Shown here piece after piece: positions 1 to 44,174 of a stretch of DNA of 44,174 nucleotides (the stretch's first letter is position 1; every line of letters starts with the position of its first letter). The notes under the pieces were generated by a model. It was not told where the DNA came from, ran no database searches, and worked only from the letters and a program-made list of their open reading frames with translations. Origin of the DNA: a virus. The stretch covers positions 1-44,174 of IMG/VR virus record IMGVR_UViG_3300020141_000432, one strand, 5' to 3'. The position numbers and the translations under genes are program-made.

Positions 1-53
1 ACCGTAGCATTCTACTGAATGAGACTAAGAAGATGGTGGAGGGCGAAGAGTGA
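1..53 (+). CDS. C-terminal end of an upstream gene (partial)
   Basis: An open frame enters from the left edge (codons from base 3) and stops at TGA 51-53. The 16 residues end in KKMVEGEE, too little for a function. Its stop overlaps the GTG start of the helicase gene (GTGA), the coupling used throughout this window, which supports a real gene in the same operon. Confidence 0.6.
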   Translation, partial: RSILLNETKKMVEGEE

Positions 54-1294
54 ATACAGAAGCAACATTAATCTCTGCTGTATGTAAGAATAAAGATATC
101 AGTACGCTACTGGCGGATAACGTAGATGATCTTTTTACATCACACAGAGATATCTGGGAAAGTTTAAAGTCATACTATTATAAGTTTAAAGCAGTTCCTG
201 AAGCAGGCGTACTTATGGAACGACACAAAGATTTCGAACCAGTTGAGGCTAAAGCAGAGACTGGGTACTACCTAGACATACTCAAGAATGAGTTTATCTC
301 TAACAAGCTTAAGACAATTATTATGCGTGGAGGATCTGCTCTTAAAGAAGATGCCGCCTCTAGAGTTCTTGCACAGATGCAAAGCGATCTTGCTGGACTA
401 AGCCGATATACAAACAATGTAAGAGACTTAGATATTATTGATGTTGAGAATGCTGCAAGGCATTATCAGTCAGTTAAAGAGCGTTCATCTGTAATGGGTG
501 GAGCGCCAGGAATACTTACAGGGTTTGACGCAATTGATAAAGCATATCCAACAGGTATGGCTCCAGGACATCTTATTGTAGCAATTGGTTGGCCAGGTAA
601 AGGTAAAACTTGGTTTACTTCATACCTTGCTTGTAAGGCGTGGGAACAAGGATTTAAGCCGATGATTGTCTCTCTTGAAATGTCTCCTGAAAATATGCGT
701 GACCGTATATTTACAATGCTTGGCTCTGGCATATTCCGTGCAAGCGATTTGTCAAAGGGTGATATTAACATTGATGATTTCCGCAGTTGGGGAAATAAGA
801 AGTTTGAGGGTAAGGGCAGCTTTGTACTGATTTCAAATGAGGGTGCATCAGAAGTTACTCCTGCAACTATTCAAGGTAAAATAGATCAGCATAAGCCAGA
901 CTTAGTTATTCTAGATTACCACCAGCTATTTAATGATAACAAGCGATCTAACTCTGAAGTAGAAAGAAATAGAAATGTTTCTCGTGAGTTTAAGATGCTT
1001 GCGGTATCTAACAATATTCCTATCATTGATATCACGGCAGCAACTGCAGATGATATCTCTGATCAAGATAATCCGCCAATGATGAGTCAGGTAGCTTGGT
1101 CAAAGGCAATTGAGTATGATGCTGATATGGCTTTAGCCGTTCATAGATACCCACAAACTAATATGATTGAGATTGTCTCTCGTAAGAATAGACACGGTCA
1201 TGACTTTAATTTCTATCTAGACTGGGATATCAATCGTGGTATCGTCAAAGAAATTTACGAGAACCCATTCCAGAATGACGCACAAAAGAATTAA
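50..1294 (+). CDS. Replicative DNA helicase, DnaB/RecA-fold family
   Basis: A 414-residue protein expected to unwind DNA 5'-3' at the phage fork. The N-terminal ~120 residues resemble the DnaB helical domain. A RecA-like ATPase core follows, with Walker A GWPGKGKT at residues 180-187 and a Walker B/H3 stretch LVILDYHQLF near residue 285. An arginine-rich SRKNRHG segment lies near residue 385. The start is GTG at 50, preceded by GGAGGGCG and overlapping the previous stop. It heads a replication operon with primase, SSB and polymerase. The family call is strong; hexamer formation and primase pairing are inferred. Confidence 0.9.
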   Translation: MNTEATLISAVCKNKDISTLLADNVDDLFTSHRDIWESLKSYYYKFKAVPEAGVLMERHKDFEPVEAKAETGYYLDILKNEFISNKLKTIIMRGGSALKEDAASRVLAQMQSDLAGLSRYTNNVRDLDIIDVENAARHYQSVKERSSVMGGAPGILTGFDAIDKAYPTGMAPGHLIVAIGWPGKGKTWFTSYLACKAWEQGFKPMIVSLEMSPENMRDRIFTMLGSGIFRASDLSKGDINIDDFRSWGNKKFEGKGSFVLISNEGASEVTPATIQGKIDQHKPDLVILDYHQLFNDNKRSNSEVERNRNVSREFKMLAVSNNIPIIDITAATADDISDQDNPPMMSQVAWSKAIEYDADMALAVHRYPQTNMIEIVSRKNRHGHDFNFYLDWDINRGIVKEIYENPFQNDAQKN

Positions 1295-1574
1295 AAGATT
1301 TCAAATAAATGTAGAATTCCTAGATGACTCAGACATGATTAGAATTAGGCATCAGTATGAAAACTTGCTTATTCATCAAATGAGAGATCAAGGTTATGTA
1401 AGAGTACTTGACATAGATACTGCCTTTTCGGTAGAATTTACAGGTGAGACATGGAAGTTCTTAATGACACTCCATGGTGTATACGTAGGAAAGAAGCAAG
1501 CATGGCTATCAGAGGGTATAACGCAAGGAAAATTGATTCCACGCAATATGCGCCCAACCATATTAAGTCAATAG
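1275..1574 (+). CDS. Unknown 99-residue protein between helicase and primase
   Basis: Starts at ATG 1275 inside the helicase tail (20-nt overlap) and ends 73 nt inside the primase frame. It is basic at the N terminus (MTHKRIKRF), of mixed alpha/beta composition, with no motif I recognise. Nested overlaps on both sides suggest translational coupling with the replisome genes; a role as a helicase or primase accessory would be a guess. Confidence 0.7.
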   Translation: MTHKRIKRFQINVEFLDDSDMIRIRHQYENLLIHQMRDQGYVRVLDIDTAFSVEFTGETWKFLMTLHGVYVGKKQAWLSEGITQGKLIPRNMRPTILSQ

Positions 1575-2500
1575 TAAAAGCTCTTGGCTTAGATGTAGTT
1601 GCAGAACCTGGCAATGAGGTTATGTTCTACTGCCCATTTCATTCTAATAGGCACACGGCAAGTTGCTGTATAAACAAAACTTCAGGTGTATGGCTTTGCT
1701 TTAATCCATCCTGTGGAGAATCTGGAACCTTAACAGAGCTTGTAAGGCGTGTACTTCATAAAAATGATTTTGAAGCAATTAGATTTATTGCAGCACAAGA
1801 GCAAGAAGCGTTAAATAATTTTGATGAAGTAATGGCAAGCATGTTTGAGGATAAGCCAGACTTTGAAGAGTTTTCTCAGGAGACCTTAGATAGACTTCAT
1901 GCAGACCTTGCGGGCAATAAGGTCGCAAGAGACTACCTTAACTCTAGAGGTATTGATGAAGACTCAATGAAGCATTTTGGATTGGGCTACTCAACATCAA
2001 TGAATATGGTTATTACTCCAGTTCATAGTCCTGACGGAACCCCTATTGGCCTGGTTGGAAGATCAATTGAAGGCAAGTCATTTAAGAATAGTACTAATTT
2101 GCCTAAAAGCAAAACCCTATTTAATGTTCATCGTGCTAAAAAAATTGGTGACCATGTAATTGTTGTTGAGTCTAACTTTGATGCAATCAAGATTCATCAG
2201 GCTGGATTCCCAAATGTTGTAGCAACCCTAGGTGGGATTCTATCAACAGAACAACACAATATTCTAAATAGATATTTTAATAAAATAACAATAATGACAG
2301 ACACAGATTTGGCTGGCAGAGAGCTAGGCTTGAGCATAGCCAATAGATTAAAGAATAAAGACATCTTGTGGGGATCCTATGAATATGGTAAGATATATCC
2401 ACATGATGCAAAAGATGCAGGCGATATGACTGAAGAAGAAATTAAAGCCTGTATCAAGAATTCAGTATCCGATATCGAATATCGATCTTGGGCCCCATAA
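1502..2500 (+). CDS. DNA primase (CHC2 zinc finger + Toprim)
   Basis: A 332-residue protein predicted to make RNA primers for lagging-strand synthesis. The CHC2-type zinc site is C44-x2-H47, C66 and C71. The Toprim domain shows VIVVESNFDAI (acidic E) and TIMTDTDLAGRELG (DxD) in the C-terminal half. It is shorter than bacterial DnaG (~600 residues) and lacks an obvious DnaB-binding tail, as in many phage primases. I chose ATG 1502 (MAIRGYN), preceded by GGAAAG, over an in-frame ATG at 1451 that would be buried in the previous gene. Confidence 0.9.
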   Translation: MAIRGYNARKIDSTQYAPNHIKSIVKALGLDVVAEPGNEVMFYCPFHSNRHTASCCINKTSGVWLCFNPSCGESGTLTELVRRVLHKNDFEAIRFIAAQEQEALNNFDEVMASMFEDKPDFEEFSQETLDRLHADLAGNKVARDYLNSRGIDEDSMKHFGLGYSTSMNMVITPVHSPDGTPIGLVGRSIEGKSFKNSTNLPKSKTLFNVHRAKKIGDHVIVVESNFDAIKIHQAGFPNVVATLGGILSTEQHNILNRYFNKITIMTDTDLAGRELGLSIANRLKNKDILWGSYEYGKIYPHDAKDAGDMTEEEIKACIKNSVSDIEYRSWAP

Positions 2501-2553
2501 TAAAAACAAACTAAAGATGGATATACACCATCAATTATATGAAATGAGGAAAC

Positions 2554-3222
2554 ATGGGAATAGTAAAAGGGTTGAAAGACCTTAACAAAGTAATGGACAA
2601 GCCGCAGTCTTCAGGTGGAGACGGCACAAAGGCTCGTTGGGTAAAGCTAGAGGATAGCGAAAGCGTAAAGATTCGTTTCCTTCAAGAGCTTGATCCAGAT
2701 TCACCTACATATAACGAAAAGCTCGGTCTAGGATTTATTGCTGTAGAGCATACTAATCCAAAAGACTATCGCCGTAAAGCCCTTTGCTCAATGGACGATC
2801 AAGGTAAGTGCTATGGTTGCGAGCAACATCGCAAAGATTACAAAGCTGGTTGGAAAGGCCGTTCACGACTATATATTAATGTACTCGTCGATGATGGCAA
2901 GGAAGATCCGTACGTTGGAATTCTTTCTCAAGGTTCAAGCGGCAAAACTGTAACACCAACACTTATTGAGTACGCTGGGGAGATGGGAAGCATTACTAAC
3001 CTAATGTGGCGCATCAAGCGAACTGGAACAAAGACTGACACAAGCTACACAATTATCCCACTTGCAAAAGATGAAACACCATTTGATGCTTCATCTCTTG
3101 AGCTTTATAAGCTTGAGGAAACAGCAGTGCGTGACATGCCATACACAGAACAAGAGTCGTTCTTTGCAGGCGAACATTCAAATGAAGAAGAGTCTAGCTC
3201 ATCTAGTAGCGTAGACTGGTAA
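2554..3222 (+). CDS. ssDNA-binding protein, gp32-like
   Basis: A 222-residue protein between primase and polymerase, the usual place for a phage SSB. The central part has a cysteine/histidine cluster CSMDDQGKCYGCEQH, consistent with a zinc site like that of T4 gp32. The tail is Ser/Glu-rich and acidic, ending SSVDW, as in SSBs whose acidic tips recruit replication partners. RBS GAGGA precedes ATG 2554. The family call rests on architecture and context more than on a clear OB-fold signature. Confidence 0.72.
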   Translation: MGIVKGLKDLNKVMDKPQSSGGDGTKARWVKLEDSESVKIRFLQELDPDSPTYNEKLGLGFIAVEHTNPKDYRRKALCSMDDQGKCYGCEQHRKDYKAGWKGRSRLYINVLVDDGKEDPYVGILSQGSSGKTVTPTLIEYAGEMGSITNLMWRIKRTGTKTDTSYTIIPLAKDETPFDASSLELYKLEETAVRDMPYTEQESFFAGEHSNEEESSSSSSVDW

Positions 3223-3245
3223 TAGGTTAAGAGGCGGAGAGTTAA

Positions 3246-6200
3246 ATGAAATTTACACACTTGCATGTGCATTCGTACTATTCTTTAATGGATGGTCTTA
3301 ACTCTCCCCTCGAACTTGTTCAGGCTGCGAAAGCGGCGGGGCAAACAGCAATAGCAATTACAGATCATGGAACATTGTCTTCACATAGAGAAATGCAGAT
3401 TGCTTGCAAAGAAGAAGGAATAAAGCCAATCCTTGGAGTTGAAGCCTACATATCTCCAACAGATAGATTTGATAAGTCTTCAAAGACAGATAAATCTATC
3501 CAGGCATATAACCACATCATCCTTTTAGCAAAAAATAAAAAGGGATTAGAAAACATTAATATTCTCCAAGAGCTTGCTTGGAACGAAGGCTTTTATCATA
3601 AGCCAAGAATTGACAGAGAGGTTTTAAATGAATATTCAGAAGGTATTATTGTATTGTCTGGATGTCTTAACGGTCTTATTTCTAAGGCTATTGAAAAAGG
3701 CGAGTTCTCTGAAGCTAAAATGGTTCTCAAAGATTTTCAGAAAACTTTTGGTAAAGACTTTTATGTTGAGGTTCAATCTCACAACCCAGAAGAAATAAAC
3801 TCAAAGCTTTTAGAATTCGCAGATGAGTTGGGAATTAAGGCGGTGGCAACAGGTGATGCTCACTTTGCTAAAGAAGAAGATAGAGTATTAGAAGAAGCCA
3901 TGCTCATATTGTCGACATCTCCTAAGATGGATAAAGATGCTGACTTTGAAATGTCTAGACAGATTAAAGATATTAATGATAGATTAAATTACCTATACCC
4001 AGATCGTAGAATATCTTTTCAAGACTATAATCTATTTATTCAAACACGCTCTGAAATTGAGGCGGACTTTAATAAAGCAGGCATTACTCGTACAGATATA
4101 TATGATAATACAATGGAGATTGCTCAAAAGATTGAGGATTACGACTTTAACAGTGGACTAGACCTACTCCCAGTACCTAAGACAGATGCTGATGAGAAAC
4201 TGTCTGAGATGGCCTCACAAGGCCTTAAAAAGCTAGGTCTTACAGACCAGGTCTACTTAGATAGAATTGCTGAAGAGTTATCTATAATTAAAGATAAGTC
4301 ATTTGCTTCATACTTTTTAGTTGTGGCAGACATGATTAACTGGGCTAAGGAAAATGATATCAGGGTTGGTCCAGGTCGTGGGTCAGCGGCAGGTTCACTC
4401 GTATGCTACGCATTAGGTATTACAGATGTAGACCCAATTAAATATGATTTACTGTTCTTCCGTTTTATTAACCCAGAGCGTAATGACTTTCCAGATATTG
4501 ATACTGACTTTGAAGACCGTCGTCGTAAGGAAGTTAAAGACTATTTAAAGAAAAAGTTTAAGCACGTTGCTTCTATTTCTACATACACTTATTTTAAAGA
4601 TAAGGGTGTTATTAGAGATGCTGCTCGTGTATTTATGGTTCCTCTTTCAGATGTTAATCGTGCAATGAAGTCTATTGATACCTTTGAGGATTTTATTGAT
4701 TCCCCAAACACAAAAGAGTTTAGAGGAAAGTATCCAGAAGTTGTTTGGCTTGCTGACAGATTGCGTGGAAGAATAAGATCTGTTGGCGTACACGCAGCAG
4801 GTGTTGTAGTAGCAAAAGATGAACTTAGAAAATACGCACCAGTGGAATCAAGAGCTGATGCTAGCGATCTAGTTTCAGGTAGAATTCCAGTCGTCGCATA
4901 CGATATGGATACGGTTGCAGATATAGGTCTTATTAAGCTAGATGCGCTAGGTCTTAAGACTTTATCTGTGATCTCCGATACCCTTGCATCAATCAAAAAA
5001 CGTTCTGGGAAAGACATTAGTTTATCTAGCTTGCCTCTTGATGACCCCAAGGTATATAAGTTGCTTAGCGATGGGTATACTAAGGGAGTGTTTCAAGCTG
5101 AAGCAACACCGTATACCAATTTGCTTATTAAGATGGGCGTAGATAAGTTTGAAGATCTTGCAGCATCAAACGCATTAGTTCGTCCAGGTGCTATGAATAC
5201 CGTAGGCGCATCTTATATTAAGCGTAAGCACGGAGATGAAGCAGTACAGTTTATTCATCCAATCATGAAGCCATTTACAGAAAATACTTACGGAGTTATT
5301 ATTTACCAAGAGCAGGTTATGCAGGCTTGCGTACACCTAGGAGGAATGACCTGGTCCGAAGCGGACAAGGTGCGTAAAATTATTGGAAAGAAGAAAGATG
5401 CAAAAGAATTCGACGAGTTCAAAGATAGGTTTATTGCTGGGGCTTCAAAACACATTTCTAAGAAGCAGGCCGAAACGCTATGGCATACTTTCGAGGCTCA
5501 TGCTGGGTATTCTTTTAACCGTTCTCATGCTGTTGCTTATTCCATGCTTAGTTATTATACTGCTTGGCTTAAAACTTATTACCCTCTTGAGTTCATGTTT
5601 TCAATTCTTAAAAATGAAAATGACAAGGACGCAAGAACCGAATACCTAATTGAATCAAAAAGATTAGGCCTTAGCGTTAAGCTCCCACACATTAATGAGT
5701 CAGATATATACTTCTCATTGCAGGGGGAGTCTATTAGATTTGGTTTAGCTGAAGTAAAATTTATTTCAGATAGTATTGCAAATAAAATAATTGATAAGAG
5801 GCCATATAAAAATTATGCTGAATTTATTGAAAAAGCATCGAGTAAAGGTTCTGGCATTAACAGCCGTGCTATTAATGCTCTTAACTCCATCGGCGGTGCT
5901 GCGTTTGATGATAACAAAAGGCAAGGCAATGAAAAAGACAATTACTACGAATACCTAGGTATTCCTACATTTAATCTAGAGGGGATCCCCCCAAGAATTA
6001 AAGCTCAGGCAAGGCCTATCGAGGAGTTCGATGACCTTGGGTCCTTTGTAATGTTTGGAATGGTAAAAAGCATTAAGCGAGGAAACGGTTGGGCACGAGT
6101 AGAACTAGTAGATGAGACTGGGTCAATCGGGTTATTCCATACAGAACAAACTCAAATTGAGACAGGGCAAATGTACTTTATTCTTGTCGGAGATAATCGT

Positions 6201-6512
6201 ATTGCAAGATATGTAAAGGTTAGCGATATGAATCCCGACTCAGAAAATTCTTTTGTAGATTACCTATATAAAAAGAAATATGATCTTGAAGAGGATGAGT
6301 ATTTTGTAGTAGACTTTACCCCATATGTAACAAAAGCTGGAAAGACAATGAGCCATATTGTATTATCAAATGCTGACAAGGAACTTACAAGAGCAATTGT
6401 TTTCCCGACTATGTACAAAATGTCTCTTGCAAAAATGCGTGAAGGAATGAAATGTAAGGTTGTTCTATCTAAACTAGATGATGGAACTTTAAATGTAAAG
6501 GAAATAAAATGA
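3246..6512 (+). CDS. DNA polymerase III alpha subunit (DnaE-type, C-family)
   Basis: The phage replicative polymerase, 1088 residues and essentially full length. The N-terminal PHP domain begins HLHVHSYYSLMDG (residues 5-17) and retains metal-ligand-type His/Asp (ITDHGT, TGDAHF). The catalytic aspartates are in PDIDTD at 416-421, and a GPGRGSAAGS motif lies upstream near residue 375. A helix-hairpin-helix region and a C-terminal OB fold (FVMFGMVKSI, near residue 935) follow. RBS GGCGGAGAG precedes ATG 3246. No epsilon subunit or clamp is in the window, so proofreading would depend on the PHP domain or on host proteins. Confidence 0.96.
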   Translation: MKFTHLHVHSYYSLMDGLNSPLELVQAAKAAGQTAIAITDHGTLSSHREMQIACKEEGIKPILGVEAYISPTDRFDKSSKTDKSIQAYNHIILLAKNKKGLENINILQELAWNEGFYHKPRIDREVLNEYSEGIIVLSGCLNGLISKAIEKGEFSEAKMVLKDFQKTFGKDFYVEVQSHNPEEINSKLLEFADELGIKAVATGDAHFAKEEDRVLEEAMLILSTSPKMDKDADFEMSRQIKDINDRLNYLYPDRRISFQDYNLFIQTRSEIEADFNKAGITRTDIYDNTMEIAQKIEDYDFNSGLDLLPVPKTDADEKLSEMASQGLKKLGLTDQVYLDRIAEELSIIKDKSFASYFLVVADMINWAKENDIRVGPGRGSAAGSLVCYALGITDVDPIKYDLLFFRFINPERNDFPDIDTDFEDRRRKEVKDYLKKKFKHVASISTYTYFKDKGVIRDAARVFMVPLSDVNRAMKSIDTFEDFIDSPNTKEFRGKYPEVVWLADRLRGRIRSVGVHAAGVVVAKDELRKYAPVESRADASDLVSGRIPVVAYDMDTVADIGLIKLDALGLKTLSVISDTLASIKKRSGKDISLSSLPLDDPKVYKLLSDGYTKGVFQAEATPYTNLLIKMGVDKFEDLAASNALVRPGAMNTVGASYIKRKHGDEAVQFIHPIMKPFTENTYGVIIYQEQVMQACVHLGGMTWSEADKVRKIIGKKKDAKEFDEFKDRFIAGASKHISKKQAETLWHTFEAHAGYSFNRSHAVAYSMLSYYTAWLKTYYPLEFMFSILKNENDKDARTEYLIESKRLGLSVKLPHINESDIYFSLQGESIRFGLAEVKFISDSIANKIIDKRPYKNYAEFIEKASSKGSGINSRAINALNSIGGAAFDDNKRQGNEKDNYYEYLGIPTFNLEGIPPRIKAQARPIEEFDDLGSFVMFGMVKSIKRGNGWARVELVDETGSIGLFHTEQTQIETGQMYFILVGDNRIARYVKVSDMNPDSENSFVDYLYKKKYDLEEDEYFVVDFTPYVTKAGKTMSHIVLSNADKELTRAIVFPTMYKMSLAKMREGMKCKVVLSKLDDGTLNVKEIK

Positions 6513-6706
6513 GTGATATTAATGTTCAAGAAATTTATGCCCAATTAAATGCTCCAAGAATTCTTGTCGGCATATTGGAAAAAATGGGAGAGGTCTCAAT
6601 CCCAGTAACACAATTTTTAAATGCAATAACTGAAGACAAAGAATTGCAAATAGATTATAACGAAGAAGACCAAACATTTTTATTTAAACTTAACCAAAAA
6701 GATTAA
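6509..6706 (+). CDS. Unknown small acidic protein (65 aa)
   Basis: Overlaps the polymerase stop by 4 nt (ATGA), so it is probably coupled to polymerase translation. The sequence (MSDINVQEIYAQL...) is helical and acidic with no cysteine or membrane segment. I do not recognise it; the position suggests a polymerase-associated small protein. Confidence 0.7.
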   Translation: MSDINVQEIYAQLNAPRILVGILEKMGEVSIPVTQFLNAITEDKELQIDYNEEDQTFLFKLNQKD

Positions 6707-6737
6707 AGATTATACTGTTCCAAATACCATTATTAAA

Positions 6738-6746
6738 TGATATAAT
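6738..6746 (+). promoter_or_regulatory. Extended -10 promoter for recA
   Basis: TGATATAAT (TG 6738-6739, TATAAT 6741-6746) lies in the 63-nt gap before the RecA gene. No good -35 is visible, as expected for an extended -10 promoter. The leader of about 17 nt carries a purine-rich RBS (AGAGAAGAAAG). Confidence 0.7.
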
Positions 6747-6769
6747 AGTAAAGAGAAGAAAGAATACAA

Positions 6770-7774
6770 ATGACTATTGAGATAGATAAAATATTAGCTG
6801 GGCTAGATCCGAAAACAAGAGCAAGAGTTAAAGCTGCACAGGATGTAAAAGTTGAAAAGCAAAAAACTCCTAGTATAGGACTCAACATGGCTTTAAAAGG
6901 TGGCCTTGGGTACGGCAGACAGGTTTTAGTATGGGGCAATAAGTCCGCAGGAAAATCTTCATTCTGTTTACAAATGATTGCACTTGCACAAAAAGAAGGC
7001 AAAACTTGTGCATGGATTGATGCTGAAGCTTCATACGATCAATCTTGGGCTGAAACCCTGGGAGTAGATTCATCTTCTCTTATCTACTCTCCAGCTAAAA
7101 CAGTTAATGATATGGTTGATGTCGCTACAAAGCTTATGGATGCTGGTGTTGATATTATTGTAGTGGATTCTATATCTGCATTACTGCCAGCAATTTATTT
7201 TGAAAAAGACGGAAATGAAATGAAGGATTTGCAAGACACTAAGCAAATCGGCGCAGAAGCAAAGGATATGACCCACGCAGTCAAGATGTTAAACTATGCA
7301 AACAAAAACACACTACTTGTTCTCATCTCACAACAGAGAAATCAATTTGGATCTATGCACGCTAGTCACATCCCCACAGGTGGCATGGCAGTCAAGTTCT
7401 TTTCTTCCACTGTCATTAAGTTATGGTCGTCAGAAGCTGAGGCTAATGCTATTAAAGCTGGCGTTAAGGTTGGCGACAAGATCATTGAGCAGAGAGTCGG
7501 AAGACCAGTTAACTGGATTATTGATTACAACAAACTCGGCCCCCCAAATTTATCAGGACAATATGACTTTTACTACCAAGGGGAAGCTCTTGGTGTAGAT
7601 ATAGTAGGAGAAACCCTAGATGCTGCTGAGATGTGCGGCATTATTGAAAAGGGTGGTGCGTGGTATACTATAAATAAAGAGAGAATACAGGGCAGACCTA
7701 AAGCTGTTCAGTATTTACGTGATAACCCAGACGTAGTTACATCTTTACAGAAGGAAATAGATGCCAAATATTAA
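6770..7774 (+). CDS. RecA/UvsX-type recombinase
   Basis: A 334-residue strand-exchange ATPase for phage recombination and recombination-dependent replication. Walker A is GNKSAGKS at 56-63; Walker B is IIVVDSISALLP near residue 125; the loop SQQRNQFGSMHASHIPTGG matches the RecA DNA-binding L1/L2 region. The length is close to bacterial RecA (~350), with a short C terminus. It has its own extended -10 promoter and leads a downstream operon containing a Cas4-like nuclease and a RuvC-like resolvase. Confidence 0.93.
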   Translation: MTIEIDKILAGLDPKTRARVKAAQDVKVEKQKTPSIGLNMALKGGLGYGRQVLVWGNKSAGKSSFCLQMIALAQKEGKTCAWIDAEASYDQSWAETLGVDSSSLIYSPAKTVNDMVDVATKLMDAGVDIIVVDSISALLPAIYFEKDGNEMKDLQDTKQIGAEAKDMTHAVKMLNYANKNTLLVLISQQRNQFGSMHASHIPTGGMAVKFFSSTVIKLWSSEAEANAIKAGVKVGDKIIEQRVGRPVNWIIDYNKLGPPNLSGQYDFYYQGEALGVDIVGETLDAAEMCGIIEKGGAWYTINKERIQGRPKAVQYLRDNPDVVTSLQKEIDAKY

Positions 7775-7949
7775 TGAGTTTTTAAATAAAAAAGATCCAG
7801 AATTTTCTAACCTAGAAGAAATAAGTGGCAGCAAGCCTTGCTTTAAATGTGAAGAGTTCTGCGATAGCTATTTTTGGAACTCATTTGATTTTACAATGAA
7901 CTGGAAATGCAAGAATGGTCATGCCAATCAAGTAAAGGTAAATGGATAA
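7761..7949 (+). CDS. Small zinc-ribbon-like protein (62 aa)
   Basis: Starts inside the RecA tail with RBS AGAAGGAAA and ends at a TAATG overlap. Cysteines CFKCEEFC and a later CKNGH make a CxxC/CxxxH-like metal site. Function unknown; possibly a nucleic-acid-binding zinc ribbon. Confidence 0.75.
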   Translation: MPNINEFLNKKDPEFSNLEEISGSKPCFKCEEFCDSYFWNSFDFTMNWKCKNGHANQVKVNG

Positions 7950-8719
7950 TGGAGAAGATTGTAATTGCTCCACAAATTGTTGTTTACAAAAACATACTAA
8001 AAGATGTTTCTGCTATCATTGATATGATTGATTCTGGCAATGAAGTCCAGTGGGAAAAATGGTATGAGAATGGCTCAAGGTCTTCGCTAGACTTTAATAG
8101 AGCAAGCGGAGAAGATTCGTCTCCCGCAAAAGATATTTGTGATGCATTTGATTATGTTGCTAAAGATTACATTGAAGAGTTCTCTGGAGAAAATGGCATA
8201 TGGCCATCATTCATAAAAAATTGGGAGAGCACAAATTTAAATAAAGATTACTATCAGATTGATTTTTTTAAATATAATCATTTGATGTTTAAAAACATGA
8301 AGTGGGAATCAGATTTATTGATGGGGTACCACGTAGACGAATTTGATGTAGACGGTGTATTTAAACAACATAAGAATATAGTAACAATAAACTTTTATCT
8401 CAATGATAATTATGAAGGTGGAGAGATATGCGCCTATAATAAGGATTTGGACATAAGCTATAGATACAAACCAACCGCTGGTGATGCAGTAGTAATGCCA
8501 TCGTCAAGCCCATTCTTTCATGCAGTAAAACCATTTTATTTAAATGATAGATATTTTTTAAGGTTATTCGTTACATACGATCAAGGTGAAGATCCTGTTA
8601 ATAATTATGGAGAGTTCTATTCTCAAGAACACCACGTAGGTCATGAAGGCGAAAAAGATTTTATAGATAAAGACTTTCAGTTTTTAAAGGTTAATGTTCA
8701 AGAGATAGAGGTTAAGTAA
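7949..8719 (+). CDS. 2-oxoglutarate/Fe(II)-dependent oxygenase
   Basis: A 256-residue double-stranded beta-helix oxygenase using Fe(II), O2 and 2-oxoglutarate to hydroxylate an unknown substrate. The facial triad is visible: H128-V-D130 in GYHVDEF and distal H191 in PFFHAV, with R201 or R205 as 2OG-binding candidate. The motif YLNDNYEGGEI is typical of prolyl-4-hydroxylase-like members and recurs in the oxygenase at 24152. Start ATG 7949 (TAATG overlap) is preferred to an earlier in-frame codon at 7907. It is one of four candidate non-heme oxygenases in the window. Confidence 0.9.
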   Translation: MEKIVIAPQIVVYKNILKDVSAIIDMIDSGNEVQWEKWYENGSRSSLDFNRASGEDSSPAKDICDAFDYVAKDYIEEFSGENGIWPSFIKNWESTNLNKDYYQIDFFKYNHLMFKNMKWESDLLMGYHVDEFDVDGVFKQHKNIVTINFYLNDNYEGGEICAYNKDLDISYRYKPTAGDAVVMPSSSPFFHAVKPFYLNDRYFLRLFVTYDQGEDPVNNYGEFYSQEHHVGHEGEKDFIDKDFQFLKVNVQEIEVK

Positions 8720-9024
8720 TGTCTGAAAGATCTGAAGTCAAAAGAGATGGGGCTAAAGCCCAAAAGAATTCTGGCAGAGGAGATTACCAAAAGGGTGACG
8801 CACAGTGGAAACAATTTTTAGTAGACTATAAAGAAGCAGGGACATCTTTTACTTTAAACAAAGACAACTGGGCAAAAATCTGTACAGATACATTTAAAGT
8901 AAATAGAAATATGCACCCAGCTTTAAAAATTATAATTGGCAGTGAGTCTAAAGTTAGACTTGGTATTATTGAGTGGTCCGTGTTAGAAGAGCTCATAGAA
9001 TTTTGGGAGGATAATAATGTATAA
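8719..9024 (+). CDS. Unknown protein (101 aa)
   Basis: TAATG overlap with the preceding oxygenase. The N terminus is basic and polar (MSERSEVKRDGAKAQK), followed by an amphipathic helical region and a C-terminal acidic end. No catalytic motif is seen. It could be a DNA-binding accessory, but nothing decides this. Confidence 0.7.
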   Translation: MSERSEVKRDGAKAQKNSGRGDYQKGDAQWKQFLVDYKEAGTSFTLNKDNWAKICTDTFKVNRNMHPALKIIIGSESKVRLGIIEWSVLEELIEFWEDNNV

Positions 9025-9739
9025 AGTTGATGTGTATAAGCAGGATGTTTCAAAGCCAAGCGCAGACTTGCAGCAACTTTCTGTAAAAAGAGACTGGTTC
9101 ACTCCAGCAACATATAACTGTTACCCTATGACATTTGTAAATACAATAGGATATGAAGTTTCATTTAATGAAGACATTCGGTTTGTATGGGATGGCGACG
9201 TAGCTATACCAGCAAGACCATTAAGTGGCGGGGAGTTTATCTGGGAAGGAAGAGGAGAAGGTACCGTAAGCCTTACAACAAATCTTATTTTTAAGACAGA
9301 TAAAGATGTAAGTTTTTGGACAATGCCAATACCAAATCATTTTGTTGAAGAGTTTGATGTTTTAAGTTCGGTAATATCAACCTCCTTTTGGACTGGGGAT
9401 ATAACAGTTGTTTTAAAGATAAAAAAGGAATATATAGGTAAAGAAATCTTAATCCCAGCTGGCAAACCAGTGGCATCCTTGATTCCAATTTCTGTTTCCC
9501 AATTTGACGGATCTATTTTAAACATGAAGGGAACTAAATTCCCATTCCCTCAAATACAAAATACTCAAGAGTATGTAGATGCATTGCACGACTACACAAA
9601 TGAAACTGGTAAAAGGCTAAAGCTTTATAAAAGAGGGCTAGACGAGAATGGGAATCACGTAGGAGAGCACGAGATAGATATCATTAATATGAATGTTATC
9701 TATGAAAATAATTTAGGAGATAAAGATGGCAGAGGATAA
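9017..9739 (+). CDS. DUF6065-like protein
   Basis: A 240-residue beta-rich protein. The segments RDWFTPATYNCYPMTFVNTI and EDIRFVWDGD match my memory of the DUF6065 family, found in phages and bacteria near 2OG oxygenases and SGNH proteins. RBS GGAGG is 6 nt before ATG 9017. It lies two genes after an oxygenase, fitting that association. Biochemical role unknown. Confidence 0.75.
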   Translation: MYKVDVYKQDVSKPSADLQQLSVKRDWFTPATYNCYPMTFVNTIGYEVSFNEDIRFVWDGDVAIPARPLSGGEFIWEGRGEGTVSLTTNLIFKTDKDVSFWTMPIPNHFVEEFDVLSSVISTSFWTGDITVVLKIKKEYIGKEILIPAGKPVASLIPISVSQFDGSILNMKGTKFPFPQIQNTQEYVDALHDYTNETGKRLKLYKRGLDENGNHVGEHEIDIINMNVIYENNLGDKDGRG

Positions 9740-10064
9740 GAATACTTTGGAGCTAATTAGCGACATAACAGAGTTTAATGATCTTCATGAGTTTATGCAA
9801 GATGAGCACCTGGATAGAGCCCTATCTATTGTTGTAAAGCTTTTAATGAACCCTGATGTTCCTTCTGCAAAGGCCCCGCTACTTATAATGGAGCTTCAGG
9901 CAATGTCAACTAAGTTTGCCGTGATGTCATCAGTGTATTCGACTATTGCTAAAGATAAAGCGGGAACAGTAAACAATAACAAGAAGAACGTTTACTATTC
10001 AGTAAAGGAGTCTATAGACAAACTTGTAGATGCACTTAAGTATGTCGTTAGGTACAACTCATGA
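9726..10064 (+). CDS. Conserved-looking helical phage protein (112 aa)
   Basis: An all-helical protein with segment MELQAMSTKFAVMSSVYST and a C-terminal helix. Overlaps both neighbours (start within the DUF6065 gene; ATGA with the micropeptide at 10061). This kind of protein commonly precedes a Cas4/RecB-type nuclease in actinobacteriophage replication operons; I do not know its role. Confidence 0.75.
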   Translation: MAEDKNTLELISDITEFNDLHEFMQDEHLDRALSIVVKLLMNPDVPSAKAPLLIMELQAMSTKFAVMSSVYSTIAKDKAGTVNNNKKNVYYSVKESIDKLVDALKYVVRYNS

Positions 10065-10138
10065 ATTGGATACAGGCTTTAATTATATTTGGTCCTATTG
10101 CTATTCTGTTAGTGGCTTTTTGGAAGGACATTACATAA
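10061..10138 (+). CDS. 25-residue single-span membrane micropeptide
   Basis: An ATGA overlap with the upstream gene and a TAATG overlap with the downstream nuclease enclose the frame MNWIQALIIFGPIAILLVAF followed by WKDIT. Residues 4-20 form one hydrophobic segment. The exact fit between two genes and the coupled start/stop signals argue for translation. Possible roles: membrane anchor or small regulator. Confidence 0.6.
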   Translation: MNWIQALIIFGPIAILLVAFWKDIT

Positions 10139-10929
10139 TGGGTAGAGAGATAGTTAGAAACTTAAAGTTTAAAAAAAGCACTATGCACCATTTTGATCCA
10201 GAGCTATTTGCTGAACTGCTTGACGAGTCTTATCGTAATACTAAACGAGCAGACGGAGATATGACTAAGAAATCATTTAGCCCAAGCTCACTTGGGTACG
10301 GTCATGGAACCTGCCCTAGGTACTGGTACATGGCTTTTTCTGGGGCAATGTTTATAGACAATAATGATGCGGTAGCAGTTGCTAATATGGCACAGGGTAC
10401 TCAAGCTCACGAAAGACTTCAAAATTTAATTAAAACAATGCCTCAATGGGTGGCAGAAGAAGAAGAAATTATAAATGAATACCCTCCTATTCGTGGATTT
10501 ATAGACTTAATTATGGAGTATGACGGTGAAACTGTTATCGGAGAAATTAAAACGGCCAAGCAAGAAGTATGGGATACAAGACAAGCAGAGATGAAGTCTT
10601 CTGCAAATCATATGCTCCAGCTTCTTACGTATATGAAGCTAAAGAATGCAAAAGAAGGATTCTTCCTTTATGAGAATAAAAACACTCAAGAGATCTTAGT
10701 AATTCCAATTTCAATGAATGAAAAGAATAAAAAGATAATTGAAGAGGCTTTCTTGTGGATGCAAGAAGTATGGGACAACTTTCAAAGTGGGGACCTCCCA
10801 ATGAGGCCTTCAGGTGCAACTAAGTCTAAGATGCCTTGTACCTATTGCCCAATTAAAAAAGAATGCTATTCAAAAGAAACACCAGTAGGTACAGTTCAAA
10901 TTGAAAAATATCAGGTGCCAACTATATGA
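10138..10929 (+). CDS. Cas4/RecB-type PD-(D/E)XK nuclease with Fe-S cysteines
   Basis: A 263-residue exonuclease candidate that would process DNA ends for recombination. Nuclease core: H91, D123 in GFIDLIM, and E136-x-K138 in GEIKTAK. Four cysteines, C59 (TCPRYW) and C234, C237, C243 (CTYCPIKKEC), match the Cas4/AddB-like [4Fe-4S] ligand pattern. Start ATG 10138, preceded by GGAAGGAC, is preferred over an extension to 10030 that would bury the micropeptide. Genes for RecA and a resolvase flank it, and no CRISPR array is present, so a replication/recombination role is likely. Confidence 0.88.
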   Translation: MGREIVRNLKFKKSTMHHFDPELFAELLDESYRNTKRADGDMTKKSFSPSSLGYGHGTCPRYWYMAFSGAMFIDNNDAVAVANMAQGTQAHERLQNLIKTMPQWVAEEEEIINEYPPIRGFIDLIMEYDGETVIGEIKTAKQEVWDTRQAEMKSSANHMLQLLTYMKLKNAKEGFFLYENKNTQEILVIPISMNEKNKKIIEEAFLWMQEVWDNFQSGDLPMRPSGATKSKMPCTYCPIKKECYSKETPVGTVQIEKYQVPTI

Positions 10930-11213
10930 TATGTTTAAATATTGAGTGCTCAAAATTATTTGAGCCTAAGACTCATAATCAAAAATATTGCTCTGACGAT
11001 TGCTGTAGAGTAGCTACTAATAAAAAGATTATGGAAAAGTATTATGAGAAAAAGGCAATAAAGAATGGCGCAAAAAGAAATTGTGCAAAATGTAAAATTG
11101 CTTTAAGTAGATACAATTCTTTAAACATATGCTCCAGGTGTGAAAAAAATAAATCATTGGAAAACAAAAAGAAAATTATTGGGATGATCAATGACATTAG
11201 CCAGCCTGATTAA
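10926..11213 (+). CDS. Small double zinc-finger protein (95 aa)
   Basis: Eight or more cysteines in two clusters: C3, C8, then CSDDC near residue 23, and CAKC near residue 54 with CSRC near residue 68. The linkers are lysine-rich. ATGA overlap with the nuclease gene. Probably binds nucleic acid; a specific role cannot be assigned. Confidence 0.75.
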   Translation: MICLNIECSKLFEPKTHNQKYCSDDCCRVATNKKIMEKYYEKKAIKNGAKRNCAKCKIALSRYNSLNICSRCEKNKSLENKKKIIGMINDISQPD

Positions 11214-11757
11214 AACAAAAGCCAACAGGGTCCTAGGCATAGATGCCTCGACGACCTCTATAGCATTTTGTCTTATGGAAAATGATAATCCGATCAAATG
11301 GGGTAAGATAAATTTAGTAGGCAATGATATATATGAAAAGATCCATGATGCTAAAAATAAAATGCATACTATGCTAGGCGAGCTAAAAAGTGATTATATT
11401 GCAGTAGAGGGCGCAATACTTGTCAGATCACCCGATGCTGTGATAAAATTGTCTTATGTCTATGGCGTAGTTATTGCTGAGCTTATGTCTACGGGAGCCT
11501 CAGTAATCACCATATCCCCTAGCTCTTGGCAGGCATATATTGGAAACAAGAATCCGACAAAAGAAGAGAAGGCGGCCATCCGATTAAAGAGCCCAGGCTA
11601 TGCAGACTCGTGGTATAAAAACCAATTGCGTAACATGAGAAAACAAAGAACTGCTGATTATTTTAACAAGAAGTATGGTTTAGATGTAGTAGATTTTGAC
11701 GTGGCAGATTCATTCGGGATTGCCCACTATGCAAACAAAGTGCTTACAGAAAGGTAA
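11191..11757 (+). CDS. RuvC-like Holliday-junction resolvase
   Basis: A 188-residue RNase H-fold nuclease. Catalytic acidic residues appear in order: GIDASTTS (D18), AVEGAIL (E near 71) and DVADSFGIAHY (D near 170 and 173), the RuvC pattern. It would cut branched recombination or replication intermediates before packaging. It starts inside the preceding zinc-finger gene and sits in the RecA-Cas4 operon. Confidence 0.88.
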   Translation: MTLASLIKTKANRVLGIDASTTSIAFCLMENDNPIKWGKINLVGNDIYEKIHDAKNKMHTMLGELKSDYIAVEGAILVRSPDAVIKLSYVYGVVIAELMSTGASVITISPSSWQAYIGNKNPTKEEKAAIRLKSPGYADSWYKNQLRNMRKQRTADYFNKKYGLDVVDFDVADSFGIAHYANKVLTER

Positions 11758-11759
11758 AC

Positions 11760-12521
11760 ATGATTATTCAAATTATAGGACTGCCAGGATCTGGTAAGAC
11801 AGAGTTAGCAAAAGCATTAAAGGAGCGCATTAACGCTATTCATTTAAATGCAGATGAGGTTCGTGCAACAGTTAATTCAGACCTAGGCTTTACACCAGAA
11901 GATCGACTTGAGCAATCCCGCCGCATGGGCGAGATGGCAAGACTTATTTCAAAGCAGGGTGTTGCACCAGTCATTGTTGACTTTGTATGCCCAACAGAAT
12001 TAACTCGTGCAGCATTTGGAAAGCCAGACATTTTAATATTCATGGATACAATTGCTGAAGGTAGATTTGAAGATACAAACAAAATGTTTGAGCGACCAGA
12101 AAACCCAGATGTATCTTTTGTTAATCATAACTTAGATTCAAATGACAAGTCTTCATACTTGATCAGCACATTTAGTCTTCACGATTGGTCTGCACCTACA
12201 ACTCTGATGCTTGGCCGATACCAGCCGTGGCATGAGGGACATCATGCTCTCTATAAAGAGGCGGGCAAAAGAACAGATCAGGTCCTCCTTGGAGTACGCA
12301 ATACATACAATACAAGTGAGAAAGATCCACTAAAGTTTGATCAAGTAAAAGAATACATCGCTAAAGATGAATTTATGGATGGCGCATTAGTGTTAAGACT
12401 ACCTAACATTACTAATATTGTATATGGTCGTGATGTCGGATATAAGATTGAACAAGTAGATTTGGGGGCAGACATTCATGCTATATCGGCTACGCAAAAA
12501 CGTAAAGAGATGGGCATCTAA
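11760..12521 (+). CDS. P-loop kinase fused to NMN-adenylyltransferase-like domain
   Basis: A 253-residue bifunctional protein. Residues 1-140 are a small-molecule kinase resembling APS kinase, with P-loop GLPGSGKT (7-14). Residues 145-253 are a nucleotidyltransferase of the HxGH class, with GRYQPWHEGHH (H158, H161) and ISATQKR near 243, as in NMN adenylyltransferases. Two readings are possible: NAD salvage, with the kinase making NMN from nicotinamide riboside and the second domain making NAD, or PAPS-type nucleotide synthesis. A DUF2061 gene follows, often near sulfate-activation genes by my recollection; a SemiSWEET/PnuC-like protein lies at 42165. Confidence 0.85.
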   Translation: MIIQIIGLPGSGKTELAKALKERINAIHLNADEVRATVNSDLGFTPEDRLEQSRRMGEMARLISKQGVAPVIVDFVCPTELTRAAFGKPDILIFMDTIAEGRFEDTNKMFERPENPDVSFVNHNLDSNDKSSYLISTFSLHDWSAPTTLMLGRYQPWHEGHHALYKEAGKRTDQVLLGVRNTYNTSEKDPLKFDQVKEYIAKDEFMDGALVLRLPNITNIVYGRDVGYKIEQVDLGADIHAISATQKRKEMGI

Positions 12522-12566
12522 GGTGTGGAACTTCATAACCAAGCCTAACAATATTGAGTGGCCATC

Positions 12567-12770
12567 ATGAATGTATCCAAACAAAGATCAGCACTAAAAG
12601 CTATTACATGGCGTGTCATCGGCACAGCAGATACATTTCTTATCTCCTGGTTAATAACTAAAGAGCCCATTACAGCAGGTGCGATTGCAAGTTTTGAAGT
12701 ATTTACAAAGACAATTCTTTACTATTTTCACGAACGTGGTTGGAATAAAGTTAAATGGGGTAGGAAATGA
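12567..12770 (+). CDS. DUF2061 small membrane protein, copy 1
   Basis: 67 residues with the DUF2061 hallmarks: KQRSALKAITWR at the N terminus, two hydrophobic segments, and the ending YYFHERGW. A second divergent copy is at 36415. ATG 12567 gives the usual family start; GTG 12558 is an in-frame alternative. It follows the kinase/adenylyltransferase gene. Function of the family is unknown. Confidence 0.85.
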   Translation: MNVSKQRSALKAITWRVIGTADTFLISWLITKEPITAGAIASFEVFTKTILYYFHERGWNKVKWGRK

Positions 12771-12910
12771 AATTCTATCAAAGCAAAGACTGGCTATATA
12801 GAAGATATGTGGTACAAAAGAAAACAGTAACAGAGATAGGGGTTGAATGTCAGGTGTCAGCTATGACTATTCAAAGATACTTAGAAAAGTTTGGACTAAT
12901 TAAAAAATGA
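12767..12910 (+). CDS. Small helix-turn-helix protein (47 aa)
   Basis: Coupled on both sides (ATGA at 12767 and 12907). The segment VTEIGVECQVSAMTIQRYLE looks like a homeodomain/resolvase-type HTH, and the protein is basic. Likely a DNA-binding micro-regulator or a remnant of a larger recombinase-type HTH. Confidence 0.65.
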   Translation: MKFYQSKDWLYRRYVVQKKTVTEIGVECQVSAMTIQRYLEKFGLIKK

Positions 12911-13506
12911 TTAAAACTATATTTATCCTTGGCGAAAGCCAAATTGCTTATGCATCTGGCGGTAAAATCCATAATGACATTCCAAAAGCTTTAGAGTATG
13001 GTTCCTTCAGCAGATCCAAGTCTGGGTACGATCTAAAGTTTTTATGGCAACACAGCAGAACAGCCTGGGGAGTTGACTACAAATACTTAGAAAATTTATT
13101 AAAAGATAACCTATCTGAATTAGGAGAAAACTCAGTAATTGTTTCTGAATTTGGAGGTATGGACGCAGCTCTCGGACAATATCAAAAGCATAACAATATG
13201 GAAGAAGTTCTTACCAAATATTTTTATGAGCTTCTTAAGTTTTGTACAGAATATAAAACTAAGTTTATACTTATGAGCCCATGGTGGCTTATAGAAGATG
13301 ACAATATATATAAAATGTGGGACGATATTGCTTTGCTCTTTAGAAGGCTGTCTAAAGAAAATAACCTACCTGATCCTATAGAGGTAATGCATAATGTAAT
13401 TGGTAGAGTGTACCCAACAGTAGATCAATGGCACCACCATACTCCAGAAGACTCTGAAAGAATTGTTGATTACGTTATATCGAAAGTAGATGAGAATTTT
13501 CAATGA
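12907..13506 (+). CDS. SGNH-hydrolase-like protein, paralogue 1
   Basis: 199 residues. The block-I-like IFILGESQIAYASGG puts Ser in GES at about residue 11. SEFGGMDAALG follows at the glycine/asparagine oxyanion position, and DQWHHHTPEDSE near residue 178 supplies the DxxH. The fold would be an esterase/acylhydrolase acting on O-acyl groups. It has no signal peptide. The next gene is a tandem duplicate. Confidence 0.75.
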   Translation: MIKTIFILGESQIAYASGGKIHNDIPKALEYGSFSRSKSGYDLKFLWQHSRTAWGVDYKYLENLLKDNLSELGENSVIVSEFGGMDAALGQYQKHNNMEEVLTKYFYELLKFCTEYKTKFILMSPWWLIEDDNIYKMWDDIALLFRRLSKENNLPDPIEVMHNVIGRVYPTVDQWHHHTPEDSERIVDYVISKVDENFQ

Positions 13507-14105
13507 TTAAGAATATATTTATCATAGGGGACAGTGCCGTAGCTTACGCATCTGGGGGAGTCCCAATCCCGATGAATGTAAGTCATCTTAAGTACGGATC
13601 TCATAGTAGGTTAAAAAATAATTACAATTTAACTTTTCTGTGGCAAGAAAGCAGAACTGCTTTTGGAGTTGACTTTGATTATCTAGAAAATTTATTTAAA
13701 GATAACATTTCTGATTTAGGAGAAAATACTGTAATCATTTCTGAGTTTGGTGGGATGGATGCAGTGCTTCAGTATTATAAAAAATATAATAATATGGAAG
13801 ATGTTCTTCGTAAATACACTAGCGAAACAATTCGTTTTTGCAATAAATATAATACTAAAATAATCTTTATGTGCCCGTGGTGGAAATACAAAGAAGATAA
13901 AGATTACCAGCTATGGGAAGATATGGTTCCTATTCTTAAGAAAATTTCAGAAGAAAATTACTTGCCAGAACCTATACAAGTAATGTATAATGTTGTTGAT
14001 AGGATGTTTAAGACTGTAGATCAGTGGAAACATCATACGCCAGAGGACTCTGAGCGTTGGGTAGACTATGTAATTCTAAAGGCGGAAGAATCCTATGGTA
14101 CTTAA
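13503..14105 (+). CDS. SGNH-hydrolase-like protein, paralogue 2
   Basis: 200 residues, co-linear with the preceding gene and sharing SEFGGMDA, the W-rich MSPWW/MCPWW segment and HHTPEDSE. Here block I is the canonical GDS (IIGDSAVAYASGG). The overlap ATGA joins the two, a recent tandem duplication that has since diverged. The intact Ser-Asp-His set suggests this copy can be catalytic. Confidence 0.77.
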   Translation: MIKNIFIIGDSAVAYASGGVPIPMNVSHLKYGSHSRLKNNYNLTFLWQESRTAFGVDFDYLENLFKDNISDLGENTVIISEFGGMDAVLQYYKKYNNMEDVLRKYTSETIRFCNKYNTKIIFMCPWWKYKEDKDYQLWEDMVPILKKISEENYLPEPIQVMYNVVDRMFKTVDQWKHHTPEDSERWVDYVILKAEESYGT

Positions 14106-14421
14106 ATCAGTATTTCCAGATGTATCAAATTTTAATTGTACAGACTTATATTTAAGGTCAGCAGGAGCTCCAGCAGGTCATAAAATATGGTCTTCTTGCC
14201 ACGAAATTGCACACATGCTAATTGAAAAAAATATATCGTACGGCAATTCGGCTTTAGAGCCAGCTAGGATATTTTCTACGGCGGATTCAATAGAGCAGCT
14301 TAAGGTTCGTATTGATGATAAGTTGAACAGAGTTAAAAATAACCAGGGTTTTGCTGGGGATAATGATATAGACGACTTAATTGGATACCTAGTTTTATAT
14401 AAAATAGCCAAGTCAGTTTGA
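14095..14421 (+). CDS. Nucleotide-modification-associated protein (DUF1599/DUF6378-like)
   Basis: 108 residues. The blocks ISYGNSALEPARIFS and DDKLNRVKNNQ, then DNDIDDLIGYLVL, match the small MazG/DUF1599-type family found next to phage nucleotide-modification genes. Acidic residues in the last block would bind metal in a MazG-like fold. Overlaps the SGNH gene by 11 nt. It ends the replication operon just before the terminase promoter. Confidence 0.78.
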   Translation: MVLKSVFPDVSNFNCTDLYLRSAGAPAGHKIWSSCHEIAHMLIEKNISYGNSALEPARIFSTADSIEQLKVRIDDKLNRVKNNQGFAGDNDIDDLIGYLVLYKIAKSV

Positions 14422-14446
14422 GTTTTTAGTCAACTAGAAGTATAAT
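14418..14446 (+). promoter_or_regulatory. Promoter before the terminase genes
   Basis: TTGAGT (14418-14423), 17-nt spacer, TATAAT (14441-14446). The -10 ends 8 nt before ATG 14455, so the transcript would be almost leaderless. The spacer holds TAGTCAACTA (14427-14436), related to boxes at 25923 and 36875. Confidence 0.75.
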
Positions 14447-14454
14447 ATATCTAT

Positions 14455-14991
14455 ATGGAAATTGAATTAGCTGATCATTTTGATCGCATGAATAAAGTAG
14501 TTGAAGAACTGCTTAGAGGGAATAACCCTACCCAAATTGCCACCCTGACAGGCCTTAAGAGAGCAGAAGTAGTTGGCCTAATAGATCAGTGGAAGACAGT
14601 TGTACACAACGACACATCAGCCCGTGAGAGGGCTAAAGAGGCTATCTCTGGGGCAGACCAGCACTATGCAATGCTCATTAAAGAAGCTTGGAAAACTGTA
14701 GAGGATGCGGATCAAGCAGGTCAGCTAAGCGTTAAATCAGGAGCCTTAAAGTTAATCGCTGACATTGAAGGAAAAAGAATCGGGATGCTACAAGAAGTTG
14801 GCCTCCTAGACAATGCAGAACTTGCAGGACAAATTGCCGAGTCAGAAAGAAAGCAAGAAATACTTGTAAAGATTTTAAAAGAAGTAACAGCATCCTGTCC
14901 AAAATGTAAAATGGAAGTTGCTAAACGCTTATCTCAAATTACTGGAATAGTTGAGCCAATAGAGATTATTGAGGAAGCTAGTGGAGTTTGA
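14455..14991 (+). CDS. Probable terminase small subunit
   Basis: 178 residues directly upstream of the large terminase. The N-terminal HTH-like region (NNPTQIATLTGLKRAEVVGL) is typical of DNA-recognition domains of small terminases. A central helical region and a CPKC zinc-like pair near residue 148 follow. No ribosome site precedes the ATG, in line with leaderless transcription. The identification rests on position and HTH. Confidence 0.75.
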   Translation: MEIELADHFDRMNKVVEELLRGNNPTQIATLTGLKRAEVVGLIDQWKTVVHNDTSARERAKEAISGADQHYAMLIKEAWKTVEDADQAGQLSVKSGALKLIADIEGKRIGMLQEVGLLDNAELAGQIAESERKQEILVKILKEVTASCPKCKMEVAKRLSQITGIVEPIEIIEEASGV

Positions 14992-16771
14992 TTTTAATGA
15001 TCTTATTGATATCCTCGACGGTGAAGAATTTGATGAAAGACCAGTCGATTTAAAAACATTTGTAACCGATAAAAACTATTTAGGTCTACCTGATTTATCA
15101 GATCATCAATATACATTGATAGAAAAATCATCTCAAATCTATAAAGAATCAACCTTAATAAAGTTATTCGGAGAAAAAGAAGGCTCTTTAAGATATAGGC
15201 AGACCTGCAATGAAGTAGTTGCTCAGTTAGGGAAAGGTAGTGGAAAAGACTACTGCTCTACCATATCAGTTGCTTATATAGTCTATTTACTATTATGCCT
15301 AAAGGACCCAGCGTCATACTACGGGAAACCTCCAGGTGACTCAATAGATATTATTAACATTGCTATTAACGCTCAGCAAGCTAACAATGTATTCTTTAAA
15401 GGATTTAAAAATAGAGTCACCCACTCCCCTTGGTTTACAGGGAAGTACTTTGAAAAAGCTTCAGAGATAAAGTTTGATAAAAATGTTACGGTGTATTCTG
15501 GACACTCAGAAAGAGAAGCCTTCGAAGGCTATAACGTATTGGTTGCCGTACTCGATGAAATCTCTGGCTTTGCATTAGATAGCACAAGCGGACATGATCA
15601 GGCAAAAACTGCAAGTGGAATTTATGATATGTACAGAGCATCAGTAGATTCTCGTTTCCCAGATTACGGTAAAGTTATTCTGCTTTCATTTCCACGCTTT
15701 AAGAATGACTACATCCAGCAGAGATATGATAATATAATATCTGAAAAAGAAATAATATCTAGGTCTCATTTATTCAAGCTAGATCCAGCGCTGCCAGACA
15801 ATACAGTGGGTAATGAGTTTGAGATATTCTGGGACGAAGATCAAATAATTTCATATAAGTATCCTAAAGTATATGCAATACGCAGACCCACCTGGGAAGT
15901 TAACCCAACGAGAAGCATTGAAGATTTTAAGATTGCATTTTATAGAGACGTCACCGATGCCCTAGGAAGATTTGCCTGCATGCCACCAGAAGCCATTGAT
16001 GCATTCTTTAAATCACGTGAAAAAATTGAGATGGCATTTAATGATCTGTCTTTAGCCGTTGATGGTTTTGGAAGATTTGAAGAATGGTTTACTCCAAAAG
16101 AAGAAACAGATTACTTTATCCATGTCGACTTAGCCCAAAAGCATGACCATTGTGCAGTAGCTATGGCGCATGTTGAAAAGTGGGTTAGTGTAAAGGTTAC
16201 TGATACATATTCCCAGCCAGCGCCAATAGTTAAAGTTGATGCAGTTATGTACTGGACTCCAACATCAGACAAGTCTGTTGATTTTACTGAGGTAAGAGAC
16301 TACATATTATCTTTAAGGTCTAGGGGATTTAATATTAGAGTATGTACATTTGATAGGTGGAACTCTCATGATATGATGCAGCAACTAAGACAGTATGGAA
16401 TAAGTACAGAAACTCTTTCGGTTGCAAAAAAGCATTATGATGATATGGCTATGGTAGTCTTAGAAGAAAGACTTAATGGTCCCCACATACCTCTTCTTGT
16501 AGACGAGTTGCTTGAATTAAGAATTATGCGTGACAAGGTTGATCACCCAAGAAAAGGCTCTAAAGATTTAGCGGATGCTGTTTGCGGATCAATATATAAC
16601 GCAATTAGCTTAACAAGAACAGCATTTGGAGACATAGAGGTTCATGATTATTCTTCTGTAAAGAAGCAGTATAGAGAAAGTTTAATGCAAGAAAGCCCTA
16701 ATTTAATTAAGGCCCCTTCAGCAATGCCAAGGGATCTTTCTGATGCACTAAGTGGAATGGAAATAGTATGA
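14981..16771 (+). CDS. Terminase large subunit
   Basis: About 596 residues, the packaging motor ATPase/nuclease. The ATPase half has a Walker A-like QLGKGSGKDY near residue 84 and Walker B LVAVLDEISGF near 185. The RNase H-like nuclease half has HVDLAQKHDHCAVA near 382, FDRWNSHDMM near 462 and KDLADAVCGSIYN near 530. GTG 14981 overlaps the small-subunit gene; TTG 14969 is an alternative. This gene is the best evidence that the window is a tailed dsDNA phage. Confidence 0.95.
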   Translation: MEFDFNDLIDILDGEEFDERPVDLKTFVTDKNYLGLPDLSDHQYTLIEKSSQIYKESTLIKLFGEKEGSLRYRQTCNEVVAQLGKGSGKDYCSTISVAYIVYLLLCLKDPASYYGKPPGDSIDIINIAINAQQANNVFFKGFKNRVTHSPWFTGKYFEKASEIKFDKNVTVYSGHSEREAFEGYNVLVAVLDEISGFALDSTSGHDQAKTASGIYDMYRASVDSRFPDYGKVILLSFPRFKNDYIQQRYDNIISEKEIISRSHLFKLDPALPDNTVGNEFEIFWDEDQIISYKYPKVYAIRRPTWEVNPTRSIEDFKIAFYRDVTDALGRFACMPPEAIDAFFKSREKIEMAFNDLSLAVDGFGRFEEWFTPKEETDYFIHVDLAQKHDHCAVAMAHVEKWVSVKVTDTYSQPAPIVKVDAVMYWTPTSDKSVDFTEVRDYILSLRSRGFNIRVCTFDRWNSHDMMQQLRQYGISTETLSVAKKHYDDMAMVVLEERLNGPHIPLLVDELLELRIMRDKVDHPRKGSKDLADAVCGSIYNAISLTRTAFGDIEVHDYSSVKKQYRESLMQESPNLIKAPSAMPRDLSDALSGMEIV

Positions 16772-17016
16772 GTATATATCAAGAAAAAGCAAAAGAGTGC
16801 AAGTGTTGTGGAAAGCATGTGCCTCTCCCAATAGTGCTAAAAGAGTTCAATGAGACTACTCTTTGCCCCACTACATATTACAATGTCTTGGAGTATAAAA
16901 AGTTATGGGAAAAGTTAGGGCATAGACCGCCAGGCAGTCTAAGTAAACATTTTTCTGAGTATGTTCAAACAGTAGTTCAATCTAGCATGAGGGCTGAGGG
17001 GTCGATAGATGGATGA
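16768..17016 (+). CDS. Small zinc-binding-like protein (82 aa)
   Basis: ATGA overlap with terminase. Cysteines CKCCGKH (residues 11-17) and C33 could bind one zinc. Small HNH-like or zinc-ribbon proteins often sit beside terminase, but no HNH catalytic histidines are seen. Confidence 0.7.
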   Translation: MSIYQEKAKECKCCGKHVPLPIVLKEFNETTLCPTTYYNVLEYKKLWEKLGHRPPGSLSKHFSEYVQTVVQSSMRAEGSIDG

Positions 17017-17341
17017 TGAAGAGTACTATAACGAAAAAATTAATTATTATCTTGAAATTGGTGCTATAAGAATAGCTGGGGTTGACGCAGATGGAGAGTA
17101 TATCTTTGAGCTAAATGAAGATACTGTAAAAGAACTTGCTCCAGAGCTGTGGGATTCTCGAATGGAATACATCGATAGCTCCTTGTTAGAATTATACGAA
17201 GAGGGCTTAATAGATGTTGAATACGATGAGAATCTAGAAGCCACAATTATTTTATCTCCTGAAGGGTTTGAGATTGCAAAAGAAAAAGGATTAATACCTA
17301 TAGAACCCGAAGGAATATATAATGACGAAACTGAATTTTGA
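17009..17341 (+). CDS. Unknown acidic protein (110 aa)
   Basis: Very acidic (many Asp/Glu) with a C-terminal region SPEGFEIAKEKGLIPIE resembling the wing/helix end of small phage winged-helix proteins. Overlaps both neighbours. No function assigned. Confidence 0.7.
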   Translation: MDDEEYYNEKINYYLEIGAIRIAGVDADGEYIFELNEDTVKELAPELWDSRMEYIDSSLLELYEEGLIDVEYDENLEATIILSPEGFEIAKEKGLIPIEPEGIYNDETEF

Positions 17342-17729
17342 AGAAGAAGTTTTTGAAAATAGAAGATTTTTATTTCAAAATATAGCTAAAACTTTTCCAA
17401 GTAACCCCTGGGTAATAAAGGCTACTGAAAAAATGAAGCAGTATTCAAAAGAAGAGTATTCTGATATGCTCAAAGAAGCATATGATTTCCAAGACAAGTT
17501 TGATTTAGCAATTGATTTAGGCATATCTGCAAAAACAAAAGAAGGACATGATCTATTTGTTTTATTTATCAGCCACATAAGATGGTTTTTTGAAATTAAT
17601 AGTGATTCGTATAACGAATTAATACAGCTGTGTAGCCCAAACGCTAACCAGTTTCTTATAGTTAATAAGTCTTATTCGGATTTATTATTTGATATACTTA
17701 TTGAGTATAGATCAGAGGTAGGGGTATGA
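17322..17729 (+). CDS. Unknown helical protein (135 aa)
   Basis: A helical protein beginning MTKLNFEEEVFENRRF, with no cysteines apart from one near residue 105 and no membrane segment. ATGA-type overlap with the reductase at 17726. Not recognised. Confidence 0.7.
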   Translation: MTKLNFEEEVFENRRFLFQNIAKTFPSNPWVIKATEKMKQYSKEEYSDMLKEAYDFQDKFDLAIDLGISAKTKEGHDLFVLFISHIRWFFEINSDSYNELIQLCSPNANQFLIVNKSYSDLLFDILIEYRSEVGV

Positions 17730-18694
17730 TGAAAGCAATCGTTGTTAAATCTTTTGGTGGGCCAGAGGTTATGGAGTATACAGATTATCGTGATCCAGTT
17801 CCTGTAAAAGACCAAGTCCTAGTGACTACAAGAATGATTGGTGTAAACTATGCAGATACTTATCAAACAGAAAATAGTTATTTAGTTCAAACACTCCCAC
17901 CAGTCATCCCTGGCATAGAGGCTTCATTTCTAGTAGACGGCAAGCTATTTGTTGGGCATACTGCAAGCGGAGCATATGCAGAAAAAGTTATTGTAAATAA
18001 AGACAGAATGTTTGAAGTGCCAGAGGGTGTTACGGAAGAAGAAGCTCTGTCTGTAATCTGCCAAGGAACTACTGCGTATGGCATCGTAAATGGTATATGC
18101 GATATAAAGCCTGGAGACCTGGTTCTTATTAATGGAGCTTCAAGTGCAGTTGGAATGATTCTAATACAGCTATGTAAGATCGTAGGAGCAACAGTAATAG
18201 GAGTAAGTGGGAATCAAGAAAAGATAGACTTTATAAAAACTTTAGGTGTTGATTTTGCTTGCTCTGATGATATTGCTGAAATAAGAAAAACAATAAGATC
18301 TATTGGTAAGCAGCCTAAGTTTATATTAGAGTCTTATGGCGGAAAATCATTTATAGATTACTACAGTATGCTAGAAACAGGGGGACACATTTGTTCCTAC
18401 GGGGCATCTTCTAGAGATGGCTTGCCAACAATCCAGTTGCGTGACTTATTAAAAGATACTAAAATAGTTTCTGGATTTTGGGGCACTAAGATATTCGGAG
18501 ATTCTAATAAGTTAAGTATGGCAGTTAATGACTTATTTAATTTAATTAAAGATAAAAAAATAAAGATATTTATTGGGGCTATTATGGATTTAAAAGATGC
18601 AAAAGAAATGCATGAAAAAATGAGAAATAGAGATACTGTCGGCAAATTAATATTAAAAAATAACACTGGATTGGATGTGGATCATGGACTTTAA
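17726..18694 (+). CDS. NADPH:quinone oxidoreductase-like enzyme (MDR superfamily)
   Basis: A 322-residue medium-chain dehydrogenase/reductase without the zinc-ligand set of alcohol dehydrogenases, so quinone-oxidoreductase-like. The N-terminal GroES-like catalytic domain is followed by a Rossmann motif NGASSAVGMILIQL near residue 135 (A-x-x-G-x-x-x-x-Q). It would reduce quinones or enones with NAD(P)H in the cytoplasm. Both ATGs at 17726 and 17729 are usable. It starts the modification-gene region; such a gene in a phage is unusual and its substrate is not evident. Confidence 0.9.
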   Translation: MMKAIVVKSFGGPEVMEYTDYRDPVPVKDQVLVTTRMIGVNYADTYQTENSYLVQTLPPVIPGIEASFLVDGKLFVGHTASGAYAEKVIVNKDRMFEVPEGVTEEEALSVICQGTTAYGIVNGICDIKPGDLVLINGASSAVGMILIQLCKIVGATVIGVSGNQEKIDFIKTLGVDFACSDDIAEIRKTIRSIGKQPKFILESYGGKSFIDYYSMLETGGHICSYGASSRDGLPTIQLRDLLKDTKIVSGFWGTKIFGDSNKLSMAVNDLFNLIKDKKIKIFIGAIMDLKDAKEMHEKMRNRDTVGKLILKNNTGLDVDHGL

Positions 18695-19523
18695 AATTAA
18701 AGATAACTTAATAGTAAAAAGATACTTTGGATATATGAACCCAAATACTGAAGAGTCTATACTTTTTTATGAAAAAGATTTAAGTATTAGTCCAGACGAA
18801 CATATTACATACAAATATAATAATGAAGGATTTAGATGCGATGACTTTACAAAAGAAAAGGATGGCATGCACATATTGTTTGGAGGCTGTTCAGAAACAG
18901 AGGGGGCGGCAAACAATCTAAAGGATGTGTGGGCTAATATTGTATATAATAAGATTAAAGAAACAGAAAAAGTAGCTGGGTATTATAACGTCGGGAAAGC
19001 AGGTCTTACTGTATCTGGTATTGTAATGAATGTATTTCAATATATGTATGACTACGGGTACCCAGACTATATATTCTTGCAGCTGCCAGATCAGGCAAGG
19101 TATGTAGATTGGTCAGAGGAGCATTCTTATCATCCAAAGTACCAAGTTCGTGGAGACGATATAGATAAATATGGGAAAGACGAATTTTTTAAAAACCATG
19201 ACAACCCAGCAGTTATGAAGATTAACATCCTGTATAATTATTTCTTATTAAAAAATTTAATTCAGGTATGCGAAACAAATAACGTAAAATTAATATGGTC
19301 AACCTGGTGTGGCCCAACTATTAAAAATTTAGCACCCGAGATTGGCAACCTAGATGGATATATAGATACAAGCACTTATACAAAAAACCACTGGGATATA
19401 AAAATAGAAGATCTTAGGGCAAGAGACGGATGGCATTTTGGGAAAGGCTTTCACAAGTTGTGGGCAAATAAATTTTATGAGGAGTTTTTGAATGATAAAA
19501 ATAATAAGAAGACTAATAGTTAA
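18684..19523 (+). CDS. SGNH-hydrolase-like protein, paralogue 3
   Basis: 279 residues. Block I is ILFGGCSETEGAANN (GCS in place of GDS, Ser near 62), followed by VWANIV, then a LQLPDQ region and a C-terminal DGWHFGKGFHKLWA that supplies DxxH. The GCS-x-T-x-G and VWANI signature is shared with the gene at 21794, so these two form a subfamily. ATG 18684 is preferred over 18675. The reaction is unknown; it may handle O-acyl groups on a glycan. Confidence 0.75.
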   Translation: MDFKIKDNLIVKRYFGYMNPNTEESILFYEKDLSISPDEHITYKYNNEGFRCDDFTKEKDGMHILFGGCSETEGAANNLKDVWANIVYNKIKETEKVAGYYNVGKAGLTVSGIVMNVFQYMYDYGYPDYIFLQLPDQARYVDWSEEHSYHPKYQVRGDDIDKYGKDEFFKNHDNPAVMKINILYNYFLLKNLIQVCETNNVKLIWSTWCGPTIKNLAPEIGNLDGYIDTSTYTKNHWDIKIEDLRARDGWHFGKGFHKLWANKFYEEFLNDKNNKKTNS

Positions 19524-19569
19524 AAGAAAAATAAAGCAAATGATGAAAAAGAATAGATACACCTACTGA
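19492..19569 (+). CDS. 25-residue highly basic peptide
   Basis: Frame MIKIIRRLIVKRKIKQMMKK plus NRYTY, starting inside the SGNH gene and ending at a TGATG overlap with the carbamoyltransferase. About 10 of 25 residues are Lys/Arg. A related peptide ending FTY occurs at 21694. The exact fit between genes supports translation or a coupling role. Confidence 0.5.
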   Translation: MIKIIRRLIVKRKIKQMMKKNRYTY

Positions 19570-21053
19570 TGATTATATTGGGCATAAATGAAACATCTCA
19601 TGATGCTTCAGTATCTATGATCAAAGATGGGGAGATCCTGTTCGCTGCCCACGCTGAAAGATATAGTAAGCAAAAGAATGATTGGTATAACAATAAAGAA
19701 ATTATTCTAGATGCATTAAATTATGGAACTCCTACTCATATTGCTTACTATGAAAAACCATATTTAAAAAAATCTAGACTAATGCTCAAGGGTGGGGCAA
19801 GTGATTGGAAGCCAAACCTACCTATGGACTTACCAGTAAAATATTTTAATCACCACTATTCTCATGCATGTGCGGGTTACTATACTAGCAGTTTTACAGA
19901 TGCGGCCATAGTAGTATTAGATGCAATAGGGGAATGGAACACTTCTACTATTTGGGTCGGAGAAGGTGAAAAGATTAAGCTTAAATATAAACAAAACTAT
20001 CCTGTAAGCTTTGGTTTGTTTTATTCTGCATTCACTAATCTAATAGGTCTAAAACCCAATCAAGAAGAATATATTATGATGGGTATGGCGGCATATGGAA
20101 ACCCAGATAGATATTTTAATCAAGTAAATGAGTATTTCCCTAGATATGATAGACAAAAATATAATTTTCATAAAGGAATAACAGACTTTAACTGGGGAAC
20201 AATCCCTTGCTTTGCTGGCTTCGAAGGGACTGGCTATCCAGCAGAGTGGTTTAAGCAAAGAGAATTCGATTTAGCTGCTGCAGTTCAAATGGTATATCAG
20301 CAAAGACTTAATGAATTTATGCATATGGCCTATTCGATTACAGGGAAAAGCAATTTAGTATTTATGGGAGGTTGTGCATTAAATTCATCTGCAAATACAT
20401 TGCTATGGAATATATTTAAAAATGTTTGGATAATGCCAAACCCAGGGGACGCTGGCTCATCTCTAGGCTCAGCCGCCGCTTTGTATGGCAAGCACATTGA
20501 GTGGAAGAACCCGTACCTCGGTCACGACTTGGGCGGTAAATATCCAGTACAGGAAATAGTAGATGGCATATTGAAAAACGGCATAGTCGCAGTAGCTTCA
20601 GGTAGAGCGGAATATGGGCCAAGGGCTTTGGGTAACAGGTCAATCTTGGCAGATCCTAGAGATCCATCTATAAAAGATAAGGTAAATTTAATAAAGCAAA
20701 GAGAACTATTTAGGCCATTTGCTCCTGTTGTTTTAGAAGATCATGCACATAAATGGTTTGATATGGAATTTACTAGTCCGTATATGCAGTACACTGTTAA
20801 ATGTCTACAGCCAGATAAAATACCTTCTGTAGTTCATGAAGACGGAACTTCAAGAGTTCAAACCATAAACAAGGAACAGCATTATGGTTTATACAGAGTT
20901 CTAAATAAATTTTACTTACAAACTGGAGTTCCTGTTTTATTAAATACTAGTTTGAATATTAAGGGACAGCCTCTTTTAAATGATTATGAAGATGTAAAAA
21001 AGTGGGAGTTAGAATATGGGTTTAAGATATTAACAGGAAACGAGAGTGTATGA
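19569..21053 (+). CDS. O-carbamoyltransferase (NodU/TobZ family)
   Basis: A 494-residue enzyme expected to transfer a carbamoyl group from carbamoyl phosphate, through carbamoyl-adenylate, to a sugar hydroxyl. The N-terminal Kae1-like domain shows GINETSHDAS (H11, D12), the metal motif HHYSH (95-99) and DAIGEWNTST. The C-terminal YrdC-like domain has GRAEYGPRALGNRS and FRPFAPVV. Both halves are complete, so it is probably active. Its neighbours are SGNH, sulfotransferase-like and glycosyltransferase genes, suggesting decoration of a glycan on the virion, cell surface or DNA. Confidence 0.92.
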   Translation: MIILGINETSHDASVSMIKDGEILFAAHAERYSKQKNDWYNNKEIILDALNYGTPTHIAYYEKPYLKKSRLMLKGGASDWKPNLPMDLPVKYFNHHYSHACAGYYTSSFTDAAIVVLDAIGEWNTSTIWVGEGEKIKLKYKQNYPVSFGLFYSAFTNLIGLKPNQEEYIMMGMAAYGNPDRYFNQVNEYFPRYDRQKYNFHKGITDFNWGTIPCFAGFEGTGYPAEWFKQREFDLAAAVQMVYQQRLNEFMHMAYSITGKSNLVFMGGCALNSSANTLLWNIFKNVWIMPNPGDAGSSLGSAAALYGKHIEWKNPYLGHDLGGKYPVQEIVDGILKNGIVAVASGRAEYGPRALGNRSILADPRDPSIKDKVNLIKQRELFRPFAPVVLEDHAHKWFDMEFTSPYMQYTVKCLQPDKIPSVVHEDGTSRVQTINKEQHYGLYRVLNKFYLQTGVPVLLNTSLNIKGQPLLNDYEDVKKWELEYGFKILTGNESV

Positions 21054-21679
21054 CAGTAATAGATTTGCGTAAAGAAATTACTATAAATTCCCCAGCTGGC
21101 TCGGGAAACATGTTTTGTCAATTTTTGATGGAAGAAAATTTTCATATGAGATTAAGATGGGTAAACCATAATCCAGATCTTTTTGACAAAAATGGTATAA
21201 ATATATTCATATTAAGAAACCCATACGACTGCGTAGCATCTGGAGTTGAAGTTGGATTTTATGATATGAACAAAGATCAAAAAAAATATGCTGAAAAAGA
21301 TATAGATTTTTTTATTAATGAATCAATCGCTGCTCAGGTAGACACGTATAATTTATTTTTAAAGTCCGCACAAGGAAAAGAATACATAACCCCTGTGGGA
21401 TTTAGGCTATTAACAGAGCAGCCAGACATCTTTTTAGATAAAGTGTCTAAAAAATTTGATTTGCCTTTTAAAGATAATAGAGTAAGCGCAGAAGATGTTA
21501 AGGTAAAAATGAAATCTGTACCTAATATTGGAATTAGGCTTCCTAGAGAATCCACATCGTTTCGTGCACAAATAAATAAAGCAATAAAAGAGTATCCTCC
21601 AATAAAGATTTGCTATAATAAATATGTTGAATATAAAAAAAGCATAGATTTACATTTTGAAGATCTATTGGAGGGCTGA
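21050..21679 (+). CDS. Sulfotransferase-like P-loop protein
   Basis: 209 residues. The 5'-phosphosulfate-type loop ITINSPAGSGNMF lies at residues 10-22 and a 3'-phosphate-binding-type segment IFILRNPYDCVASG near 52-65. This layout is that of PAPS-dependent sulfotransferases, though the loop is degenerate (SGN in place of SGT). ATGA overlap with the carbamoyltransferase indicates coupled synthesis. It could sulfate a phage or host glycan; a kinase that could make PAPS is at 11760. Confidence 0.7.
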   Translation: MTVIDLRKEITINSPAGSGNMFCQFLMEENFHMRLRWVNHNPDLFDKNGINIFILRNPYDCVASGVEVGFYDMNKDQKKYAEKDIDFFINESIAAQVDTYNLFLKSAQGKEYITPVGFRLLTEQPDIFLDKVSKKFDLPFKDNRVSAEDVKVKMKSVPNIGIRLPRESTSFRAQINKAIKEYPPIKICYNKYVEYKKSIDLHFEDLLEG

Positions 21680-21693
21680 GGGGGAACAGTGTT

Positions 21694-21792
21694 ATGATCG
21701 GATTCAGATTCTATATAAATAAAATAATAAACTGTATACTAGTTAAGCTAAAGTTGAAGAAAAATCATAAGAGATCAGGATTTACATATTAA
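21694..21792 (+). CDS. 32-residue basic hydrophobic peptide
   Basis: Fills the gap between the sulfotransferase-like gene and an SGNH gene and stops 1 nt before the next ATG. It begins MIGFRFYINK and ends GFTY; about ten Lys/Arg. Ending and composition resemble the peptide at 19492, so they may be paralogues. Confidence 0.5.
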   Translation: MIGFRFYINKIINCILVKLKLKKNHKRSGFTY

Positions 21793-21793
21793 T

Positions 21794-22696
21794 ATGACAC
21801 AAAGATACAGATTTGATTTAGAGAATCCTGAAACTAAAATTTTTCTTTTTAATGATTTTCAAGGATGGGCTAAACCTCATAACGACATAATACCAATAGA
21901 TTACAATTATAATAAATTTAAATATCGTTCACCTGAATTTAATGAAAATGCTGAAATTATGTTTTTGGGATGCTCAAATACAATGGGTGATGGGATGCTA
22001 GAAGAATTTATGTGGGCAAACATTCTTGCAAAAAAAATGAATTCATCCTATTCAAATTTAAGCCTTAGTGGAGACTCTATCCCAGGGCAAGTAATGAAGG
22101 CCTTTAATTACTTTAGACACTTTGGTAACCCTAAAATAATAGTTGGCCTATTTCCTTTATACAGGCTTCCAATCCCATCATATATGGGAAATAATCGCAC
22201 TAGATCACAACAAGGATTAAAGCATACTTCAATCATACAAAGTTGTAATTTAACAATTAGTGAAAGTAAAAAGTATTTAAAAGCTCCTTTTGATCCCGAA
22301 GAAGCCTTATCTCCCGAGGTTGCAATTTTTTACGGACATTCTTTTATACAGATGCTTGATCAGTATTGTAGATCAAACAATATAATATTTATATGGAGCG
22401 TCTGGGAAGAATACAATAACATATACAACCATTATAAATATTTTAATGAAGATTTTTATAAAAATTATTTAGATTTAAGTACAAATAGATGGAAATTTAA
22501 TCAGAGTACATTAAGTGATATTAGTCCTACAAATTCTTTTGAATGCCATTTAGAGTATAAAGAACATATACTATTTGATGCGGCAGCGGATAGAATTGAC
22601 GACTACCCGCATTGGGGAATTCACAGAAACATCCATGTTGCTGAAGAATTTTACGAAGAGATAAAGTTAAAAAAATATCATTTAGAAAATGATTGA
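21794..22696 (+). CDS. SGNH-hydrolase-like protein, paralogue 4
   Basis: 300 residues. Block I MFLGCSNTMGDGMLEEF (GCS-x-T-x-G) followed by MWANILA pairs it with the gene at 18684; SLSGDSIPGQVM and the C-terminal YPHWGIHRNIH give the G and D/H regions. There is a WSVWEEY segment like the WSTWCG of paralogue 3. Its stop codon overlaps the -35 of the tRNA promoter. Confidence 0.73.
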   Translation: MTQRYRFDLENPETKIFLFNDFQGWAKPHNDIIPIDYNYNKFKYRSPEFNENAEIMFLGCSNTMGDGMLEEFMWANILAKKMNSSYSNLSLSGDSIPGQVMKAFNYFRHFGNPKIIVGLFPLYRLPIPSYMGNNRTRSQQGLKHTSIIQSCNLTISESKKYLKAPFDPEEALSPEVAIFYGHSFIQMLDQYCRSNNIIFIWSVWEEYNNIYNHYKYFNEDFYKNYLDLSTNRWKFNQSTLSDISPTNSFECHLEYKEHILFDAAADRIDDYPHWGIHRNIHVAEEFYEEIKLKKYHLEND

Positions 22697-22722
22697 CAAT
22701 ATTGTGTGCCATAAAGTATACT
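22693..22722 (+). promoter_or_regulatory. Promoter of the tRNA cluster
   Basis: TTGACA (22693-22698), 18-nt spacer, TATACT (22717-22722), placing transcription start about 3 nt before tRNA-Met(CAT). The consensus -35 is overlapped by the preceding TGA stop. Confidence 0.82.
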
Positions 22723-22731
22723 TTACTTAAG

Positions 22732-22805
22732 GTGCCAGTAGCTTAGTTGGTTAAAGCCCCGAACTCATAATTCGGTAATCGTAGGTTCAAGTCCTACCTG
22801 GCACA
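22732..22805 (+). tRNA. tRNA with CAT anticodon (Met, or Ile2 if lysidinylated)
   Basis: Acceptor GTGCCAG pairs with CTGGCAC (22798-22804), discriminator A. Anticodon stem CCGAA/TTCGG encloses loop CTCATAA. T-arm GTAGG-TTCAAGT-CCTAC. No encoded CCA. A tRNA-Ile(TAT) for AUA at 42541 makes Met the likelier identity here. Confidence 0.93.
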
Positions 22806-22806
22806 C

Positions 22807-22878
22807 ACCTCCATAGCTCAGTGGAAGAGCAACAGGTTTCTACCCTGTGTGTCGGGAGTTCGAATCTCTCTGGGGGTA
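22807..22878 (+). tRNA. tRNA-Arg(TCT)
   Basis: Acceptor ACCTCCA pairs with TGGGGGT with one wobble. Anticodon stem ACAGG/CCTGT holds loop TTTCTAC (anticodon 22839-22841). T-arm GGGAG-TTCGAAT-CTCTC. Reads AGA, frequent in this AT-rich genome. Confidence 0.93.
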
Positions 22879-22882
22879 CCAG

Positions 22883-22955
22883 GCCCGTATAGCCCAGCGG
22901 TAGAGGCAGTAGACTTAAAATTTACACAGCGTTGGTTCGAATCCAACTACGGGTA
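22883..22955 (+). tRNA. tRNA-Leu(TAA) with a short variable loop
   Basis: Acceptor GCCCGTA pairs with TACGGGT. Stem GTAGA/TTTAC holds loop CTTAAAA, so the anticodon is TAA (reads UUA). T-arm GTTGG-TTCGAAT-CCAAC. The variable region is only ACAGC (5 nt), while bacterial tRNA-Leu normally has a long class II variable arm; the D-stem has a C-A mismatch. The gene is certain, its charging is not. Confidence 0.85.
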
Positions 22956-22956
22956 C

Positions 22957-23029
22957 GTTCCTATAGCTCAGTTGGTAGAGCAGCAGACTTTTAATCTGCG
23001 GGTCGATGGTTCGAGACCATCTGGGGACA
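22957..23029 (+). tRNA. tRNA-Lys(TTT)
   Basis: Acceptor GTTCCTA with TGGGGAC (wobbles). Stem GCAGA/TCTGC holds loop CTTTTAA. T-arm GATGG-TTCGAGA-CCATC. Reads AAA/AAG. One base separates it from the previous tRNA. Confidence 0.93.
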
Positions 23030-23033
23030 CTAG

Positions 23034-23106
23034 TGGGGATTAGCTCAGCTGGCAGAGCGGGAAACTGTTAATTTCTAGGTCGCAGGTTCGAGCCCTGCAT
23101 CCCCAG
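23034..23106 (+). tRNA. tRNA-Asn(GTT)
   Basis: Acceptor TGGGGAT pairs fully with ATCCCCA, discriminator G. Anticodon stem GGAAA/TTTCT holds loop CTGTTAA. T-arm GCAGG-TTCGAGC-CCTGC. Last of five tRNAs transcribed together. Confidence 0.93.
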
Positions 23107-23118
23107 CAAAAAGAAAGG

Positions 23119-23124
23119 TATACT
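23119..23124 (+). promoter_or_regulatory. -10 box for leaderless glycosyltransferase mRNA
   Basis: TATACT ends exactly 6 nt before ATG 23131, so transcription should start at or next to the A of the start codon. No ribosome site precedes the ATG. Confidence 0.65.
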
Positions 23125-23130
23125 TATATA

Positions 23131-24090
23131 ATGAGTAATAAAATTTTAGTAGCTATTGTAAGTGCTAATGAAAAAGATTTAAAGCAAACAGTTGAAAGTG
23201 CTATAGAAAATTCTGATAGTCCAGACAACTTGTCTTTTGTTATATTTGACTCACGACTAAATGATTTCCCTAAAGCTGACTTTACAGATTTTAAAAATGT
23301 TTTTTATATGAATATGGAATTTAGTGGTACCCAGGGAGTTGGATTAGCTAGACTTATTGCCTCATCTATAGTTATGCCAGATACGGATTATGTTCTGCAG
23401 TTAGATTCTCATATGATATTTGTCAAGGGCTGGGATTCTAAATTAATAAAAAGCTTTAGTATTCTTGAAGCGGTAGCGGACAAGCCAATCATAAGCTCAA
23501 GAGCACCAGCCTGGCACTACGATAAAGACGGTGAAATTGTATACCCAAGCACCTCAAGTCTTGTGCAAAAGTTAATATTTAAAGACTCAAAAGTTTCTAC
23601 ATTTGAAGACGGATACCCTACTATAGAAGGAGTGCCCCATTCTAACGAAGATTATATAGAACATAATTTAATATCTGCTCAGTTCACATTTAGCCGACCT
23701 GATCTGTATTCTGAAATTCTGCACGACCCTAGGATTGTTTGGGGTGGCGATGAGCCAATATATTCTTTACGTGCATGGTCTAGGGGATATAGAATGTTTT
23801 CTATTAAAGAAGATATATGCTTTCATTATAACAAGCAAACAACAAAAGGCGCATTTGAAAAAGATAATAAAGATGACTGGAGAAGCTTAAAGAATAATGA
23901 CCCTAGGCTTTTCCCTTTTTATATTAAAAGATACAGCGATGGTAAAAAGATTATGAGAGACATACTGCTAGGCGAGTACATAGGGTACTGGGGAGCACCA
24001 TCATTAGAAAAATTAAAAGAGTTTGAACTGGCATGTGGCATTAATTTTCAAGAATTCTACAGCATTATAGATAATAAATATAAATTATGA
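23131..24090 (+). CDS. GlcNAc-transferase-like glycosyltransferase (PF11397 / GT60-like)
   Basis: A 319-residue GT-A-fold enzyme. It opens ILVAIVSANEKDL and has the metal/nucleotide-binding segment YVLQLDSHMIFVKGWD (D92-S-H94). The acceptor-side block VWGGDEPIYSLRAWSRGYRMF near 207-227 is followed by CFHYN. The LDSH, WGGDE and RAWxxGY blocks match the GlcNAc-transferase family that glycosylates hydroxyproline of Skp1 in eukaryotes, with bacterial and viral relatives. It would transfer GlcNAc or a similar sugar to a hydroxylated acceptor in the cytoplasm. A prolyl-hydroxylase-like oxygenase is the next large gene. It starts leaderless right after the tRNAs. Confidence 0.85.
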   Translation: MSNKILVAIVSANEKDLKQTVESAIENSDSPDNLSFVIFDSRLNDFPKADFTDFKNVFYMNMEFSGTQGVGLARLIASSIVMPDTDYVLQLDSHMIFVKGWDSKLIKSFSILEAVADKPIISSRAPAWHYDKDGEIVYPSTSSLVQKLIFKDSKVSTFEDGYPTIEGVPHSNEDYIEHNLISAQFTFSRPDLYSEILHDPRIVWGGDEPIYSLRAWSRGYRMFSIKEDICFHYNKQTTKGAFEKDNKDDWRSLKNNDPRLFPFYIKRYSDGKKIMRDILLGEYIGYWGAPSLEKLKEFELACGINFQEFYSIIDNKYKL

Positions 24091-24170
24091 TATACTATAC
24101 AAAGGCCATCTTTACTTGCTGGCGCATTACCGTATTATTAATTGGAGCATCATGTCTGAAATTACATTAA
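24087..24170 (+). CDS. Possible 27-residue peptide overlapping the 2OG oxygenase start
   Basis: ATGA overlap with the glycosyltransferase stop opens a frame (MIYYTKAIFTCW then a hydrophobic stretch) ending 19 nt inside the next gene. It could couple translation of the two genes. A TATACT at 24090-24095 offers the alternative that this is simply a 5' leader. Confidence 0.35.
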   Translation: MIYYTKAIFTCWRITVLLIGASCLKLH

Positions 24171-24733
24171 GACACAATGGTATATTTCAATGGAGTTCTG
24201 TTTCAGAAAACCCTGAAAATCTTTTGTCATCAGTATTAAACCAAAAGTGGGACGATTATACTAATGAGGGTGGCGGAGAAACAGTAATTGGTAGATGCAC
24301 TTATCTAACTAAAAATCAAAAAGAGTACAAATACATACTTGATGTTTATATAAAATGCTTAGAGGATTATGCTTTAGAAAACTCCTTAGATCTAAGCTAC
24401 AAAAATTTAGATTCACAAGCTTGGCTATTCAGAGAGTATTTGCCAGGAACTACTATGTCTGCACACATAGACGGGTACGGATATGCAAAAGATAATGGGG
24501 AGTTTGTTGTACCAGAGCTGACAATTTTATTTTATATCAACGATAATTACAATGGCGGCGAGATTGTTTTCCCAGAAGAAAATATATCAATCAAGCCAAA
24601 AGCAAATTCTGTTATTATATTCCCAAGTAACAAAGTGCATGCTGTCTCAGAAGTACTGGATGGTAAAAGGTATATGACGCAAACATATATCTATAAAGGT
24701 CACTACGACAAGTATGATTCGGTATTCAATTAA
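24152..24733 (+). CDS. Prolyl-4-hydroxylase-like 2OG/Fe(II) oxygenase
   Basis: 193 residues. Iron triad H105-I-D107 (SAHIDGYG) and H163 (NKVHAVS), with R173 as the 2OG carboxylate partner. The YINDNYNGGEI block is shared with the oxygenase at 7949 and with prolyl hydroxylases (the GG-E-x-x-F turn). ATG 24152 with RBS TTGGAGC is chosen. Position next to a PF11397-type glycosyltransferase suggests they act in series on one protein: hydroxylate, then glycosylate. Confidence 0.88.
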   Translation: MSEITLRHNGIFQWSSVSENPENLLSSVLNQKWDDYTNEGGGETVIGRCTYLTKNQKEYKYILDVYIKCLEDYALENSLDLSYKNLDSQAWLFREYLPGTTMSAHIDGYGYAKDNGEFVVPELTILFYINDNYNGGEIVFPEENISIKPKANSVIIFPSNKVHAVSEVLDGKRYMTQTYIYKGHYDKYDSVFN

Positions 24734-24741
24734 AAAATAAC

Positions 24742-25491
24742 ATGGCAAATATATTAATTCTAGGTGACTCTCACGCAACTAAATTAGGATATATATCCGA
24801 GGATTGGTTTAGAGCTAACACTAAGTCTGAAAAAATAGTAACAGGTAATTCTCATTTCCATAGTCAAATAAAAGATGAAAATAATTATACTGTTTTTATG
24901 AAAGATACTCTTGTTTCATATGAAAATGATACATCAAAAATGTTTTTCTCAGGACATTCTGGGAGGTCTGCCTATAGCTATGATTTTGTTAATTTTGCAA
25001 GTGGTACACAAAGAGACATTCTAGAAAAATGGGATGTAGAGGGTAACATTTTTATTCCATGGCTGGGATACATTGACTGTAGAAATCATTTGCCCAACAA
25101 AGATTTGCCAAACTATGCCACTCCAAAAGATGTAGTTAAGCAATACATAAAAAATGTTACTGATAACTTTAAAAATTGTAAAATTGTATTTATGGAGCCA
25201 GTTCCTCAGTTTATAACAATTGTTACCAGCGACTGGAGATTTCCTCACTTAGATCCAAACTTTGATTTTGAATTAAGGCATGAAGAGTACTTAGAGTTCA
25301 TCAAAGAGCTTAGAATCCAGTGTGCTGAAAATGGTTTGCCTGAACCGATCAATACAAGTGAGATACTAGGGACAGACATGATAGAGTCTTGGATGCAGCC
25401 CAAGAAACCTATTAACAGGTTTTTAAATGATCACATGTCTCAAGAGCACTATAAAAAAATACTAGCACATATTCATAATGTGTTTAAATAA
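24742..25491 (+). CDS. SGNH-hydrolase-like protein, paralogue 5
   Basis: 249 residues. Block I ANILILGDSHATKLGY carries a canonical GDS; FFSGHSGRSAYSY follows; IPWLGYIDCRNH sits at the third-block position and PVPQFITI is the strand before the last block. The C-terminal NDHMSQEHY supplies D/H residues. It is not closely similar to the other four, more like a general GDSL acetyl-hydrolase. No signal peptide. Confidence 0.75.
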   Translation: MANILILGDSHATKLGYISEDWFRANTKSEKIVTGNSHFHSQIKDENNYTVFMKDTLVSYENDTSKMFFSGHSGRSAYSYDFVNFASGTQRDILEKWDVEGNIFIPWLGYIDCRNHLPNKDLPNYATPKDVVKQYIKNVTDNFKNCKIVFMEPVPQFITIVTSDWRFPHLDPNFDFELRHEEYLEFIKELRIQCAENGLPEPINTSEILGTDMIESWMQPKKPINRFLNDHMSQEHYKKILAHIHNVFK

Positions 25492-25504
25492 ATAAGGGGA
25501 TATT

Positions 25505-25912
25505 ATGTTTGAATATTATGTAAAGAAGGTCAGCAAGGTTGTAGACGGAGATACTATAGATGTCGATATCGACCTTGGTTTTGATATATCATTTAGCTCA
25601 AGAGTAAGATTGGCTGGCATTGATACACCAGAAAGCCGTACAACAGACAAAATGGAAAAAGCATTGGGGCTAGAAGCAAAGGCTTACCTAAAGAATGCAA
25701 TTGACTCAGCTAAAACAGTTGTAATTAAAACAGAAAAGATGGACTCATCTGAAAAGTATGGTCGCATTTTAGGCTGGGTATTCCTTGATGGTGCATCAGT
25801 ATCATTAAATGAAAAGATGATTGCAGATGGTCACGCATGGGGCTATATGGGAGAAACAAAAATTAAAGACTTTGACGCACTTGCTAAGGCTAGAAAGAAG
25901 TCTGGGAAGTAA
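25505..25912 (+). CDS. Staphylococcal-nuclease-like (thermonuclease) protein
   Basis: 135 residues. The SNase core is intact: KVVDGDTIDVDI, VRLAGIDTPES (catalytic R and D) and EKYGRILGWVFLDG (catalytic E and R). RBS AGGGGA precedes ATG 25505. No signal peptide, so it would act on nucleic acid inside the cell, for instance degrading host DNA or RNA. Confidence 0.92.
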   Translation: MFEYYVKKVSKVVDGDTIDVDIDLGFDISFSSRVRLAGIDTPESRTTDKMEKALGLEAKAYLKNAIDSAKTVVIKTEKMDSSEKYGRILGWVFLDGASVSLNEKMIADGHAWGYMGETKIKDFDALAKARKKSGK

Positions 25913-25934
25913 GTTGCAATTCTAGTTGTCTAAA

Positions 25935-25943
25935 TGCTATAAT
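25935..25943 (+). promoter_or_regulatory. Extended -10 promoter for hsp20
   Basis: TGCTATAAT (TATAAT 25938-25943) within TAAATGCTATAAT, shared with 36890 and, with one change, 42989. TTGCAA at 25914-25919 with an 18-nt spacer may serve as a weak -35. The palindrome-like TAGTTGTCTA (25923-25932) lies just upstream. Confidence 0.78.
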
Positions 25944-25948
25944 ATATA

Positions 25949-25971
25949 AGTGCTTGCCAAAAGGGGGCACT
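25949..25971 (+). promoter_or_regulatory. 5'-UTR hairpin of the hsp20 mRNA
   Basis: AGTGC (25949-25953) pairs with GCACT (25967-25971), and the inner CC/GG encloses loop AAAA. It starts at the expected 5' end of the transcript and may protect it from decay or respond to heat. Confidence 0.6.
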
Positions 25972-25998
25972 AATCTAACTCGCTTAAAAGGAGCAAAA

Positions 25999-26415
25999 AT
26001 GGTAACTACAACACTGGATCTTTTTAGAGATCCATTTTTTATTGGCTTTAATCGTGAATTGGAAAGAATGGCGCTGGTGCATCAGACTGCAGCTCGACAG
26101 ACTTATCCTCCATATGACGTATTAAAGCTTGACGAAGATACTTTTCAGGTATCAATTGCAGTAGCTGGTTTTACAAAACAAGATATTGATGTAACCGTAG
26201 AAAACGGTACACTTATTGTTAAAGGTGAAATCATAGAAGTAACAGACGGAGAATATCTGCACAAAGGTATTGCTTCAAGAAAATTCACAAGAACATTTGC
26301 TTTAGGTGAATACATGGAAGTTACTGGTGCATCTATTGAAGATGGTATGCTTCATATCAATGTAGATAGAATTGTCCCAGAAGAAAAAAAGCCTAAGTCT
26401 ATTAAAATAAAGTAG
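25999..26415 (+). CDS. Hsp20/IbpA-type small heat-shock protein
   Basis: 138 residues with the alpha-crystallin core: PYDVLKLDEDTFQVSIAVAGF, VTVENGTLIVKGE and RKFTRTFALGEYMEVTGASI with DGMLHINV. A short N-terminal arm has phenylalanines (DLFRDPFFIGF), and the tail ends SIKIK, an I-x-I-like anchor. ATG 25999 is preceded by AAAAGGAGC; in-frame codons before it lie in the hairpin leader. Likely an ATP-independent holdase; together with GroES at 41649 it suggests phage control of protein folding. Confidence 0.93.
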   Translation: MVTTTLDLFRDPFFIGFNRELERMALVHQTAARQTYPPYDVLKLDEDTFQVSIAVAGFTKQDIDVTVENGTLIVKGEIIEVTDGEYLHKGIASRKFTRTFALGEYMEVTGASIEDGMLHINVDRIVPEEKKPKSIKIK

Positions 26416-26416
26416 T

Positions 26417-26435
26417 CTTTGGTTCGATACCGAAG
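26417..26435 (+). other. T-arm-like hairpin upstream of the FmdB-like gene
   Basis: CTTTGG-TTCGATA-CCGAAG forms a 6-bp stem with a 7-nt loop identical in layout to a tRNA T-arm, followed by GGAGACC at the acceptor-strand position. No 5' half of a tRNA precedes it. It may be a tRNA remnant, a tRNA-mimic leader element or chance. Confidence 0.4.
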
Positions 26436-26446
26436 GAGACCTGAGC

Positions 26447-26473
26447 ATGTCCATAAAAGGCTCTTTAAATTAA
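26447..26473 (+). CDS. Possible 8-residue leader peptide
   Basis: MSIKGSLN with a good AAGGAG 8 nt upstream, ending 9 nt before ATG 26483. It may be a leader peptide for the FmdB-like gene; no other evidence. Confidence 0.25.
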   Translation: MSIKGSLN

Positions 26474-26482
26474 AGGATGGTT

Positions 26483-26671
26483 ATGCCAGTATACGAATAC
26501 AAGTGTAGCGAAGATGATGCACATGCAACTATGTCAGTAAACAGATCTATTGTTGAAGATGACCCAGGTTACTCTTGTGTTGAATGTGAATCACAAATGA
26601 TAAGACACTTCACCCCATTTGGCATACAATTTAAGGGTAACGGCTTTTATAAGACAGATAATCCTAAGTAA
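26483..26671 (+). CDS. FmdB-like zinc ribbon protein
   Basis: 62 residues. The N terminus MPVYEYKCSE matches the FmdB/CxxC_CxxC_SSSS family. The first zinc knuckle is altered (only C8 visible, with D/H residues after it), while the second is CVECES, followed by FGIQFKGNGFY, the conserved family tail. ATG 26483 has AAAGG 6 nt upstream. Role unknown; family members are proposed small regulators. Confidence 0.85.
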   Translation: MPVYEYKCSEDDAHATMSVNRSIVEDDPGYSCVECESQMIRHFTPFGIQFKGNGFYKTDNPK

Positions 26672-26685
26672 TTAAAACTTAAATC

Positions 26686-26694
26686 TGATATAAT
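26686..26694 (+). promoter_or_regulatory. Extended -10 promoter for the PA14 protein
   Basis: TGATATAAT (TATAAT 26689-26694) in the 65-nt gap, immediately followed by a hairpin and RBS. Confidence 0.75.
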
Positions 26695-26696
26695 TA

Positions 26697-26726
26697 CTAA
26701 GTAAGCAAAAGTATTGCATTACTTAG
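26697..26726 (+). promoter_or_regulatory. 5'-UTR hairpin touching the ribosome site
   Basis: CTAAGTAAGC (26697-26706) pairs with TTACTTAG (26719-26726), 8 bp perfect plus an inner GC step. Its 3' strand ends inside the Shine-Dalgarno AGGAG (26725-26729) for the TTG start at 26737, so folding could limit ribosome access. Confidence 0.65.
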
Positions 26727-26736
26727 GAGATTCTAA

Positions 26737-28848
26737 TTGACTAGAAAGTTAAGAATATTTACAGCCTTCCTGCTCTCAGTAGGTTGGCTTTTTGCTGTTC
26801 CAACTGAAGCTCGTGCAGCAGAAGGATTAACTGCTCAAGTCTATAATGTGCTTGGACAAAACAATGCTCCATACATACCTCAAGGAGCCTCTCCAGTAGT
26901 AACTACAAACGTACCTAACATTGACTTCCAGTGGGGTAGCGGTAGCGTCTTAGGTGGGCCTTCAGAGGATGTTATCGTACGATTTACAGGATCGATTAGA
27001 AGCGATTCTACTCAGAATATATCATTTTTAGCAACAGCAGACGATGGTACAAGACTATATATTGGTGGAGTATTAGTAGCAGATGACTGGTTTGACAAGG
27101 GTGGTGGAGGAACTACAACTGATCCAATATCCTTTACAGCAGGAGTTCCAAAAACCATAGAATTAATGTATTATGAAAATGGCGGGGGAGCAAATGTATT
27201 CCTTCGTTGGGATCAGTCTGGATCTATGGGTATTATTCCAGCATCAGCCTTTACTTCTCAAGCAGCCCCAGTAGTAAAAACAATAGGCCCTCCAAGAAAT
27301 CTAACTATATCTAGCAATGAGACATCAACTGTACTATCCTGGCAAGCACCAGATACTGGTAACACACAGCCAGAAAGATATGCAATAAGTTTTAATTGCT
27401 CTGGTTGTAATGGCTGGGGAATTGCAACTGGTAATGTTGGCGGACCAAATTCTTTAAATACAACAATTACAATTGATCATTCTTTGCTCAATGGACTTAT
27501 GCCAGCAGGAACTGTGTGGTCATTCCATATCAGATCAGATAATGATACATTTTCTCTTTACTCTGAAAATTCAAATGTTGTTACTGGATCTACATATGTA
27601 GCACCCGCTCCAGAGCCTTCCCCTACTCCGACTCCCAGCCCATCCGAAACAACAACTGTAACAACGCCGACACCAGAAACAACAACTGTAACAACGCCGA
27701 CACCAGAAACAACAACTGTAACAACGCCGACAGTCCCAACAGGACCAGTTACGGTTGTGCCTTCTGGACCAACAGAGGCAGAGATTGCAGCACAGGTAGC
27801 TGCACAAGCAGCAGCACAGCAAGCTGAAGCAGCAAGAATACAGGCTGAGGCAGCAGCATTAATTGCACAACAAGCAGCAGCAGCCCAAGCAGAAGCAGAA
27901 AGAATTGCAGCTCTTCAAGCAGCTCAAGAAGCAGAGAGAGCTAAAGCAGAAGCAGAAGCAAAGGCAGAGGCTGAACGTGTAGAAGCGGAGATTGAAGCAG
28001 CAAGAATTCAAGCAGAGATAGAAGCCCAAGAAGAAGCAGATCGCATTGCAGCAGAGGTTAAAGCAGCAGAAGAAAAAGCAGAAGCAGAGGCCAAGGCAGA
28101 GGCTGATCGTATAGAAGCAGAGCGTATAGCGGAAGAAGAAAGAGCCATTGCAGAAGCAGAAGCAGAGGCTGAGCGTATAGCAGCAGAAGAAGAAGCCATT
28201 GCAGAGGCAAAGGCCAAGGCAGAGGCTGAAGCACTTGCAGAAGAAGAAAGAATTGCAAAAGAAACAGAGGAAAAAGAATTAGAAGAAGCATTGGCTGAAG
28301 AAGAAGCAGAACAAGAAGAATTAAAAGAAATACTTGAAGATGCTAAAGACGGTAAAGAATTAACTGAAGAACAAAAGGATATAGTTGTTGCAGCATTAAT
28401 AGAAACCTTGGCCCCAGGAGAATCAATTTCTGTAGCAGAGGTTGTAGCAGCAGGAGTTGAACTTAAAGACTTACCAGCAGATACTCCAATTGAAGTTAGA
28501 ACATCGGAGTCTGGTGAAGTTTTAGTTATTACTGCAGAAGTTGCAGCAAATATTGAATTAGTTACAGACCCAGGAGCTTTATTAGAAGCAGCATTTACAG
28601 ACCCAGGAGCAGCACTAGCAGCTCTTGGGAGCATTGGTGCAGATATGACACCAGGAGAAAGAGAAGAAGCGACTGAGATGGTTGTCGCAACAGTTGTGGC
28701 GGCAGGCGCAGCAATAAATGCAGCAAGTGCAGCAACAGGTTCCACTGGAGGATCTACAGGAGGCTCAAGCTCAGGCGGGGGCAACTCTGGAGGATCAGGT
28801 GGAGGACCCTCTGGTGAATCCAAGGGAACAAGAAGGAGAACCCCATGA
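26737..28848 (+). CDS. Large secreted PA14-domain protein with coiled coil
   Basis: 703 residues. Signal peptide 1-28 (FTAFLLSVGWLFAV, cleavage after EARAA). PA14 domain about 31-150 (ISFLATADDGTRLYIGG, MYYENGGGANVFLRW), a carbohydrate-binding fold. Fibronectin-III-like region about 180-285. Thr/Pro linker with three near-identical TTTVTTPTPE repeats. Ala/Glu-rich coiled coil about 345-525, then a globular part, and a Gly/Ser tail ending GTRRRTP. TTG start with AGGAG 7 nt upstream. It is cotranscribed with holin/endolysin genes. Likely an extracellular or envelope-spanning adhesin; a virion fibre would not normally carry a signal peptide. Confidence 0.85.
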   Translation: MTRKLRIFTAFLLSVGWLFAVPTEARAAEGLTAQVYNVLGQNNAPYIPQGASPVVTTNVPNIDFQWGSGSVLGGPSEDVIVRFTGSIRSDSTQNISFLATADDGTRLYIGGVLVADDWFDKGGGGTTTDPISFTAGVPKTIELMYYENGGGANVFLRWDQSGSMGIIPASAFTSQAAPVVKTIGPPRNLTISSNETSTVLSWQAPDTGNTQPERYAISFNCSGCNGWGIATGNVGGPNSLNTTITIDHSLLNGLMPAGTVWSFHIRSDNDTFSLYSENSNVVTGSTYVAPAPEPSPTPTPSPSETTTVTTPTPETTTVTTPTPETTTVTTPTVPTGPVTVVPSGPTEAEIAAQVAAQAAAQQAEAARIQAEAAALIAQQAAAAQAEAERIAALQAAQEAERAKAEAEAKAEAERVEAEIEAARIQAEIEAQEEADRIAAEVKAAEEKAEAEAKAEADRIEAERIAEEERAIAEAEAEAERIAAEEEAIAEAKAKAEAEALAEEERIAKETEEKELEEALAEEEAEQEELKEILEDAKDGKELTEEQKDIVVAALIETLAPGESISVAEVVAAGVELKDLPADTPIEVRTSESGEVLVITAEVAANIELVTDPGALLEAAFTDPGAALAALGSIGADMTPGEREEATEMVVATVVAAGAAINAASAATGSTGGSTGGSSSGGGNSGGSGGGPSGESKGTRRRTP
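27646..27735 (+). repeat. 30-bp in-frame tandem repeat (x3)
   Basis: The unit GAAACAACAACTGTAACAAC (30 bp in full) occurs three times almost perfectly, encoding TTTVTTPTPE-type linker repeats of the PA14 protein. Copy-number change would alter linker length without a frameshift. Confidence 0.8.
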
Positions 28849-29015
28849 TGAAATTAATCAAGGACGTAATAGATCAACTCTGGACTCTCCTAGGCATGTT
28901 TATTGCTTGGGTGGTTCTAGATGGATCAGCAAAAACAATAGTTGGGTATGCAATTATAATGACACTTGGTGTATGGATTATTACATATTCAATTAGAAAT
29001 AGAAATGAGGAATAA
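28845..29015 (+). CDS. Small membrane protein, holin/antiholin candidate (56 aa)
   Basis: Overlaps the PA14 gene by 4 nt (ATGA). Starts MMKLIKDVIDQLW; two hydrophobic segments (LLGMFIAWVVL and TIVGYAIIMTLGVWIITY) are separated by a short polar turn, and the tail is charged (RNRNEE). RBS AGAAGGAG. Gene order before a second membrane protein and endolysin fits a two-holin lysis cassette. Confidence 0.75.
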   Translation: MMKLIKDVIDQLWTLLGMFIAWVVLDGSAKTIVGYAIIMTLGVWIITYSIRNRNEE

Positions 29016-29017
29016 AA

Positions 29018-29305
29018 ATGGCAAAAGCTTATATTGAGAAGCCAACACAGGTAGGTAGCGGAGCAATAGCAAGCATTAATAATATTGTAATGCGTATAAT
29101 TGCAGTATTTGCAGCATCAGGTCTATCTGTAATTGGAGCAGGTGCGGTAGTGGGAATTAGCACAGCTAAGGCAGTCATTTTGGCTGGGACTCTTGGCGTT
29201 GCCACTGTAGTTGAAAGGCTTGCAAGAGGTTTCCTAGATGATGGTAAGTTAACTGTATCGGAAATCAATGCAGCATTCTCAGCAGTAGACAAAAAAGCTA
29301 AATAG
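29018..29305 (+). CDS. Holin candidate (95 aa)
   Basis: Two Gly/Ala-rich hydrophobic segments (VMRIIAVFAASGLSVIGAGAVV and AVILAGTLGVATVV), the first slightly longer than 20 residues, then an amphipathic tail with DDGKLTVSEINAAF, common at the C-terminus of actinobacteriophage holins. It lies 2 nt after another small membrane protein and one gene before the endolysin. Confidence 0.8.
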   Translation: MAKAYIEKPTQVGSGAIASINNIVMRIIAVFAASGLSVIGAGAVVGISTAKAVILAGTLGVATVVERLARGFLDDGKLTVSEINAAFSAVDKKAK

Positions 29306-29341
29306 ATTATACAAATACTGTGTGCTAAAAAATTTTAAAAA

Positions 29342-29350
29342 TGGTATACT
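29342..29350 (+). promoter_or_regulatory. Extended -10 promoter for the endolysin
   Basis: TGGTATACT (TATACT 29345-29350) in the 114-nt gap after the holin gene. No clear -35. Confidence 0.7.
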
Positions 29351-29372
29351 GTATCCATGCGTAATTAATAAA

Positions 29373-29396
29373 TAGGCTCATAGAATATTGAGCCTA
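29373..29396 (+). promoter_or_regulatory. 5'-UTR hairpin of the endolysin mRNA
   Basis: TAGGCTCA (29373-29380) pairs perfectly with TGAGCCTA (29389-29396), 8-nt loop. It lies about 16 nt after the predicted start site and before RBS AAGGAGAG. No T-run follows, so a leader hairpin rather than a terminator is likelier. Confidence 0.65.
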
Positions 29397-29419
29397 GTGA
29401 ATTAAACAAGGAGAGTAAA

Positions 29420-29986
29420 ATGGCAGCAGTACAAGGATCAGCAGAAAGATTAATAGAAGTAGCATTAGCAGAAGTTGGGACCATTGAAGGTCCAAAAGAC
29501 AATGAAACAAAGTATGGCAAGTTTACTAAGTCAAACTTTCAGCCATGGTGCGGTTCATTTGTTATGTGGTGTGCAGACCAAGCAGGAGTAAAAGTCCCTA
29601 ATACTGTTTACACACCAGCAGGTGCACAGGCATTTATTAAAGCAGGAACTTGGCAGATGGCGGAAGTAGCAACACCAGAACCTGGAGATATAGCCTATTT
29701 TGATTTCCCATCAGATGGCGTCGATAGAATTTCTCATGTAGGAATTGTAGTTGCAGTAAATGCAGATGGCACCGTAGATGTTGTAGAAGGAAATACTTCT
29801 TCAGACAAAAAAGGTGATCAGAGAAATGGCGGAGAATGCTGCCTTAAGAATCGTGCTTACAAAAAGAAGAATGGTTCAAAGCTTCGCAGAAGCCAGATTG
29901 TCGGAGTCGTAGGCTTTGGCCGTCCTGCATTTGGAAAGCCAGTTAAGAAAGCCGCTCCAGTTAAAAAAGCTGCACCTAAAAAGTAA
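29420..29986 (+). CDS. CHAP-domain endolysin
   Basis: 188 residues. The CHAP/NlpC-like Cys is in FQPWCGSFVMWC (near residue 44), the His in RISHVGIVV (near 112), followed by VVEGNTSS. It would cleave peptide crosslinks of host peptidoglycan. The tail is Lys/Ala/Pro-rich (KKAAPVKKAAPKK), a basic cell-wall-attracting end, and there is no separate binding domain. No signal peptide, fitting holin-dependent release. Confidence 0.92.
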   Translation: MAAVQGSAERLIEVALAEVGTIEGPKDNETKYGKFTKSNFQPWCGSFVMWCADQAGVKVPNTVYTPAGAQAFIKAGTWQMAEVATPEPGDIAYFDFPSDGVDRISHVGIVVAVNADGTVDVVEGNTSSDKKGDQRNGGECCLKNRAYKKKNGSKLRRSQIVGVVGFGRPAFGKPVKKAAPVKKAAPKK

Positions 29987-29988
29987 TT

Positions 29989-30132
29989 ATGAACAAATAT
30001 ACCATAAGCATTGAAATAAAGGCAGAGGTTTTAGCTTTTGACGAAGCCGACGCCAGAGATTATGTTTCTGATATATTTGGAGTAGATGAAGAGGTTTTGT
30101 CTGTCAAGATAGTTTCTGTGAAGAAAAAATAG
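29989..30132 (+). CDS. Small protein of unknown role (47 aa)
   Basis: MNKYTISIEIKAEVLAFDEA... has a beta-alpha-beta look with a basic end (VSVKKK), resembling small phage proteins with an alternating strand-helix-strand fold. It starts 2 nt after the endolysin stop. Not recognised further. Confidence 0.65.
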   Translation: MNKYTISIEIKAEVLAFDEADARDYVSDIFGVDEEVLSVKIVSVKKK

Positions 30133-30145
30133 TTTACAGAACTTC

Positions 30146-30175
30146 TTGACAAGCCTTGCTAAACACCTGTATAAT
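30146..30175 (+). promoter_or_regulatory. Strong promoter of the WhiB operon
   Basis: TTGACA (30146-30151), 18-nt spacer, TATAAT (30170-30175), both consensus. An inverted repeat ACACCT (30163-30168) / AGGTGT (30183-30188) flanks the -10, so a dimeric regulator could block or adjust it. Confidence 0.85.
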
Positions 30176-30208
30176 AATTTATAGGTGTAGATATGAAAAA
30201 TTGGATCA

Positions 30209-30442
30209 ATGCTACACTTATATGAAAATGGAGTAGAAGTTCTAAGAAAAAAAGCTAACAATAACAAGTTAGAGATATATTGGAATAACTACAATTTAAT
30301 TGTTTGGAATAAAAATCACGGCGGGTTCTCTAGCACAGAAGGTGCTTACAGAAACAATAGCTGGGGAATCAAAAAAGAATTCCTAGTCAATGAAAAAGGA
30401 ACATGGGCTCTGCCGAGTATATATGTCAAATATTTTAGATAA
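30209..30442 (+). CDS. Unknown protein (77 aa)
   Basis: First gene after the strong promoter at 30146. Rich in Asn, Tyr and Trp (KLEIYWNNYNLIVWNKNHGG). The ribosome site is poor. Overlaps the WhiB start by 20 nt. No family recognised. Confidence 0.6.
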   Translation: MLHLYENGVEVLRKKANNNKLEIYWNNYNLIVWNKNHGGFSSTEGAYRNNSWGIKKEFLVNEKGTWALPSIYVKYFR

Positions 30443-30719
30443 CTATAGATACGATGAGAATGATATTGAGTGGCAAGATTTAGCAGCCTGCCTAGGCATG
30501 GACACACTTTTGTTTTTTGAAAAATATGAAACAGATGTGCAGATTGCAAAGGCTATTGACCAATGCTGTCTATCTTGTCCAGTGAGGAAGATGTGCGCTC
30601 AAGCTGGGCAAGATAATAGCGAATATGGAGTTTGGGGAGGCGTATACTTGACACTAGGTAAGCCAGACAAAATGAAGAATGAGCATAAAACAAAAGAAAT
30701 TTGGAAAAAATTAAAGTGA
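30423..30719 (+). CDS. WhiB-like [4Fe-4S] transcription regulator
   Basis: 98 residues with all WhiB landmarks: C23 (AACLG), C49-x2-C52-x5-C58 as Fe-S ligands, the turn GVWGG at 69-73, and a basic C-terminal end (KEIWKKLK) for DNA contact. WhiB proteins are confined to Actinobacteria and their phages and act with the host sigma factor. ATG 30423 is chosen because the family starts near WQDLAAC. It may control phage or host promoters, possibly its own. Confidence 0.94.
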   Translation: MSNILDNYRYDENDIEWQDLAACLGMDTLLFFEKYETDVQIAKAIDQCCLSCPVRKMCAQAGQDNSEYGVWGGVYLTLGKPDKMKNEHKTKEIWKKLK

Positions 30720-31024
30720 TATTTATTAACAAGGATAAAGATCATTTTAAACATGGAATTAACATGTGGAATGGCGAGCCCGCAAAGCCAGTTTTTTATA
30801 ATGCGGATATGAAAAAGAGATTATGGGAACTGGATAAGCCTATGCTTCTCTTAATGGATGTTGTAATGTATCCAGACTTTTTAGCACTAAGGCTATATGA
30901 AGATAACTTCATTCAGTTTGATGGTATAGAAAAAGAAAAAGTAATAGACTATGTATCAAAGGCAAAAAAGCTTTTAGAATCATACGGAGTTAGAGTAGAA
31001 CTTGAGGGGAAACCAGCACTATGA
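30716..31024 (+). CDS. Unknown protein (about 102 aa)
   Basis: GTGA overlap with WhiB (GTG 30716; TTG 30701 is an alternative). Mixed alpha/beta sequence with DKPMLLLMDVVMYPDFLALRLYEDNF, no catalytic motif. Cotranscribed with WhiB. Confidence 0.65.
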   Translation: MIFINKDKDHFKHGINMWNGEPAKPVFYNADMKKRLWELDKPMLLLMDVVMYPDFLALRLYEDNFIQFDGIEKEKVIDYVSKAKKLLESYGVRVELEGKPAL

Positions 31025-31260
31025 GTGAAAAGATATTATGCTATTCATGTAATAAAACAAAGAACAGTTTAAATTTAAAAAGATCGTTATTACTTCCAAT
31101 TAATTTATTTATGTGCCAAACATGCATTGATAACAAGTTTGAGCCTAAATGGGTAATACTAATTGCTGGAAGACAAAATGGACACGAAGCTGTTAAAGAA
31201 TTTATACAAAAAAGAAGATATATTGGAGAAGAAATTACTGCCTCTGAGCTATTAATTTAA
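31021..31260 (+). CDS. Small zinc-ribbon protein (79 aa)
   Basis: CYSC near residue 7 and CQTC near residue 32 make a four-cysteine zinc site; a basic helix (EFIQKRRYIG) follows. ATGA overlap with the gene before. Likely nucleic-acid or protein binding. Confidence 0.72.
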   Translation: MSEKILCYSCNKTKNSLNLKRSLLLPINLFMCQTCIDNKFEPKWVILIAGRQNGHEAVKEFIQKRRYIGEEITASELLI

Positions 31261-31289
31261 ACTAAATATAAGGTATAATATGATATATA

Positions 31290-31604
31290 ATGGAAATATC
31301 ATACATAACCATAGTAGTTTCAATATTAGCAGCAAGCTTAAGTGGTTTCGGCACCGCTATAGTTGCTGGTATTAGAGACGGCAAAAAGGAAAAAAATAGG
31401 CGGGAAGAAAAAGAAAAAGACCATTTAAAATTAGATATAAAAGATCTAAAGATAGAGCTCTACCAGCTTGAAAAAGAATTAAATATATGGAAAGATAAAT
31501 ACTATAAGGCTATTCAAGACTTAATTGAAATGAAGTCTGAGCTAGAAAGCGTATTATCTCAATTAAATCATATTGAATATCATGAGATACTGGACACAGA
31601 ATAA
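31290..31604 (+). CDS. Membrane-anchored coiled-coil protein (104 aa)
   Basis: N-terminal membrane segment (YITIVVSILAASLSGFGTAI), then a highly charged coiled coil from about residue 30 to 95. A spanin-like or membrane-attachment role is possible; spanins are not expected in Gram-positive hosts. TATAAT at 31274-31279 lies 10 nt before the ATG. Confidence 0.7.
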   Translation: MEISYITIVVSILAASLSGFGTAIVAGIRDGKKEKNRREEKEKDHLKLDIKDLKIELYQLEKELNIWKDKYYKAIQDLIEMKSELESVLSQLNHIEYHEILDTE

Positions 31605-31613
31605 TTAAAATAG

Positions 31614-31619
31614 TACAAT
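31614..31619 (+). promoter_or_regulatory. -10 box, leaderless start of the Ntn hydrolase
   Basis: TACAAT ends 6 nt before ATG 31626, the leaderless spacing seen repeatedly here. Confidence 0.6.
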
Positions 31620-31625
31620 AAAGGT

Positions 31626-32183
31626 ATGACTTGTATTGTTGCTATCGCCCAAAATGGTGTCGTTTATATGGGCTCTGACCACGCCGCATCAGATGACAAA
31701 ACTGGATGGATCTTGTCAAGAAAAGAACCAAAATGTTTTAAGACTGGTCAATACGCAATTGCCTTTACTGATTCTTTTCGCATGGGGCAAATCCTACAGT
31801 ACATGTGGACGCCACCAAAATATACACCAACAAAAACTAACTCTGGATTAGATAAATTTATACGAACTAAGTTTGTTGATTCTGTTAAAGCCGCATTTAA
31901 AGAACACGGATACGGAAGCATAGGGTCATCTTCAGAAGAAGATACGGGTGGAATTTTTATAGTTGGCATTGAAGGCAGAATCTTTACTATAGATGAAGAC
32001 TTTCATGTTGGAGAAAACATAGTTAACTATATGGCAGAGGGTAGTGGTGGACAGATTGCTTTAGGAGCACTTCATGCGACTAAGAATCAAAAAAACCCTA
32101 GACTAAGGCTTAAAGCAGCCTTAGAAGCAGCAACTGAGTTTAATATGAGCGTAGCTGCCCCCTATACATATATTCAAGTTTAG
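31626..32183 (+). CDS. Proteasome/HslV-like Ntn hydrolase
   Basis: 185 residues. It begins MTCIVAIAQNGVVYMGSD, so Met removal would expose Thr2 as nucleophile, as in HslV. GSGGQIALGAL near residue 138 matches the conserved GSGG block of proteasome beta/HslV subunits. D18 and a K near residue 33 fit the catalytic Asp/Lys positions. No cognate unfoldase is visible. It may form a self-compartmentalised ring for virion or host protein turnover. Confidence 0.85.
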   Translation: MTCIVAIAQNGVVYMGSDHAASDDKTGWILSRKEPKCFKTGQYAIAFTDSFRMGQILQYMWTPPKYTPTKTNSGLDKFIRTKFVDSVKAAFKEHGYGSIGSSSEEDTGGIFIVGIEGRIFTIDEDFHVGENIVNYMAEGSGGQIALGALHATKNQKNPRLRLKAALEAATEFNMSVAAPYTYIQV

Positions 32184-32185
32184 TG

Positions 32186-32191
32186 TATACT
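32186..32191 (+). promoter_or_regulatory. -10 box, leaderless start of the gene at 32198
   Basis: TATACT ends 6 nt before ATG 32198 and is preceded by TG. It decides the start: ATG 32198, not GTG 32183. Confidence 0.6.
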
Positions 32192-32197
32192 TGTACA

Positions 32198-32413
32198 ATG
32201 GACATTAATGATTTAAGACCAGACTACTCACAATCAATGGACGTAAGAGGCGTTCCAACGCATGTATGTCCCTGCGGATGTGAGATATGGAACGTTAAAG
32301 TTATATTTGATAGTTGTGAAATTGCAACTTATTTCTTAGATATGGAGTGTGCTAATTGTGGCACACTGGCGACAGCACCAACGCCACTGGATAGAGAAGA
32401 AGATGAAGAATGA
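32198..32413 (+). CDS. Zinc-ribbon protein (71 aa)
   Basis: CPCGC near residue 24 and CANC near residue 53 form a rubredoxin/zinc-ribbon knuckle pair; the tail is acidic (DREEDEE). Leaderless start after TATACT. Confidence 0.75.
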   Translation: MDINDLRPDYSQSMDVRGVPTHVCPCGCEIWNVKVIFDSCEIATYFLDMECANCGTLATAPTPLDREEDEE

Positions 32414-32586
32414 GATCACGAAGAAGAATTGATTTTTTAGAGCTTGAGCTATACAAGCTTAGAATTGAATTAGACATAATGCACGAAATTATCAGCAACG
32501 TAGTTAATACACAGGTTCAAGCATCTGAAGCAAGAAACATTGATTCAGGTAAATGGTACCCTCGTACTCGTCCACCACAGAACTAA
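32410..32586 (+). CDS. Small helical protein (58 aa)
   Basis: ATGA overlap with the zinc-ribbon gene. Starts MRSRRRIDFLELELYKLRIE; one long amphipathic helix and a Pro/Arg-rich tail (WYPRTRPPQN). Possibly a small nucleic-acid-binding protein. Confidence 0.65.
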   Translation: MRSRRRIDFLELELYKLRIELDIMHEIISNVVNTQVQASEARNIDSGKWYPRTRPPQN

Positions 32587-32592
32587 TACCTA

Positions 32593-32621
32593 TTGACAAT
32601 ACTGTATCAATTTAGTAGAAT
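32593..32621 (+). promoter_or_regulatory. Promoter of the secreted subtilase
   Basis: TTGACA (32593-32598), 17-nt spacer, TAGAAT (32616-32621). The -10 ends 7 nt before ATG 32629, so the mRNA is likely leaderless. Confidence 0.83.
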
Positions 32622-32628
32622 TAGGTTT

Positions 32629-33606
32629 ATGAAAAAACTAATAACTATGGCTTTAATTGCCACAACACTAACAATCACTACTATGCCTTCACAGGCCGCT
32701 AGCAAGCCTAGCACACTAAAATCAACTACATCAGCACCTACACTTGCAATCCTTGACAACGCTTTGGATACTTCAATTCCAGCAATTAAAGCAAGAATTG
32801 TTGCTGAGGTCTGTATACTTGATTTTGCATCTTGCCCAAATAAGAAAACTTTTATGGAAGGCCCAGGATCTGCAGTTCTGCCAATGAGCATGCTGTCTAC
32901 ATCATCATTTAACCACGGGACACAAATGGTTTCTGCTGCAATTCTAAGCAATCCAGATTTGAATATTGTATTTGTAAGAATTGTTGGTAACACTAGAGAC
33001 GGAAGACAGCAGACTTATGGCCTAAATACATTAATAAATGCACTAAATTGGGTAAATAATAACAGATTAAAGTACAATATTGTAGCAGTTGCTACTTCAC
33101 AGGCTGCAAGTGCTCCAGTTATTAACAAGAGTGCATCATCTGCATACTGTTCACCAACACCACTTGATGCAGTAATTGCTAATTTAAGCACTTCGGGAAT
33201 CCCTACATTCTTCCCTACTGGTAACAGCGCTGGTAATGTTAAGATGTCTGGAAAGATTGAATGGCCAGCTTGTATTAGTCAATCAATTGCAGTCGGAGGA
33301 GTTGAAACACTTAACCTAGATAAGCCACAACTTTCTTTAGTAAGTAACTATGACAAGAATCTTGTAGATCTGTGGGGAGAAATTCATCAGCCAACCATTA
33401 GCCCTGGCAATGTATCTGGATACTCTTATGGCACATCAGTTTCAGTACAAGTAATTGCTGCTAAATATGTTTACCTAAAAACATTAAAGCCAACATTTAC
33501 CTCAGAACAATTGATTTCATTAATGAAATCATCTTCTACCCCAGTAGAGAATTCTGCGGGACAAAGCGTCTATCTGTTTAATCTTTTAAAGGCAATTAAT
33601 GGATAG
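32629..33606 (+). CDS. Secreted subtilisin-like serine protease (S8)
   Basis: 325 residues. Signal peptide about 1-24 (ITMALIATTLTITTMPSQA). The catalytic triad is complete: D43 in LAILDNALD, H96 in FNHGTQMVSAA, S270 in YSYGTSVSV, with oxyanion N199 in FPTGNSAGN. No pro-domain is obvious, so the enzyme may be made mature. It would act outside the cell, on host surface proteins or phage tail/surface proteins. Two further secreted proteins (26737, 34345) are nearby. Confidence 0.9.
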   Translation: MKKLITMALIATTLTITTMPSQAASKPSTLKSTTSAPTLAILDNALDTSIPAIKARIVAEVCILDFASCPNKKTFMEGPGSAVLPMSMLSTSSFNHGTQMVSAAILSNPDLNIVFVRIVGNTRDGRQQTYGLNTLINALNWVNNNRLKYNIVAVATSQAASAPVINKSASSAYCSPTPLDAVIANLSTSGIPTFFPTGNSAGNVKMSGKIEWPACISQSIAVGGVETLNLDKPQLSLVSNYDKNLVDLWGEIHQPTISPGNVSGYSYGTSVSVQVIAAKYVYLKTLKPTFTSEQLISLMKSSSTPVENSAGQSVYLFNLLKAING

Positions 33607-33808
33607 CAAGATCACCGTACTAGAAGGAATTATAAAAGACATTGGTGAGGAGTTGTACCAGAAATGGTACAACGCCCTTGCTATTGAAGATAGAACAGAA
33701 GAAGCTTCAAAAGCAATGTCTGTTAATGCAGGAGAAACCGCTATTTGGGTAATCCAAAAATTTATGGATAAGTTTAATAAAGCAGCGGATGAATTAAAGG
33801 GAGAGTAA
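33599..33808 (+). CDS. Unknown small helical protein (69 aa)
   Basis: Overlaps the subtilase end by 8 nt. Helical, mildly acidic (GIIKDIGEELYQKWYNAL), no cysteines or membrane segment. It precedes thioredoxin by 1 nt. Not recognised. Confidence 0.65.
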   Translation: MDSKITVLEGIIKDIGEELYQKWYNALAIEDRTEEASKAMSVNAGETAIWVIQKFMDKFNKAADELKGE

Positions 33809-33809
33809 G

Positions 33810-34112
33810 TTGATAGTTACAGATGAAAGTTTTGATAATGTTCTTGAGTCTCACAACTTAGTTCTTATCGACTTTTGGGCCCCATGGTGCGGACCATGCG
33901 TTAAAGTGTCTCCGATACTAGATGAAATATCTGAGGAGCACGGATTATGGGTCGGCAAGTTAAATGTTGATGAGAATCCTATCAAATCAGCAGAATACTC
34001 TGTAACCTCTATCCCTTATATGGTATTATTTAAGTCTGGGAAGCCAGTAAAGAAAATTACTGGAGCAAAGCCTAAGCATATTATGCTACAGGAGCTTTCG
34101 GAATGGATCTAG
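33810..34112 (+). CDS. Thioredoxin
   Basis: 100 residues, standard thioredoxin length. Active site WCGPC at 26-30, followed by the cis-proline segment TSIPYMVLF near 69-76. Start TTG 33810 with AGGGAGAG upstream. It could reduce ribonucleotide reductase or phage enzymes, or serve as a polymerase processivity factor as in T7, but no T7-type polymerase is present. Confidence 0.94.
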   Translation: MIVTDESFDNVLESHNLVLIDFWAPWCGPCVKVSPILDEISEEHGLWVGKLNVDENPIKSAEYSVTSIPYMVLFKSGKPVKKITGAKPKHIMLQELSEWI

Positions 34113-34297
34113 AAAATATAGATGCAAACCATTTAGAGTTTGAAATATGGCTTAAAAATGGTTACGACAGAGGATGGGTGTCAGATGTATTTTGCGATAC
34201 ACACGATGGTCCGCCTTTGACAGATGAAGAAATGCAAGAATGGGAAGAAGGAGGAGACCCCTGCTCTTTCCATGTAAAAGTAAATGCACTACACTAA
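34103..34297 (+). CDS. Unknown acidic protein (64 aa)
   Basis: Starts in the thioredoxin tail. Acidic and Trp-rich (FEIWLKNGYDRGWVSDVFCD...) with two cysteines far apart and a CDTH segment. Actinobacteriophage genomes often have small acidic proteins of this look; role unknown. Confidence 0.65.
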   Translation: MDLENIDANHLEFEIWLKNGYDRGWVSDVFCDTHDGPPLTDEEMQEWEEGGDPCSFHVKVNALH

Positions 34298-34344
34298 CTT
34301 TCTGCTTTCATTAAGAAGTAGAAGAAATAAGGAGAATAAATTAA

Positions 34345-35466
34345 ATGAACTCATTTAAAAAAATATCAATCGCTACTGCTGCAGCTCTAGCGATTATGAG
34401 CGTCTCTGTATCACCAGCAACGGCAGCACCATTGGCCGTTACGGTAGCAACAGTAACTAACGCAACCACATCTGCAGCACCAGCAACAGTAGCAGTTCCA
34501 GCAAACAACGTAATTGCTTCTGGAAACACTATTGCTCTAGCAGCAACAGCAGATACAGGAACAATTGTTTCTTTTACTGCCTCATCAACCGTTAAGTTGG
34601 TATCAGCACTAAATACAACAGATGCACCAAAGACAGTTGCTTCAGGAGTTTCAACTCTTTCAGTAACTTCAGCAGGCGTAGCCGTTACAGTTTATGCATA
34701 CACAACTACAACAGCAGTTGGAACAGTTACCATTCAAAATGGTGCGTATTCAACTATTGTTTACATTAAGGGAACAGCAGGAGCAGCGTCAAACGTTGCA
34801 GTTGCAGTCCCTGCAGCAACAGCAGTTGGAACAATTCCAACAATCACAGTTTCAGCAACAGATGTTTTTGGAAACGTAATCGCAACAGGTGAAACAATTA
34901 CTGCTACAGTAATCGGTTCAACATTTGCTGACGGTTCATCTACAAAGACTCTAGTTACTACAACAACAGCAGAAGGTGCAGCAGATACAACTCTAGTAGT
35001 TGGATCAAAGACTGCAGCCCTTGCTACAGCAGTAGCAGGAACAATTCAGGTTGTCGTCACTGGTGTTGCATCAGCAGCAACAGTTACTGGCCTTACAGCA
35101 CCTACCAAGGCTGCAACAGCATCGTTTGTTGTTTCAGACCTTAATGGAACAATTGCTAAGTTGACAGCAGACCTTGCAGCAGAAAAGGCTGGTCGTGCAC
35201 TTGATGCACAGGCAGCAGCAACTGCAAAGTCAGCAGCAGCACTTGCTGCAGCGGCAGATCTTGCTTCTAAGGATGCAGAGATTGTTAAGTTAAAGGCAGA
35301 GGCAGTTACTACAAAGGTAGCAACTGATGCAGCCCGTGTTGCAGCAGATGCAGCAGCAAAGGCTTCAGCAGATCTTGCAAAGGCAACCTACAAGGCAGAA
35401 TATAATGCACTTGCAGCTAAGTGGAACAAGAAGTTCCCTAAGCTAAAAGTTGCACTAAAGAAGTAA
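34345..35466 (+). CDS. Secreted Ig-like surface protein with coiled-coil end
   Basis: 373 residues. Signal peptide about 1-28 (ATAAALAIMSVSVSPATAA). The mature part is Ala/Thr/Val-rich, with beta-sandwich, bacterial-Ig-like repeats (for example VGTIPTITVSATDVFGNVIA). About 270-350 is an Ala/Lys coiled coil, and the basic end is WNKKFPKLKVALKK. The composition resembles abundant surface proteins of Actinobacteria, and unlike its neighbours it uses many C-ending and G-ending codons. It has AAGGAG and its own terminator, indicating high expression. It may coat the infected cell or be a secreted decoy. Confidence 0.8.
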   Translation: MNSFKKISIATAAALAIMSVSVSPATAAPLAVTVATVTNATTSAAPATVAVPANNVIASGNTIALAATADTGTIVSFTASSTVKLVSALNTTDAPKTVASGVSTLSVTSAGVAVTVYAYTTTTAVGTVTIQNGAYSTIVYIKGTAGAASNVAVAVPAATAVGTIPTITVSATDVFGNVIATGETITATVIGSTFADGSSTKTLVTTTTAEGAADTTLVVGSKTAALATAVAGTIQVVVTGVASAATVTGLTAPTKAATASFVVSDLNGTIAKLTADLAAEKAGRALDAQAAATAKSAAALAAAADLASKDAEIVKLKAEAVTTKVATDAARVAADAAAKASADLAKATYKAEYNALAAKWNKKFPKLKVALKK

Positions 35467-35476
35467 ATCTTCTATT

Positions 35477-35508
35477 AAAGGGGCAGGACTTTAGGGTCTT
35501 GCCCCTTT
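35477..35508 (+). terminator. Strong hairpin terminator after the surface-protein gene
   Basis: AAAGGGGCA (35477-35485) pairs with TGCCCCTTT (35500-35508), 9 bp, with further GAC/GTC pairing inside. No long T run follows, as is common in Actinobacteria. It separates two transcription units. Confidence 0.85.
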
Positions 35509-35518
35509 ACCATATAAA

Positions 35519-35527
35519 TGATAGAAT
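35519..35527 (+). promoter_or_regulatory. Extended -10 promoter, leaderless luciferase-like gene
   Basis: TGATAGAAT (TAGAAT 35522-35527), ending 6 nt before ATG 35534, directly after the terminator. Confidence 0.72.
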
Positions 35528-35533
35528 GATTAT

Positions 35534-36274
35534 ATGAAGTTTCATTATATGTCTTTGCTGGAAGATAATTCAAGAGAAGGACTTATAAACATAGCAAATA
35601 CAGTGCATGATGTGGGATATGAATCTCTGCTGTTGGTCTATGATTCTTTTTTAGACAATGTTGTAGTAAATGTAGCAAATACAATTAACCCAGAACATAC
35701 ATTTAAATACATAATTGCAATAAGAACATACTCAGTATCCCCTGAGTATCTGGCCCAGGTGTATGAGACATTTGAAAAAATATCCCCAGGACGTGTAACA
35801 TTTAATATAATACCTGGCAATATCAAGCCCTACGAAACTAGCGTTAATGATGTTGTTTTTATTGAAGATAAAATTGACACAAAAGAAAAATTAAATGATT
35901 ATACTCTGGAGTGGCTTAAAAAATATAAAAAATTATCAGTAAGGAAAAAGCTACCACCCCTTATGCTATCTGGTCAAACTATTGATTTCCAAAAATATTG
36001 TATAGAAAATGGGATTATTAATATAATTAAAGTAAATGATTTTTTAAATCAGTACGGTAGCAATTTATTAAGTAATAAGAATCAAATTGTTTCTACTCCA
36101 ATATATGGGGATAGTGATTCTGTCAAAAGCTTAATGTTAGACTTAGAGTCAAAAGGTGTATCAGATGTCCTGGTATATTATACACAAGACAACAAAAATG
36201 CATCTGAGATCCATAATATTATTAAATACTTATTCCCTGAATCTTTACACAGACCAAAAGAAATGATAGAATAG
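35534..36274 (+). CDS. Luciferase-like flavin monooxygenase family protein
   Basis: 246 residues. The block FKYIIAIRTYSVSPEYLAQVYETFEKISPGRVTFNIIPGN (residues about 55-96) matches the conserved core of the bacterial-luciferase-like family: an R-x-x-x-x-SP, then Q, then S-x-GR, then N-x-x-x-G. These TIM-barrel enzymes oxidise a substrate with reduced FMN and O2. It is short (family about 300-350 residues), so it may be a divergent or reduced member. It begins the oxidative-enzyme region. Confidence 0.8.
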   Translation: MKFHYMSLLEDNSREGLINIANTVHDVGYESLLLVYDSFLDNVVVNVANTINPEHTFKYIIAIRTYSVSPEYLAQVYETFEKISPGRVTFNIIPGNIKPYETSVNDVVFIEDKIDTKEKLNDYTLEWLKKYKKLSVRKKLPPLMLSGQTIDFQKYCIENGIINIIKVNDFLNQYGSNLLSNKNQIVSTPIYGDSDSVKSLMLDLESKGVSDVLVYYTQDNKNASEIHNIIKYLFPESLHRPKEMIE

Positions 36275-36278
36275 GGTT

Positions 36279-36428
36279 ATGGATAGCATTGAAAAATATT
36301 TAGATGGTAGTCATAGAAAAAAAATTGCAGATGAAATAAGATATTTAGAGTTGCCTCCAGAGTGGAGACCACACGAAGTAATTAAATATATAGTTAGGAT
36401 AATAGAAAAAAATAATGGAATCAACTAA
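36279..36428 (+). CDS. Small helical protein (49 aa)
   Basis: MDSIEKYLDGSHRKKIADEI is followed by an LPPEWRPHEVI segment and a basic helix. Starts 4 nt after the luciferase-like gene and overlaps the DUF2061 copy. Not recognised. Confidence 0.65.
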   Translation: MDSIEKYLDGSHRKKIADEIRYLELPPEWRPHEVIKYIVRIIEKNNGIN

Positions 36429-36615
36429 AAGAACACTATTAAAAACAGCTAGCTGGGAAACCTTTCACCTTATTGGAGTGGCTGGAGTAATATATTTATT
36501 TACTGGTGAGTGGGAGTACGCAAGCCTTGGAGCGCTACTTTATATAGGCTGGGAAGCCCTAGGATACTTTTTACATGAAAGAGTATGGGTAAAGTTTGGT
36601 AAGGGAATTGAATAA
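36415..36615 (+). CDS. DUF2061-like membrane protein, copy 2
   Basis: 66 residues: KRTLLKTASWETFHLIG, two hydrophobic segments, and YFLHERVWVKFG, the same plan as the protein at 12567 (LKAITWR ... YYFHERGW). The copies are diverged, so this is an old duplication or separate acquisition. Confidence 0.8.
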   Translation: MESTKRTLLKTASWETFHLIGVAGVIYLFTGEWEYASLGALLYIGWEALGYFLHERVWVKFGKGIE

Positions 36616-36755
36616 TGGGAAAACATCTAGATAAAATGCAAAGAGCTTTAGCTCAAAGACAAGCAGCAACTTATGCTAGCGGCCAGAAGAAGCCTGGGTC
36701 AATGAATATTAAAAAGACAGGCTACAGAGGCCAGAAAGCAAAGGGATCTAAGTAG
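36615..36755 (+). CDS. Small basic protein (46 aa)
   Basis: TAATG overlap with the DUF2061 gene. About 13 Lys/Arg among 46 residues, rich in Gln/Gly (RGQKAKGSK end). It looks like an RNA- or DNA-binding, ribosomal-protein-like tail. Ends in a TAGTG overlap with the next gene. Confidence 0.65.
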   Translation: MGKHLDKMQRALAQRQAATYASGQKKPGSMNIKKTGYRGQKAKGSK

Positions 36756-36877
36756 TGTTTGGTGAATTATGTGAGTGGGGCGGATGCAGTAATAAGTCTA
36801 CTAGGATAGCTTCCAAGCCAGAGGGTGGAATAATAGATATTTGCGATGTATGCTGGCACAAGAACTACAGATCCTAA
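36755..36877 (+). CDS. Small zinc-ribbon protein (40 aa)
   Basis: GTG start in a TAGTG overlap. C6 and C11 (CEWGGC) pair with C30 and C33 (CDVC) followed by H35, a four-ligand zinc knuckle. Function unknown. Confidence 0.65.
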   Translation: MFGELCEWGGCSNKSTRIASKPEGGIIDICDVCWHKNYRS

Positions 36878-36886
36878 TCAACTAAA

Positions 36887-36895
36887 TGCTATAAT
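36887..36895 (+). promoter_or_regulatory. Extended -10 promoter before the micro-gene operon
   Basis: TGCTATAAT (TATAAT 36890-36895) within CTAAATGCTATAAT, identical over 14 nt to the hsp20 promoter. TAATCAACTA (36875-36884) is just upstream. Confidence 0.78.
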
Positions 36896-36902
36896 AGTCT
36901 TA

Positions 36903-36926
36903 TAAGCGGAATACTAGTCCCGCTTA
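36903..36926 (+). promoter_or_regulatory. 5'-UTR hairpin of the micro-gene operon
   Basis: TAAGCGG pairs with CCGCTTA around loop AATACTAGTC (one C unpaired). It starts at the predicted transcript 5' end and is followed by RBS TAGGAG at 36940, as in the hsp20 and endolysin leaders. Confidence 0.6.
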
Positions 36927-36952
36927 AATAAATAACCTATAGGAGCAATAAC

Positions 36953-37105
36953 ATGTCAGACGGAAAAGATTTAAACGGATTTACATCACCAAAGGTAAAT
37001 GATTCAACAGTTTGGGGAAACAACGAGCAGTATGCAGCTGATCCAAAGTCAGCATTCCCATCAACAGATGTTTCAAACCAAGCGCAGGCTCAAGGCCCTA
37101 AGTAA
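36953..37105 (+). CDS. Small hydrophilic protein (50 aa)
   Basis: MSDGKDLNGFTSPKVNDSTV..., polar, low in charge clusters, ending AQAQGPK, with no cysteine. It has a strong promoter, leader hairpin and RBS (AGGAGC 8 nt before the ATG), so it is probably abundant; a minor virion or scaffold-like component is possible. Confidence 0.7.
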   Translation: MSDGKDLNGFTSPKVNDSTVWGNNEQYAADPKSAFPSTDVSNQAQAQGPK

Positions 37106-37106
37106 T

Positions 37107-37199
37107 ATGTGCGTAGAGTGTGGATGCCAAACTGTTGGCAGCGAAACTGGAATTAAAGAAGTTAATATCCAGGACGTTTCAGATCAGGGTAATAGATAA
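37107..37199 (+). CDS. Micropeptide with HypB-like CxxCGC N terminus (30 aa)
   Basis: Begins MCVECGCQTVGS. C2, C5 and C7 reproduce the N-terminal CxxCGC nickel-binding motif of E. coli-type HypB, here with no GTPase attached. The rest is short and acidic (KEVNIQDVSDQ). It starts 1 nt after the previous stop and overlaps the next gene (TAATG). Metal binding is an inference from the motif. Confidence 0.65.
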   Translation: MCVECGCQTVGSETGIKEVNIQDVSDQGNR

Positions 37200-37306
37200 T
37201 GTGTAAAGATTGTTCATGCGGTGCAGATCAAGAAATTCAAAATGAATCTTCTGAATCACCAGCTAATAATAATGTTGTAACTATCTCACAAATTAAGGGA
37301 GCATAG
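37199..37306 (+). CDS. Second CxxCxC micropeptide (35 aa)
   Basis: Begins MCKDCSCGADQ, the same spacing of C2, C5 and C7 as its upstream neighbour, then a Glu/Ser/Asn-rich tail ending TISQIKGA. TAATG and TAGTG overlaps on both sides. Tandem occurrence of this rare N-terminal motif supports both peptides being expressed. Confidence 0.65.
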   Translation: MCKDCSCGADQEIQNESSESPANNNVVTISQIKGA

Positions 37307-37488
37307 TGTCAGAAAATGTTGTAAACTCTGGAGAGGCAACTAAAAAGAATCCTTCTCAGGGTAAATTTAAATCTGGCATACAGGCTAAAAGACCACCAAT
37401 GAGGGTTGATGTTAATAAGCATGGCATAAGAAGAGAGACCCCAACGGGTCCATCTGCGCCTAGAAAAACTGGAAGAAAAAAAGTTTAA
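37306..37488 (+). CDS. Small basic disordered protein (60 aa)
   Basis: GTG start in a TAGTG overlap. Rich in Lys, Arg, Pro, Gly (QAKRPPMRVDVNKHG ... PRKTGRKKV). Likely disordered and nucleic-acid binding. Not recognised. Confidence 0.65.
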   Translation: MSENVVNSGEATKKNPSQGKFKSGIQAKRPPMRVDVNKHGIRRETPTGPSAPRKTGRKKV

Positions 37489-37497
37489 TTACTTAAA

Positions 37498-37593
37498 ATG
37501 TGCCAGTCAAGAACAAGCTCAAGTGATTTAGCTATAGATATATCTAAAACAATTGATGATAGCGTTGATGCAGTAGAAGCCCTACCTTTTTAA
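37498..37593 (+). CDS. Micropeptide (31 aa)
   Basis: MCQSRTSSSDLAIDISKTID... ends in DAVEALPF. Single N-terminal cysteine after Met, then a helical acidic part. No RBS is obvious (ACTTAAA), so translation is less certain. It lies 16 nt before the SDR gene. Confidence 0.45.
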   Translation: MCQSRTSSSDLAIDISKTIDDSVDAVEALPF

Positions 37594-37609
37594 ATATTAA
37601 GGACATAAG

Positions 37610-38314
37610 ATGTATGTTGTAACAGGATCGGCTTCTGGAATTGGCAAAGCTATATACAATTCCTTAAGTATGTCAGATAAAGCATTAGGCATAGACATTC
37701 TGCCATCTGACATTGTTTGCGACTTATCTATTAATGATAATGTAGAAGATTTAGTAAAACAGTTATCTATATTAGGCACGCAGATAGATGGAGTAGTAAC
37801 CAGCGCTGGAGTAATTGGTGGCAAAGATACAATACCACTTAATTATTTTGGATCAGTTAGGCTTGTAGAGTCATTATATAAGCAGTATGGTAATGTTAAT
37901 GCAATACTGATAGGCTCTATTATATATACACATGCTAAAACAAATAATGATCTTATATCTTTGCTGTTGGACGATAAAGAAGAAGAAGCAATATCTTATT
38001 CAAAAGAAAATCGTCTTACTGACACAGAGGTATATGCATCTTGCAAATTAGCACTTAATTTTTGGTCAAGAAGATTTATTAAAAATAATAGCAATGCAAG
38101 AATAAATGTAGTTCACCCATCTCTCACCACTACTGGTATGACAGAAAACTATATAGATAAAGAAATTATAAAGATTATTTTTTCTGAAAACATAAATAAA
38201 GCATACCTAGGAGGTCCAGAAGAAGTGTCAGATTTAGTATGCTATTTAATCAAGAATTCAAAATCTGTCAATGGGCAGTCTATATTTATAGATAATGGTG
38301 TGTATGAAAATTAG
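37610..38314 (+). CDS. Short-chain dehydrogenase/reductase (SDR)
   Basis: 234 residues, classical SDR. Cofactor motif TGSASGIG (5-12), DGVVTSAGVIGG at the NAG position, catalytic Ser in LIGSIIY near 105 and Y142-x3-K146 (YASCK). The absence of an obvious Arg in the cofactor loop and D34 in LGIDIL favour NAD(H). RBS AAGGACAT. It precedes the P450 by one gene, so the two may act on the same alcohol/ketone. Substrate unknown. Confidence 0.92.
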   Translation: MYVVTGSASGIGKAIYNSLSMSDKALGIDILPSDIVCDLSINDNVEDLVKQLSILGTQIDGVVTSAGVIGGKDTIPLNYFGSVRLVESLYKQYGNVNAILIGSIIYTHAKTNNDLISLLLDDKEEEAISYSKENRLTDTEVYASCKLALNFWSRRFIKNNSNARINVVHPSLTTTGMTENYIDKEIIKIIFSENINKAYLGGPEEVSDLVCYLIKNSKSVNGQSIFIDNGVYEN

Positions 38315-38519
38315 AAATCTAAAGGATGGTTCTTCTGCTGAATCTTTTGATACTCCAGTTGATTTAATTATTCACACTAAATCTCCAGGCAAATGGAAAA
38401 TAATTGACATGGAAACTGGGGAGGAGTATATGGGAAGTGCTACCCCTCATCCAATATACTCATCTATTTTAAGAAGTAAGGTTGTATCTGGTAGAATAGG
38501 ATCATGGTTAAAAATATGA
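38304..38519 (+). CDS. Unknown protein (71 aa)
   Basis: MKIRNLKDGSSAESFDTPVD..., beta-rich, with KWKIIDMETGEEYMGS. Overlaps the SDR end and the P450 start, so it is coupled to both. It could be a small partner of the oxidative enzymes, but no ferredoxin cysteines are present. Confidence 0.65.
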   Translation: MKIRNLKDGSSAESFDTPVDLIIHTKSPGKWKIIDMETGEEYMGSATPHPIYSSILRSKVVSGRIGSWLKI

Positions 38520-39829
38520 AAACAATGACTGAAAGCTTAAAAGAGGTTGGGCCAGAGTATCTCGTTTCACTACAAAAAAAATACGGAGACCTTTTTTCTA
38601 CAGAGGTGCATACAACTAGAGCAGGCCAAGCTCCGATAAAAACATATGTTTTTGCTTTTGATGCTGAGTTTGTTAATGAAGTGTTTGTAAAAAAATACAA
38701 GAACTTTGTAAAATCTGGCGGATGGCATGTTATGAGGCAGGCTTTAGGTAATGGATTGATCACTACAGAAGAGCCAATACACCTACAACATAGAAGAATT
38801 ATTAACCCTAGCTTTCATGTAAATAAAATTAACTCATATTTAAATAAAGCCTTATCTATAATAGAAGAAGAGACTAACAAGTGGCTTGAGAAAGATGTTA
38901 TAGATATAAACGAAGAAATGATAGACCTATCTTATAAGATTTTAACAAACACATTGTTTAATGATGATATGCTGGAGAATGCTGAAGACTTAAAAGAAAT
39001 TTTCTTTACGATACTAGAAAAAGCTTCCCCATCTGTAGGATTTAAAGATGGTGATTTTGATTTAATATTGAGCAGATTAAATAAATTAATGGAGACTGTA
39101 ATTCAAAATAGAATGAATAATGAGTCTGAGGATGAAGACTTTATTGATTTACTAATACTTGCTGCACAAAAAGATGGAAATCTTTCTTATCAAGATATAA
39201 CTGATCATGTTATAACTATGTTATTAGCAGGTCATGAAACAACAGCAAGCACATTAGTTTGGGCTTTAGCAAACGTTGCAGAAGATGAAAAAAATTGGGG
39301 AGATCTAAATAAAGAGGCTGAGTCCCTTATAGGAATAAATAAACATAATATAGTTGCAAACATTAAAGATTCCAAGATATCAAATTTTGCAATAAATGAA
39401 TCTTTAAGACTTTATCCTCCAGTTTGGTATAGTCCTCGTAAAGCAATAGTTGACACAAAAATAGGAGATATCGAAATAAAAGCAGGTACAAATATTGTAT
39501 TAAGCTCATTTGTAACCCACAGAAGCGAAAAATATTTTCCAAATCCTGAAACTTTTGACATTATGAGATGGGATAATAACCTAGAGGAATCTTTACCTGA
39601 TGGAGCATTCTGGCCATTTAATATTGGGCCTCGTAAATGTATAGGTTATCAATTTGCTGTTATTCAGTCTCAATTAATTTTACTTGAAATTGCAAGAAAA
39701 ATGGATTTAACTTTAGTTGGAGATTTCCCAGAAGGATTGGCTATAGCAACCTACAGGCCAGACGGCAAGGTTATGATGAAGGTATCTAAAAAGGATATAC
39801 GAGACAGCACTGGAAATGGTATAATTTAA
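38516..39829 (+). CDS. Cytochrome P450 monooxygenase
   Basis: 437 residues. I-helix oxygen-activation motif AGHETT (238-243), K-helix ESLRLYPP near 300, and the heme loop FNIGPRKCIG with thiolate ligand C375 are intact, so it should bind heme and be active. No membrane anchor, as in soluble bacterial P450s. The substrate may be a lipid or terpenoid, but this is not visible in sequence. No ferredoxin or reductase partner is encoded in the window, so host electron donors would be needed. ATG 38516 (ATGA overlap) is chosen over 38504. P450 genes are rare in phages. Confidence 0.95.
   Translation: MKTMTESLKEVGPEYLVSLQKKYGDLFSTEVHTTRAGQAPIKTYVFAFDAEFVNEVFVKKYKNFVKSGGWHVMRQALGNGLITTEEPIHLQHRRIINPSFHVNKINSYLNKALSIIEEETNKWLEKDVIDINEEMIDLSYKILTNTLFNDDMLENAEDLKEIFFTILEKASPSVGFKDGDFDLILSRLNKLMETVIQNRMNNESEDEDFIDLLILAAQKDGNLSYQDITDHVITMLLAGHETTASTLVWALANVAEDEKNWGDLNKEAESLIGINKHNIVANIKDSKISNFAINESLRLYPPVWYSPRKAIVDTKIGDIEIKAGTNIVLSSFVTHRSEKYFPNPETFDIMRWDNNLEESLPDGAFWPFNIGPRKCIGYQFAVIQSQLILLEIARKMDLTLVGDFPEGLAIATYRPDGKVMMKVSKKDIRDSTGNGII
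39817..39825 (+). promoter_or_regulatory. Extended -10, leaderless oxygenase promoter
   Basis: TGGTATAAT (TATAAT 39820-39825) lies inside the P450 stop region and ends 6 nt before ATG 39832. Confidence 0.72.
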
Positions 39830-39831
39830 AT

Positions 39832-40659
39832 ATGTTTACAGATAACCCAAATATAGAACAAATTGCTCCTAAAATATGGATTTATAAAAACTTTATTAAT
39901 GGTGAGCTTTTGGAAAAAATAGAAAATATAGTTAAGTATAAGGGCGGAGACGCTAAAAGTATTGATCATAATCTTGAATGGTATAACTCTAGAAGCACAG
40001 ATACAATACCTGAACTATTAGACGTTTGGGAGATGGCTAGTGAGTTAATTTATCCAGAACTTGTGATGCACCCACAGTCTTACCTGCTTGTGTCTAGACC
40101 TGATCAGGAGGGCATGTTCATACACTCTGATGCCCCAGGAGAGCCACACGAGGGCTGTGGGCCAGTCTGTGGGACCTGTGACATAGAATCATCTAAGCTG
40201 ATTTCAGAAGATAGATGGAACACCTGCTGTAGGCTACATTACGGATTAGTTATATACTTTGGTGAATTTGAAGGTGGGGAAATCTTTTATCCACACGTAA
40301 ACAGTGAGGGATCATGGATTGGAGCAAGCAAGCCAATAGAAGAAGGTAACGAGCTTAGAATTAAGCCAGGACGTGGTGACCTAGTCATACACGGAGCTCA
40401 TAATGACTACGCACATGGAGTTGATGCTGTATCAAGTGGTATAAGGTATGCATTTTCTAACTTTGTATTACCAGCCTCATCTAATCCAGGAACATTTTAT
40501 AACTACAAATCAGATGAATATAATGCACAAATTGAAAGAGCAAAAGAAACTAAGAGTTTGAAAGAATGGATGACCCCAATTAATGGATTTAAGTGGGAAA
40601 ACCCAGAAGATGTGCAGAAAGAACGAGAAGAAGGCATAACTGGTTTAAGATACAGATAG
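39832..40659 (+). CDS. 2OG/Fe(II) oxygenase with cysteine-rich insert
   Basis: 275 residues. Iron triad H98-S-D100 (FIHSDAPGE) and H195 (YAHGVDAV), R205 for 2OG. Between the first pair and the core strand lies an insert with C109, C113, C116 and C132-C133 (GCGPVCGTCD ... NTCC), which may bind an extra metal. The FEGGEIFYP block is typical of the prolyl-hydroxylase-like group. Leaderless start directly after the P450. Substrate unknown. Confidence 0.9.
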   Translation: MFTDNPNIEQIAPKIWIYKNFINGELLEKIENIVKYKGGDAKSIDHNLEWYNSRSTDTIPELLDVWEMASELIYPELVMHPQSYLLVSRPDQEGMFIHSDAPGEPHEGCGPVCGTCDIESSKLISEDRWNTCCRLHYGLVIYFGEFEGGEIFYPHVNSEGSWIGASKPIEEGNELRIKPGRGDLVIHGAHNDYAHGVDAVSSGIRYAFSNFVLPASSNPGTFYNYKSDEYNAQIERAKETKSLKEWMTPINGFKWENPEDVQKEREEGITGLRYR

Positions 40660-40662
40660 CTA

Positions 40663-40691
40663 TTGACAATCATATTCTTATTTACTATAAT
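40663..40691 (+). promoter_or_regulatory. Consensus promoter, leaderless
   Basis: TTGACA (40663-40668), 17-nt spacer, TATAAT (40686-40691), both perfect, ending 6 nt before ATG 40698. One of the two strongest promoters in the window. Confidence 0.88.
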
Positions 40692-40697
40692 AGGTGT

Positions 40698-40808
40698 ATG
40701 CCAAATAAAGAACCTAAAATTATGAAAATGGACTGGCGTTCATTAGGATATTGGCCTGTATATAAAGATGGAAAACTTACATGGGAAAAGGATCCTAAAG
40801 ATGATTGA
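40698..40808 (+). CDS. Small protein (36 aa)
   Basis: MPNKEPKIMKMDWRSLGYWP..., ending in an acidic DPKDD. Its very strong leaderless promoter argues for expression; the start fixed by the promoter is ATG 40698, not the upstream open frame. Function unknown. Confidence 0.65.
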   Translation: MPNKEPKIMKMDWRSLGYWPVYKDGKLTWEKDPKDD

Positions 40809-41067
40809 ATGGCTGGCTAACAGAATATTTGGATGGACTCGACTAAGGGATCATATCTTTAACGAAGTTCATTTCTATGATTATATAGATAGCATTTTAA
40901 ATGACCCAGAAGCAATGAAAACAGGAGCTTCATTTTATCCAGATGCGGATGGGTATAGAGCATGGTCTCAAAACCCAGATACTGGAAAGTATTATTTTAA
41001 TGATATCCCAGAGGCAAACTTTGCGGATGCTGCTTCAGAATTAGAGAAAATGGAATCCCGTGAATAA
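40801..41067 (+). CDS. Unknown protein (88 aa)
   Basis: Starts inside the previous gene (ATG 40801). Trp/Phe-rich (MIEWLANRIFGWTRLRDHIF), then acidic; no cysteine. Overlaps the cupin gene. Not recognised. Confidence 0.65.
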   Translation: MIEWLANRIFGWTRLRDHIFNEVHFYDYIDSILNDPEAMKTGASFYPDADGYRAWSQNPDTGKYYFNDIPEANFADAASELEKMESRE

Positions 41068-41647
41068 AGTTATAGATATGATTAAGTGGAAAGAAAATAG
41101 ATCTTCCAACAAGGTGCTTCATATAAAATCATTTAAAGACCTAGATGTTTCCTGGGATAGTATGATAGATCTAATTAACCAATCATTACATACGGGATCA
41201 GACACCTATGTAAATGCAAATAAAAACTACTCACAAGATAAATATGTTTATCAAAATGATGTTGCTTCAATCATAAGAACAATAGGATACGTTCAATTTA
41301 TATCACAAATGCCAATTTCAGTAAATGAAATCAATCAATCTATAAAAGAAATTGATAGATCTTTTGGATCTACAGATGAAAGAACTTCTGTTCAATTCTT
41401 CTGTAATTTATTTGCTACTGAATATGTATCTGAAGTACACGATGACCCCTGGGATGCAGTTGTACTACAGGTAAAGGGATCTAGCACCTGGGATATGTAT
41501 ACTGAAGACAAAAAAGATATCACAGATTCCATACTTCTAGAAGAAGGAGACTTGCTACTGGTCCCCAAAGGTGCGGTACATAGAGTAACATCAAACTCTT
41601 CTAGAGCCACTTTAAATTTTCCAATACACACACAAGAGAGAGAATAA
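41060..41647 (+). CDS. JmjC/cupin-type 2OG oxygenase-like protein
   Basis: 195 residues. The cupin barrel has H127-D-D129 (SEVHDDPWDAVVLQVKG) and distal H174 (PKGAVHRVTSNS), the HxD...H iron site of JmjC/FIH-like protein hydroxylases. LLEEGDLLLVPKGAVHRV matches the family turn. Start GTG 41060 or ATG 41078. With three other Fe(II)/2OG enzymes in the window it points to repeated protein or small-molecule hydroxylation. Confidence 0.82.
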   Translation: MNKVIDMIKWKENRSSNKVLHIKSFKDLDVSWDSMIDLINQSLHTGSDTYVNANKNYSQDKYVYQNDVASIIRTIGYVQFISQMPISVNEINQSIKEIDRSFGSTDERTSVQFFCNLFATEYVSEVHDDPWDAVVLQVKGSSTWDMYTEDKKDITDSILLEEGDLLLVPKGAVHRVTSNSSRATLNFPIHTQERE

Positions 41648-41648
41648 T

Positions 41649-41945
41649 ATGATAAAGCCATACGGAAACCTACTTTTAGTTAAAGAGGATAAGATCGAGG
41701 ACAGAACAACTACATCTGGAATTGTTCTGTCTGCTGCCTTTAATGAGTCCTCATTACGAACTGGAAAGATCCTAGAGGTCGGAGAAGGCGAGTACAACTA
41801 CAAGGGTGAGCTTATTCCAATTAGTGGTCTATCGGTCAACGATACAGTGTATTACAATAGAAACAGCGGTATCGATATTGAAGATACTGATGGGGAAAAG
41901 TATATATTGCTAAACACTAAGCATATACTTGCAATTAAAGAATAA
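41649..41945 (+). CDS. GroES-type co-chaperonin
   Basis: 98 residues, standard length. It opens IKPYGNLLLVKED with a mobile-loop-like region (DRTTTSGIVLSAAF, residues 18-31) ending in the conserved SGIV-L contact for GroEL, then GEGEYNYKG and the VYYNRNSGIDI block near 72-82. It would replace host GroES on GroEL to help fold phage proteins, like T4 gp31. RBS AGAGAG. Confidence 0.9.
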   Translation: MIKPYGNLLLVKEDKIEDRTTTSGIVLSAAFNESSLRTGKILEVGEGEYNYKGELIPISGLSVNDTVYYNRNSGIDIEDTDGEKYILLNTKHILAIKE

Positions 41946-41959
41946 TTAATGTATATAGG

Positions 41960-42009
41960 CCGCAAAAAGTGAAGCGGAAAAGTAGAAGCCCATTTAGTCA
42001 CTACGTGGC
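41960..42009 (+). repeat. Copy A of a 49-50-nt duplicated element
   Basis: Near-identical to 42932-42980. It contains GTGAAGCGGAAAAGTAGAAG (41969-41988) and ends in hairpin GTCAC-TAC-GTGGC (41997-42009). Here it is non-coding and ends 6 nt before ATG 42016. Confidence 0.75.
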
Positions 42010-42015
42010 AAGAAT

Positions 42016-42165
42016 ATGACAGTTATGATTGATGCATACTGTGTATTATGCAAAAAGAATGTACTGGGCAAGCTTAAAACTATAGAAGAATTAGATTCGG
42101 GCAAGCGTTTATATATTGGGGAATGCCCTAATTGTTTTTATGAGATAAAGAGGATAATGAAGTAA
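42016..42165 (+). CDS. Zinc-ribbon protein (49 aa)
   Basis: CVLC (residues 9-12) and CPNC (37-40) form a zinc ribbon; the end is basic (EIKRIMK). The last base of its stop is the first of the next ATG. It follows element copy A by 6 nt. Confidence 0.72.
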   Translation: MTVMIDAYCVLCKKNVLGKLKTIEELDSGKRLYIGECPNCFYEIKRIMK

Positions 42166-42446
42166 TGTGGTCATATGTATTAGCAGCAATTGGAGTAACA
42201 GGCATCTTTTTTGTTGGTCGTAAGACCATATGGGGATGGCTGGTATTACTCCTAAATGAATGCTTATGGATCGTATATGCTGTAACAACTAAGCAGTATG
42301 GGTTCATATTTGCAGCAATTGCATATGGTGTAGTCTATATTAAATCCTTTATACACTGGAAGAATGAAGATAAAGAAGTTACTATCTCACATAATGAGAT
42401 ACTAACTCATGGTCATATTGACACAAGATATATTAAGATCAATTAA
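42165..42446 (+). CDS. SemiSWEET/PnuC-like three-span membrane protein
   Basis: 93 residues. Three hydrophobic segments (2-17, 24-44 and 47-64) with conserved Trp-rich turns (TIWGWLVLLLNECLWIVYAV, GFIFAAIAYGVVYIKSFIHW), similar to half of PnuC NMN carriers or a SemiSWEET unit, then a 28-residue polar tail. A dimer could transport a small metabolite. With the NMNAT-like protein at 11760 it could make an NAD-salvage pair, which is inference. Confidence 0.7.
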   Translation: MWSYVLAAIGVTGIFFVGRKTIWGWLVLLLNECLWIVYAVTTKQYGFIFAAIAYGVVYIKSFIHWKNEDKEVTISHNEILTHGHIDTRYIKIN

Positions 42447-42456
42447 AGGACGTAAG

Positions 42457-42534
42457 ATGAAGACAATAATTGCAATAACCATAGTAACAGTGATAGTGTT
42501 TATCATTGGTACTATTTCTTATATATTTAGCTAA
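42457..42534 (+). CDS. Single-span membrane micropeptide (25 aa)
   Basis: MKTIIAITIVTVIVFIIGTI then SYIFS is one hydrophobic helix. AAAGGACG 5 nt upstream supports translation. It ends 6 nt before tRNA-Ile. Confidence 0.6.
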   Translation: MKTIIAITIVTVIVFIIGTISYIFS

Positions 42535-42540
42535 TTCCTA

Positions 42541-42615
42541 GGGGATATAGCTTAATCTGGTTAAAGCACTTGTCTTATATACAATAGATTCTGGGTTCAA
42601 ATCCCAGTATCCCTA
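42541..42615 (+). tRNA. tRNA-Ile(TAT)
   Basis: Acceptor GGGGATA pairs with TATCCCT (one G-T), D-arm GCTT/AAGC, anticodon stem CTTGT/ACAAT (C-T mismatch at the outer pair) around loop CTTATAT, T-arm CTGGG-TTCAAAT-CCCAG. It reads AUA, a rare codon in most Actinobacteria. Confidence 0.9.
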
Positions 42616-42629
42616 CAAATCGGACAATA

Positions 42630-42638
42630 TGGTACAAT
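42630..42638 (+). promoter_or_regulatory. Extended -10, leaderless
   Basis: TGGTACAAT (TACAAT 42633-42638) ends 6 nt before ATG 42645. Confidence 0.6.
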
Positions 42639-42644
42639 ATGGAT

Positions 42645-42815
42645 ATGGGTATATTAGATAACTTTGAGGCCTATTTAGAGGCGGCGGAAACTAAAGATAA
42701 ATGCCATTACTGCCAAGCTATAGCTAAGTATAATGATCTAGCAGAAGTAGATAAAGATTCATATAAAGTAGTAGGCGTATGTGCCTGTCATTCATTTAAG
42801 GGATTGAGTTCATAG
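42645..42815 (+). CDS. Zinc-binding small protein (56 aa)
   Basis: MGILDNFEAYLEAAETKDKC... with CHYC (residues 20-23) and CACH (near 47-50) as a zinc ribbon. Leaderless start at ATG 42645 fixed by the -10; ATG 42639 is out of frame with this spacing. Function unknown. Confidence 0.7.
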   Translation: MGILDNFEAYLEAAETKDKCHYCQAIAKYNDLAEVDKDSYKVVGVCACHSFKGLSS

Positions 42816-42819
42816 TCTA

Positions 42820-42957
42820 TTGAGTAAGCAATGGGAAGATAAGTCCCAATGGATCACAAATTGTCCTATATGCTACTGCTCAGTAACTTATCAATTAAGA
42901 GATTATCATCTACAATATCATGAAAATTTGACCGCAATTAGTGAAGTCGAAAAGTAG
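42820..42957 (+). CDS. Small C2H2 zinc-finger protein (45 aa)
   Basis: TTG start at 42820, 4 nt after the previous stop. C15-x2-C18 and H30-x3-H34 (NCPICYC ... YHLQYH) form a C2H2 finger with the usual 11-residue spacing. The last eight codons lie in element copy B. There is no good RBS, so expression is less certain. Confidence 0.6.
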   Translation: MSKQWEDKSQWITNCPICYCSVTYQLRDYHLQYHENLTAISEVEK

Positions 42958-42980
42958 AAGCCCTATTGTCAGTACCTGAC
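42932..42980 (+). repeat. Copy B of the duplicated element
   Basis: Matches 41960-42009 through GAAAAGTAGAAGCCC and ends in GTCAG-TAC-CTGAC (42968-42980), the same hairpin with compensating base changes. Its first half is the end of the zinc-finger gene; its hairpin abuts the promoter of the gene at 43001. Confidence 0.75.
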
Positions 42981-42985
42981 TTAAA

Positions 42986-42994
42986 TGCTATACT
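42986..42994 (+). promoter_or_regulatory. Extended -10, leaderless
   Basis: TGCTATACT (TATACT 42989-42994) within TTAAATGCTATACT ends 6 nt before ATG 43001. Confidence 0.72.
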
Positions 42995-43000
42995 GACTAT

Positions 43001-43210
43001 ATGCTACAGTCCTTAGAAATCCCTGATCCATTTGCTACATTTGTGGCGCACAAGTATGCCAATTTTAAGGGTATGCAGTATGACTTCTTTGCTAAAGAAT
43101 GGTACCTAAAGACTGCTTGCTGTGGGGAAGAGCTTTATGCTCCTAATAAGAAGATAATGAATAAAATTAGGCTATATCACACTCGTAATGAATGCCTGGG
43201 TGGATACTAA
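43001..43210 (+). CDS. Unknown small protein with Cys pair (69 aa)
   Basis: MLQSLEIPDPFATFVAHKYA..., with ACCGEEL near residue 45 and C66, a possible metal site; basic helix KKIMNKIRLYH. Leaderless start. Overlaps the next gene (TAATG). Confidence 0.7.
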   Translation: MLQSLEIPDPFATFVAHKYANFKGMQYDFFAKEWYLKTACCGEELYAPNKKIMNKIRLYHTRNECLGGY

Positions 43211-43398
43211 TGCCACATGATCACGAATTTCAGTTAGACCTTGACGGTCAAATAACCTGTGTAATCTGTGGTACCATGGATGATGAACGGGACAATTCAG
43301 GTTCCTATAATGGCCGTAGAGCAGTTTCCGAAACTGATAATGTAGGTCCGATTCCTACACCTGAAGCTATGTTTGAGTCCCAGATAGATTTTGAATAA
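43210..43398 (+). CDS. Small His/Cys protein (62 aa)
   Basis: MPHDHEFQLDLDGQITCVIC: H3, H5 and C17-x2-C20 make a zinc site like those of small transcription-associated ribbons. The rest is acidic. Start in a TAATG overlap. Not recognised. Confidence 0.7.
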   Translation: MPHDHEFQLDLDGQITCVICGTMDDERDNSGSYNGRRAVSETDNVGPIPTPEAMFESQIDFE

Positions 43399-43418
43399 AG
43401 GCGGGGAAACCCAAGAAA

Positions 43419-43427
43419 TGATACAAT
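43419..43427 (+). promoter_or_regulatory. Extended -10, leaderless
   Basis: TGATACAAT (TACAAT 43422-43427) ends 6 nt before ATG 43434. Confidence 0.65.
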
Positions 43428-43433
43428 AGACCA

Positions 43434-43850
43434 ATGAAGAAGATTATGATAGCTGATATACTTAAAGCAGTCGAATATGATAAAGAGCAAGAAATTATTG
43501 CTATTTCTGAAAGATTTAAGATATCTATAGAAGAGGCTGATTATCTTTATTCTAACTTTGATAAAAATCGGTGGGAAGACGTAATAAATACTGCTGATGA
43601 GCTTAATGTAGACATAACAGATATAGATGAAGAAGACATAGATAATGTTGAAGAGATGGGTGCATCTGGATCAATTGGATCTAGTATGGGAGATATTGAA
43701 TATGAATATGACCCAGAGTCAGATGCCTATGAAGTTGATATTAATTTTAATAGAGGTGGATCTGCCAACTATCAATTAGATTCAGATACATTACTTGAAT
43801 TTGATGCTGGTGGAGGCACATATTACAATGCCAACATACGTGGCAATTAG
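43434..43850 (+). CDS. Unknown acidic protein (138 aa)
   Basis: The N-terminal half is helical with a UBA/HTH-like stretch (FKISIEEADYLYSNFD); the second half is acidic and Gly/Ser-rich (GASGSIGSSMGDIEYEYDP) ending in beta-type GGGTYYNANI. No membrane segment or cysteine. Its own leaderless promoter suggests independent control. Not recognised. Confidence 0.72.
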   Translation: MKKIMIADILKAVEYDKEQEIIAISERFKISIEEADYLYSNFDKNRWEDVINTADELNVDITDIDEEDIDNVEEMGASGSIGSSMGDIEYEYDPESDAYEVDINFNRGGSANYQLDSDTLLEFDAGGGTYYNANIRGN

Positions 43851-43893
43851 CTCTTAACTCCTATATCCCCCTCCCATTTATCTCCCTTCTATG

Positions 43894-43908
43894 AGCCTCC
43901 TAGAGGCT
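43894..43908 (+). terminator. Possible terminator hairpin
   Basis: AGCCTC-CTA-GAGGCT, a perfect 6-bp stem with a 3-nt loop, 43 nt after the last stop. No T run follows, so its strength is uncertain. Confidence 0.5.
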
Positions 43909-43910
43909 TA

Positions 43911-43940
43911 TATAGTGGAGCATAGTGGAGCATAGTGGAG
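43911..43940 (+). repeat. Three 10-bp direct repeats
   Basis: The unit YATAGTGGAG occurs three times head to tail after the hairpin in the non-coding gap. The rest of 43851-44001 is A/T-rich with nothing else I can name. Confidence 0.7.
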
Positions 43941-44001
43941 AATCATACTATCAATTACACATCAAATACTATCATTATATATAGTTAAATATATCTATGT
44001 A

Positions 44002-44174
44002 ATGGAACATGCGATACCATATGTGCATCGTAATGTCAATAGCCCTTATATAGAAGCATATTGGCCAATATTTGTCAATAGGTTTCATATAAAAATTCCA
44101 GGATTTTTTTCATTTGGTCGTAAAGACAGAATTTGGCCCATAAATATGGCAAAAAATTATGTCAGATTCTGCAT
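44002..44174 (+). CDS. Possible start of a gene running off the right edge
   Basis: An open frame of 57 codons without stop from ATG 44002 to the end (MEHAIPYVHRNVNSPYIEAY..., with WPIFVNRFHIKIPGFFSF). No RBS; the sequence before it (TATATCTATGTA) could contain a weak -10. The lack of stop codons in such A/T-rich DNA mildly supports coding. Family not recognised. Confidence 0.35.
   Translation, partial: MEHAIPYVHRNVNSPYIEAYWPIFVNRFHIKIPGFFSFGRKDRIWPINMAKNYVRFC

Follow-up and report, generated by a model that had tools for sequence, protein, structure and literature searches.

The closest described counterparts of the genes analyzed here include protist enzymes. The GT60 polypeptide α-GlcNAc transferases, such as the Skp1 GlcNAc transferase of Dictyostelium and the mucin GlcNAc transferase of T. 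cruzi, belong to a family that initiates mucin-type glycosylation in protists as well as the hydroxyproline (Hyp)-linked glycan of Skp1, the Dictyostelium enzyme using Hyp as its acceptor (PMC8724618). GT60 enzymes are in turn related to the GT27 mucin-type polypeptide GalNAc-transferases (PMC8724618). In the Skp1 pathway the GlcNAc transferase is paired with the prolyl hydroxylase PhyA. Related oxygenases include vCPH of PBCV-1 and the bacterial P4H and PKHD enzymes. Among phages, transferases of actinobacteriophages, for example Maravista, have been suggested to glycosylate the capsid protein (PMC11256854).

The locus compared with these systems lies in a 44-kb virus record with a GC content of 37%, analyzed over its whole length and called the window below. 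The source phage is freshwater-type. Its terminase shares about 63% identity with the one from Streptomyces phage Gilson, whose genome measures 128 kb, and the window is therefore probably a fragment. Two intact genes on the same strand, 61 nt apart, encode a PF11397 glycosyltransferase (GT) and a 2-oxoglutarate (2OG)-Fe(II) oxygenase (Table 1). Five tRNA genes directly upstream of the GT gene separate the pair from a module of further enzymes; an open reading frame at 22849-23043 overlaps the tRNA cluster and was rejected as a gene. The window resembles the Skp1 pathway in pairing a P4H-like 2OG enzyme with a PF11397 transferase, the two genes being neighbors. It differs in that the pair is not fixed in close relatives and in that the oxygenase on its own is nearest to PKHD hydroxylases. 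No Skp1 domain was found among the window proteins scanned with Pfam, the window being a fragment, and no later enzymes of the pathway were identified. The likeness to the actinobacteriophage transferases is one of proposed role, as both are phage-encoded and proposed to modify virion proteins, but the window GT is accompanied by a 2OG oxygenase and a carbamoyltransferase.

Table 1. Features of the window discussed in the text.
Feature	Coordinates	Strand	Remarks
Second PF13640 oxygenase of the window phage	7907..8719	+	Pfam E 1.8e-10
DUF6065 protein	9017..9739	+	PF19541 E 4.8e-11; present in G001, G005, G007
Zinc-type (MDR) dehydrogenase	17726..18694	+	PF00107 E 7.7e-19; 74-83% identical homologues in L002-L006
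SGNH-like protein (GCSxTEG ... DGxHxG, motif read by eye)	18675..19523	+	No Pfam match; 53-69% identical in L002-L006
NodU/NolO/TobZ-type carbamoyltransferase	19569..21053	+	PF16861 E 8e-53; PF02543 E 2.8e-40; PHROG 1601 E 1.5e-104
Sulfotransferase-like protein (weak)	21050..21679	+	PF13469 E 0.025, below cut-off
SGNH-like paralogue of 18675-19523	21794..22696	+	24% identical to the 18675 product, E 1.6e-10
Five tRNA genes (Met, Arg, Leu, Lys, Asn)	22732..23107	+	ARAGORN; directly upstream of GT, between upstream module and pair
PF11397 (GT60-type) glycosyltransferase	23131..24090	+	319 aa, ATG start; Pfam E 8.8e-25
P4H/PKHD-like 2OG-Fe(II) oxygenase	24152..24733	+	193 aa from ATG; PF13640 E 1.9e-12
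SGNH-like protein downstream of the pair	24742..25491	+	GDSH near start, D-H near end; PF19040 E 0.076, below cut-off
PA14/fn3 protein, putative candidate substrate	26737..28848	+	PF07691 E 9.1e-8, weak fn3 match; N-terminal signal peptide by eye
Mucin-like stretch PEPSPTPTPSPSE(TTTVTTPTPE)n...PSGP	27610..27771	+	Within the 26737-28848 product

The first-pass annotation had assigned the first gene to PF11397 from its LDSH, WGGDE and RAWxxGY blocks and had read the next large gene as a P4H-like oxygenase from H105, D107 and H163, and both assignments stand. The PF11397 match of the GT spans residues 48-267 and scores 88.3 bits against a curated cut-off of 21, with L-D-S-H at 91-94, W-G-G-D-E at 204-208 and R-A-W-S-R-G-Y at 214-220. 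All 12 columns invariant among 37 relatives, which were selected partly on a QxDSH...WD motif, are kept, including R74, Q90-x-D92-S93-H94, F97, W101-D102, G206 and E208. The sequence found no match among solved structures, either singly or as a profile. The AlphaFold model (pLDDT 88) has polypeptide GalNAc-transferases as its best PDB folds, the top match reaching E 7.6e-12 with a TM-score of 0.59 by query length, and the leading folds include the mucin-type enzymes GalNAc-T2, PGANT9B, GalNAc-T12 and Toxoplasma GalNAc-T3. This agrees with the kinship of GT60 and GT27 (PMC8724618). By family and predicted fold, the GT probably attaches a sugar to protein. The protist GT60 enzymes thus share the Pfam family and a GT27-related fold with the window GT (PMC8724618), and Thr-rich neighbors in the window and in other viral loci resemble mucin-type targets; the window GT differs in being a phage gene, likened to the protist enzymes through the family HMM and the fold.

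The PF13640 match of the oxygenase scores 48 bits against a cut-off of 27, and an alternative TTG start at 24116, 36 nt upstream of the ATG, is also open. The active-site residues are intact, with the metal triad H105-x-D107 and H163 and the 2OG-binding basic residue R173. Structure prediction gives a pLDDT of 88 here too, with PKHD hydroxylases as the nearest PDB folds, followed by prolyl 4-hydroxylases that include the Dictyostelium PHD, a further likeness to the Skp1 pathway. By sequence alone PKHD is the top match and P4H weaker, while a profile of 29 relatives places P4H structures on top. P4H-like is a fair label for the enzyme; that it adds a hydroxyl to proline is probable from sequence and model, and it is in that sense that we infer a prolyl hydroxylase. 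The double-stranded β-helix and the metal and 2OG residues are those of vCPH and of bacterial P4H and PKHD enzymes, but identity to these is about 14-24% and the phage relatives occur in tandem arrays beside PPFF-repeat tail-type proteins. Within the window, 2OG-type matches lie at 7907, 24152 and 39832, the last one weak, and the 7907-8719 oxygenase has homologues in G001 and G005 (73-74%) and in G007 (46%). Redox genes of the window include one for a cytochrome P450, and a cupin/JmjC-like protein is encoded as well. A cluster at 35534-41647 contains luciferase-like, SDR, cytochrome P450 (PF00067 E 9.1e-60), weak 2OG and JmjC/cupin-like genes, and L343 carries a gene set resembling it.

The most probable reading of the locus, at a probability of roughly one half, is a single phage module in which the GT and the oxygenase hydroxylate and glycosylate low-complexity surface proteins of the phage itself. 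What supports it is the family membership of the two enzymes, their intact active sites and predicted folds, and the genomic context. We infer activities, sugar, order of steps and substrate as follows. The GT would be a polypeptide O-HexNAc transferase, probably for GlcNAc, of the PF11397/GT60 kind, and the oxygenase a prolyl-hydroxylase-like 2OG enzyme, and both would act on low-complexity parts of proteins that the phage exports or builds into its virion. The sugar would be placed on Thr or Ser, or on Hyp that the oxygenase has produced, and it may be decorated by the NolO-type carbamoyltransferase, which is conserved. The best candidate substrate in the window would be the Thr/Pro-rich stalk of the PA14/fn3 protein, a putative virion or exported protein.

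A possible alternative is that the two genes are unrelated neighbors in a variable accessory region, the GT glycosylating a Thr-rich protein alone and the oxygenase having a separate target. Conservation of the gene neighborhood had been named beforehand as the evidence that could speak against the pairing, and in part it does. Relatives of the GT were found in seven viral contigs (63-89% identity). A P4H gene directly follows the GT in none of the seven, the sequence of L006 ending at that point, and the window pair is therefore not a fixed operon in its own lineage. Of the nearest relatives, the four whose sequence continues past the GT (L002-L005) have an oxygenase beside it in 0/4; the gene in that place is an SGNH paralogue in L002 and L003 and a kinase/nucleotidyltransferase homologue in L004 and L005. 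In close relatives without the adjacency the GT is still 78-89% identical. The oxygenase is patchy while the GT is constant, and the gene after the GT varies by lineage. PPFF repeats and mucin-like repeats, moreover, go with different gene sets. Against unrelated neighbors, L073 and L074 have the order GT, Hsp20, P4H homologue (43% identical to the window oxygenase), placing the oxygenase two genes from the GT, and adjacency and even fusion recur in distant genomes. A PF13640 match at E 0.01 is present in all eight GT contigs, window included, and above the cut-off in 7/8; such genes are common in these phages. In L074 the GT frame has no ATG, GTG or TTG start before residue 21 of the window protein (L074 8001-8037).

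The recurrence was surveyed in loci whose genes were called mechanically by script, using HMMs built for this analysis and checked against Pfam for chosen members; counts from the motif and sequence scans are samples among the matches listed. A DNA motif scan for QxDSHxxFxxxWD yielded at least 120 viral and at least 119 bacterial loci, and all 239 listed contain a PF11397-like ORF by our HMM; searches by close peptide patterns confirmed no bacterial relatives. A 2OG ORF, again by our HMM, directly adjoins PF11397 in 20 of these 239 motif-selected loci among the matches listed (5 viral, 15 bacterial). Within the listed loci oxygenases are enriched next to the GT, with p 0.017 for viruses and p 6.6e-8 for bacteria, the latter value being inflated by kinship among SAR86 genomes. 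The state "oxygenase adjacent or fused" requires a minimum of 8 changes on the GT tree, and "within three genes" a minimum of 13. Given the 20/239 adjacencies among the matches listed and the at least 8 changes, the PF11397-2OG pair is not a product of chance. It is nevertheless a minority pattern viewed from either gene: 111 of the 120 viral PF11397 loci among the matches listed have no oxygenase, and PF11397 occurs in 0/58 listed viral loci picked for relatives of the oxygenase.

Some of the bacterial cases are closely knit. In an Alphaproteobacteria MAG (L261 3-6299, minus strand) a single ORF combines an AhpC/TSA domain with PF11397 repeats and carries, at its C-terminus, a PF13640 domain in which the residues are intact. 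In two Rhizobiales MAGs (L221 5070-7998 and L238 655-3566) the order is PF13640, PF11397, PF23452, with O-FucT-like and PqqD-like pieces nearby; PF23452 is the HPAT, or hydroxyproline O-arabinosyltransferase, family (E 8.7e-14 in L221 and 3.8e-14 in L238), and these clusters possibly encode a pathway for hydroxyproline-glycosylated peptides. In L136/L188 and L162 a 2OG gene adjoins a PF11397/O-FucT fusion, together with carbamoyltransferase-like genes. The fusion and the clusters support a functional link between the two families, short of proof for the window pair. The oxygenases of L257, L272, L279 and L284 pass our HMM, but this lineage is weak, since L284, the sole one tested, has no Pfam match. 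In L487 a PF11397-like gene (981-1808) precedes two 2OG genes, and the carbamoyltransferase there shares 71% identity with that of the window; the locus was rejected as support for the pairing because its GT has lost the DSH block. Fimbrial-type and, by eye, T6SS TssA-like genes adjoin PF11397 in about a dozen bacterial loci besides L207, L225, L226 and L229, and in loci of the L300 type PF11397 adjoins TPS-domain secreted proteins. A literature search limited to the open literature found no description of a PF11397-oxygenase pair in phages or bacteria.

The neighbors of PF11397 suggest what the GT may act on. The PA14/fn3 protein is the only window protein to pass a filter for mucin-like composition, with one Thr/Pro-rich stretch, PEPSPTPTPSPSETTTVTTPTPE, as the candidate acceptor peptide. 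A P/S/T/E-rich stretch is present in its homologues in L002/L003 and L073/L074 and lacking in L005, which keeps the GT. Among the matches listed, stretches rich in Thr, Ser and Pro lie near PF11397 in 36/120 viral loci against 1/58 control loci (Fisher 2.3e-6), the controls having been chosen for relatives of the oxygenase and possibly representing other genome regions. In the listed viral loci mucin-like proteins are also more frequent among genes directly next to the GT (20/176) than further away (39/720; p 0.007). Oxygenases and mucin-like proteins do not coincide in these loci: among the matches listed, mucin-like proteins accompany the viral GT in 1/9 loci with an oxygenase and 36/111 without. 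The reverse test, from viral loci selected for (TP)n, found PF11397 in only 3/95 of the loci listed, which is not significant. G001 and G007 encode a 990/1212-aa fn3-or-similar protein with poly-Thr tracts, and two small genes separate it from a second PF11397 gene downstream. In L346 (5800-10331) and L352 (3483-8672), relatives of the window phage, large proteins with poly-Thr tracts have a second PF11397 gene in their vicinity.

The oxygenases keep different company. Searches with the window and L074 oxygenases yielded at least 76 further viral loci; 54 of the 76 listed contain three or more 2OG ORFs, and 50 of the 76 contain DUF6065 genes. The HxD...H...R/K pattern is present in 338/351 array ORFs. 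A protein with PPFF/PPGFF repeats occurs in 32/54 loci with at least three oxygenases against 0/22 others (Fisher 3.2e-7, an optimistic value as several loci are near copies), and in none of the 239 listed PF11397 loci or of 115 new (TP)n loci. The repeat proteins tested have fn3 domains, and a Peptidase_S74 domain is encoded either by their own gene or by the one after it, an arrangement that tail fibres and spikes also show. In L474 and the related L475, L478 and L524 PF11397 directly precedes the 2OG array, and in L474 and L478 the gene for the repeat protein lies upstream. An (APPGFF)n protein and a 2OG array are also encoded by G007, which has a GT closely related to that of the window. 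In other phages, members of the DUF6065 family are often found with PF11397 on one side and 2OG genes on the other. Tandem 2OG arrays with DUF6065 beside PPFF/PPGFF tail-type proteins can be seen at L468 5404-11359, L474 3668-9667, L478 3577-9476, L341 12086-17062 and about 30 more loci; no description of PPFF tail proteins with oxygenases was found in a search limited to the open literature. Phage surface proteins of two classes, Thr/Pro-rich and proline-rich (PPFF/PPGFF), are thus likely targets. A broader proposal, which we regard as tentative, is that aquatic phages practise a chemistry in the style of an extracellular matrix: arrays of five to ten 2OG oxygenases with DUF6065 would hydroxylate prolines of PPFF/PPGFF tail proteins, PF11397 enzymes would cap Hyp or Thr with HexNAc, partly carbamoylated, and the window pair would be a reduced form.

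The first-pass annotation had gone further in likening the pair to the Skp1 pathway. Under this scenario, a special case of the module reading that overlaps with it in confidence, the oxygenase would make 4-hydroxyproline at a defined site and the adjacent GT would cap the same hydroxyl with GlcNAc. Hydroxylation followed by capping of the same proline is plausible when the recurrent adjacency in several unrelated lineages, the L261 fusion and the HPAT-family gene in the L221/L238 clusters are set against the lost adjacency in the lineage of the window; the use of Hyp by the Dictyostelium GT60 enzyme (PMC8724618) and the single block of PPGFF-repeat protein, PF11397 and 2OG array in L474 and L478 also favor it. 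As a strict account of the window it is doubtful. Adjacency is gone in the closest relatives in spite of a well conserved GT, most PF11397 genes in the listed loci have no oxygenase nearby and vice versa, and the mucin-like association suggests Thr as acceptor. A fixed two-step pathway is disfavored because adjacency is lost in close relatives, pairing is rare from either side and each enzyme goes with a different type of repeat. It is most economical to assume a common module that serves low-complexity surface proteins and in which the sugar acceptor is Thr or Hyp.

The genes upstream of the pair raise an alternative that is unlikely, in which the target of the GT, the carbamoyltransferase, the SGNH proteins and the dehydrogenase is a small molecule or a glycan on the host surface, remodeled for example to exclude other phages. 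MDR dehydrogenase, SGNH protein and carbamoyltransferase genes precede the GT in this order in every relative whose sequence extends over the region, the carbamoyltransferase being 74-83% identical in L002-L006 and present too in L073/L074, and carbamoyltransferases of the NodU/TobZ type act on sugars or small molecules. However, the best folds of the GT are protein-directed transferases, and among the neighbors of PF11397 are Thr/Pro-rich proteins in phages and, on the bacterial side, a fimbrial protein as well as a secreted protein with a TPS domain. The sulfotransferase-like gene has homologues only in L002, L003 and L006 among the relatives. The SGNH gene downstream of the pair had been put forward as a third component, a role that its homologues do not bear out, as they lie at other positions in L004, L005 and L073/L074. 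DNA base modification, with TET-like oxidation followed by glycosylation, is very improbable and was rejected, as the Tet_JBP match of the oxygenase is weak (E 0.0098) and PF13640 far better, the GT fold is polypeptide-transferase-like, and no DNA methyltransferase or hydroxymethyl-base gene was seen among the window proteins scanned.

Returning to the module acting on surface proteins, the link that the first-pass annotation drew is real as far as the two gene families are concerned, and the pair most likely modifies phage proteins, as far as sequence and models can tell. PF11397/GT60 enzymes, though described for protists (reviewed in PMC8724618), are common in viral contigs and bacterial genomes, and their context points to mucin-like and PPFF-repeat phage proteins as candidate acceptors and to 2OG oxygenases as candidate partners. 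This context suggests a possible role for many phage 2OG oxygenases of unknown function. Glycoproteins of the hydroxyproline or mucin type would, if this reading is true, be products of phages, with consequences for the stability of virions, for their adsorption and for ideas on how protein O-glycosylation arose in eukaryotes.
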